From contig JAFGLR010000164.1 of the NCBI GenBank assembly GCA_016927955.1, forward strand, positions 1 through 44,105: a stretch of 44,105 bases of DNA, given 5' to 3'. The number at the start of each line of letters is the position of its first letter. Positions within the stretch are counted from its first letter, which is position 1. The stretch comes from Dehalococcoidales bacterium (lineage in GTDB: Bacteria; Chloroflexota; Dehalococcoidia; Dehalococcoidales; JAFGLR01). Below, piece by piece: positions 1 through 44,105 of the stretch. The notes under the pieces were generated by a model. It ran no database searches. It was not told the origin of the DNA and saw only the letters and a list, made by a program, of their open reading frames with translations. The translations under genes and the position numbers were made by a program.

Positions 1-95
1 GGGGTAGTTACGGGAAAATTAAGGTAATGGAGGGTGAGCATAATGGTACAAATAATGGCAGTTAAGGAATACCGTTAGGCTCGATTTGCGCAAAT

Positions 96-458
96 ATGAA
101 AACAAATTCAAGCCTACGCTCGTTAACACGCTCAATAACGCGCTTATTTGTCACTGAAAAAGGCGTTAATCCGCATAAAAGATATCCGGATGAATATTTT
201 AAGAGCTATTATTTCAATAAAAAGCTAAGTGATGGTATCGGATTGGTTGCAAGAATAGAACATACCAGCAAAAAACAGGTAGCGGAACACTTAATGGAAC
301 TGGGATTTCGCAGTTATATAGGGGCAATGGTTAAACAACACATACAAAATGAAAGGATTGCCCGCGAAAATAATGAGAAAGTAAAAAGAACTCTTTTTAT
401 TACAGAACTTCGGAAGTATGCCAAAGAACATGGTATAGATATCTCAAAAATATTCTGA
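96..458 (+). CDS. hypothetical protein, 120 aa
   Basis: Open frame with basic, plausible protein composition; no recognised family. Confidence 0.4.
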   Translation: MKTNSSLRSLTRSITRLFVTEKGVNPHKRYPDEYFKSYYFNKKLSDGIGLVARIEHTSKKQVAEHLMELGFRSYIGAMVKQHIQNERIARENNEKVKRTLFITELRKYAKEHGIDISKIF

Positions 459-523
459 AAAATCGGAACGTCAGGGATTCTTAGCCTTTATGGCGTTTGA
501 GTACTATATTCACTAACAATAGG

Positions 524-706
524 CTAAAGTGGTGGATACATCATCAGGATTAACCCGACCATAATAGGAATTGAGGTAGTGCCGATGGATAAGAAATTAA
601 TGAATTTAGCGGTTTCAGGTAGAAAGTAACCCAGACCTACCTTTAATCCCATTGCCAGAAATATCCATAAGGTCAGAAACCGGTCAAGGAAAGACAATCT
701 TGCTAC
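524..706 (-). pseudogene. N-terminal remnant of ACR3-type arsenite efflux permease
   Basis: Minus-strand frame reads [60 protein letters not shown] then TAG. This matches the ACR3 N-terminus ([14 protein letters not shown]). There is no clear ATG and no continuation after the stop. Confidence 0.75.
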
Positions 707-1116
707 TTAACCGGGTTGTTCGCTGATGTGTTGATCATCCCCTTTATTAAATTTTCCACCCGCCTCTTTATCTTATCGCGAATTAACCTGACCTCCTCGA
801 TAGGTTTATCCTTCGGGTCCTCAAGTCCCCAGTCCTCGGTTTCAACCGTCGTGACAGGACAAGTTTCTTCGCAGCCCATGGTGATTGCTTTTTCGATTCC
901 TTCCATCATTTCGAGAGTCAGAAGCTTCGGCTTGTTCCGGCTGATATCGATGCCAACTTCACGCATCGCTTCCACGGCTACTGGACTCACTTTATCAGCA
1001 GGTTGCGACCCGGCAGATATGGCTCTAGCTTTACCTACAGCCAGACCGTTAAAAAAAGCCTCTGCCATCTGACTTCGACCGGAGTTATGCACGCAAATGA
1101 AAAGGACGGTTTTCAT
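703..1116 (-). CDS. arsC: arsenate reductase / low-molecular-weight protein tyrosine phosphatase family protein
   Basis: [22 protein letters not shown] with the P-loop CVHNSGRS. The start at 1116 overlaps the upstream arsR-like stop (TAATG). Confidence 0.85.
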
Positions 1117-1517
1117 TAACTCCTCCAATTAAAATTTACCGTGCTAATGTTTTTTTCTCTAACCGGAACCGGGTTATAACATTGTGGGCCGAGTCGCCGC
1201 GCTTTCTTCAGATGTTGCCGATCTAGAATAGCTGTTTTATTACCCTTCAACCCGAGTTCAACCGCATTTGAAAGTATGGGAAGAGACTTTTGACGGTAGA
1301 AGTCATCTATTGAATAATATGCCCAAAGGCCTTCCCTGCATACTTTCAGAAAGTCGGCTTCATATAGTAGATTTAAGTTACGAGAAGCCCGGGTTTGGGA
1401 AATATCGAGGACCTACATTACCTCACAAACACAGCATTCCCTTACGAGAAGCAGATTTAATATTCTTAATCTGGTTTCGTCGGATAGTGCTTTAGCCGCT
1501 TTTATTATTTCCCTTAC
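1116..1517 (-). pseudogene. ArsR/SmtB-family transcriptional regulator interrupted by an in-frame TAG
   Basis: Minus-strand frame: REIIKAAKALSDETRLRILNLLLVRECCVCEVM*VLDISQTRASRNLNLLYEADFLKVCREGLWAYYS... The stop is at 1413-1415 where Gln (CAG) is expected in CEVMQVL. The first codon before REII is GTA, so no valid start is seen. Confidence 0.85.
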
Positions 1518-1667
1518 AGTTTACTCAAGTATATGAGCTTATTTAACTATATTTTAATTAAACCAAATCATATTATCAATAACTAAAATTCCTCGTCGAT
1601 GTAAAATGTGATTACATCTACATTTTGTGTAAAAGTAAACTTATTACACGTGAAATTATTGTAAAAA

Positions 1668-2198
1668 TTGTTCAAATTGATTTACCCTACTAAAATATAT
1701 GCCCCGGTTTTCAATATGAACTCTACGCCTACCTCAGATTCTGCTATTATTAAAATATATCCACGCGGGAAAAAGAGGCAGAATGTAATGAACATTAAAC
1801 TTACGATTTCACTCAAGGTCTTGTTATCAAATGAAAATGGGGAACTGCTCGTACTACAACGACCCTGCTCGTCAAAAAGGAACCCGGGCAAGTGGGATTT
1901 ACCCGGCGGCAGAATGAATTTAGAACAACCTTATTTACTCGAGTTATGTCGGGAGGTTAGCGAGGAAACGGGGTTAAATATAGAAGTGGAACGTATTATC
2001 GGAATAACGGAGATGTTATTTCCTTTACAGAAAGTTATAACTTTAATATTTCAGGGAAAAGCAAATTCAAAAGATGTTAAACTGAGCGATGAACATTCAG
2101 CATTTAATTGGATTACCCCGGACCGGGCGGTTAACCTTGAGTTTACCGATAAACTCCAGGTTTTCATAAAAGAGCATTATTTCAAGAAGAATCCCTAA
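1668..2198 (+). CDS. Nudix hydrolase
   Basis: Nudix box LPGGRMNLEQPYLLELCREVSEETGL. The true start may be an internal ATG such as the one giving MNIKLTISLKV. Confidence 0.83.
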   Translation: MFKLIYPTKIYAPVFNMNSTPTSDSAIIKIYPRGKKRQNVMNIKLTISLKVLLSNENGELLVLQRPCSSKRNPGKWDLPGGRMNLEQPYLLELCREVSEETGLNIEVERIIGITEMLFPLQKVITLIFQGKANSKDVKLSDEHSAFNWITPDRAVNLEFTDKLQVFIKEHYFKKNP

Positions 2199-2226
2199 AT
2201 ACACCTAACAAATATTTAATATTATT

Positions 2227-2270
2227 TTAACGAGACATTTAAAAAACTCTAACAAAATCATAACAAAAGG
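2227..2270 (+). promoter_or_regulatory. putative Pho-box array, four 11-bp units
   Basis: TTAACGAGACA|TTTAAAAAACT|CTAACAAAATC|ATAACAAAAGG, upstream of the PHP/amphi-Trp/PhoU operon. Confidence 0.55.
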
Positions 2271-2303
2271 GGAATAGAATAAAAATAAACAGATAAATGG
2301 TGA

Positions 2304-3134
2304 TTGATGATTAAGGTTGATTTGCACGTTCATTCAAAAATGTCAAAGAAGCTCCCGTTTTCCCTGTCGCATTTTCACGAGTTGGTCAAACAAGCCAGCA
2401 AAGATGGTCTTTCCGGTTTCGCTCTCACCGAACACTTTCATTCGTATGATTACTGGGATAGCATAAAGGAACTATGTAGCCGCTATCCGTATGAAAAAGG
2501 CCGGCTAAGTCTTCCCGACAACTTTACAGTTCTTACCGGAGCCGAAATAACGGTTGCTGATAAAGCCGATGTTGTAGCCATTGGTCCCATTGATGACATC
2601 AGGGAATTAGATAACAGGTTCTATCCGAAGCTAAGCGAGGATAATCATCCTTACCTGGCAGATATTCTTAATGCGTCTATAGGAAGCGATATCATCTTCA
2701 TCGGAGCTCACCCTACCAGGCCGCTTAAAAGATTGGCCGATATAGACAAGGAAATACTCGGCGCTCTGAATTCTCTCGAGTTAAACGGAAGAGATGTCGC
2801 TGACGGTATAGCTGACGGTAATATTATTCAATTGGCTGCAACTCTAAATCTACCTGCCACAAGCGGCAGTGATGCTCATCTTCCGCCTCAGGTCGGCGTA
2901 CAGTACAGCATTCTCCCGGTTGATAGACTTAATCTGGATAATCTACGGAAATCACTTTCCTCGGGATTGATTAAGAACGGGAGTAAACCAGGAGTTAAGC
3001 AGATTGTAGAGTCGTGTGTAGCCCGAAAAAAAATAGAAATGGCACGCCTTTTCCCCGGAAGAGTTAAAAACCAAAACAGACCGCAGAATAACCGTGTTAT
3101 TTTGAAGCCGGAGAAGATTCTTATACCGGCATAA
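2304..3134 (+). CDS. PHP-domain metal-dependent phosphoesterase-like protein
   Basis: KVDLHVHSKMSKKLPFS, GFALTEHFHSYDYW, GAHPTRP and SGSDAHLPPQVG are PHP metal-ligand motifs. Confidence 0.85.
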   Translation: MMIKVDLHVHSKMSKKLPFSLSHFHELVKQASKDGLSGFALTEHFHSYDYWDSIKELCSRYPYEKGRLSLPDNFTVLTGAEITVADKADVVAIGPIDDIRELDNRFYPKLSEDNHPYLADILNASIGSDIIFIGAHPTRPLKRLADIDKEILGALNSLELNGRDVADGIADGNIIQLAATLNLPATSGSDAHLPPQVGVQYSILPVDRLNLDNLRKSLSSGLIKNGSKPGVKQIVESCVARKKIEMARLFPGRVKNQNRPQNNRVILKPEKILIPA

Positions 3135-3155
3135 AATACATCATAGGAGAATGAA

Positions 3156-3518
3156 ATGAGCGGATATCGGAAAAAGGCAAACATAGAGGAAAAAGTAGAA
3201 TTATCGGAAGAATTAACCGGCGAAGAGACGTTACGGGAGGATATGCACATGTCAGCAAAGGATGATTTTGATTATTCGATTCATTGCGAGCGAGCACAGG
3301 TAGCCGATCATCTGGAAATTTTAGCTCGTTCTTTTCGTGATGGACAGGTAAAAATAGCCACGGGTGATAAGTCTATCCTGTTAACTCCAGCTTCTATGGT
3401 GAAGCTGGAGTTAACAGCCGAAACTAAACCTGAAAAGGGTAAAGGCGAGTTAAAAATTAAAGTTTCCTGGAAAGAGAAGGACATCGTAAAACCGATTAGC
3501 ATCAATCCGACAGCTTAA
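3156..3518 (+). CDS. amphi-Trp domain protein
   Basis: Core FDYSIHCERAQVADHLEILARSFRDGQVKI...LKIKVSWKEKD follows the amphi-Trp pattern ending in a W-containing strand. Confidence 0.75.
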   Translation: MSGYRKKANIEEKVELSEELTGEETLREDMHMSAKDDFDYSIHCERAQVADHLEILARSFRDGQVKIATGDKSILLTPASMVKLELTAETKPEKGKGELKIKVSWKEKDIVKPISINPTA

Positions 3519-3595
3519 GCTAAACAACAATCGGTTGATATTTAAGTATAGGATGCAACCTGACGTTAACTTCTCGAAGGGCAAGGAGAGAAACA

Positions 3596-3886
3596 ATGAG
3601 TGATAAAACAACGTTCGAGTACGCCGGCAAGATGACTAACAAGGTAGTAGCCGAGCATTTATCTAAGCTTGCTGAAGTGTTTCGCTACAAAGAATTCGAA
3701 ATCCAGGGTCTGGGGAAAAACATTCACTTTTCGCTGGAAAAGACAGCACGGTTTGAGTTGAAGGCACTGAGTAAGGAAAACGAAGGCGAAATCCAGTTGG
3801 AAATATCATGGAAAGCGGATACGACGCCGGCCGAAAAATTAGAAATAATTCCTTCGATAACTGATACGAACGATTGTAAAAGCTAA
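3596..3886 (+). CDS. amphi-Trp domain protein (second copy)
   Basis: TTFEYAGKMTNKVVAEHLSKLAEVFRYKEFEI...IQLEISWKAD parallels the preceding gene. Confidence 0.8.
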   Translation: MSDKTTFEYAGKMTNKVVAEHLSKLAEVFRYKEFEIQGLGKNIHFSLEKTARFELKALSKENEGEIQLEISWKADTTPAEKLEIIPSITDTNDCKS

Positions 3887-3905
3887 CTTGTAGTGATTCA
3901 CCTTT

Positions 3906-5450
3906 ATGTCAGTACAATCTATACAAAGCATCAAGGATGACATATATCGATTAGGGTCGCTGGCCGCAAACCAGCTTCATAAAGCGGTTGAGGCGTTCAC
4001 GACGCAAGACTTGGATAAAAGCGAAAAAGTCATCGAGGCCGACGATATTTTCGATACCATCAACCTCTCTATAGAAGACAGGGCTTATACCTTAGGTTTC
4101 CAGGAACTTGAGAAAGAAAAGGTCCGTTTTTTACGTTCAGCTGTTCGTGTCAGTCTTAATTTGGAACGTATTGGCGATGCTGCATGTCACATCGCCCGCC
4201 GGGTTAATATCGCCTCATATGAGAAAGCCGAGCCTACACAATTCGACTTGGGGAATATGGAGTCTATCGCTGAGACCGCTATCCATGAGTCTGTCGAGGC
4301 TTACTTGAATCAAGACCTTCAACTGGTGGAAAAATCTTGCCGCCGCGAAACGGAACAAGATGAAATTTTTAAAAAAAAAATAGTCGAAGTCCGGTATCAA
4401 ATGGTTGGAGACCCTGCTCATATTACGTTCTGGTTATATTGGTACACGATTTTAAAGTACCTTGAGAAGGTATGTGATTATACTTTGAATATTAGCGAGC
4501 AGGCTTTGTATTTAATTACGGGACGTCGTCTCAATTTTACTCAATACCAGCAAATCAGTCACGCGCTTCCGGGAGAAACATACCGGAATTCCCATTTTCA
4601 ACCGTATTATGACGGTATCAGTGGGGCCATCACCGCCCGTATTGAAAACGGGGATAATCGTATCATATATAAAGAGGGAAGCAAAAGAAAAATCGAGAGC
4701 GAAGTATCCAGACTCCAACAATGGCAGCAAATAATACCGGGCATTACTCCCCGCGTGCTTAATACTTATGTATTGAACGACCGTGAAACTCTGATAAAGG
4801 AATATATCGGGGGGTCGCTGCTTTCCGAACTTTATTTTTCGGACCGAGACATACAATTCAAGGAGGAAGCAACCCGTAGACTTGCTAAAGTAATGACGGA
4901 CGTCTGGCAACTGACTGTCAAACCGGAGAGGCCGGAGCTGAAGTATTTTGATGAAATACAACAGCGTCTGGAAGAGGTGTATGCGATGCACCCTCATCTT
5001 AGAGCTATCGGCGACCGGGATAACCTCGAGAAACTATTGAGCAAGCTGAAACAAACCGAGCACTTACTGGCCCCGGCATTTTCGGTATGGCTTCACGGAG
5101 ATTATAACGTTAATAACATAGTCTATGATAACGGACAGATTAAATTTATCGATGTTCACCGTTCCCATTACGGAGATTATTTAAGTGATATCGGAGTATT
5201 TTTTATCTCCACAATTCGGCCTCCCGACCTTTCAGAACGGGTACGCCTGGATATGGAAAAGGTACGGTTAATCATTTTAGAAGCAATAACAGGATTCAAA
5301 GAATCCGCCTTGGATGAGAATAGAACACAGCGGCTGGAGGTAAGTCTGGCACGGAGTTATATCACTTCCCCCAGAATAATTATGGATAAAAATTACGCAG
5401 CCCGGCTTTTCGAAAATGGTATTGAGTTATTAAAGGCAGTGGTGAATTGA
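3906..5450 (+). CDS. PhoU-like domain fused to an APH-family phosphotransferase/kinase domain
   Basis: The N-terminal ~220 aa are PhoU-like (IQSIKDDIYRLGSLAANQLHKAVEAF..., LNLERIGDAACHIARR). The C-terminal part has the APH catalytic motif WLHGDYNVNNIVYDNGQIKFIDVHRSHYGDYLSDIG. Confidence 0.85.
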   Translation: MSVQSIQSIKDDIYRLGSLAANQLHKAVEAFTTQDLDKSEKVIEADDIFDTINLSIEDRAYTLGFQELEKEKVRFLRSAVRVSLNLERIGDAACHIARRVNIASYEKAEPTQFDLGNMESIAETAIHESVEAYLNQDLQLVEKSCRRETEQDEIFKKKIVEVRYQMVGDPAHITFWLYWYTILKYLEKVCDYTLNISEQALYLITGRRLNFTQYQQISHALPGETYRNSHFQPYYDGISGAITARIENGDNRIIYKEGSKRKIESEVSRLQQWQQIIPGITPRVLNTYVLNDRETLIKEYIGGSLLSELYFSDRDIQFKEEATRRLAKVMTDVWQLTVKPERPELKYFDEIQQRLEEVYAMHPHLRAIGDRDNLEKLLSKLKQTEHLLAPAFSVWLHGDYNVNNIVYDNGQIKFIDVHRSHYGDYLSDIGVFFISTIRPPDLSERVRLDMEKVRLIILEAITGFKESALDENRTQRLEVSLARSYITSPRIIMDKNYAARLFENGIELLKAVVN

Positions 5451-6328
5451 TAAGAGTCTGGGTGGCAGGTGTTTCGGGGGCTAAATCAAGCCTGCAAATG
5501 ACAGAAGCTCTGACCGAATTGGGTATGGAGAGTCGTGTTTTTTCACTTTCTGAATGCACCCTCGACACTGGGAAGAACACTGTATTACTAAATGGAAATG
5601 ATTTGTCTGTTCTGGATGGGATTGTAGTACGTAAATTGGGCGACCCTATCGACCATCTGTGCCAACACCGGATTAACCTGCTTCACCAGTTAGCTTTCCG
5701 GGGCGTTAGGGTATTTAGCTCACCGGAAGCGATTGAACTGGCTAATAACCGCTATTCAAACACTCTTAAGCTTAAACAGGCGGGAGTTCCGGTACCAAAT
5801 ACGATAGTCACAGAGTCAGTGAATGAAATATCCGATACAGTTAGCCGTTGGAATAAGGCAGTTTTAAAACCGTTATTCACCTCTAAAGGGCGGGGGATGC
5901 TGCTTCTCGATGCTAATCTTGCCTGCCGGTTGACGCTCAAGCACTGGCAGGATACGGGCCGCTATCCATATTATCTGCAGGAATTTATTTCCGCTAAAGA
6001 AGATATGGGAATAGCCTTTCTCGGCGGTAAATATATCGGGGCTTTCAAAAGAATTGCCGGAGCCGAGTCGTGGCAGACGACAATTCGCACCGGCGGACGT
6101 TATGAACCAGTTACGCCGTCACCGGAGGTCGTTTACCTGGCTGAAAAAGCAGCCAATACCTTCCCGCTGGACTATACCATTGTTGATGTGGTGTTCGATG
6201 GCGAGCGCTACTTGGTTTATGAGGTCAGTGCGTTCGGTGGGTTTTCCGGTTTGGCAGCAGGTAATACAAATGTAGCCCAACTATTAGCCCAGTATGTGAA
6301 ACAGAATATTTTAGTGAGACAACGCTGA
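5447..6328 (+). CDS. RimK-like ATP-grasp protein, GAK-system type
   Basis: ELANNRYSNTLKLKQAGVPVPNTIV, VLKPLFTSKGRGMLLL, YYLQEFI and VYEVSAFGGF. TTG start overlaps the upstream TGA stop. Confidence 0.82.
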   Translation: MIRVWVAGVSGAKSSLQMTEALTELGMESRVFSLSECTLDTGKNTVLLNGNDLSVLDGIVVRKLGDPIDHLCQHRINLLHQLAFRGVRVFSSPEAIELANNRYSNTLKLKQAGVPVPNTIVTESVNEISDTVSRWNKAVLKPLFTSKGRGMLLLDANLACRLTLKHWQDTGRYPYYLQEFISAKEDMGIAFLGGKYIGAFKRIAGAESWQTTIRTGGRYEPVTPSPEVVYLAEKAANTFPLDYTIVDVVFDGERYLVYEVSAFGGFSGLAAGNTNVAQLLAQYVKQNILVRQR

Positions 6329-7443
6329 TGAATGAATTAGAATATGTATTTAAAAAATACTCGCCGCAGTATAAGGTCGAGTTAAGTATTCAGGATATTC
6401 CTTTCACCGTCTTGACTAACAGCGCTGAACTGGAAAAAAGGTTACGAGAATATCTGTCTGTGTACATTAGAGCAAAACATATTGAGACCGGACATCTATT
6501 CTATGCTATCGTCGGCGAGCTTGATATCGACAGTGATAAACTTGTTGATATACCGCGGACACTGTCAAAAAAAGCGGTCAAAGAAGCAGCTTATGATACG
6601 CAAAAAGGCAGGGTAATTTTAAAAAAAAGAACCGGGGTTATTGTTCTTCAAGAACAGGACGTACGTGTCGTTGTTGGCGACCTTGTCTCGAACATTAATC
6701 AGGTCATTAATGTAATCGATGAAGTGTTTATAGCAGATTATCTCAAGCAAGGTTACGTTTTACTGCATTCTTCTGCGGTTGTAGATAGGGACGGGAACGG
6801 CATCGTTTTTACTTCCGAATCAGGCAGCGGAAAAAGTACTATGGCGGTTGCCATGTTGGAACATGGGTTTCACTATTTAAGCAATGACCGTGTACTCCTG
6901 AAACTAAAAGGCGACTACGTTACTATTCTTGGCGTCCCCAAGAAGCCGAGATTGAATCCCGGTACCATTCTGGTTTTGCCCCGTCTCCACCAACTGCTCA
7001 GGCCGGAAGAAATCTCGGAATATACCAAGCTTGAACCGGAGAAACTCTGGTACCTTGAAGATAAGCACGACCTTGATGTTGATAGTATTTATGGAATCGG
7101 TACGACAGTCACGCAGGCTAAACTGGTCGCATGTTTTATTTTAAATTGGGAGCGGGGTAGCGGCCCACTGGTAATCGATAAAATTTCTGAAAAAGAGAGA
7201 GTTAAGTCGTTAAAGCCAATGGTAGTAAATTTGGACCCGGCACGGAAACAGACAGACCTATCTCACGGAGTAGAAAACGAACTGAAAGAAATAACCGGGC
7301 GCGTTATTTGTTATCGTGTCAGCGGGGCTGTGGATATTACCGGGTTAGCCAGGTATGTCGCCGGCACTAAATCTGTCTTTACTAACTTGTCTCTAGCAGA
7401 TGGTGATATGAGTATGGAGAAAATTAGCGAGATAAACCAATGA
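6328..7443 (+). CDS. HprK-related kinase
   Basis: Walker A in GNGIVFTSESGSGKSTMAVAMLEHGFHYLSNDRVLLK; HprK-like context; ATGA overlaps with both neighbours. Confidence 0.85.
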   Translation: MNELEYVFKKYSPQYKVELSIQDIPFTVLTNSAELEKRLREYLSVYIRAKHIETGHLFYAIVGELDIDSDKLVDIPRTLSKKAVKEAAYDTQKGRVILKKRTGVIVLQEQDVRVVVGDLVSNINQVINVIDEVFIADYLKQGYVLLHSSAVVDRDGNGIVFTSESGSGKSTMAVAMLEHGFHYLSNDRVLLKLKGDYVTILGVPKKPRLNPGTILVLPRLHQLLRPEEISEYTKLEPEKLWYLEDKHDLDVDSIYGIGTTVTQAKLVACFILNWERGSGPLVIDKISEKERVKSLKPMVVNLDPARKQTDLSHGVENELKEITGRVICYRVSGAVDITGLARYVAGTKSVFTNLSLADGDMSMEKISEINQ

Positions 7444-8822
7444 TTATCAATCCGCAAATATTTAGGATGTATGATATTCGCGGGGAAGTGGGCAGTGAAA
7501 TAAATGATGAATTTGCACACCTGCTTGGCAAAGCATTCGGGACTTATCTTAAATCGATAGCCGGGCCGACAAGATGGGTCGTGGTCGGCCGGGATAACCG
7601 GCACTCATCGGAGTCATTACATTTCGCTCTGTGTCAAGGGTTGATATCAACCGGATGCCACGTGATTGATATCGGTTTATCCCCTTCCCCGGTCATGAAT
7701 TTTGCCGTTGTTAATTGGGGATTCAGCGGCGGTATAAATGTGACCGGTAGTCATACACCTCCAAATAAGAACGGCTTCAAACTGGTAGGTCCGAAGGCGT
7801 ACCCTGTGGCCGAGAATGACGTCCGGCAGTTATTACCGATAATCGAAAAACAGGACTTTATTACTGGGAACGGGCTTTTAGCTACCATGCAGCCAAAAGA
7901 GGCATACATAGCCAGGTTAATATCTTTGGTTTCTCTGAAGCGTCCTTTAACAGTAGTGATAGATAGCGGTAACGGGGTTGCCGGTCTCCTTGCCCCTGAA
8001 CTTTTGAAAGGTATCGGATGTGATGTAATCGAGCTGTATTGCAAAGACGATGGGGACTACCCGAATCATTTTCCCAATCCGGAAAATGTCGATACGTTAC
8101 AAATTCTCCGGAAAGTAGTCGTGAACTGTGGCGCTGATATCGGGCTGGCTTTCGATGGTGACGGCGACCGGCTGGGCGTAGTAACTGAAAACGGTAATTT
8201 ATGCAGCTCTGAGCAAGTACTTATACTGTTAAGCCGGGGTCTACTGGCACGGCATCCCGGAGAAAAAGTGATACTCGATATTAAATCTTCCCAAATTGCC
8301 ATTGATGAAATCTGCCGGCTCGGCGGAGAGCCGGTAATGTGGAAAACCGGACACTCGCTTATCAAGCGCAAAATGCACCAGGAGGGAATCTTACTTGCCG
8401 GAGAAGCCAGCGGGCATTATTTTCCGGCTGAAGATTACTATCCGATAGATGATGCCCTGCTCGCCGGCTGCCGCTTGCTGGAATATTTGTCAGGACAAAC
8501 AGCTAGCCTTGCCGGTCTGCTTGCCTCTTTGAAAACGAGAGAGCAAGAAAGCTTCGAGGTACCCTGTCCCGATACAGAACAAAGCATGGTTGTGGCCGCG
8601 GTTCAGGAATATTTTAAACAAATCTATTCGGTGATCGATATCGACGGAGCTCGCATTCAAATCGACGGCGGCTGGGCTCTGGTCAGGGCGTCTAATACAT
8701 CCGCCGCATTGTCCGTAAAATTCGAAGCCGATAATCTTAAAAAGCTTGCCGGCATAAAACAGGAAGTGCTTGCTTTCCTGAAGAACTATCCGCAGGTTGA
8801 ACTGTCAGAATTATTGAATTGA
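7440..8822 (+). CDS. phosphomannomutase/phosphoglucomutase family
   Basis: IFRMYDIRGEVGSEIND, phosphoserine loop GINVTGSHTPPNKNGFK, metal loop FDGDGDRLGVV, sugar-binding GEASGHYF. Confidence 0.93.
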   Translation: MIINPQIFRMYDIRGEVGSEINDEFAHLLGKAFGTYLKSIAGPTRWVVVGRDNRHSSESLHFALCQGLISTGCHVIDIGLSPSPVMNFAVVNWGFSGGINVTGSHTPPNKNGFKLVGPKAYPVAENDVRQLLPIIEKQDFITGNGLLATMQPKEAYIARLISLVSLKRPLTVVIDSGNGVAGLLAPELLKGIGCDVIELYCKDDGDYPNHFPNPENVDTLQILRKVVVNCGADIGLAFDGDGDRLGVVTENGNLCSSEQVLILLSRGLLARHPGEKVILDIKSSQIAIDEICRLGGEPVMWKTGHSLIKRKMHQEGILLAGEASGHYFPAEDYYPIDDALLAGCRLLEYLSGQTASLAGLLASLKTREQESFEVPCPDTEQSMVVAAVQEYFKQIYSVIDIDGARIQIDGGWALVRASNTSAALSVKFEADNLKKLAGIKQEVLAFLKNYPQVELSELLN

Positions 8823-8926
8823 ATGGGAATAATGATAAACGGTGAAGACTGGAGTTAATTTGGTCTTTGATTATATTTACTATGATACTTTACCAAACTC
8901 AGATGAATCTTCAATTTGGGATACTC

Positions 8927-10033
8927 TTATGGAATGCCGCTAAGCTTCATTGATTTAATTATTTTTTCAGCTTTTATTACAGCATCGCTTGACAACGGTG
9001 CATAATCCAACGATACACAGCTTGTCTGTCCATCGTGGATTGCCCACCATAGCATATCTGCCAGACTTTTACCTGTGCCGCCATCTTCCTGGTCTTGGTA
9101 AGTTACTATCCATATTAATCCTGAAAGAGGATATGCTTCGGCGCTATTGCTATCAGAAAGCAAAGAAATAGTATTAGGTGGCAACCCTTCTGTTGCTAGA
9201 GATGCTGCATCCGGTGAGGGAGATACATAGTGACCGCTCATGTTTGCTATATCGGCACAGGAGAGGTTGAGTTCTTTGGCATGGCTTAATTCAATATATC
9301 CGATAGAGTATGGTGTTTGTGATATGATATTAGCAACGCCGCTATCTCCAACACCCTGGATATCTACAGGCAGACCAATATTTGAAGCCCCACCCATTCT
9401 TGTTTTCCAATCACTACTTACCCTGGAAAGATACCCGGAAAAAATAAAATTCGCCCCCGATTTTTCATAATGGGAAATTAATATAATATTCGCATCAGGG
9501 AGGTTCAACCCGGGGTTTAAATCGAGTATTGCCGTATCATTCCATCTGGTAATCTCTTTCAGGTATATTTGGGCGATAACATCTGCTGAAAACTTGAGGA
9601 TTCCTGCGGGAAGGTCCGGCAGGTTGTATGCTATAGTAATAACATTACAGGCTACAGGTATTGATAATGTAGCTTCCTTCGAACCATCAGTCTGCTGTAT
9701 CTGTTGCTCAATTATTTCATCTAGTACTGCAAAGTGAATAGTACCGGCAGGAAGCTGGTTTATAACATCTGTTCCGATGGGTTGGTAACTGACCTTAACC
9801 TGTGTTAATTTCTGATACGTGTTAAACCAAGTATATGATAATCGACCGAAAGTTTCTGCCCCTGCTCCAAGTAAATTACTTATTGAAGTCGGAACCGGTG
9901 GACGTTCGAAAGTAGGTACAACTCCGCCGGATTTCTTTACCTCTGAAGTAATTCTACATCCTGCAATAAACGGCATTATTATAATTATAGAAATAATAGT
10001 AAAAAATAGTAGAAGAATACTATATTTTTTCAT
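8927..10033 (-). CDS. PstS-like phosphate-binding lipoprotein
   Basis: Likely start MKKYSILLLFF, lipobox FIAGC. LLGAGAETFGRLSYTWFNTY, ITRWNDTAILDLNPGLNLPD and C-terminal LDYAPLSSDAV align with the pstS at 40842-41951. Confidence 0.87.
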   Translation of the reverse strand: MKKYSILLLFFTIISIIIIMPFIAGCRITSEVKKSGGVVPTFERPPVPTSISNLLGAGAETFGRLSYTWFNTYQKLTQVKVSYQPIGTDVINQLPAGTIHFAVLDEIIEQQIQQTDGSKEATLSIPVACNVITIAYNLPDLPAGILKFSADVIAQIYLKEITRWNDTAILDLNPGLNLPDANIILISHYEKSGANFIFSGYLSRVSSDWKTRMGGASNIGLPVDIQGVGDSGVANIISQTPYSIGYIELSHAKELNLSCADIANMSGHYVSPSPDAASLATEGLPPNTISLLSDSNSAEAYPLSGLIWIVTYQDQEDGGTGKSLADMLWWAIHDGQTSCVSLDYAPLSSDAVIKAEKIIKSMKLSGIP

Positions 10034-10101
10034 TGTTTTTATATTTGTATCAAGCATATCGGCATCCTTCCGTTCTCAGGCTTCAGTCCAAGCCCCTATT
10101 T

Positions 10102-11649
10102 TTACCACATCTCCTGCCAGTGGAGACCGATAAGTACGACATCCAATACATCGACACTACCATCCTCGTTGGCATCCTCGGCAATCCATCCTGCCGTTCC
10201 CTGCTCTCCCCAATGCAAGCCTATACTGACGATGTCCATAACATCACCGATATAGTCACCGTTAACATCCCACCTAGGACAAAAATATACTTCAACGACA
10301 TGGTCGGCTTGAATATTGGTAAGAATTAGAGTGTTTATCGGACCTTTAGACACTCCATCAAGAACAACATCGTGAATACGATAGCCGGGTGTCGCTTCAA
10401 ATTCAAAATCCTGTTCGACCCCCGCTTCAACGGTCATATAAACCGTTCCCGATGGTGATACTAAGGTAATGATGTAATTATTACTACTTACACTGAAAAC
10501 CACGTTATGGTTTTCAGTGACATTAGTAATTACATACGGATTGGACACCGGTACCGCAACACCATTATCGGTGATTGAAATGATCGAGCAGCCTTCATCC
10601 GGATTGACGGTAATTGATACCTGACCGCCGTAATCGACCGTCTGGGTAACGGGGAATGCCTGCCCGCTGCCGGCGACCGAAGCAGAAACAGTAAAGTTAT
10701 TAATAGCAAACGTGGCTTCAATTGTGTGATTGGTTATAACATTAGGAAAAGTGTACCCCGTGATTACCCCAACCGAAACTCCGTCTACCAGTACATTCCC
10801 CACTTTATATCCATAATCAGGGGTAATAATAAAGGATTGATTACTTCCATACTCTACACCCACATTACCGGACGGGGTTATCGAACCGTTTGCCCCGGTG
10901 CTGGCTGATATAGTAACTGATTCCATATATTTCCCGTTAAGCTCGGGCATACCAATACGCCACTGTTTCGGAGGGCAACTCATATCGGTTGCTATAAATT
11001 GCACGCTAATATCACCGGTTAACGTCCACGACCTATCTGTTGGCACCGAGATATCCACCTGGTTCACATTTGTAAAAGAAGGATTTGTTGGATCTGAACT
11101 TAGGCTGGCTGTAACTTCTAGCTCGGGTAAGGCTTCACCATCCAGAATTAAATTCGAGACAGTGGTGCTTGAATATGAAACTTCCTGGTTTTTCATAGTG
11201 CTCTGATTTGCGCAACTAACACTAGTGCCGGCCGTTGCTTTAATTATCAAGTTCAGAGTGTTCACTGGGCCCGGAGCATCCGGAGGAACTACCGGTGATA
11301 TAGCTACTTCTGAAACTGTGGAACTGTCGGCGCCGACCACTGTAAATAAGAGAGCAGAGGTTGTTGGATTGTAATTAAGAATAAAGCTATGGGTTAGCCC
11401 GTGTCCGGTACTTTGCGAACCGTTGTCCCAACGTACGGCGCCAGAGCCTCCATGGTTAACATAAGTATTAACGGTGCCATCACCATTATATTTCCACAAA
11501 CCCACATTCCAGTTACCCTGGTTTTGTCCAAAATGTACCGCTTGGAAAAGAGTAATGGTTGCAGGAGTGGCCGCAATAGCAGATGTGTACGGCTGAATCT
11601 GCAGCAAGCACATTACCAGAATCAAGCTAAGAATTAATATTTTCTTCAT
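10102..11649 (-). CDS. secreted protein with InlB/Listeria-Bacteroides-type beta repeats and a C-terminal type I dockerin
   Basis: Signal peptide MKKILILSLILVMCLLQIQPYTSAIA; repeats such as GSITPSGNVGVEYGSNQSFIITPDYGYKVGNVLVDG; C-terminal WDVNGDYIGDVMDIVSIGLHWGEQ...DANEDGSVDVLDVVLIGLHWQEMW. Confidence 0.85.
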   Translation of the reverse strand: MKKILILSLILVMCLLQIQPYTSAIAATPATITLFQAVHFGQNQGNWNVGLWKYNGDGTVNTYVNHGGSGAVRWDNGSQSTGHGLTHSFILNYNPTTSALLFTVVGADSSTVSEVAISPVVPPDAPGPVNTLNLIIKATAGTSVSCANQSTMKNQEVSYSSTTVSNLILDGEALPELEVTASLSSDPTNPSFTNVNQVDISVPTDRSWTLTGDISVQFIATDMSCPPKQWRIGMPELNGKYMESVTISASTGANGSITPSGNVGVEYGSNQSFIITPDYGYKVGNVLVDGVSVGVITGYTFPNVITNHTIEATFAINNFTVSASVAGSGQAFPVTQTVDYGGQVSITVNPDEGCSIISITDNGVAVPVSNPYVITNVTENHNVVFSVSSNNYIITLVSPSGTVYMTVEAGVEQDFEFEATPGYRIHDVVLDGVSKGPINTLILTNIQADHVVEVYFCPRWDVNGDYIGDVMDIVSIGLHWGEQGTAGWIAEDANEDGSVDVLDVVLIGLHWQEMW

Positions 11650-11800
11650 GTTAAACCTCATTTTATTTTTATCTGGCCGAAATACCATTCCCTGGAATCA
11701 TCTACTACTTACGCTCCGTTATCTATCTCTTAAACCAAACCAATTAGTGCATAAATCTTAGAAAAATAACTTAATAACAAAATACGGAATCATTTAATAT

Positions 11801-11855
11801 AACCGACCTGATAAAGTCGGTTTCACTATTGGCTCCCTAACACCGAAGTGAACCG
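11801..11855 (-). other. two overlapping, mutually exclusive inverted repeats in a 5' leader
   Basis: AACCGAC(11801-11807)/GTCGGTT(11816-11822), and CGGTTTCACT(11818-11827)/AGTGAACCG(11847-11855), share the CGGTT segment. Confidence 0.45.
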
Positions 11856-11980
11856 AATACAGGCGATAGTTTAAAGCACACCCTTAAGTTACAGAGTTTG
11901 TTTTCTCCTATTTAAGCTGTAACTTTCATATTCTTCAGCACCTCTTAATAAGTTATCGTGCATGAAGAGCCGAACAATTA

Positions 11981-12054
11981 GTTCAAGCCCGGTTCGACCT
12001 GAACGAGAGTGGAATCTTGTGGTAACGAGCCGCTGTTTGACTTCACTCTGCTTT
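11981..12054 (-). ncRNA. conserved structured leader element, copy 1 (candidate cis-regulatory RNA)
   Basis: Near-identical to 37538-37609. Minus strand: GCAGAGTGAAGTCAAACAGCGGCTCGTTACCACAAGATTCCACTCTCGTTCAGGTCGAACC, with stem GAGTGAAGTC/GATTCCACTC. Confidence 0.5.
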
Positions 12055-12187
12055 CATACACTTTTCCGCTTTGTTTTCAACCGACAATTTAAAAGCCCCC
12101 CTCAAATCTGTACAGCAATTTTAATAATCCTATCGCCGGTTATTTTTCTAATCAAACTCCTTTTTTTGTAAAAAGGGTTAACATTCA

Positions 12188-15022
12188 TTACCAAGTTTCT
12201 TGCCAGTACAATCCAATGAACACTACGTCCAGGACATCCAATATTCCATCTTGATTAACATCTTCCGGTATCCAGCCCACGGTTCCTGTTTCCTGCCAGT
12301 GGAGTCCGATAGATACAGCATCGAGGACGTCACAAACATGATCGCGATTGATGTCCCATATCGGGATGAAAATAAATCCGGAGGCAACTGCAGTTCCTCC
12401 TGGTGTAGTAACTGTTACATCACCATTAGCGCCGCTGCCGACCACAGCTGTTATTTGCGTATCCGAATCAACTGTAAAACTAGCAGCTGGAATACTACCG
12501 AAACTGACTGCTGTTGTTCCATTTAAATTAGTCCCTGATATGGTCACTGAATCCCCACGTCCTGCCTGTATGGGAACGAAGGTATTTATCACCGGAGACG
12601 GCCAGTTTACCGTGACCTGACATCCCGATATAGCCAGATTAGGAATAGGATTACCGTATGCATCATAAACATCAATATCATAAGGTATTATCGTACCTGT
12701 TCCGCTGGAGTTGGAATTAGCGGTGAAGGATAAAACACAAAGCGTCCCGCTGCCGGATCGACCGACACCACCTATCCCTAATACTGCATAACCCAACCCT
12801 GTAATCTTTCCGTTAACATTATCTATTACCGAGGCAGCGATGGGGACGGTCAAACCACCATTATTTAATGCATAGTAATAAAGAAAGTCACCCTCTTGGA
12901 TTCCGGTACACTGGAACCTTGAAGCATCGAAATTAATTTCCGATTGCCAGGCCAAGAACCCAGTAGATGTATCTATAACCAGGTCGATTTCGAAACTATC
13001 TCCCTTAATGATGCTGAGTGGATTTGGATTAAAACTTACCGTGCCGCTGGGGGCAACATAAGTGAAGCTTTCCTTAATGCCCGTGCCACCGGGACCGGTT
13101 ACGCTGACTGCTCCGGTAGCACCACTGCCGACAGTAGCAGTTATTTGTGTATCGGAATTAACCGTAATGGTACTGGCTGATACACCTCCGAATGTCACCG
13201 AGGTGGCTCCGTTAAAACCCGTACCCGTAATAATTATCGAAGCTCCGGTTGTTCCCGATTGAGGACTGAATGACGTAATTGTAGGTGTACCGTAAAAAGT
13301 AAAACCGGTTTTAGTCGCCGTACCGCCGGGCGTAGTAACGCTGACATTACCGCTTGAGCCGCTCCCTACTACGGCTACCAGCTGAGTGTCATTATTTGAG
13401 ATAATCGTCCCGGGAGTACCGCCGAAGTTGACTGAACTGGCTCCCGATAGACTGGTTCCGGTGATAGTAACTGTTGTTCCGTTTGTTCCCCACGCAGGCG
13501 AAAAAAATGTGATCGTTGGGGGTAAAATAAACGTAAAACTATCATTCGAATTAACCGTGCCTCCGAGAGTCGTCACACTGACGGGTCCGGTAGCCCCAGT
13601 ACCGACTGTTACTATAAGTTGTGTATCTGAAATAAATGTGATCGTCTGAGCTAGAGTACCGCCGAAACTTACTTCGGTAACTGTTTCCAGATAATTACCG
13701 TTTATGGTTACTAAAGCTCCTCCACCCCCCGAATCCGGAGTAAAGGAGGAAATTACGGGTTCGGGAATAAAAGTGAAGCCACTCATGGCGGTTATTCCGC
13801 CTTGAGTGGTCACGCTTACTGCTCCGGTAGAGCCATCACTAACGGTAGCGTTAATCTGGGTATCAGATACCACCGTAAAGCCGGCCGGAACATCGCCGAA
13901 GGTTACCGCAGTTGCTCCTGTAAAGCCTACCCCAGATATAGTAATGGATGAATTTTTTCCACCCATACTCGGACTGAAACCTGAGATTACCGGAGGTGGG
14001 ATAAAATTGAATCCCTCAAGCGTACCGGTTCCATAAGAATTGGTCACACTCACGACACCGCTTGCCCCCGAACCTAGTACCGCAGTAATCTGCTCATCGG
14101 AGTCTATACTGAAACTCGCAGCCGGTATTCCACCGAAGCTAACGGCGGTAGAACCGGTAAGACAATTGCCGTTTATTATTATCAAGGCACTCTGTCCTCC
14201 GGAGGTTGGCGTGAAGTAAGATATAACCGGAGCCGATAGGAAAATAAATCCTGTTTTTGTACCGGTACCGCCGGGGGTTGTAACGCTTACCGCTCCACTT
14301 GAACCTGAGCCCACCACAGCCGTTATCTCGGTGTCCGATAGCACATCGAATGTCTGCGCTTCGACGCCGCCGAATTGAACTGACGATGTCCCCGTAAAAT
14401 TACTACCGCTAATGGTTACAGCTTCTCCAGAAGCGGCGGAAGACGGGGAAAACAAGCTGATTGATGGTGGCGTAATGTTCCCGATAAACACCAGACCACT
14501 GATTATTCCAATATTACTTATCGGATTTCCGGTATCAGCCGTGGCTTTAACATTCACGGGTATTACCGAACCAATCGAATTAACACTAGGCTTCGCCGTA
14601 AATGAGATAGTACAAAGAATTCCCTCTCCGGTCAATCCCGGATAAACATTCAATCCACCGACGGCTAAATTAGTAATATGGCCGCTGTTATTATCTATCA
14701 CCGGACTACCGGGTGTCCAAATGACACCACCGTGGGAAATTACGTAATTACTGAACCAGCTACCGAGTGTTACACTGTTACACTGCATTTTCGCTGCGTC
14801 GAAATTAATATCCGCTTGCCACCCTAAAAAAGCGGTACTGGTATTCATCTTCAAGTCAAAGGTGAAGGTAGCCCCATTGGCGACGGACTGGGCGGCCGGA
14901 GAAACGCTGATTGACGTGCCGCTTGCCGATACGGCAGTCTCACCAAACCATATGGTAAAGATGATGCTGAAAACGCTAAATAGGATAAGCACTAACTTTC
15001 TAGCAAATAGTGTTTTATTCAT
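12188..15022 (-). CDS. secreted adaptor-type protein: two cohesin-like domains, TIG/IPT repeats and a C-terminal dockerin
   Basis: Cohesin-like segments SISVSPAAQSVANGATFTFDLKMNTSTAFLGWQADINFDAAKMQC and VSFNPNPLSIIKGDSFEIDLVIDTSTGFLAWQSEINFDASRFQC; many ISSFTPDSGGGGALVTINGNYL-type TIG units; C-terminal WDINRDHVCDVLDAVSIGLHWQET...DVNQDGILDVLDVVFIGLYWQETW. Confidence 0.88.
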   Translation of the reverse strand: MNKTLFARKLVLILFSVFSIIFTIWFGETAVSASGTSISVSPAAQSVANGATFTFDLKMNTSTAFLGWQADINFDAAKMQCNSVTLGSWFSNYVISHGGVIWTPGSPVIDNNSGHITNLAVGGLNVYPGLTGEGILCTISFTAKPSVNSIGSVIPVNVKATADTGNPISNIGIISGLVFIGNITPPSISLFSPSSAASGEAVTISGSNFTGTSSVQFGGVEAQTFDVLSDTEITAVVGSGSSGAVSVTTPGGTGTKTGFIFLSAPVISYFTPTSGGQSALIIINGNCLTGSTAVSFGGIPAASFSIDSDEQITAVLGSGASGVVSVTNSYGTGTLEGFNFIPPPVISGFSPSMGGKNSSITISGVGFTGATAVTFGDVPAGFTVVSDTQINATVSDGSTGAVSVTTQGGITAMSGFTFIPEPVISSFTPDSGGGGALVTINGNYLETVTEVSFGGTLAQTITFISDTQLIVTVGTGATGPVSVTTLGGTVNSNDSFTFILPPTITFFSPAWGTNGTTVTITGTSLSGASSVNFGGTPGTIISNNDTQLVAVVGSGSSGNVSVTTPGGTATKTGFTFYGTPTITSFSPQSGTTGASIIITGTGFNGATSVTFGGVSASTITVNSDTQITATVGSGATGAVSVTGPGGTGIKESFTYVAPSGTVSFNPNPLSIIKGDSFEIDLVIDTSTGFLAWQSEINFDASRFQCTGIQEGDFLYYYALNNGGLTVPIAASVIDNVNGKITGLGYAVLGIGGVGRSGSGTLCVLSFTANSNSSGTGTIIPYDIDVYDAYGNPIPNLAISGCQVTVNWPSPVINTFVPIQAGRGDSVTISGTNLNGTTAVSFGSIPAASFTVDSDTQITAVVGSGANGDVTVTTPGGTAVASGFIFIPIWDINRDHVCDVLDAVSIGLHWQETGTVGWIPEDVNQDGILDVLDVVFIGLYWQETW

Positions 15023-15045
15023 TATAATTCCTCATATCTGTTTAC

Positions 15046-17259
15046 TTACCAGGACTCGTTCCAGTGCAACCCTATTAAAACAACGTCGTTTACATCAACG
15101 ACTCCATCCGTATTTACATCTTCCGGAATCCATCCGGAAGTGCCGGTCTCTTGCCAGTGAAGACCTATGGCAACAATATCATTAACATCCACGGAACGAT
15201 CCAGATTTACATCCCAGGGGGGCGATATGGTTGTGAAAGTATAATCATCCCCATAGGCGTCTACGTCACCCATTGCTTTTGCGCGGAAGTGATACGTTGT
15301 GGCCGGTGAAAGACCTGAATTTATGTTAAGTATAAAAGGCCCGGCTGCAACCATTTGCTGGGCTGTTGTATCATTCCCATAACTGGTGGTTAATCCCCAT
15401 TCGAAGCTTACCATGACTGAACTGGCCGTTCCGAGGTCGTTTAAGTACCCGCTTAATGTAACCGTGTTCCAGCTCAAATTAGTTGCATTTGAATTCGTAG
15501 CTACCGATGGTGGTACCGGGGCTGTAATAAACGTGAGATCGCTGCCATAAATGGTCCCATCCCCCAACGCGACGGTGCGATAATGATAGGTAGTCTTGGG
15601 ACTCAGCGAAGTTAAATCGGCGTTAAATACTCCCTCGGCCGTGAAAAGCTGCGGATCGGTCGTATTGCCGTAAGAGTCTGTTAACCCCCATTCGAAACTC
15701 ACGGTTACATTATTCGCCGACCCCATCTCGTTTAATACACCATTTAACGTGGCTCCGGTGGCAGTGATATTACTCGCATTATCTGTGCTTACTGACGGAG
15801 GAATTGCCAGGGTAGTAAAGGTTTTGTCATTTCCATATACAGTGCCGTCCCCAACCGCTTTAGTTCGGAAGTGATAAGTAGTCTTAGGGTTCAAGTAACC
15901 TAGATCGAAATGAAAGCTCATAGGAGCACTTAGTTGTTGGGAAATGGTTTCGTTTGTATATATCCCTGCCTGAGTCCCCCATTGAAAAGAAACCTCTGCC
16001 GTAGAACCGGCAATCATATTGGTCAAGCTACCGTTTAAACGAGCACCGAGTGCGGTAATACTCGTTGCATCACTAGTTACTACGGTAACTATCGGTATAA
16101 CTACTAAATTATTATAGCTCTGACATCCCGTACCTATGCCGGTAGCCCTATCCGCACCGATAACTATGACGGGTATATAACGGTCGGTAGAAGTACCATC
16201 ACCTAGTTGTCCGTAATTATTGTTTCCCCACGTCCAAACCGTTCCGTCTACCTTTAAGGCGATACTATGACATCCTCCGCCGCTGATATCTATTACTCCA
16301 CTTATTTCACCGACTTGAACAGGTATTATCCGATCAGTTGTAGTGCCGTCGCCCAATCTACCGTTACCATTATTTCCCCACGCCCAAACAGTCCCATCGG
16401 ATTTTAAAGCCAGACTATGAAGCCCGCCGGCGGCTATGCGGACGACACTATTCAGCCCTGTTACATATACTGGTGCATGACGGTCGGTTGATGTATCGTC
16501 CCCCAACTGGCCGAAGTTATTGTATCCCCAGGACCGGACTGTACCGTCAAACTTCAAAGCGAGACTGTGAAAACCTCCGGCGGAAATGGCTGTTACGTCA
16601 GTCAGACCGGATACTTGAACCGGGTTATGTCGTTCGGTGATAGAACCATCTCCCAGTTGTCCGTAATTGTTATAACCCCAAGACCAGACTGTACCGTCGG
16701 ATTTCAAGGCGAGACTGTGAAAACCTCCGGCGGAAATGGCTGTTACGTCAGTCAGACCGGATACTTGAACCGGAGAAAAACAGTTATCCGTCGTACCATC
16801 CCCCAATTGGCCGTAATCATTATTCCCCCATGCCCAAACGGTGCCGTCAGATTTTAAAGCCAGACTATGTAATGTACCCGCGGAAATAGAGGTAATTCCG
16901 CTTAAACCACACACCTGCACCGGGTCTAAGCTGTTGGTGCTATTACCGTTACCCAACTGTCCTGACGCGTTGTACCCCCAGCTCCAGACTGTTCCATCGG
17001 ATTTTAAAGCCAAGCTAAAAAGGCCTCCGCAACTAACTTCTGTTGCCCAAGTCATATTGCTCACCTGTACCGGAAGGCTTCGATTAATGGTCGTGCCGTC
17101 TCCGATTTGGCCGGAAATGTTGTATCCCCAAGCCCAGACATCGCTCGTGGGTAGTTCAATAGCTTCGGATGGTTGCGGTAATAACAATCCGATAAATAAT
17201 AAAGATAAAAAAACCAGGGTAAACTTTCTAAGGTACAGAAAACGGGATCGCTCAATCAT
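15046..17259 (-). CDS. secreted RCC1-repeat protein with FN3-like domains and a C-terminal dockerin
   Basis: About seven repeats of VWAWGNNDYGQLGDGTT...HSLALKSDGT; three VSFEWGLTxSYGN...TYHFRAxAxGDG units; C-terminal WDVNLDRSVDVNDIVAIGLHWQET...DVNTDGVVDVNDVVLIGLHWNESW. Confidence 0.9.
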   Translation of the reverse strand: MIERSRFLYLRKFTLVFLSLLFIGLLLPQPSEAIELPTSDVWAWGYNISGQIGDGTTINRSLPVQVSNMTWATEVSCGGLFSLALKSDGTVWSWGYNASGQLGNGNSTNSLDPVQVCGLSGITSISAGTLHSLALKSDGTVWAWGNNDYGQLGDGTTDNCFSPVQVSGLTDVTAISAGGFHSLALKSDGTVWSWGYNNYGQLGDGSITERHNPVQVSGLTDVTAISAGGFHSLALKFDGTVRSWGYNNFGQLGDDTSTDRHAPVYVTGLNSVVRIAAGGLHSLALKSDGTVWAWGNNGNGRLGDGTTTDRIIPVQVGEISGVIDISGGGCHSIALKVDGTVWTWGNNNYGQLGDGTSTDRYIPVIVIGADRATGIGTGCQSYNNLVVIPIVTVVTSDATSITALGARLNGSLTNMIAGSTAEVSFQWGTQAGIYTNETISQQLSAPMSFHFDLGYLNPKTTYHFRTKAVGDGTVYGNDKTFTTLAIPPSVSTDNASNITATGATLNGVLNEMGSANNVTVSFEWGLTDSYGNTTDPQLFTAEGVFNADLTSLSPKTTYHYRTVALGDGTIYGSDLTFITAPVPPSVATNSNATNLSWNTVTLSGYLNDLGTASSVMVSFEWGLTTSYGNDTTAQQMVAAGPFILNINSGLSPATTYHFRAKAMGDVDAYGDDYTFTTISPPWDVNLDRSVDVNDIVAIGLHWQETGTSGWIPEDVNTDGVVDVNDVVLIGLHWNESW
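16559..16773. repeat. 65-nt identical direct repeat with 150-nt period inside the RCC1 array
   Basis: gcgagactgtgaaaacctccggcggaaatggctgttacgtcagtcagaccggatacttgaaccgg at 16559-16623 and 16709-16773. Confidence 0.9.
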
Positions 17260-17324
17260 TTCGTTCCTCCTGGGCAACACTTATTGGTGTTCGTGCTAGC
17301 TATTATGAAATATTACTCCGTTCC

Positions 17325-18203
17325 TTAGCCGAATCTTCCCACTATATAGTCCTTAGTTCGCTGTTTTTCAGGCTCCTCGAAAATCTTTTCCGTTTCGCCA
17401 AATTCGATTAGCTCACCCATGTACATAAACGCTACTTTATCTGAAATCCGGCGTGCTTCCTGCATATTATGGGTCACTATTACTTGGGTATATTCACCCC
17501 TCATTTCCATTATGCTTTCTTCAAGTTTAGCGGTAGATATGGGATCGAGAGCTGAAGCGGGTTCATCAAGTAATATCACACTGGGATGAACAGCCAGACT
17601 ACGTGCAAAACAGAGTCGCTGCTGCTGGCCGATAGAAAGAGCGAAAGCATTATCATTCAACCTGTTTTTTAATTCATCCCAAAGAGCTGCTTTTTTCAAA
17701 CTTGTCTCGATTACCTCTTCAACATTCACCTTTAATTTAGTAGCTTTAATGCCGTAAAGAATATTTTCCTTGATTGATTTAGGGAAAGGATTCGGTCTTT
17801 GAAAGACCATTCCAACGCTCCGTCGTAGCAACATTTGGTCAACTTCAAAAATATTCTGTCCGTCGAGAGTTATATCGCCGCTGATCTTGCAGTTATTGGA
17901 AAACTCGCTTAAACGGTTTATACAGCGTAATAATGTCGTTTTCCCGCACCCGGATGGTCCGATTATTGCAGTAATTTTACCTGCCGGTATATCCATATTT
18001 ATTCCTTTGAGTACTTCTGTTTTGCCATAACAAAGCCTTAAATTCCTTACCTTAATCCCGTCAATATTTTCCTTTTCTCCTAGAGCAACACCGTCTAACG
18101 GCAAAGATTTTTTCATATCTTCATTATCTATAATCTTGTTTAATTTTTTTTCTTCGGCGAGCGATTTGATTAGCCTCCGCAAGATAATTTCTTTAATTGT
18201 CAC
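17325..18203 (-). CDS. PstB-like phosphate ABC transporter ATPase, divergent
   Basis: Walker [11 protein letters not shown], Walker [14 protein letters not shown], signature [10 protein letters not shown]-terminal [10 protein letters not shown]. Confidence 0.88.
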
Positions 18204-19603
18204 GCTGCACCTCTGAAATGTTTAGAAAAATGGCGTTTTAATAGCAAAGCGGAAATCCCCAGACCTAAAGTTATCATTATAAGCAATAATGCCGCGGCAA
18301 ACTCGTAGGGCCCCTCGTTTGCTCGGAACGACTGGCTTTGGTCATTCATACACTTCCAAATAAAATAGGTTAGAGACGTCGGTTGGCTGAAAGGAGTAAC
18401 CCCATGTTCTGCAGTCCCAGAAATGAACATAATGGTAGCCAAGCTGCCTGCTGCTTCAGCACAGCCGATTAGTATACCCGTTACAAGATTAGGTAGTACC
18501 CACGGTACCAGTAAGTGTGAGATAGTGTAAGTATGAGACGCACCGATTGCGAGCGAACCTTCCGTTAAATCTTTGGGTAATGAACGAATGCCTTCTTCGA
18601 CAGAACTGGCAATCACTGGTATTACTAGAAGGGAGATAACTAAGGAAGCTGTTATGAACGAACCTGTTCCCGTTACTATTTCTCCGTTTTCCATCATATA
18701 AAAACCACAAAACAGTTCGGATAACGGGGTTTGGCCTGAATACTTAACGATGCTGAATGCGGTTAGGCCTAAAACGAACACCGAAATGGCTCTGAGAGAA
18801 CTGGTAGCAAATTTGATTATGTCGGCTAGTTTGCCACTCGAATATTGGGTTACAAAAAGACCAATCCCCATCCCGATAGGAACGGCAATGACTGTCGTCA
18901 TAAGCATTAAAAGAAATGTTCCCAAGATAAACTGGCTTATCCCCGTCTGATTAATGAAATAAGTTATTGTTACCGGCCAGTCGTCTTGCCATGATCTGAC
19001 CGACCACATATGTGACATGTAAGCCGTAGTAATTGCCTCCCAGCTAAGTCCCGGCACGCCTGCTTCAATTAGTTTAAATACAAGCAAACCGTAAACCAGA
19101 AGCGTCAGGATAATCGGCAAGATAATCACCGGATATACTGCTAAATCCTGACTGTGAGGAGTAGCTCCGGCTATATAATATATAGAAAAGCACAAAGTCG
19201 GAATAGATAGTGAAAGTAGCAATATAGCGGCAAAAAAGGAACGATGGAAGGAACCGTTAATCCTTAAACCAAAGACCTCAGACGGCATCATATAAAGTAT
19301 AAATACAGCCAGAATCCCCAGCCCCCCGAGAATAACCAATTTCCATTGCCAGACGTGTTCGGTTAAACGGGTATACAATAGCAGAATAAAAGAGCTCATA
19401 ATAATCGAGAATAGAGCCGGAATAACATAATTTAGGTTCCCCAAAGCATTTTTCGAGAGTGATACACAACCTAGGATTATTCCCGATGCTGAAAGTAGTA
19501 TAGGGAAGAACAATATCAACTTTTCCCGGACACCGACGATATGTGAACCTTTTAAATGTGCCCTGGGTGCCCCTTCGCCGATATGTTGAGATTCACCTTG
19601 CAT
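18200..19603 (-). CDS. PstA-like permease with an extended hydrophobic N-terminal region
   Basis: C-terminal half contains the transporter loop [41 protein letters not shown]. About 200 aa of extra hydrophobic sequence precede the permease core. Start MQGESQHIG chosen. Confidence 0.85.
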
Positions 19604-20582
19604 CGTAGCTAAATCTCCTCTTAAACTGTTTTTGTAAGAAGTGCACGGCAACGATTACTATAATCGCCATTATTATTAAAATTAGCCCGGCCACATTAGC
19701 CATCGCATCACCCAGCGGATTCCGGTAGGCTACATCAATGCCTCCGGCGAAACCGGCGCCGGTCGCGGTAAGAGGAGGTAACCTTCGCAAAATATCGAAG
19801 AAGGGAGACGGTATATTACCCTCATAACCCAGAATAGAAGTAACGATTATCACTTCCCCCATTACTTTAAGGATTCCTAATCCGGATGCAGAAATGATAC
19901 CGCTAAACGCTCCCGGTATAGTTACATTCCAGAGAGTATGCCAGCGAGTTGCACCAAGGCCGATAGACGCTTCTTTGATATAGTTCGGTACGTTTCGAAT
20001 TGCATCTTCAAAAAGAGGAGATAAAAACGGAATCAGGAGTAGAGATAGCATAATACCGGCTAAAAGAGTCGGTTTAGATGTGCTAAGATTGCTGTACCAT
20101 GGAGGAGGTGTGCCGCTGGGTACAATATTCGGCTCGATTAGAAGTTGAAAGATAAAAACTGCCATCAAAGCATATATAACAGGGGGTATTCCGGCCAGGA
20201 TTCCGAGCAAAGCACGTATACCTTTTCCTAGAAACCCTAATGTGAACTCGGAGGATAAGATAGCCATTGCCAGCGATATTGGAGCAGCGATGACTATAGC
20301 AATTGTTACCACAATGACCGTACCCCAAATCGCTGGAATCAAACCGAATTGCCCCTTATTCGATGAATATATTCCTGATATCTGAGTAGAAAAGATGCCT
20401 TTTAACCCTATATAATCTTGCTGGTCAACTATACCATCGCGATTAAGGTCACTGGTCGGTTGTTGAAAGACTGGTTGTAAGTTTATTGACAAGCTGACAA
20501 TTATTAAGACCAGAACGCAAAGTGGTATGATAGCCAATAAAAAACATATCGATTTGGGCCATGCATCCAATAACCGTTTCAC
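19593..20582 (-). CDS. PstC-like permease with an inserted EF-hand/dockerin-type loop
   Basis: FEDAIRNVPNYIKEASIGLGATRWHTLWNVTIPGAFSGI permease loop; SDLNRDGIVDQQDYIGLKGIF between TM1 and TM2. Confidence 0.88.
   Translation of the reverse strand: MKRLLDAWPKSICFLLAIIPLCVLVLIIVSLSINLQPVFQQPTSDLNRDGIVDQQDYIGLKGIFSTQISGIYSSNKGQFGLIPAIWGTVIVVTIAIVIAAPISLAMAILSSEFTLGFLGKGIRALLGILAGIPPVIYALMAVFIFQLLIEPNIVPSGTPPPWYSNLSTSKPTLLAGIMLSLLLIPFLSPLFEDAIRNVPNYIKEASIGLGATRWHTLWNVTIPGAFSGIISASGLGILKVMGEVIIVTSILGYEGNIPSPFFDILRRLPPLTATGAGFAGGIDVAYRNPLGDAMANVAGLILIIMAIIVIVAVHFLQKQFKRRFSYDAR
20391..20456 (-). other. dockerin/EF-hand-type calcium-binding loop inside the PstC-like protein
   Basis: TSDLNRDGIVDQQDYIGLKGIF matches DxNxDGxxDxxD followed by a hydrophobic helix. 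Confidence 0.75.
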
Positions 20583-20594
20583 GTTTATCCTTTT

Positions 20595-21656
20595 CTATTT
20601 TAATGGCAGGAATCCGGCACTAGCCATCGCCTGCTGCCCATCTTGCGATAATATATATTCTCTAAAACGATCGGCCGGTGGAGATATTTTTTGGCGTGTT
20701 AATAAGTGAATTTTCCGGCTTAAAGGGTACGTTCCGTTATATATTGCTGTTATGTCATCCACTGGGTTAATACCTGATACAGAAACCACTGTTGCTGAGG
20801 TATGTAGCAGGGCAGTTTGGGTAACCCTTCTGGAAGCGAAACCAAGTTTAAATTCGAAAGTGTTAGTCCAAGGGGTATATGAAGTCGGAGGGTATAACCG
20901 CTGTAAAACCTGTTCTTCACTCTCGTCAAAAGGGGGTACCGATCCCGACGCTTTAAAAATACTTCTCTCGTCTAATCCCAGTTCTTGATATAAGACTGTT
21001 TGGGTATCGAATGTTCCTGGGTTCAGCATCATAGTGGTTATTAATGGCTTGGACTGGCTCAGCCATTGCCTGAAATTCGATTTGACCCCAGTATCCAAAT
21101 CGGTCAATGAGTCCCAGACATAATAATCCGGTAAATTCCACCTTTCCGGCGGATATAATAAATAGTAATTGAATATAACTTTCAGGTCTTCTGTTGTAAG
21201 GTCACGAATGCCGGGGACTTTTACTACAGGAACCCAACCGAGTGTGAAAAGGGGTTGCCCTGCTACCTTCAAAGTATCATCATCCGTCTGGAACTTCCAA
21301 AATTCTCCCCCTACATATGAGTTAAAATCGACCAGAATACATATTGCATCATATGAAATAACCGTATCTACCAAACCATTTAACTCTTCTGGCGTAGGCT
21401 CCCTGCCTAATATGACCATATCGCAGTTTCCTTTTTTAAGACCGCTAATAGGGTCGTTGGAATACTCAATGCTCGTCTCATGAAAGTTAATAGTCTCACT
21501 GATATAGTCCGGGATAACCTTTCTTTCAATTGGAGAAACGATGTCCCAAGCACCCATTATTAATAGATTGGACTGGTTGTTACATCCTCCTGGAATAACA
21601 ATTAGTAACCCCAATACAATATTAAGTATTACCGTAGAAGATATTTTTAATAACAT
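20595..21656 (-). CDS. PstS-like substrate-binding lipoprotein, divergent
   Basis: Signal with lipobox-like VIPGGC, PBP-like SGLKKGNCDMVILGREPTPEEL, C-terminal FREYILSQDGQQAMASAGFLPL. Position next to the PstC/A/B-like genes. Confidence 0.75.
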   Translation of the reverse strand: MLLKISSTVILNIVLGLLIVIPGGCNNQSNLLIMGAWDIVSPIERKVIPDYISETINFHETSIEYSNDPISGLKKGNCDMVILGREPTPEELNGLVDTVISYDAICILVDFNSYVGGEFWKFQTDDDTLKVAGQPLFTLGWVPVVKVPGIRDLTTEDLKVIFNYYLLYPPERWNLPDYYVWDSLTDLDTGVKSNFRQWLSQSKPLITTMMLNPGTFDTQTVLYQELGLDERSIFKASGSVPPFDESEEQVLQRLYPPTSYTPWTNTFEFKLGFASRRVTQTALLHTSATVVSVSGINPVDDITAIYNGTYPLSRKIHLLTRQKISPPADRFREYILSQDGQQAMASAGFLPLK

Positions 21657-21705
21657 ATGACTTCGGTTACCGGTATTTTTACTAGGTATATTAGAAAAAT
21701 TGATA

Positions 21706-22452
21706 TTAATACCCTATTTTAATTTCTTTACTCATTACATTTGTTCCATCAAACGATTTTACATCTTTAATTGCTTTATCATATACGGATAGTATGGGCT
21801 TACTTAGGAAAAGGACAGTAGTAATTTCGTTTATTCCGGATTTCGCAGTCATTTTACACGAAAGAAGTACGCCTGATCCGGTCGCTCCGCCTATTTCCGC
21901 CTGCTGATTTTCCTCTTCCGGTGTATATCCCATCAAAGCGATCCCCATGCCCGATAAATTTCCAGGGTTTTCATTCAATGTATCTTTATCCGGCTTCATC
22001 AAAATCGTTTGGAGCCCTTTGCTATCAGAATAGCTCTTGAAAAAATCCCCCTCTTCTATTCCGTCGTATTGAAAAACAGCCGGGTCGAATTGCAGGTTAA
22101 CTTGTGCACCACGGATTATTTGATTCGTATTAACTATTATATCGATAGTAAACTCATCACCCGGGTTTATTTGTTCTTTATTTATGGAGATACTGAAGTA
22201 ATTGGGACCCGGGTCTGCCGGATTCGAAATATCGGTTCCGGTAGTGCTATTTGACGTATTTGTATTTGGGGTAGAAATACTTGTTGTGGTAGTTTTTAAA
22301 TTAGTGGCAAAACTATTATTAGAGCCATCAAGGGGTGGAGCTATATCATCAAGAGAATTTCCGGAGCACGCTGTAAATACCGGTAACAACAAACTGATAA
22401 TACCAAAGACAACTAAAAATAATTTAAATTTCTTTTCGAACCTGCGGTTCAC
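21706..22452 (-). CDS. lipoprotein with a single cohesin-like domain
   Basis: Lipobox VFTAC; NYFSISINKEQINPGDEFTIDIIVNTNQIIRGAQVNLQFDPAVFQYDGIEEGDFFKSYSDSKG is cohesin-like. Confidence 0.75.
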   Translation of the reverse strand: MNRRFEKKFKLFLVVFGIISLLLPVFTACSGNSLDDIAPPLDGSNNSFATNLKTTTTSISTPNTNTSNSTTGTDISNPADPGPNYFSISINKEQINPGDEFTIDIIVNTNQIIRGAQVNLQFDPAVFQYDGIEEGDFFKSYSDSKGLQTILMKPDKDTLNENPGNLSGMGIALMGYTPEEENQQAEIGGATGSGVLLSCKMTAKSGINEITTVLFLSKPILSVYDKAIKDVKSFDGTNVMSKEIKIGY

Positions 22453-22453
22453 T

Positions 22454-25400
22454 TTATTCTCCTCCCGAATTCTTTTTAATAATGCTAATCTTGATTAAGT
22501 TGTCCGACCCCGCGCCGGGATCATATCCCAGCTTTATCCTGGTCGGCGCATCATAAGTGGCTTTCACTGGGTCTCTACCTAATACAATCCCGATTTCATT
22601 ACATTTGACATTGCCCCGGTCGATCTCAATAGTTCGCACCAGTTGTTCCTCATATCCTCCTGCTGATATATATCCGGCAATATTCACGGCCTCGTCGTTC
22701 ACAACTTCGGCTTTATACCCATTTACAACGGTGGACTCACTTTCTTCCATAAGAATATCGCTCGCCGTAGTGTGTTGAGACCTCTTTCTCCAGGCATTAT
22801 AAGTAAAAGCGATTTTTTGCCTTTTTAGAATAGCCAGGGCAATTACCGCACCTATCGCCAGTATCCCCGCTAATATCGGAACAAATGGGAAAGGAATAAA
22901 TCGGCTCAACGCAAAACTAGCATCCGATACGATGGTGAATATGCTGAAATGGTCGGTAGTCCACATAATAAGTTTTTTCTCCGTATCGACTTGAGAGCTA
23001 ATCTTTTCCCAACTTGAATTTTCTGTACTATAATAAATTACTTTCAGGTTTTTCTCCACTGCTCCCTTAGGCAAAGTATCGGGATCGTATACAACCGTAA
23101 TAGAAATAGGTGTAGAAAACTGACTACCGTCCGGAGCGAGATCATATGTCGACACTGGAATGATATCGCCACTGCTACTCTTGGATAAGCTGGCACGACT
23201 TATGCTGATTGTCTTTAACGGGTCTCCGTACTTATCCAACATTTGGGTGCCTTTCTTAATCTCAATCCTTACAGCGATTGCTCCTTCCCCATCCTGAACC
23301 TCGGTTAAGATGATATTTTCGGTAGCCACACCAGTCGTACTTACTTTACTACTGATATCGAAAACCACCGGAGTTTGTGCTGTGTTATTATTGTTATTGT
23401 CGTTATTATTGCCCTGATCGTTCGTATTTACTCCTGTTGAATTTCCTGTTGTGGTGGTTTGAGTCATAGAAGGATTACTACTGTCACTAAAAATAAACCC
23501 GGCCAGTGTAGCTGTACCGCCGGGAGTTGTGACGCTTACGTTCCCGCTGGTACCGTTACCTACAATCGCGGTAATCTGGGTACCGGAATTAACGGTAAAA
23601 CTCGTAGCCGCCGTACCACCGAACTTGACGTTGGTAGCCCCGGTAAAGTTCGTTCCAGTAATCACGATAGTGTCACCCGTTTTACCCGAAGTCGGGCTGA
23701 ACGAGGTTATCGTCGGCGCTCCGGTATTCGAAGTACTATTAAAGGTAAACCCGGCTAGAGTAGCTGTCCCGCCGGGAGTAGTTACACTCACGTTCCCGCT
23801 GGTACCGTTGCCTACAATCGCGGTAATCTGGGTACCGGAATTAACGGTAAAACTTGTAGCCGCCGTGCCGCCGAGTTTGACATTGGTAGCCCCGGTAAAG
23901 TTGGTCCCCGTAATCACGATAGTGTCACCCGTTTTACCCGAAGTCGGGCTGAACGAGGTTATCGTCGGCGCTGCTGCATTGAAAGTAAATCCGTCTTTAG
24001 TTGCTGTCCCATTGGGAGTGGTTACGCTAACGGTACCACTGGAACCGGTGCTTAGTATTGCCGTTATCTGAGTAGCGGAATCTACTGTAAAGCTAGCCGC
24101 AGCAGTGCCTCCGAAACTCACTGCTGTCGCCCCGGTAAAGTTGGTCCCCGTAATCACGATAGTGTCACCCGTTTTACCCGAAGTCGGGCTGAATGAGGTT
24201 ATATTGGGTGCGGTGGAGCTGATGGTGATATTTCCATTATTAACCGTGGCATTAATAATTGATTCACTTGTATCAGTACTGACTTTAAAATTTGACAACT
24301 CGATATTTGTGCTACCAGTAACTCCGGTCTTAGTTTTAAATTTTAAGGTTGCCAGCGTACCCGTTCCCGATAGGCCGATACTCACTCCGGCGCCGGCGTA
24401 GCTGATACCGGTAACTTTACCGTTCGTATTATCGATGACCGGTGTAGATGGAGTAAGCCAAGTACCGTCTTCCGAATCAATGTATTCCTTTAACCAGGTG
24501 TCTGCCGTGAGCGAAATATATTCCAGTTTCGTGGCATCGAAACTAATATCAGTCTGCCAGCCCAAAATAAACGGAGTAGTACTCAATATCAGTTCAACCG
24601 TAAATTCTGTGTCCGGTGCAACGCTGGTTGCAGATGGTGTAACCGTCACGGTTACATCGCTGCGCGGTGATAAAAAGGTAAATCCTGCAAAAGTACCGGT
24701 ACCTCCCGGTGTAGTTACGCTTACCGAGCCGCTCGACCCGGTATCCACAATTGCTGTTATATTCGTAGTCGAGTTGACGACGAAACTGGCAGCTGCGGTG
24801 CCGCCGAATTTAACCGATGAAACGTTTTCAAAATATTCGCCGCTAATTATTACCGTGGTTCCTTTAGCTGCAGTAGTTGGAGATACCGAACTAATTACAG
24901 GCTCCGGGTAATAAGTAAAGCCCGATTTGACTGCCGTTCCGTTGGGCGTAGTAACGAGAATATCTCCGGTGGCTCCCGAACCGACTACAGCCGTAATTTG
25001 TGTATCCGAAACCACATCCTTACTTGAGGAGGAGATACCGCCGAATTTAACTGTTGTTGCCCCGGTAAAATTCTTACCGTTAATAGTTATTGTAGTTCCC
25101 GTACCGCCGGATGACGGTGTAAATGATGTTACCACAGGCCCGCTAGCAGTACCGCTAAAGATAAATCCTCCTTTAGTTGCTGTTCCCATGGGACCACCTA
25201 CGCTTACGGTACCGGTAGAACCCTTACCCACAACTGCGGTTATCTGGCTAGAAGAGTTAACCGTAAAACTCGTTGCTAATGTAGTGCCGAAGCTAACACT
25301 GGTTGCCCCGGTAAAATTGGTACCGGTAATGGTTACCGTGTTACCGATATTGGCTGTTGTAGGTGAAAAAGATGTTATCGATGGGGCTGTGGCAGTTGTA

Positions 25401-28400
25401 GTAAAGGTAAAACCATCCTTGGTACCTGTCCCTCCATCAGGAGTAGTGACGCTTACGGAGCCACTACTTCCACGGCCAACTACTGCGGTTATTTTAGTGC
25501 TGGAGTCCACCGTAAAACTCTTTGCTTCGGTTGTTCCGAATGTAACGACTGAAGCACCGGTAAAATTTGTCCCGTTTATTACTACGGTATTGTTGTAGGT
25601 GGCTGAAGTCGGTGTAAAAGAGGTGATGGCAGGCGCGGCCGCAGTAAAGGTAAATCCTGACTTGGTTCCGGTACCGCTGGGGTTCGTAACGCTAATATCA
25701 CCGCTAGAACCCAAGCCGATAATTGCAGTAATCTGTATGTCGGAATCTACGGTAAAACTTTGTGCCGCTGTGCCCCCGAATTTTACAGCGGTGATATCGG
25801 TAAAATTACTTCCTGTAATCGTTACGGTAGTGCCGGTAGTTCCGCTTGTCGGCGTGAAAGAAGTAATCTCGGGAACTGCTCCAGCTTCTATTGTAATGGA
25901 ACCGGCTGTTAAGGTAGCCGGGGAAATTTTATAAGGTCCGGGAGTACCGTGGTCGTCACTCAAAAAAACATCAACCGGAGTGATACTCGTGCCACCTGTT
26001 ACCCCACTCTTTACCGTAAAGGTAAGCGTACATAACGTCCCCGCCCCATTTAACCCCGTGGGAACTCCCAATCCGGCGTAGGAAATACCAGTGATATGAC
26101 CGTTTGTATTATCAACAACCGGATTATATGCTTGCCAGGTACCACCGTGACTTGTGATATAGTCTTTGAGAAAGCTGCCTTCGGTAATGCCCGTATACTG
26201 TAGCTTGGTGGCGTCGAAATCGACGTTCCCCCTCCAACCCAAAAACCGCTTGGTACTGCCAACGAAATCGACCTTCAAATCTACCGTTATAGTTTCACCC
26301 GCAATAACAGTACCGGATGATGGATTTGCGGTAAAACTAATATTCGCACCGGAAGGAACAAATGCAAATCCGCCCTGCAAACTGCCCAGCGAATATGACC
26401 GACTGTCCGCTGTGCTAATGGTAATCGCACCACTATGACCGTTTCCAACTGTGGCTATAATTTGCGTATCGGTCTTACTCACTATGGTTCCGGCAGCCGA
26501 ACCGAATGTAACCGAGTTGACATTATCCAAATCGGTGCCGGTGATGGTTATTTGGTCCACCGCGTCGCCATAGGCCGGAGAGAATGTGGTTATCGAGAGA
26601 GGGATAAAGCTAAATCCGGTTTTCGTAGCAGTCCCGGCAGCGGTAGTTACTGCCACACAGCTTCCCGTACCTGTTCCGTTCAATACAGCGACAATCTGGG
26701 TATCGGTATTATTGGTAATCGTCGCCGCGGTGCCGCTTTCTCCGGATAATTTTGAGCCTATTTTTACAGTGGTGGCGCCTGCCAGATTGGAACCGCTTAT
26801 CGTAATTGTGTCGTTATATTGTCCCGAAGACGGACTGATTGCAGTTATTACCGGAGCGGTGGCGGTAACGCTGTAGGTAAACCCTTCTTTCGAAGCTATA
26901 CCTCCTGGAGTTTCCACCGAAACTGGGCCACTTGAACCATTACCCAATATTGCGGTTATCTGAGTTGCCGAATCTATATTAAAACTTGCTACCACAGTAC
27001 TGCCGACGGTAACTCCGGTAGCTCCGATAAGGTTAGTTCCGGTGATTACTAGTGTGGTGCCCGAACTTCCGTTGGTAGGAGTGAATGACGTAATGGATGG
27101 GGCTGGAATAAAGGCAAATCCCGGCAGGACACCAATCCCGTTATTGGTAGTTACTCTAACATCTCCGGTGGTTCCGTTACCAACCACAGCCGTGATTTGG
27201 GAGTCACAATTGAACGTATAGCTGGCCGCAGCTATGCCACCAATACTTACCCCCGTCACCCCGGTAAAATGTAATCCGAATATTGTTATTTTAGTGCCGT
27301 TCCCACCTGATTTACTACCCAGTTTATTAATGACCGAGGTTATTGCAGGTGCTGTTGCCGGACTACTATAAGTAAATCCATCTTTAGCAGATATGCCCCC
27401 AGAAGTTTCTACCGTGATTGCTCCACTCGACCCATTACCCAGAACAGCTGTAATTTGGGTGTTGGAATTAACCGAAAAGGTAGCAGCGGCAGTTCCCCCG
27501 AAACTCACCATCGTCGTCCCGGTGAGATTAGTCCCGGTGATCACGATAGAATCTCCACTGCCACCTGAGGTTGGTGTAAAGGAGGTGATAGTGGGTGCCG
27601 GTGCATTTGGGTTTGCTATATAGGTAAATCCGGTCTTAGTCCCGGTTCCACCGGATGTTGTAACGCTGACCGTTCCGCTGGAACCGCCGCCTAATACTGC
27701 CGTGATTTGTGTAGCGGAGTTAACGGTAAAGCTTTGTGCCGGCGTCCCGCCGAAGCTTACGGCGGTGGCCCCGATCAGACCCGTACCGGAAATAACTATG
27801 GAGTCGCCCAATTGACCCGATGTCGGACTAAAAGACATTATCGTCGGTACCGGAACAGCCCCGGTCGATACTGTAGCCGTAACAACGGTGGCGTTTATTA
27901 TCTGGGCGGCCTGTTCGTCACTGATCTTAACGTTAGTCGGTTTAATAATAGTGTCACCGGTCGCCCCGGTTTTAACCTCGAATGTAAGAGTGCAGAGGGT
28001 TCCCTGACCGGTCTGTCCAGTACTAATACCGAGACTGGAACCGCCTAAACTTACCTTACCTGTCGCATTATCGATCATTGCTTGCACCGGGAAATAGTTG
28101 CCTCCACGTCCCGTCACGAAATCACTAAACCATGTCCCTTGTTCCGCCGCAGTGCAGGTCAGTTTCGTCGGGTCGAATAATATATCACTCTGCCAGCCTA
28201 AGAATGCAACTGATGTATTAAGGTCCAGATTCACGGTAAATGTATCACCCGGGTCGGCACTGGTACCAGAAGGAGTTGCAGTGAGCGTGATATCGCTCCT
28301 CGGAGCCAAATAGGTGAATCCGGTAGCTGTGGCCGTACCCCCCGGTGTGGTCACACTTACCGTGCCGCTCGAGCCTTCTCCCACGACGGCAGTAATCTGG

Positions 28401-31400
28401 TCGATAGCATTTACCTCAAAGCTTGCGGCGGCAGTGCCGCCGAAACTTACTGTCGTAGCTTCGGTAAAATTATTGCCGGCAATCACAACTGTCGTGCCGT
28501 TAATCCCCGTCGTCGGAGAGAAAGAGGTAATCGAAGGCCCCGGAACGTAAATAAATCCGGTTTTGGTAGCAGTACCGCCGAGTGTCGTAACGCTGACCGT
28601 CCCACTGGAGCCGCTGCCCACTGTTGCCGTAATTTGAGTAGTAGAATTAACGGTAAAGCTTTGTGCTGCCGTACCGCCGAAACTTACTGCAGTCGCGCCC
28701 GTAAATCCGCTGCCTATAATTGTTACTGACGTCCCGTTACCTCCTGACGTCGGTGTAAATGATGAGATACTCGGAGTTGTGACAGCGCCGGTGAAAGAGA
28801 AACCGTCTTTGGTGGCATTACCGCCGGGTGTCGTAACGCTGACTACTCCATTCGAACCGCTGCCCACTATCGCCGTAATTTGAGTGGCAGAATTAACGGT
28901 AAAGCTTTGTGCTGCCGTATCGCCGAAACTCACTGCGGTTGCTCCGCTAAGACCTGTGCCGGTAATAATTATGGAGTCGCCCTGCTGGCCCGATGTCGGG
29001 TTAAAAGATGTTATTGTCGGCGTCGTTAAAAATGTAAACCCTGATTTGGTAGCGATACCGTCAGCGGTAATTACCGCCACATAACCGCTAGCCCCCGAAC
29101 CTACAGTCGCTGTAATAAGGGTATCGGTATTCGTGATTACTGTGGCAGTTGCACCCCCGTTACCCGATGCATCCGTTCCCAGTTTAACTGCTAGGGCATT
29201 CCCCAAATTATAACCGGCAATGCTGATTGTATCTCCGGTCCCACATGACGGAGGGGAAAAAAGCGTAATCGACGGCAATGACGGTACGTAAGTAAAACCG
29301 GCTTTCGTCGCTGAGCCGCTTGCCGTAGTAACAATCACATTACCACTCGTTCCGGCACCCACTACGGCTGTTATCTGGTAATCCGTATCGACGTGGAAAC
29401 TTGTCGCCGAAGTGCCGCCGAAGCTTACTGCTGAAGTACCGATGAAATTGGTCCCGATAATCGTAATCGTATCCCCGGTTTTACCCGATGATGGCGAAAA
29501 TCGTAGAATGGTCGGCGGTGTTGAGCTAACCTGTTGATTCCAATGAGTACCGATAGCCACAACGTCTAATACATCAACCATTCCGTCCCGGTTCACATCA
29601 TCACGGATCCAATGCGGACTCCCTGTTTCTCCCCAATGGTTTCCAATGGAAACCACATCCAGGATATCGCACACTCCGTCCTCGTTGACATCCCAGTCGG
29701 GGCTACGTATATTCTGTATCGTAATATTTCCCGCGGTCACGATCGTATCGACCTTGACCCCACCTTCACCGGCTACGGTTATATTAATCGGAGTTACATA
29801 GGTTGTAACCGATGTATCCGGGGTAACGGGAAAACTCTCGAAACTCAGCGTGCAAAGTATCCCCTCACCGGTCAGCCCGGTAGCCACGCCGATACCGGCA
29901 TAACTAAGACCGGTAACTTTGCCGTTCACATTATCGATATAATAAGGCATTGATGTTATCGAACCGTGCATACTCGTTATGTAGTTCCTCAGGAAACCAC
30001 CCTCGATAATTCCGGTACATTGTAATCTAGCAGGATCGAAATTGATTTCTCCCTGCCATCCCAAGAACGGTATTTGGGTATCTATTTTTAGTTCTACTGT
30101 AACGTTATCCCCGCCGTTTATCGTATTGCTGGAGGGCACCGCCGTAACGCGGGTATTGGGGGTAGGCAAGAAAGTAAAAAGCCCGCTGCTTACTACAGGG
30201 TTTGGACTCAACGGCGTTTTCACCGATACATGACCCGAGGCTCCGGAACCTACTCTAGCTATTATTTGCGATGTTGTATTGGATATTATCGTCCCGACGA
30301 CTCCACCAACACCGCTGGCGTCGGTACCGAATTTAACCTCGGTAGCTCCATCCAGATTGTTACCTATTATTGTGATATTATCGCCCTCATGGGCCGAAAT
30401 AGGTGTAAAGATAGATACACCGGCAACCAAACCATTGTAAGTAAATCCGGGCAGAGTAGCCGTACCACCGGGTGAGGATACGTACACGCTGCCGCTCGCA
30501 CCGTAACCGACTGTCGCCGTTAATTGCGTCGACGAATCTATTGTGAAGCTCGAAGCGTTTACTCCTCCAAACTTAACGGATGTTACATACTCAAGGTTTG
30601 TTCCCGTAATCGTTACCTTCTCGCCGCTGTAAGCTGCAGTCGGGGTAAAGGAAGCGATGGTAGACGGCGGAGCGAAGGTAAAGCCCGCCTTGCTGCCGGT
30701 GCCGTAAGCCCCGGTAACCGTAACCTGTCCGCTGGAACCGCTCCCAACTATCGCTGTTATTTGTGTATCGGAATTCACGGTGAGACTCTGGGCGGCCGTG
30801 CCACCAAAGCTCACTGCGGTCGCTCCGGTAAAATGGCTTCCGGTAATGACCACAGTCGCGCCGCTCCCTGCAGTGACGGGTGAAAACGAGCTAACGACCG
30901 GTACCGGTAAAAAGGTGAAACCGTTGTTGGTTGCGGTACCACCCAGCGTAGTTACATTGACCGTACCGCTGCTACCACCGGCAACAACAGCCGTTATCTG
31001 AGTATCGGAGTCCACAGTAAAGTTTTGTGCTGCCGTGCCCCCGAAACTCACCGTAGTTGCCCCGGTGAAATTAGTACCGGTTATTATTACCGAATCTCCT
31101 TGTTTTCCCGATGCAGGATTATAAGCGGTAATCGTTGGTGCCGGGATAAACGTGAAGCCGTTTTTACTTGCCGTACCTCTGGGTGAAACCACGCCGACCG
31201 AGCCGCTACTACCACCGGCAACAATAGCCGTTATCTGAGTATCGGAGTCCGCAGAAAAGCTTTGTGCTGCCGTACCGCCGAAGCTTACTGCGGTTGCCCC
31301 GGTAAAACCGCTCCCGGTTATTATTATCGTTGTTCCGTTGCCGCCTGATGTCGGGGCAAATGATTCTATAGCCGGAGCCGCCAAAAAACCAAACCCGTCT

Positions 31401-32407
31401 TTAGTTGCGGTGCCGCCCTGTGTGGTTACACTGACCGAGCCGCTACTGCCACCGGCAACAATAGCCGTTATCTGAGTATCGGAGTCCACAGTAAAGCTCT
31501 GTGCTGCCGTGCCTCCGAAACTCACCGCAGTCGCTCCGATAAAGCCGGTACCTGTGATTATTATGGAGTCGCCCTGCTTCCCCGATATGGGGTTGAAAGC
31601 GGTAATCGTCGGCCCGGTGACGAAGGTAAAGCCGTCTTTAGTCGCGGTGCCACCCGGTGTAGTTACACTGACCACTCCGCTGCTGCCACTGGCAACAATG
31701 ACGGTTATCTGAGTATCGGAATTAACGATAAAGCTCTGCGCCGCCGTGCCGCCGAAACTCACCGCGTACGCTTCGGTAAAATTTGTGCCTGTAATTATTA
31801 TTGAGTCACCTTGCTTCCCTGACGAGGGATTAAAATCAGTGATGGTTGGCGCCGGAGGCGGGCTGCCGATATTCACACTTCCTGAAGTAACCGTTACGCC
31901 GCTTACAGGTATTGCCCCCTCACCCGAAACCTTCACGTTTGCTAGGTTTATCGGGGTGACAGCATCAATAGCATCCTTAGCGTGGAACGTTATCGTACAG
32001 AGAGTTCCGCTGCCGGTAAGACCCCCGGTCGTTACATTTATCGCCGCACAACCAAAAGCCGTTATCATACCGCTGGTTTGAGCACCGGGAGTAAAGTAGG
32101 TAAAACCACCGTGAGTGGTAGCAAAGTTCTTTAAAAATGTACCTTCGGTAACACTCACATAATCGATTTTAGTGGCGTCATAGCTTAAATCGGCCTGCCA
32201 GCCCAGGAAAGGAGTCGTCGTATCGATAGTAATATCCACCGTGAAGGTAGCCCCATTGGCAACGGACTGGGCGGCTGGTGAAATGCTTACGGTGCATGAA
32301 CTGGCGGCAACCCCATTCACTGGAAACGCCAGTAGACTAACCAGTAAGCAAATAATAAGTCCGACACTGAAGACCGGTTTTATCTTTATAATTCTTTTAT
32401 TAGACAT
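22454..32407 (-). CDS. giant membrane-anchored scaffold: five cohesin-like domains, about 26 TIG/IPT repeats, internal dockerin, C-terminal TM and cytoplasmic tail
   Basis: Cohesin-like segments begin at VSISPAAQSVANGATFTVDI, RVTAVPSSNTINGGDNVTVEL, ITLTATPSGTSADPGDTFTVNL, ISFTANPSSGTVIAGETITVDL and VTVTVTPSATSVAPDTEFTVEL. Internal dockerin WDVNEDGVCDILDVVSIGNHWGET...DVNRDGMVDVLDVVAIGTHWNQQ. C-terminal TM FIPFPFVPILAGILAIGAVIALAIL. Start set at MSNKRIIKIK. Confidence 0.92.
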   Translation of the reverse strand: MSNKRIIKIKPVFSVGLIICLLVSLLAFPVNGVAASSCTVSISPAAQSVANGATFTVDITIDTTTPFLGWQADLSYDATKIDYVSVTEGTFLKNFATTHGGFTYFTPGAQTSGMITAFGCAAINVTTGGLTGSGTLCTITFHAKDAIDAVTPINLANVKVSGEGAIPVSGVTVTSGSVNIGSPPPAPTITDFNPSSGKQGDSIIITGTNFTEAYAVSFGGTAAQSFIVNSDTQITVIVASGSSGVVSVTTPGGTATKDGFTFVTGPTITAFNPISGKQGDSIIITGTGFIGATAVSFGGTAAQSFTVDSDTQITAIVAGGSSGSVSVTTQGGTATKDGFGFLAAPAIESFAPTSGGNGTTIIITGSGFTGATAVSFGGTAAQSFSADSDTQITAIVAGGSSGSVGVVSPRGTASKNGFTFIPAPTITAYNPASGKQGDSVIITGTNFTGATTVSFGGTAAQNFTVDSDTQITAVVAGGSSGTVNVTTLGGTATNNGFTFLPVPVVSSFSPVTAGSGATVVITGSHFTGATAVSFGGTAAQSLTVNSDTQITAIVGSGSSGQVTVTGAYGTGSKAGFTFAPPSTIASFTPTAAYSGEKVTITGTNLEYVTSVKFGGVNASSFTIDSSTQLTATVGYGASGSVYVSSPGGTATLPGFTYNGLVAGVSIFTPISAHEGDNITIIGNNLDGATEVKFGTDASGVGGVVGTIISNTTSQIIARVGSGASGHVSVKTPLSPNPVVSSGLFTFLPTPNTRVTAVPSSNTINGGDNVTVELKIDTQIPFLGWQGEINFDPARLQCTGIIEGGFLRNYITSMHGSITSMPYYIDNVNGKVTGLSYAGIGVATGLTGEGILCTLSFESFPVTPDTSVTTYVTPINITVAGEGGVKVDTIVTAGNITIQNIRSPDWDVNEDGVCDILDVVSIGNHWGETGSPHWIRDDVNRDGMVDVLDVVAIGTHWNQQVSSTPPTILRFSPSSGKTGDTITIIGTNFIGTSAVSFGGTSATSFHVDTDYQITAVVGAGTSGNVIVTTASGSATKAGFTYVPSLPSITLFSPPSCGTGDTISIAGYNLGNALAVKLGTDASGNGGATATVITNTDTLITATVGSGASGYVAVITADGIATKSGFTFLTTPTITSFNPTSGQQGDSIIITGTGLSGATAVSFGDTAAQSFTVNSATQITAIVGSGSNGVVSVTTPGGNATKDGFSFTGAVTTPSISSFTPTSGGNGTSVTIIGSGFTGATAVSFGGTAAQSFTVNSTTQITATVGSGSSGTVSVTTLGGTATKTGFIYVPGPSITSFSPTTGINGTTVVIAGNNFTEATTVSFGGTAAASFEVNAIDQITAVVGEGSSGTVSVTTPGGTATATGFTYLAPRSDITLTATPSGTSADPGDTFTVNLDLNTSVAFLGWQSDILFDPTKLTCTAAEQGTWFSDFVTGRGGNYFPVQAMIDNATGKVSLGGSSLGISTGQTGQGTLCTLTFEVKTGATGDTIIKPTNVKISDEQAAQIINATVVTATVSTGAVPVPTIMSFSPTSGQLGDSIVISGTGLIGATAVSFGGTPAQSFTVNSATQITAVLGGGSSGTVSVTTSGGTGTKTGFTYIANPNAPAPTITSFTPTSGGSGDSIVITGTNLTGTTMVSFGGTAAATFSVNSNTQITAVLGNGSSGAITVETSGGISAKDGFTYSSPATAPAITSVINKLGSKSGGNGTKITIFGLHFTGVTGVSIGGIAAASYTFNCDSQITAVVGNGTTGDVRVTTNNGIGVLPGFAFIPAPSITSFTPTNGSSGTTLVITGTNLIGATGVTVGSTVVASFNIDSATQITAILGNGSSGPVSVETPGGIASKEGFTYSVTATAPVITAISPSSGQYNDTITISGSNLAGATTVKIGSKLSGESGTAATITNNTDTQIVAVLNGTGTGSCVAVTTAAGTATKTGFSFIPLSITTFSPAYGDAVDQITITGTDLDNVNSVTFGSAAGTIVSKTDTQIIATVGNGHSGAITISTADSRSYSLGSLQGGFAFVPSGANISFTANPSSGTVIAGETITVDLKVDFVGSTKRFLGWRGNVDFDATKLQYTGITEGSFLKDYITSHGGTWQAYNPVVDNTNGHITGISYAGLGVPTGLNGAGTLCTLTFTVKSGVTGGTSITPVDVFLSDDHGTPGPYKISPATLTAGSITIEAGAVPEITSFTPTSGTTGTTVTITGSNFTDITAVKFGGTAAQSFTVDSDIQITAIIGLGSSGDISVTNPSGTGTKSGFTFTAAAPAITSFTPTSATYNNTVVINGTNFTGASVVTFGTTEAKSFTVDSSTKITAVVGRGSSGSVSVTTPDGGTGTKDGFTFTTTATAPSITSFSPTTANIGNTVTITGTNFTGATSVSFGTTLATSFTVNSSSQITAVVGKGSTGTVSVGGPMGTATKGGFIFSGTASGPVVTSFTPSSGGTGTTITINGKNFTGATTVKFGGISSSSKDVVSDTQITAVVGSGATGDILVTTPNGTAVKSGFTYYPEPVISSVSPTTAAKGTTVIISGEYFENVSSVKFGGTAAASFVVNSTTNITAIVDTGSSGSVSVTTPGGTGTFAGFTFLSPRSDVTVTVTPSATSVAPDTEFTVELILSTTPFILGWQTDISFDATKLEYISLTADTWLKEYIDSEDGTWLTPSTPVIDNTNGKVTGISYAGAGVSIGLSGTGTLATLKFKTKTGVTGSTNIELSNFKVSTDTSESIINATVNNGNITISSTAPNITSFSPTSGKTGDTIVITGTNFTGATAVSFGGTAAASFTVDSATQITAILSTGSSGTVSVTTPNGTATKDGFTFNAAAPTITSFSPTSGKTGDTIVITGTNFTGATNVKLGGTAATSFTVNSGTQITAIVGNGTSGNVSVTTPGGTATLAGFTFNSTSNTGAPTITSFSPTSGKTGDTIVITGTNFTGATNVKFGGTAATSFTVNSGTQITAIVGNGTSGNVSVTTPGGTATLAGFIFSDSSNPSMTQTTTTGNSTGVNTNDQGNNNDNNNNNTAQTPVVFDISSKVSTTGVATENIILTEVQDGEGAIAVRIEIKKGTQMLDKYGDPLKTISISRASLSKSSSGDIIPVSTYDLAPDGSQFSTPISITVVYDPDTLPKGAVEKNLKVIYYSTENSSWEKISSQVDTEKKLIMWTTDHFSIFTIVSDASFALSRFIPFPFVPILAGILAIGAVIALAILKRQKIAFTYNAWRKRSQHTTASDILMEESESTVVNGYKAEVVNDEAVNIAGYISAGGYEEQLVRTIEIDRGNVKCNEIGIVLGRDPVKATYDAPTRIKLGYDPGAGSDNLIKISIIKKNSGGE
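29533..29698 (-). other. internal type I dockerin module within the giant scaffold
   Basis: Two DxNxDGxxDxxD loops separated by IGNHWGETGSPHWIRD. Confidence 0.88.
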
Positions 32408-32445
32408 TGCCACTCCTCTCTGTTTTCCGGAATGTTCCACGTTAT

Positions 32446-34017
32446 TTATCTGACTGGTCTTTTCGGCAAAGTTCTACGTCGATTTTTCGACTTATTCCGT
32501 CTGACAATTATTATTAGAATTATTCCGAAAACCGCCACGCCGCCGATTATCCCTGCTACCAGGCCCCAGTTCGTCCCCGAAGAAATGGATGAGATGCCGG
32601 TCGTATCTTCGTCCGTGAACGGGTTATTTGTGCTGTTACCGTTGGTAGAACTGTCTGAAGTATGGTCTCCTCCCAACCCGATGACCGTTCCGGTCAGGTC
32701 AAGTACTTGCACGTCGAAGCTGATAGTGCCCGTGGCAATGTTTCTCGTGAGGTTGGGCATTATCCATTTAGTACCGTTGTAATATGCCAGGATAAGCCTA
32801 TCCAGGGTAAAGTCTTTTACCTCTTCCGGCGTATAATGTACGGTTACATGAGCAGTACCCTGGGTCAAACCGGGCGCTCTCACATCCACGTATTTGATAG
32901 CGGTCTTTCCGGTACCGCCCTGGGTAACAGGGGCGCTGAACGGTACACCGGTGCCCGGGTCTCCCGAATATCTGCCAATAATAACCGCTCCGAAACCGGC
33001 GGCCCCTCTTAACTCTACCTCTACTCCTGCTTTTTCAATCGCATCGACGTAAAAATTGGCGCCGTCTTCTTCAAAATCATAATCCACCACTACGAGACTG
33101 TCCGGGTCCATTCCGGGCAGTACCAAATTCACCCCGAAGGCGGTCGTAGGAGTCTCAGTTACTATTATCTTATCCGTCCTTGTATCAATAACCGTTGCCA
33201 CGCCCGTTATAATACTCGATTCATATATGTACTCACCGGCAGGAAGACCCGTGGCCGGACCGGGATGGGCAATAAATGTACGTTCAAAACTGGGAATAAG
33301 TGAGGGGTTCTCTAACAATATCTCCGCCTGGGCTACCGTATTACCAGTTATGTCTTTCACAACCACTCTGTTGAAAACACTTTCGCCTTTAATCCTCGTG
33401 ATACCGGTGTTCAACAACGTGGTCTGTATTTCCAAAGGTTTACCGGTTATCGCACCGGTAACTGCCAGGTTTACGATCTGACCGGCTGGATTATGCTTGG
33501 TACTGCCTACTTTTAAAATAATCGGGATATCTATAGCTATGATTGCGGCGGCTCCCTGTCCCGTCCCGTAAGGATTGCTGAATATACTTAATAAGGCGTA
33601 TTTTTCCCCCTCGGTTGCGTCAGCCGGTACGTTTATGGCGAAGTTTATTTTTACCTGCTCGCCCGGTTCAATACGGAAGGTAGCAGGAGTGACATTCGAA
33701 ATATATGTCCTGGCACTGAACGGGGTATCGTCTTGCGGTTCCAGTTCTGTCGTTACCCCTTGCCGGGTCTGTCCCAATCCCTTGACCACCACATTCATAT
33801 CCATGATGCTTGCCGTCGGGTCGCTGGTAAAGGTTATCGTTTTATTAAGTGTCTCTCCGGGAGTAACAAATAAGTCATCCGAGTAATCGATTTTAGCCGG
33901 TTCCACAGTGAAAGCGTTATCGGCTAACACTCTTGTACTGTTGAAATTTACGAATCCTGCAGCTATTATTACAATGGCAACTAAATAAACTAGAAAGCGG
34001 GATATTCTCAATTCCAT
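32446..34017 (-). CDS. membrane-anchored surface protein with DUF916-like beta-sandwich N-terminus
   Basis: Signal peptide, FTVEPAKIDYSDDLFVTPGETLNKTITFTSD, C-terminal TM WGLVAGIIGGVAVFGIILIIIV followed by a basic tail. Confidence 0.7.
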   Translation of the reverse strand: MELRISRFLVYLVAIVIIAAGFVNFNSTRVLADNAFTVEPAKIDYSDDLFVTPGETLNKTITFTSDPTASIMDMNVVVKGLGQTRQGVTTELEPQDDTPFSARTYISNVTPATFRIEPGEQVKINFAINVPADATEGEKYALLSIFSNPYGTGQGAAAIIAIDIPIILKVGSTKHNPAGQIVNLAVTGAITGKPLEIQTTLLNTGITRIKGESVFNRVVVKDITGNTVAQAEILLENPSLIPSFERTFIAHPGPATGLPAGEYIYESSIITGVATVIDTRTDKIIVTETPTTAFGVNLVLPGMDPDSLVVVDYDFEEDGANFYVDAIEKAGVEVELRGAAGFGAVIIGRYSGDPGTGVPFSAPVTQGGTGKTAIKYVDVRAPGLTQGTAHVTVHYTPEEVKDFTLDRLILAYYNGTKWIMPNLTRNIATGTISFDVQVLDLTGTVIGLGGDHTSDSSTNGNSTNNPFTDEDTTGISSISSGTNWGLVAGIIGGVAVFGIILIIIVRRNKSKNRRRTLPKRPVR

Positions 34018-34040
34018 ACCCTATAATTATTTTTTCTTTT

Positions 34041-34070
34041 AAGGGGGGTGATTATTAAGTCACCCCCCTT
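34041..34070 (-). other. perfect 11-bp inverted repeat (intercistronic stem-loop)
   Basis: AAGGGGGGTGA(34041-34051)/TCACCCCCCTT(34060-34070) with an 8-nt loop, no downstream T-tract on the minus strand. Confidence 0.7.
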
Positions 34071-34113
34071 TGGACATTAATAAGCGTCCTTAGTCTATTT
34101 ATTTCTACGAGGT

Positions 34114-36126
34114 CTAGTAATTAATGGTTGAAGCCGTGAAAGTAACCGTGATCTTGTAGTATGAATCTTTTGTATATGGGTCGGTCCAAAGAACCGGTTG
34201 AGTAAACATCAGGTTGACATCCTGACCGCCGGTGCAGTAATCTTGCCCGAATGGAGTGCCGGTTGCGATTTCTTGGTCGCTTCCATTGAGGATAATTCCA
34301 TTGATTTTCAGCGGGTTGGCAAGCTTAACGCTGGTATCGTAGAGAGTACCGGTATATTTGGTCATGAAGCCGTTATTGGTACCCCTGGCAGTTACCTTCC
34401 AGTCGGTGTTCGAGAAGATAGTCATGGCGCGCATAGCCGAGTTGTTCATGGAAGGCTGTAGGTCCCAGCAGCAGACATCCCAAGGAGCAACGAAGGTAAG
34501 AACCGGAGCGAGGGTTGCCGGAATATCTAACTGGTCCACCTGGTCCGCCGGTTGAGCTATCGGGAGGTCGCAGCTGCCGATAATTAACGTGACAACAGCG
34601 TTGGTACCCGGCAGGACATTCGCCATCGGGTCGCCATCCGGCCCGACGAAAATCGGGTTACTAACGTACAGGATGGTATCAACGCCGGCTAAAAGCTGTT
34701 CCTGGGTTGAGGAATCATCGACGGACATGAAGGTTACGACAGCTAAAACGTCACCGACGTCTTGCGGGTCGTATGCCGGGTAGGTTCCCGTGCCATGGTC
34801 GCCGCCTATGAGAGCATAGGCAATCGTGAGAGCACCGGGCTGAGCATCGATGTTCGAGTATATTTCCAAACCTTCTGTAGCGGCAAAATCGGCAAATCCG
34901 TTACCTATTTTAACGCTGTCAGCAACGTATTGGACTTTTTCAGGGTCATAGTTGATGGTCGCCTGCCAACCGCGGATCGTAGCTGCTGTGTCATCGAGGT
35001 TTGCTTCGACCTGGATTTCGAACATATCACCGGTCGGTTTGGCTGCCTGGGTTACGGGAGTGAGAGCGATGTTGCCTGACGGGGCAAAATACTCAAAGGC
35101 CTGAGCTACCGTAGCACTGCCGCCGTAAGTCGTCACTTCTACATCGTTGACACCGATGGGAGTACCGGCAGCTACTATAGCCTGGACGGAAGTATCGGAA
35201 TAGCCCGGGACGACGGCTGCCGGGGTGACTCCGACTTTAATACTCTGGACGTTATTCGGGACAGTGAGAAAACCGGAGCCGGTGACGGTGATAACCGTAT
35301 TGGTGGTGCCGAAAGCGGGGTCAACCGCGGTAGCGGTCGGAGCGGCGACAAAGGTAAAGCCGGCTTTGGTCGCTGTGCCGCCGGGATTTTCTACGGATAC
35401 TGAGCCGGAAGCGCCGGCACCGACGGTGGCCACAATCTGGGTGGCGGTGTTGGAAACGATGGTACCGGCAATGCCGCCGAAGGTTACAGCGGAAGCACTG
35501 CTCAGGTTGGTACCGGTAATGGTGATGTTAACACCGTTACCGCCGAAAGCTGGGGTGAAGCCGGTGATGGCGGGTGAAGGCCAGACGACATTGGCTGCAC
35601 CATTAACGAGTACCGTGCCGGGAATAGTGACAGCATTCTGGTCGGACAATTTGCTGGCCGGAGGGGCAGCGAAAGTTATTGGGCTGTTCGTCGGTGTAGC
35701 ACCCGGATTCACGGTGAAAGACATCACAGCCAGTGTGCCGTTGCCGGTAGCACCACCGGTCGGGCCGCCGGTCTGGGCGATGGCGAAAGCATCGATTATA
35801 CCGGGAGTCGAAGAATCGCCGGGATTGAAGTAGGTATTGCCGGTGCCGGCATAATCCTTAATGAAAGTGCCTTCGGAAACCGAGTTGAAGGTCAGGACGG
35901 CCGTGTCGTAGTTTATGGTGAACTGGCAACCGCGGACCTGGTAATCGGTATCTACATTAATGTTTACGCTAAAGGTCTGGCCGGGATTTACGGTGGCCGG
36001 TGCTTCCATGGTAACGCTTGAATAGCTGTCGGCAGCCGCAACGGCGGAAACAGGTATCAGGCTGACCAGGGCTACTGCGGGCAGCACCAACCCTACCACC
36101 TTTTTGATTAGTTTACCTAAATTCAC
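34114..36126 (-). CDS. secreted protein with two cohesin-like domains and TIG repeats
   Basis: SSVTMEAPATVNPGQTFSVNINVDTDYQVRGCQFTINYDTAVLTFNSVSEGTFIKDY and GNIALTPVTQAAKPTGDMFEIQVEANLDDTAATIRGWQATINYDPEKVQYV are cohesin-like; TIG units ITGFTPAFGGNGVNITITGTNL. Confidence 0.82.
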   Translation of the reverse strand: MNLGKLIKKVVGLVLPAVALVSLIPVSAVAAADSYSSVTMEAPATVNPGQTFSVNINVDTDYQVRGCQFTINYDTAVLTFNSVSEGTFIKDYAGTGNTYFNPGDSSTPGIIDAFAIAQTGGPTGGATGNGTLAVMSFTVNPGATPTNSPITFAAPPASKLSDQNAVTIPGTVLVNGAANVVWPSPAITGFTPAFGGNGVNITITGTNLSSASAVTFGGIAGTIVSNTATQIVATVGAGASGSVSVENPGGTATKAGFTFVAAPTATAVDPAFGTTNTVITVTGSGFLTVPNNVQSIKVGVTPAAVVPGYSDTSVQAIVAAGTPIGVNDVEVTTYGGSATVAQAFEYFAPSGNIALTPVTQAAKPTGDMFEIQVEANLDDTAATIRGWQATINYDPEKVQYVADSVKIGNGFADFAATEGLEIYSNIDAQPGALTIAYALIGGDHGTGTYPAYDPQDVGDVLAVVTFMSVDDSSTQEQLLAGVDTILYVSNPIFVGPDGDPMANVLPGTNAVVTLIIGSCDLPIAQPADQVDQLDIPATLAPVLTFVAPWDVCCWDLQPSMNNSAMRAMTIFSNTDWKVTARGTNNGFMTKYTGTLYDTSVKLANPLKINGIILNGSDQEIATGTPFGQDYCTGGQDVNLMFTQPVLWTDPYTKDSYYKITVTFTASTINY

Positions 36127-36182
36127 GTTTTTCCTCCATTTATTTTGCTGTACTTTTACTTATTTCGTTACTATTAGCGGAA

Positions 36183-37361
36183 TTACCATTCATTGGCCGG
36201 GGTCGTGTAGGTGATGTTCCACCACAGACCGACGGAAACGACATCGTTGATATCGATACTGCCGTCGCGGTTGACATCTTTGGTGATAACGTAGCCTTGT
36301 TGGCCGGTGCTTTTGTTCCAGGACAGACCGATGCTTACGATATCGTTGATATCGACAGTACTGCTGGCATCAACATCCTGGCGGGGGTTAACCATGACGA
36401 AGCCCTGGTCTTTAACGGTGTTCTGACCGGCATCGCTGTACAGGTAATCACGGAAAGCCGCGCCGTAAGCGCCGAGATTGGGAGTAACACCGTTGGCGAC
36501 GAGGTAAAGATACCGGGAGATAGCATAGGTCCCCCTGGTAACGTTCTGGTCGGTCGGAACAACCGCCGGAGCCGCATCATTAGCTTTGACGGGTATGGCT
36601 CTTACGTCGCCGCTGATGCTGCCGAGATAACCGACACCGATGTATCCGATAGAGCCAACAGCGGTGGCATTAACATCGGCAACCACCTCCGCATTGGAGT
36701 CTTTCCTGGTGTAACCAGCGGTAGCGTATAGAGGACCGAGATATGCCTCTTCAGCTGCTTCATTCATAGCACACTTGGATACGATGGTATCGCGGGTGCC
36801 GGAACCGATAATCCTGGCGATAGGAAAGATGTCGGTAGCGGGCCAGGCCGCATTGATATCGCTCCATTTTGTATAGATACCTTCGTAGATGTCGCCGATT
36901 ACAGTAGTAGTCAGGGCGTCGATAGCCGATAGGGAGCCGTCATCGTGGATGATGACGCAAACACCGTCACGAGCGACGACATCGTTTCTAATATCGGGGT
37001 AGGAGCTTTTCTTATTGCTGGAGCACATACCGAGATTCGCATCTCCCTGCGTTACGGCATAGGCGCCGTGGCCGGAGCCGCCGGAGTAGAGCTGGGCAAT
37101 GCAGCCCGAGCCGCCGGCACTGGCCTGGAAAGGACCCACCGCCTGCACCTGTCCGACCGTGGTCACACCAAGGGAGGCTGCGACTATGGGATACAGCGTG
37201 GTGGAGCCGGCGATTCTCAAATTCGAGCTAGAATCCCATGCATCTAGATAGTCATCGGCAGCTAATACCGGAAGAGCAGCGGTTACCAGGGCAGTAGCTG
37301 CTAATACGATACTAACAGCTCTGACGCTGAATTTTGATTTCAAGAACCTCTTGAAGTTCAC
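36183..37361 (-). CDS. secreted PstS-like binding protein with a C-terminal dockerin
   Basis: LRIAGSTTLYPIVAASLG, ASAGGSGCIAQLYSGG, ARIIGSGTRDTIVSKCAMNE, SIGYIGVGYLG (PstS-like), then DVDASSTVDINDIVSIGLSWNKSTGQQGYVITKDVNRDGSIDINDVVSVGLWWN (dockerin, ~36183-36389). No lipobox. Confidence 0.92.
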   Translation of the reverse strand: MNFKRFLKSKFSVRAVSIVLAATALVTAALPVLAADDYLDAWDSSSNLRIAGSTTLYPIVAASLGVTTVGQVQAVGPFQASAGGSGCIAQLYSGGSGHGAYAVTQGDANLGMCSSNKKSSYPDIRNDVVARDGVCVIIHDDGSLSAIDALTTTVIGDIYEGIYTKWSDINAAWPATDIFPIARIIGSGTRDTIVSKCAMNEAAEEAYLGPLYATAGYTRKDSNAEVVADVNATAVGSIGYIGVGYLGSISGDVRAIPVKANDAAPAVVPTDQNVTRGTYAISRYLYLVANGVTPNLGAYGAAFRDYLYSDAGQNTVKDQGFVMVNPRQDVDASSTVDINDIVSIGLSWNKSTGQQGYVITKDVNRDGSIDINDVVSVGLWWNITYTTPANEW

Positions 37362-37537
37362 TTTATTTTTTTCTCCTTAAATTTTATTAATTCGGATTAC
37401 GATACTAGATGTTATTGTTAAGGCGATTATATTTTGTCCTCGGCTTATCGTTAGCTTCCCGGCGGCCCACCTCCTGTTTTTTGAGTTAGCATACCCGAGG
37501 TTGACACGATGATATTACGGGAGTAGAATAAATTTAA

Positions 37538-37609
37538 CGCTCGGGTTCGACCTGAGCTGGAGGGAAGTCTTGTGGAAACGAGCCGCTGTGTGACTTCCCT
37601 CTGCTTTTT
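37538..37609 (-). ncRNA. conserved structured leader element, copy 2 (candidate cis-regulatory RNA)
   Basis: Minus strand AAAGCAGAGGGAAGTCACACAGCGGCTCGTTTCCACAAGACTTCCCTCCAGCTCAGGTCGAACCCGAGCG, with perfect stem GAGGGAAGTC/GACTTCCCTC and a second hairpin GCTCAGGT/ACCCGAGC. Confidence 0.5.
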
Positions 37610-37796
37610 ATGCCAAGCTACTATTTTCTTTCTTAAACAAGTTGATTTGTTTGAGGTATAGAAATATCGTCTGACCATGACTCAGGGTTGTCTTTCGGCT
37701 AGATACTTCCATTTTCCGTTTCCCATCCCTTTCCGTTTATTTTCACTCAGCCAAGTTTAGTTGTATCTCTTGAGCAACCAGTTACAATAGTAACAG

Positions 37797-37829
37797 ACCG
37801 ATGTTAGGGTTATTTTAGGGAAATGTTAT
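37797..37829 (-). promoter_or_regulatory. putative Pho-box-like repeats, three 11-bp units
   Basis: Minus strand ATAACATTTCC|CTAAAATAACC|CTAACATCGGT. Confidence 0.35.
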
Positions 37830-38071
37830 AATTTGATTAATTTTTATGCATATTTTAAGGTATTATTTAGATTCAGTATTTACATAAAATCGTTAAAACT
37901 TGTCATAATATGTTATTTTTCACTTTTAGTACTGAAGTAACTGAAACTGATTGCTTCCTTATATATATACTAAGGTAAGGGTACGGTCTCGTAATCGTAA
38001 CTTGCAGACGTAAATACCGGTCGACCGGCCGGGTAATTTGCACCATTACGGTTGGAGTTCGGCAGCTGGTT

Positions 38072-38917
38072 TTACCCGAATCTTCCGGTAATATATTCCT
38101 CGGTCTTTTTATTTTCCGGGCGGCTGAAGATGTTTGTCGTCGTATTATATTCGACCAGTTCTCCCAGCAGCATAAAGGAAGTCCAGTCCGAGACTCGGGC
38201 AGCCTGTTGCATGTTGTGGGTAACGATAACGATGGTATATTGTTTTTTCAAATCGGCTATCAATTCCTCGATTTTCAATGTCGATATGGGGTCGAGAGCA
38301 GAGCAGGGTTCATCCAGGAGTAATATCTCCGGTTCGACGGCTAAAGCCCGGGCGATACACAATCGCTGCTGCTGGCCGCCGGATAGTGACGCCCCGGATT
38401 GATTAAGCTTATCCTTTACCTCTTCCCATAAAGCAGCTTGCCGCAGGCTTTTTTCAACAATCTCCTCGGTTTCGTACTTTCTCCCCCAAATCGTGGTTAG
38501 GCGTACACCGGCGGAAACATTATCGGCAATAGACATATTAGGGAATGGTGTAGGTTTTTGAAAGACCATTCCCATTTGTCTACGAATTAAAACCGGGTCG
38601 ACGTTGTTGGTATAAATATTAATACCGTCCAACAGTATCCTGCCGGTAACCCTAGCCCCTCTAGAAACTTCGTGAAGACGGTTTAGACAGCGGATTAATG
38701 TGGACTTTCCGCAACCGGACGGTCCGATAATCGCTGTAACTGACTGAGGTTTAATGGTCATACTTACGTTTTTTATGGCTATCGTTGCCCCGTACCAGGC
38801 ACTCAATTTCTTAATTTCCAGCAAACCTATTCCCTGCTTCTCGATTGCCTCTTTTTCAAAATTAGTTGAACTGTCATCTTCCGGCTTATCGGAAACGTAT
38901 AATTCTTTTACACTCAT
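38072..38917 (-). CDS. pstB: phosphate ABC transporter ATP-binding protein PstB
   Basis: [20 protein letters not shown], signature [28 protein letters not shown]. Confidence 0.95.
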
Positions 38918-38935
38918 ATTTCACCTTCCTTGAAT

Positions 38936-39790
38936 TCACCTGGTTCGGCGGCTGGAAAGCCAGCGTACAAAGATACTGATGATTAATATCAGAATGACCA
39001 GCAGAAAAGCCCCGGCCCAGGCTTGCTGATTTTGGTCGGGATAAGCGGATATGGCATATTTATATATTTGCAGCGGTAACGCCGCAATAGGTTTTAAAAG
39101 GCCGTCAAAGCCGAAATAGTTACCGAAGGCGGTAAAAATCAGCGGGGCAGTCTCGCCGGCAATTCTGGCTACTCCCAGCATTATGCCGGTGATTATTCCG
39201 GTAATCGCACCGGGCATAATTACTCCTAACACGGTACGCCAGCGGGGTATGCCGAGAGCCAAAGCCGCCTCACGAATAGAATTCGGTACCAGCTTTATAG
39301 ACTCCTCCGTGGTACGGGTTACCATAGGTATCATTATTACAGCCAAAGCTATACCGGCGGATAACGCTGAATAAGCTTGCAGGGGACGTACTACGATGGC
39401 GTATGCGAACACCCCAACCACTATTGAGGGGACACCGGCTAAAATGTCGGCTGCAAAGCGGACGCTTGATGCCATTTTTTTACCGCCGAATTCGGACAGG
39501 TAAGTACCTGCCATTAATCCGACCGGCAGGGCTATCACGGAAGCGATAAGAGTTAAAATCACCGTTCCGATTATTTCATTTTTCATCCCGCCTCCGGATT
39601 CACCGGCCGGCACAGCGGCATTAACCAGAAAATCAATATTAATATATGAAATACCATTAATTAAGGTATATCCGAGGATTACCAGCAGCAATATTACAGC
39701 GATGCCGGCCGCCAGAGTACATAACGTGAGAGTTATCCGGCTGGTCCACTTGCGAATATAGTAACCCTGTGCATCTACCTTATTGAACAT
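38936..39790 (-). CDS. pstA: phosphate ABC transporter permease PstA
   Basis: EESIKLVPNSIREAALALGIPRWRTVLGVIMPGAITGIITGIMLGVARIAGETAPLIFTA. Confidence 0.95.
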   Translation of the reverse strand: MFNKVDAQGYYIRKWTSRITLTLCTLAAGIAVILLLVILGYTLINGISYINIDFLVNAAVPAGESGGGMKNEIIGTVILTLIASVIALPVGLMAGTYLSEFGGKKMASSVRFAADILAGVPSIVVGVFAYAIVVRPLQAYSALSAGIALAVIMIPMVTRTTEESIKLVPNSIREAALALGIPRWRTVLGVIMPGAITGIITGIMLGVARIAGETAPLIFTAFGNYFGFDGLLKPIAALPLQIYKYAISAYPDQNQQAWAGAFLLVILILIISIFVRWLSSRRTR

Positions 39791-40748
39791 TTTCAGCCTT
39801 AACCTTTGTCATCCGCCAGACTAAAACCCTGGCAATGACATTAGCAAATAAAGTCACCCCGAAAAGAACCAGAGCTAATTCAATCAAGCTGCTGATGAAG
39901 ATTCCGGAAGAAGCTTCCGCGAATTCGCTGGCGATTTTACTGGCAATGGTAGTTCCCGGCGAAAAAAGTGAAGCTGTCACCCGGTATTCGTTTCCGATAA
40001 CCATAGTTACTGCCATGGTTTCCCCCAATGCCCTGCCTAAACCCAAAATAATAGCTCCCACAAGTCCGGACCGGCAATATGGAATAACAGCTCTCCTGAT
40101 GGTTTCCCAACGGGTCGCTCCCAGTGCCAGCATGGCTTCTCTTTGAGTGTCAGGAACGGCTTGCATGGCATCACGGCTAACCGCCGTTATAATTGGTATC
40201 ATCATAATAGATAGGATGATTCCGGCGGCTAAAAAACCTACTCCAAAAGGGGGGCCTTGAAAAAACGGTAGGAATCCAAGATGGGTACCAAGCCAGGCCT
40301 CGACCGGTTCTTGTAAAAACGGAACTAATACGAAAAGTCCCCACAGGCCGATAATCACACTGGGTATGGCCGCGAGCATTTCGATCAGAAATGAAGCCGG
40401 CCGGCGAATCCAGGGTGGAGCAAGCTCCACCAGAAAGAGGGCTGCTCCCAGGCTGATAGGAATTGCTATAATAATGCCGAGAAGAGAACTTAACAGAGTT
40501 CCAAATATTGCCGGTAAGGCTCCGAAATCTCCTTGTACTACATCCCAGGAGGTACTTCCGAAAAAGGATAGGCCGAATTTTTGTATCGAGGGAACAGCAT
40601 CGATATTGAGGATTACTAACATACCCACCAATATCGCGATTACCAGAAGCGCAAACGCCAGGGTAATTTTGGGGAAAATCCGGTCTCCAATACTCTTCCG
40701 GTGCAATTTCCCGGTTAGCTCCTCTGGGGTAGGCGGGTAAGATACCAT
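39780..40748 (-). CDS. pstC: phosphate ABC transporter permease PstC
   Basis: GDFGALPAIFGTL, MQAVPDTQREAMLALGATRWETIRRAVIPYCRSGLVGAIILGLGRALGETMAVTMVIGN. Confidence 0.95.
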   Translation of the reverse strand: MVSYPPTPEELTGKLHRKSIGDRIFPKITLAFALLVIAILVGMLVILNIDAVPSIQKFGLSFFGSTSWDVVQGDFGALPAIFGTLLSSLLGIIIAIPISLGAALFLVELAPPWIRRPASFLIEMLAAIPSVIIGLWGLFVLVPFLQEPVEAWLGTHLGFLPFFQGPPFGVGFLAAGIILSIMMIPIITAVSRDAMQAVPDTQREAMLALGATRWETIRRAVIPYCRSGLVGAIILGLGRALGETMAVTMVIGNEYRVTASLFSPGTTIASKIASEFAEASSGIFISSLIELALVLFGVTLFANVIARVLVWRMTKVKAENVQ

Positions 40749-40841
40749 TAGTTTCCTTTTATCACTTACAATTTATTTTAAGGAAAAAGATTAAAATGAA
40801 TAACTCTTTATTTTCTTATTCCGGTATAGCCGGACGGTCAT

Positions 40842-41951
40842 TTATTGTGACAGTATCGGTTTCCCCCCGAACTGTAACGACTGGATTAATTTTTCGGTAT
40901 TAGCTACGGCCGCACTTGATAAAGGTGCGTAATCAAGAGACGTACAGTACTGTTGGCCTTCATGCACGGCCCACCGGAGAACTTCGGCTAGGATTTTCCC
41001 TTTTATTTCATTTTTCTGGTTAACATATGCCAGTATCCAGGTAAATCCGACGATGGGATAAGCGTCCGGATTGGATGAGTTGGTTATCATAATTTTCATA
41101 TGGTCGGGTAATCCTATACCTTCGGAGGCAGCGGTAGCTCCTTCCAAGGAAGGTAACAGGTAGTTCCCTGAAATATTTTGTAATTGAGCGTAAGGCAGGT
41201 TATTCTGTTTGGCATATGCAAGTTCAACATATCCGATTGAACTAGTGATGTTTTTCACCTGACCGGCTACTCCGGCATTGCCTTGGCCCCCGATATCCCC
41301 GGGCCAGCTCACCGAAGTAGCGTTCCCAACCTTAATTCTCCAATCATCACTAATTTTTGAAAGGTAATTCGTCACTATGAACGTTGTGCCGGAACCGTCG
41401 GAACGGTGGACTACCGCAATATCGGTGTCCGGAAGGTGTAAATCGGGATTAAGCACGGCGATAGCCGGGTCATTCCATTTGATTATTCTCTTAAGATAAA
41501 TATCCGCCAGAACAGTTCCCGTAAGTTTTAGCTGTCCGGTATCGATACCGGGAACGTTATAAATGATAGCAACGGCACCGCTGGTCATCGGAATATGTAA
41601 TATAGGACCGCCGGATGCTTCGGCAAGACTCTGCTGTTCCTGAGTCATAATACCGTCGGAGGCTCCAAAATCCACCGTTCCGGCCGTAATTTGCTGGATT
41701 CCGGCACCGGAACCGACAGCTTGATAGTTTATTTTGTTACCGGTCGTCTTATAATATTCGTCGAACCACTTTGTGTATAGCGGGTTAGGGAAAGTGGCAC
41801 CGGCTCCGTTTAAATTAGCTCCGGATGGACTTGTGGAAGTACTTACCCCGTTAGTTACCGTGTCCGAGGAGGAACATCCGATAACTGTGAGCCCGGTTAT
41901 CATCAAAGCGAATATAATACCAAACCATTTAGCGGTTAGCCTTTTTAACAT
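40842..41951 (-). CDS. pstS: phosphate-binding lipoprotein PstS
   Basis: Lipobox TVIGC, NGAGATFPNPLYTKWFDEYYKTTGNKINYQAVGSGAGIQQI, HRSDGSGTTFIVTNYLSKIS. Confidence 0.95.
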   Translation of the reverse strand: MLKRLTAKWFGIIFALMITGLTVIGCSSSDTVTNGVSTSTSPSGANLNGAGATFPNPLYTKWFDEYYKTTGNKINYQAVGSGAGIQQITAGTVDFGASDGIMTQEQQSLAEASGGPILHIPMTSGAVAIIYNVPGIDTGQLKLTGTVLADIYLKRIIKWNDPAIAVLNPDLHLPDTDIAVVHRSDGSGTTFIVTNYLSKISDDWRIKVGNATSVSWPGDIGGQGNAGVAGQVKNITSSIGYVELAYAKQNNLPYAQLQNISGNYLLPSLEGATAASEGIGLPDHMKIMITNSSNPDAYPIVGFTWILAYVNQKNEIKGKILAEVLRWAVHEGQQYCTSLDYAPLSSAAVANTEKLIQSLQFGGKPILSQ

Positions 41952-42054
41952 TTATAACACTCCTTAGCTCTTTCTCTTATTAAAAAGTAGAAAGAATACT
42001 TCCGTTATTGTATAACGAAATATATTCAATATTTATTAATGCAATTCATGGTGA

Positions 42055-42204
42055 TTATTTGGGTTCGCAGCACCCGTATGAGTTTTCTTTATCTGCAGCT
42101 GACACCTGCGGTCGCTCATTCGTTTCAAACGTGCTCGTAGCCGGGTCACCCTGCCAATCTATGGTAAATAACCTTTCTATGTTATCCAAGTCCAATTCGC
42201 CCAT
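42055..42204 (-). CDS. small protein (49 aa) with a C-terminal CC motif; not in the supplied ORF track
   Basis: MGELDLDNIERLFTIDWQGDPATSTFETNERPQVSAADKENSYGCCEPK; preceded by AGGAGG ribosome-binding site 7 nt before the ATG. Confidence 0.6.
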   Translation of the reverse strand: MGELDLDNIERLFTIDWQGDPATSTFETNERPQVSAADKENSYGCCEPK

Positions 42205-42231
42205 TTCATGCCTCCTCGTTAAAGTATAAAA

Positions 42232-42297
42232 ACCCCAGGTTAGCGTTTTGTAAAAGATTATTAATGAATTCGTTAAATTTACATTAAATTATTGTTA
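42232..42297 (-). promoter_or_regulatory. putative Pho-box array, six 11-bp units
   Basis: Minus strand TAACAATAATT|TAATGTAAATT|TAACGAATTCA|TTAATAATCTT|TTACAAAACGC|TAACCTGGGGT, upstream of the small ORF and pstSCAB. Confidence 0.55.
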
Positions 42298-42347
42298 GAA
42301 GAGGGGGGGTATCGTAGAACTACATACCGATAACCCGATGGCATTGT

Positions 42348-42391
42348 AAACAATATTTTTACACTATCCTTACAAACAATTAATGTTTTAC
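42348..42391 (+). promoter_or_regulatory. putative Pho-box array, about four 11-bp units
   Basis: AAACAATATTT|TTACACTATCC|TTACAAACAAT|TAATGTTTTAC, upstream of the second PHP gene. Confidence 0.4.
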
Positions 42392-42457
42392 GAACAAAAG
42401 CATAATATCCTCAGGCTATCATAGAAATAGTAGAGCTAAATATTATGAGGAGGAAGA

Positions 42458-43231
42458 GTGAAATTCGACTTGCACGTCCACGCCTTAATTGCCAAATATA
42501 TCCCGTTTGAAACGGATCAGCTTAATCGAATGATTACTGTTGCTCGAAGAAGGGGTTTAAACGGTTTTGCTGTTGTCGACCATATTCACTACCTTGGATA
42601 TTGGCGGACATCTAATATTTTTAGGGAGTCTTTTCCATACTATAATGGTATCTACGAAGTGACTGAGGATTTCCATATTATCAGTGGGGCCGAGGTCCAT
42701 ATTAAAGGTGGTGGGCATATTTTAGTATTAGGCGACCTTGGTGAGATTCATCGTATCGATGAAGAAATGAACCTTAGTGGTGGATACCGGCCGACTTTGG
42801 AACAACTGATAACAAATACTTCTTCCGATATGGTTTATATCGGGGCTCATCCTTTTCGGTCTTCCTGCGGATTGACAGAATTTAAACCGAGTCAGCTTAA
42901 ATCGTTATGTGCTCTCGAGTAAAACGGTAGCGACTACGAAAATATCGAGCAGGTAAGACGATTTGTTAAAACCTTTAAGATACCGTTAGTCGGCGGCAGC
43001 GATGCCCATGTCTGGCCGTTAATCGGTATAACTTACACGATTTTACCCGATAGCGTACCGAACATAGCTAATATAAAGTTTTCGATAGAACAGGGATTAA
43101 CACGCGCTGAAATAGAGGAGGATGCCGCTTTTAAAGTGAACTGGTGCAATCGGTTAAAGATTAGCATTAAGGAGTGGTTATACCAACCGCCCTTAATCGT
43201 AAAATCAGGTAATAGCCTTATGGAATATTAA
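42458..43231 (+). pseudogene. PHP-domain protein interrupted by one in-frame TAA
   Basis: Frame is open from 42458 to 43231 except TAA at 42920-42922: ...LKSLCALE*NGSDYENIEQVRRFVKTFKIPLVGGSDAHVWPLIGITYTILP... The paralog at 2304-3134 reads LNSLELNGRD at this site. Confidence 0.88.
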
Positions 43232-43307
43232 TCGACCATACTGAGAACGTCTCAGACATTCAAATTAGAGCTACCTTTTCGTTATTCCGTATAAGATAGT
43301 CTCTTCC

Positions 43308-43373
43308 TTAACATTTTTTTAAACAGAGTTTTACGTGTCTTTAACAAAGTCAAAACATAACCTTAAACTTGGC
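43308..43373 (+). promoter_or_regulatory. putative Pho-box array, six 11-bp units
   Basis: TTAACATTTTT|TTAAACAGAGT|TTTACGTGTCT|TTAACAAAGTC|AAAACATAACC|TTAAACTTGGC, upstream of the last pstS-like gene. Confidence 0.6.
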
Positions 43374-43502
43374 CCCTCATAATAATAAGCGAGACTATTA
43401 ACAATTTCCTAATAACCTTTAAGGAGGTATTGATGGGGCTAATGTGAAGACTAATAATTCTCGCTGTAAAAGTAAAAATATAATTTATATAAGGAGTAAT
43501 TA

Positions 43503-44105
43503 ATGCGAAAAATTAAAAAACTGTTCTTGATCCCGGTTGCCCTCCTTCTAGTAATCTCGATAGTATTAGCCGGGTGTTCGGGTACAACAACTACCACAAA
43601 TACAACGACTACAACTACAACTTCCACCTCTACCTCTACCTCAACTACGACTAAAACAACCACTACTACCACAAATCCCGGTGAACTTTCCGGTACGATA
43701 ACTGAAGCCGGTTCGACTACCGTTCAGCCGGTTGCGGAAAAATTAGCCGGTATTTTCATGAACATACATCCCAAAGTTAATGTTGTTATTCAAGGCGGCG
43801 GTTCCAGCGTCGGTGTTAAATCGGCAGCGGAAGGAACGGTCGATATCGGTGCCGCTTCTCGTGAACTTAAGTCCAGCGAAGTTAGTACCGTAGTAGAACA
43901 CGTGCTGGCGCGTGACGGTATAGCTATCGTTACTAACTCTTCACAGACGGTTAGTAATCTTACCAAAGAGCAGGTAGTGCAAATCTTCGCAGGTGAAATA
44001 ACCAACTGGAGTGAAGTCGGCGGTTCCAACAGCACCATTACTGTGGTTGCACGCGAAGAGGGCTCCGGTACTCGCGGTGCCTTCGAAGAAATGGTAATGG
44101 GCGAA
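43503..44105 (+). CDS. PstS-like phosphate-binding lipoprotein, truncated by the window end
   Basis: MRKIKKLFLIPVALLLVISIVLAGCSG, Thr/Ser-rich linker, then TITEAGSTTVQPVAEKLAGIFMNIHPKVNVVIQGGGSSVGVKSAAEGTVDIGAASREL...AREEGSGTRGAFEEMVMGE. Open to the last base. Confidence 0.92.
   Translation, partial: MRKIKKLFLIPVALLLVISIVLAGCSGTTTTTNTTTTTTTSTSTSTSTTTKTTTTTTNPGELSGTITEAGSTTVQPVAEKLAGIFMNIHPKVNVVIQGGGSSVGVKSAAEGTVDIGAASRELKSSEVSTVVEHVLARDGIAIVTNSSQTVSNLTKEQVVQIFAGEITNWSEVGGSNSTITVVAREEGSGTRGAFEEMVMGE

Follow-up and report, generated by a model that had tools for sequence, protein, structure and literature searches.

A candidate small RNA gene divergent from a PstS-dockerin/cohesin operon in a member of the Dehalococcoidales

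We analysed a 44,105-nucleotide stretch of DNA from a Dehalococcoidales bacterium (contig JAFGLR010000164.1; hereafter the window) and found that a conserved element within it is, with a probability of about 70% as judged from its sequence, a small RNA gene of ∼70–75 nt that is transcribed divergently from a PstS-dockerin/cohesin operon. Two copies of the element lie in the window, copy 1 at 11981..12054 (+) and copy 2 at 37536..37609 (+). The first-pass annotation had reported two intergenic blocks sharing long identity, and BLAST of the 12-kb copy against the whole source genome (2.29 Mb, 177 contigs) confirmed them where they had been placed, with 11981–12054 and 37539–37609 being 86% identical across 64 nt (E 4e-15). 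The copy number in this genome is two, both copies are intergenic, and their flanking intergenic sequences have no further clear similarity beyond the element. In the proposed mechanism RNA polymerase would start at a sigma-70-type promoter at 37501–37529 (+), and the product would consist of a 5'-terminal hairpin with the tip GGGUUCGACCU followed by a long hairpin, the closing stem of which may double as a terminator. We infer both the transcription of the element and the ends of the transcript; for copy 2 the predicted start is at ∼37536–37537, i.e. 7 nt past the −10 box, and the predicted 3' end is at ∼37609.

A covariance-model search seeded with copies 1 and 2, of the kind proposed at the outset, revealed a third copy among 156 genomes of the order (G081:C1:156829-156754, minus strand; 46 bits, E 8.5e-8), which also lies 5' of a PstS-dockerin gene; the next-best match had an E value of 0.34. 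In the window, the R1/R2 covariance model matched copy 2 at 37539–37609 (+). The genome carrying the third copy, G081, is complete (a single 1.73-Mb contig) and belongs to another family of the same order. A second model, built from all three copies, was run against 394 genomes drawn from the class and 399 drawn from the phylum and yielded no convincing match beyond these three copies. Roughly half of the known species are covered by the genome set, in which class and phylum are represented as samples. Model matches in G372 and G338 that scored 33 bits were rejected as they lay inside an ABC-transporter gene. Exact matches to the core TGTGGNAACGAGCCGCTG (six in IMG/VR and 15 in GTDB genome contigs) all had different flanks and were attributed to chance, and the core pattern with two mismatches gave single scattered matches in the genomes of the order, where the control pattern also matched in many genomes. 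The reading of the element as a small RNA rests on three copies in two genomes.

The element is predicted to form two hairpins. Hairpin 1 (GCUCGGGUUCGACCUGAGC, 37539..37557, +) contains GGGUUCGACCUGAGC, which is identical in G081, and its tip is invariant. Hairpin 2 (37559..37602, +) has an 11-bp stem, 37559–37569 with 37592–37602, and a loop that holds a small inner hairpin, GUGG/CCGC. Copy 2 and the G081 copy fold to the same shape, with energies of −35.5 and −36.2 kcal/mol (z −4.8 and −5.1). In the three-copy alignment, four of the 18 pairs show two-sided compensatory changes, three of them in the stem of hairpin 2, and 96% of the cells of the two-hairpin structure are paired; when the partners were slid by 1–3 columns this fell to 33–54%, with at most two two-sided pairs. 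This covariation, which comes from three sequences and is supportive rather than overwhelming, points to a conserved secondary structure, and together with the fold z-scores of copy 2 and G081, both about −5, it upholds the original suggestion of a structured RNA.

Two narrower structural claims held only in part. The first was that stem pairing is preserved between the window copies by a compensatory change. From copy 2 to copy 1 the stem GAGGGAAGTC/GACTTCCCTC becomes GAGTGGAATC/GACTTCACTC, which does include a change from G-C to T-A, accompanied by a single G.U wobble and a single A.C mismatch; copy 1 takes a different minimum-energy fold (−23.7 kcal/mol) and reaches only −16.1 kcal/mol in the consensus shape. 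The second was that the loop is nearly invariant. This is true of the two window copies but not of G081, which shares with them GGGUUCGACCUGAGC and the stem GAAGGAAGUC/GACUUCCUUC and differs in the large loop, i.e. hairpin 1 and the stem are conserved instead. Over 32 nt comprising the promoter end and hairpin 1, a window copy and the G081 copy are 88% identical, compared with ∼28–40% for the proteins.

The first-pass annotation had read each window copy on the minus strand, as the leader of a dockerin gene and perhaps a riboswitch or protein-binding element; an attenuator within that gene's 5' UTR would be a further form of this reading. Each of the three copies does have a dockerin gene beside it, always with the element on the 5' side and in the same orientation, and the minus strand can fold too (z −3.4 and −2.9). 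However, the strongest promoter signal is on the other strand. Copy 2 is preceded by a sigma-70-type promoter, TTGACA-17-TAGAAT (37501..37529, +), which agrees with the consensus at 11 of 12 positions and has the second-best PWM score in the window with both strands counted; the best, at 29685–29713 (+), lies inside and antisense to a giant gene (22454..32440). A promoter of the same geometry, TTGACG-17-TACAAT (L065 1610–1582, minus strand), precedes the G081 copy and is likewise second-best in a 15-kb G081 stretch, again with both strands counted. Both promoters read into the element, opposite to the dockerin gene, and end 5–9 nt ahead of hairpin 1, so that the predicted start is within a few nucleotides of the hairpin 1 base. 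Upstream of the element the promoter scan found no gene-strand site of comparable strength; in copy 2 a gene-strand TATAAT with a modest total score (7.4) lies at 37426–37431, between the element and the gene.

The folding of the two strands leads in the same direction, as the intact copies fold 11–12 kcal/mol less well on the minus strand (−24.3 kcal/mol for copy 2 and −23.9 kcal/mol for G081), and a G.U pair at columns 10–20 that is kept in both would become A.C on the opposite strand. On the plus strand no evident protein gene follows the element at any of the three places. The promoter position, the fold energies and this lack of a plus-strand gene downstream make a free small RNA likelier than a leader, and we consider a minus-strand leader rather unlikely. 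A ligand core conserved across many genomes, of the kind seen in riboswitches, was not found either, since the 156 order, 394 class and 399 phylum genomes held convincing matches only in the source genome and G081, and between these two the loop differs. A search of Rfam 15 likewise returned no family at gathering score, the sub-threshold matches being spurious (e.g. sR49, 12.9 bits against 50). The element looks like an undescribed small RNA candidate, new rather than a riboswitch leader.

The position of the element near the gene, which is fixed, and the divergent layout would also suit a cis-antisense arrangement, in which the PstS-dockerin transcript begins with a long 5' UTR that spans the element and with which the plus-strand RNA forms a duplex. 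We regard this as improbable, slightly more so than the leader, because the gene strand would need a promoter upstream of the element and offers no good candidate there, and because antisense pairing alone needs no compensatory changes inside hairpins.

Copy 2 and the G081 copy each have their own promoter directly before a conserved, covarying structure. Copy 1 has no promoter at the matching position (best score 4.5). The 3' end is less clear: a terminator-like run of five T residues follows the stem of hairpin 2 in copy 2 (37605..37609, +), but the run is weak in G081 (GGCATTTC), which leaves this end uncertain, and it is broken in copy 1; the terminator scan ignores loops as long as this one. 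Given the missing promoter and T-run and the poor fold, copy 1 probably arose by duplication and, after losing its promoter, is now decaying. Its loop, however, is nearly unchanged relative to copy 2 despite the missing promoter, and is better kept than its stem, which is not what pure decay would predict and counts against this explanation.

Two further explanations fare worse. A GTG start inside hairpin 2, behind a purine-rich SD-like stretch, opens a frame in all three copies (29 codons in copy 2, 50 in copy 1 and 31 in G081), so that part of the conservation could in principle reflect a translated short ORF; the window frames are 37572–37661 (+), METSRC..., and 12019–12171 (+), MVTSRC.... 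However, it is not very unusual for three such frames to be open by chance, the peptides differ in both sequence and length, and several substitutions track base pairs, and we consider coding very improbable. Hardly any weight goes to mobile or repetitive DNA (REP- or MITE-like, or an attachment site) or to a regulator-bound DNA palindrome, which the inverted-repeat structure and the two genome copies might suggest: the source genome has two copies in 2.3 Mb with no scattering rather than many dispersed ones, BLAST against relatives, phages and plasmids gave nothing convincing (no phage match and one chance plasmid match), the gene context is the same across families, and the promoter start falls at the base of the element.

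The small RNA candidate is associated in both genomes with a conserved gene cluster. Copy 2 is divergent from a gene for a PstS-type binding protein with a C-terminal dockerin (36183..37361, −; PBP_like_2 E 1.5e-17, TIGR02136 E 6e-34; repeats DVDASSTVDINDIV and DVNRDGSIDINDVV), which is followed on the same strand by a cohesin protein (34114..36126; Cohesin E 4e-20) similar to the second gene of the G081 cluster, a surface protein with a hydrophobic C-terminus (32446..34017; 39% identity, E 5e-35, to the third G081 gene) and the giant gene 22454..32440, whose 3328-aa product has C-terminal and cohesin-like similarity to the fourth (E 1e-19). In G081 a PstS-type gene with two dockerin repeats has the element ∼147 nt upstream, and the cohesin-like gene, third surface protein and large fourth protein that follow are colinear with the 37.5-kb locus, their proteins being ∼28–40% identical to those of the window over the aligned parts. 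Downstream of copy 1 lies a dockerin protein gene (10102..11649, −), the dockerin region of which is 50–69% identical to the other window dockerins, and after it a PstS gene (8927–10057; TIGR00975 E 2e-66). The distance from element to dockerin start codon is ∼150–330 nt in all three copies, and the third copy in particular bears out the proposed link to dockerin genes. PstS homologues (E 1e-7) occur in 39 of the 156 genomes of the order, and among the 32 PstS loci examined only the genes of the source genome and G081 have the dockerin repeat; both of these genomes carry the element. It was absent from the plain PstS loci that were checked, which lack a dockerin, and from partly homologous clusters in G077, G078, G099 and, in the source genome itself, contigs C71 and C86.

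The wider window contains other genes related to phosphate. A pstSCAB set (38072–41951, −) adjoins the PstS-dockerin, cohesin, TIG, RCC1 and giant 3328-aa surface proteins (22454–41951 overall), and the cohesin/dockerin system of the window is apparently devoted to phosphate capture, not to cellulose. At the contig end, 43698–44102 (+) encodes a fragment similar to the G081 PstS-dockerin protein (26%, E 2e-7). Within 3906–8822 (+) a PhoU domain is joined to an aminoglycoside-phosphotransferase-like kinase domain, with GAK-system ATP-grasp, HprK-related kinase B and phosphomannomutase-type genes behind it. Beside the element a Pho box of the B. subtilis type had been suspected by eye, and a scan showed none there; three TTTACA-like repeats with 11-bp spacing (TAAACAATATTTTTACACTATCCTTACA), resembling a Pho box, lie at 42347–42374 (+), ∼400 bp away from where pstS (40842–41951) starts.

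As to function, the most economical reading of the element's position, which is the sole ground for it, is that the RNA might regulate the adjacent phosphate-binding/cohesin operon, i.e. the surface phosphate-capture system; we hold this only tentatively. The RNA might act by base pairing through the large loop of hairpin 2, or hairpin 1 might serve as a binding site for a protein. Duplex prediction against the start regions of the window genes gave no match clearly beyond shuffles, and the loop, which differs in G081, does not support a base-pairing target shared by the two genomes. More speculative still is the idea of a lineage-restricted regulatory RNA dedicated to phosphate capture by cohesins and dockerins, which would control PstS-dockerin expression and be kept or lost with the gene. 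The analysis yields an undescribed RNA candidate that can be found with a model, in a setting where dockerins and cohesins join phosphate-binding proteins rather than cellulases.

In the literature searched we found nothing on Dehalogenimonas or other Dehalococcoidia with dockerins, nor on Dehalogenimonas noncoding RNA; in a survey of noncoding RNA in 50 genomes the rdhA motif is the only mention for Dehalococcoides. The element resembles intergenic sigma-70 small RNAs in having its own promoter, a length of ∼70–75 nt, two hairpins, a terminator-like 3' end and a divergent position relative to an operon, but differs in matching no Rfam 15 family. With REP and other palindromic repeats it shares a short inverted-repeat unit present in more than one copy, but it has only two copies, its own promoter and a fixed gene context. 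The rdhA motif of Dehalococcoides (PMC11109978) is comparable as a small, conserved and structured RNA that is associated with one gene class and apparently comes from the same order. That motif is described as lying immediately upstream of its gene (PMC11109978), whereas the better-supported strand of our element points away from the gene.

Follow-up and report, generated by a model that had tools for sequence, protein, structure and literature searches.

A secreted PstS-family protein with a C-terminal dockerin, encoded with cohesins and a divergent Pst permease in Chloroflexota: a probable tethered ABC receptor

Almost all that is known of cohesin-dockerin pairing comes from enzyme complexes that degrade cellulose, and what the many noncellulosomal pairs do is, to our knowledge, still an open question. 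A gene from a Dehalococcoidales bacterium raises this question in a specific form: what does a dockerin do at the end of a PstS-like binding protein? We analysed the whole 44,105-nucleotide stretch of DNA that carries the gene (hereafter the window) and searched for its relatives. The genome assembly that contains the window (G000) is fragmented into 177 contigs, with 6% estimated contamination. The gene in question is as follows:

36183-37361, minus strand: PBP-dockerin gene; signal peptide, PstS-family (PBP_like_2) domain, C-terminal dockerin (about 36210-36386), no lipobox

The open reading frame placed here by the original prediction was real, and its strand, which had been left unstated, proved to be minus; the frame encodes 392 aa from a GTG start with a GGAG-type ribosome site. 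The plus-strand reading, interrupted by stops, was dropped. Residues 46-310 matched the Pfam family PBP_like_2 (64.7 bits, E 1.5e-17, cut-off 27), and the single sequence matched solved phosphate-binding proteins (4q8r, E 9e-11), which bore out the PstS-like fold proposed for the N-terminal part. The N-terminal part of a four-member PBP-dockerin profile (A2) likewise retrieved phosphate-binding proteins (1twy, E 5.8e-38), and the phosphate-site motifs GSTT, GSG.G and SGTR were kept in all four aligned proteins, with small variants in the second motif. The NCBIfam model ptsS_2 matched at E 6.4e-34 with 117.5 bits, under its curated cut-off of 206.6, so the protein was classed as a divergent PstS-family member and not as a confirmed PstS.

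The signal peptide seen in the sequence is classical and cleavable (MNFKRFLKSKF...LPVLA-ADD) and lacks a lipobox, as had been proposed. None of the five PBP-dockerins in which a lipobox was sought had one, the copy at L048 being cut N-terminally by a contig end, and identity as an ordinary lipoprotein PstS was dropped on these grounds. The proposal that the neighbouring PstS-like proteins are lipoproteins held for 8927 (IAGC), 40842 (VIGC) and 43503 (LAGC), and was left less secure for 20595, whose motif (PGGC) is less typical.

The C-terminus (about residues 328-380, DVDASSTVDIND...DVNRDGSIDIND) contains two 12-residue calcium-type loops, each followed by a helix as judged from the sequence (alignment A7); model helices lay at 13-21 and 46-55. 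A Dockerin_1 search of this genome alone, at a threshold of E 0.001, gave no match, so relatives and a local profile were needed. The window protein as a single query reached PDB dockerins only at E 0.03-0.15, and its dockerin alone scored 10.6 bits against Pfam Dockerin_1, below the cut-off of 22.9. This sub-threshold score and the non-canonical first loop (DVDASSTVDIND) leave room for a generic calcium module of EF-hand-like type, one without cohesin binding that lies near cohesin genes by coincidence. We consider such a module very improbable, since profile searches met solved dockerins first and EF-hands only later, and since cohesins adjoin the gene in all five genomes described below and are its sole partners in two of them. 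A 12-row profile of dockerin modules matched solved dockerins (best 2b59_B, E 6.9e-8), and the four-member PBP-dockerin profile placed dockerin structures at the C-terminus (E 6.5e-7). The L048 orthologue exceeded the Pfam cut-off for both the PBP and the dockerin domain, the latter with 34.6 bits (E 2.2e-8, cut-off 22.9). Structure prediction, which had been suggested as a check, gave a dockerin-like model of the module alone at moderate confidence (pLDDT 72), for which the top 22 Foldseek hits were all dockerins, yet with a best E of only 0.26; the full-length AlphaFold model from a nine-row alignment was too poor to interpret (pLDDT 41.7). The nine-row alignment excluded the classical PstS rows 8927 and 40842, which had aligned wrongly with the columns of the dockerin. 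A chance EF-hand was dropped as the identity of the module on the profile evidence. The predicted two-loop dockerin was thereby upheld, though the window copy is itself sub-threshold: judged by sequence, the module is a dockerin, weakly supported alone and far beyond chance with its relatives, and its binding to cohesin is inferred. We regard it as confirmed at this level that 36183-37361 (minus strand) encodes a secreted, non-lipidated PstS-family binding protein with a C-terminal two-loop dockerin.

The surrounding genes include cohesins, a scaffold and a complete set of Pst-type transporter components:

34114-36126, minus strand: two-cohesin protein; two cohesins, two TIG, C-terminal beta-type domain; Cohesin E 4.1e-20
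32446-34017, minus strand: anchor protein; signal peptide, Ig-like region, C-terminal TM (hydropathy), basic tail
22454-32440, minus strand: scaffold of 3328 aa; at least 5 cohesins, 26 TIG repeats, one internal dockerin, C-terminal TM
21706-22452, minus strand: cohesin lipoprotein; lipobox FTAC; Cohesin E 7.7e-8
20595-21656, minus strand: highly divergent PBP-type probable lipoprotein; PGGC; conserved in L051
19593-20582, minus strand: divergent PstC; TIGR02138 E 1e-44, 152.8 bits, below cut-off 196; one EF-type loop insertion
18200-19651, minus strand: extended PstA; extra N-terminal hydrophobic region; cluster marker
17325-18203, minus strand: PstB ATPase; TIGR00972 357.6 bits, above cut-off 343.2
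15046-17280, minus strand: RCC1-repeat and Fn3-like protein; C-terminal dockerin
12188-15022, minus strand: adaptor-like protein; cohesins, TIG repeats, C-terminal dockerin
10102-11688, minus strand: InlB-like-repeat protein; C-terminal dockerin
38072-41951, minus strand: canonical PstS-PstC-PstA-PstB operon; upstream neighbour, 710 bp from the PBP-dockerin gene
3906-5450, plus strand: PhoU-like gene; 514-aa ORF, PhoU-like domain followed by an aminoglycoside-phosphotransferase-like kinase domain

Downstream of the PBP-dockerin gene, on the same strand and with mostly short intergenic gaps, the genes run in the order listed from 34114 to PstB (17325), and three further dockerin genes (15046, 12188 and 10102) lie past PstB. 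Across the whole genome, 5 of 5 dockerins and 10 of 10 cohesin matches fall in the window, which holds all four dockerin modules besides that of the PBP-dockerin. Because the RCC1-repeat, cohesin-TIG and InlB-like proteins end in dockerins, the scaffold has more than one kind of cargo. Dockerins, a multi-cohesin scaffold and membrane-anchored cohesins are shared with cellulosomes and noncellulosomal systems (Peer et al. 2009, as cited in PMC9012536), whereas the cargo here includes an ABC-transporter receptor, and no glycoside hydrolase or carbohydrate-binding module occurred among the window proteins scanned. A cellulosome was dropped for the latter reason.

The second and third genes of the cluster had features of their own. 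The W-x-[VL] C-terminal domain of the two-cohesin protein (34114-34536) was present in the second cluster gene of all relatives, with leave-one-out profile matches from E 5e-10 to 1e-36 (5e-31 for 34114). The anchor protein aligned with five relatives and was weakly WxLIP-like, PF06030 (WxLIP_PGBD) matching four of the five members below threshold (12.8-15.8 bits, cut-off 27.3). WxL/WxLIP surface complexes belong to Gram-positive bacteria. The two genes resemble such a pair in the W-x-[VL]-motif domain of the second and in the Ig-like TM architecture and recurrent weak WxLIP matches of the third, but there was no Pfam WxL match and every WxLIP match was sub-threshold; they are possibly a distant version of it.

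The linked transporter shares with the Pst importer a PBP_like_2 receptor, PstC/PstA-type permeases and a PstB above the NCBIfam cut-off. It differs in that the cluster receptor is a non-lipoprotein with a dockerin, cohesin genes are built in, PstA has an extra N-terminal region, and both permeases fall under their equivalog cut-offs. For PstA, TIGR00974 covered residues 181-476 only (116 bits, cut-off 193), and the extended protein was 38-44% identical to its relatives. PstC carries a 16-residue insertion (FQQPTSDLNRDGIVDQ, 20421-20468, minus strand) in its first extracellular loop, with a single EF/dockerin-type calcium loop. No other PstC in the alignment has this insertion, which could represent half a dockerin carried by the permease.

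These features bear on the ligand. That PBP, PstC and PstA all miss the phosphate family cut-offs would suit a cohesin-tethered importer for another oxyanion such as molybdate, tungstate, arsenate or phosphonate, as would a related cohesin/dockerin region in another genome (G188), which adjoins a separate ABC transporter with an SBP_bac_11 receptor and whose dockerin proteins carry a molybdopterin-type domain. However, PstB passes the phosphate cut-off, the PBP is homologous to solved phosphate-binding proteins and keeps GSTT, GSG.G and SGTR, and the flanks are canonical PstSCAB and PhoU. We therefore hold a different oxyanion to be unlikely, while still a real possibility: phosphate is the favoured ligand, as predicted from PstB, the PBP motifs and the flanking genes, and other oxyanions stay possible because PstC and PstA are divergent. 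As a separate observation, dockerins were joined to molybdopterin-type (PF00174) and metallophosphatase domains both in the G188 region (L053, 6503-20000) and in a further genome (L052 in G235, 1328-18879). For the transporter beside L053, tungstate or molybdate is possible, and cohesin-linked oxyanion systems may be wider than phosphate.

A conserved order of PBP-dockerin, cohesin protein, membrane anchor, cohesin scaffold, divergent PstC, extended PstA and PstB was found in five deeply separated Chloroflexota, namely the genome of the window and four others:

L051 (G126): 1.73-Mb single-contig, Dehalogenimonas-like genome
L048 (G220): Dehalococcoidia AH-958-E22
L049 and L110 (G393): two contigs, Dehalococcoidia UBA6808
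L109 (G829): same phylum, outside the Dehalococcoidia class

The PBP-dockerins of these relatives were about 30% identical to that of the window, which argues against recent copying, and the PBP domains formed one clade (support 99/96), a grouping to be read with care given its long branches. Contamination is unlikely to be the sole source of the cluster, given its presence in four further genomes, of which one is a single contig. Immediately 3' of the PstA gene at L048, a transposase and an integrase (1854-3909) seemingly truncate its 3' end, and PstB was not seen at this locus. A search of genome contigs with the single protein, and searches of viral contigs, phages and plasmids, returned no PBP-dockerin; L093 (Lokiarchaeota) was rejected as one, being an ordinary PstS without a dockerin. 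The genome samples take in part of Chloroflexota, and other phyla were covered only by coarse pattern searches.

Of 393 class genomes scanned with a profile, four had the extended PstA, and these same four were the ones with a PBP-dockerin. The probability of such a match by chance (four each among 393) is about 1e-9, ignoring shared ancestry and linkage. The class-wide survey of PBP-dockerins used one protein as query and scored few candidates in each genome, so misses are possible; an order-level scan found PBP-dockerins in G000 and G126 only. As a blind test, we extended the scan for PstA alone to the phylum, where it added one genome (G829), and then sought a PBP-dockerin there and found it on the same contig as the extended PstA. 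The whole G126 genome has one dockerin, that of the PBP-dockerin, and three cohesins, all within the cluster, and G829 has one dockerin, again that of the PBP-dockerin, and three cohesin matches, all within the cluster, so the cohesins of both genomes have no other detected partner. Of 294 class genomes, 64 had cohesins; of the Dehalogenimonas-type genomes listed, G126 alone had any.

In G829, a complete PstC permease (BPD_transp_1, E 1.2e-10) shares a single 742-aa ORF with a signal peptide, a TM, a cohesin (24.6 bits against a cut-off of 24.1) and a further region that resembles a cohesin. The fusion was seen in this genome only, and its cohesins are inferred from topology to face outside. 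Like the domain identities and gene order, the co-occurrence, partner counts and fusion can be read directly from the sequences. Synteny across five genomes, co-occurrence with PstA, partner counts and the cohesin-PstC fusion lent support to the earlier suggestion of non-covalent tethering through cohesin, in the absence of binding data.

The best reading of this locus, which we consider probable without binding, ligand or transport data, is an ABC importer whose soluble receptor is held at the membrane by cohesin-dockerin pairing. The product of 36183-37361 (minus strand) would serve a second, divergent Pst ABC importer as its soluble phosphate-type receptor, with a normal signal peptide for export and no lipidation. 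Its calcium-loaded dockerin would plug into the cohesins encoded by the following genes, on membrane-anchored scaffolds and a cohesin lipoprotein, and in G829 into those fused to PstC; this binding is inferred. In an envelope of monoderm type, which has no periplasm, tethering would keep several ligand-catching domains near the mouth of PstC/PstA. The ligand, inferred to be phosphate or a similar oxyanion, would be handed to the permease, with import powered by PstB; both the delivery to PstC/PstA and the envelope type are likewise inferences. Dehalococcoidia are held to be without an outer membrane, so a soluble receptor, once exported, would be lost if nothing tethered it. On the simplest account, itself inferred, the dockerin retains the receptor on cohesins that are either anchored at the importer or fused to it.

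Alternatively, the dockerin might bind cohesin without the protein being a transport receptor: it could be a phosphate scavenger displayed at the surface, a sensor or a structural component of an outer layer built by cohesin-dockerin pairing, with the permease served by the lipoprotein 20595. In general, 20595 may be a second receptor or one whose ligand has changed. This conserved PBP-type protein, 37% identical to its L051 counterpart, lies directly before the divergent PstC in both the window and L051, and the other dockerin proteins of the window (RCC1, InlB-like) are not transport proteins. Yet L048, L110 and L109 have no 20595-like gene between their cohesin gene and PstC, although the PBP-dockerin and the divergent PstC/PstA are present; moreover, the PBP-dockerin is the only dockerin found in G126 and G829, and the cohesin-PstC fusion links cohesin to the permease. 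We judge this explanation improbable and retain the tethered receptor as the working interpretation.

Such an arrangement is not wholly without precedent. In ABC importers such as GlnPQ and OpuA the permease itself carries fused binding domains, and the receptor is likewise physically kept in place, whereas the link proposed here would be non-covalent and could carry several receptors. The earlier remark that no characterised example was known held for the PstS version, of which literature searches of incomplete coverage found none, but not for dockerin-bearing ABC receptors as such, which are already known: a passage on ANME archaea (PLoS Biol 2022, PMC9012536) lists binding proteins of the NikA/OppA and TroA types as common carriers of dockerins. 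Those proteins likewise join a dockerin to the substrate-binding protein of an ABC importer but belong to other receptor families and archaeal hosts, and that passage describes no permease-cohesin fusion or conserved transporter cluster. Literature searches of incomplete coverage gave nothing relevant on dockerin with PstS, on Dehalogenimonas with dockerin, or on cohesin with an ABC transporter tether. Set against that work, the new elements are the family to which the receptor belongs, its occurrence in bacteria, a conserved gene cluster that includes its own permeases, the fusion of permease and cohesin, and the counts of partners.

Whether these clusters form a distinct, phylogenetically scattered class of Chloroflexota ABC importers, in which the receptor docks by its dockerin on the transporter's own cohesins (on scaffolds and once inside PstC) and several exchangeable receptors serve one permease, is in our estimate evenly balanced. 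The cluster offers a small closed case, with one dockerin, few cohesins and one transporter in a single-contig Dehalogenimonas-like genome, in which the function of such a pair is directly testable. If the proposed mechanism is true, it would add a third way, beside lipid anchors and covalent fusion, of keeping ABC receptors at the pump without a periplasm, and a modular design for engineered uptake systems. These results suggest that some bacteria clip nutrient-catching proteins to their uptake pump.
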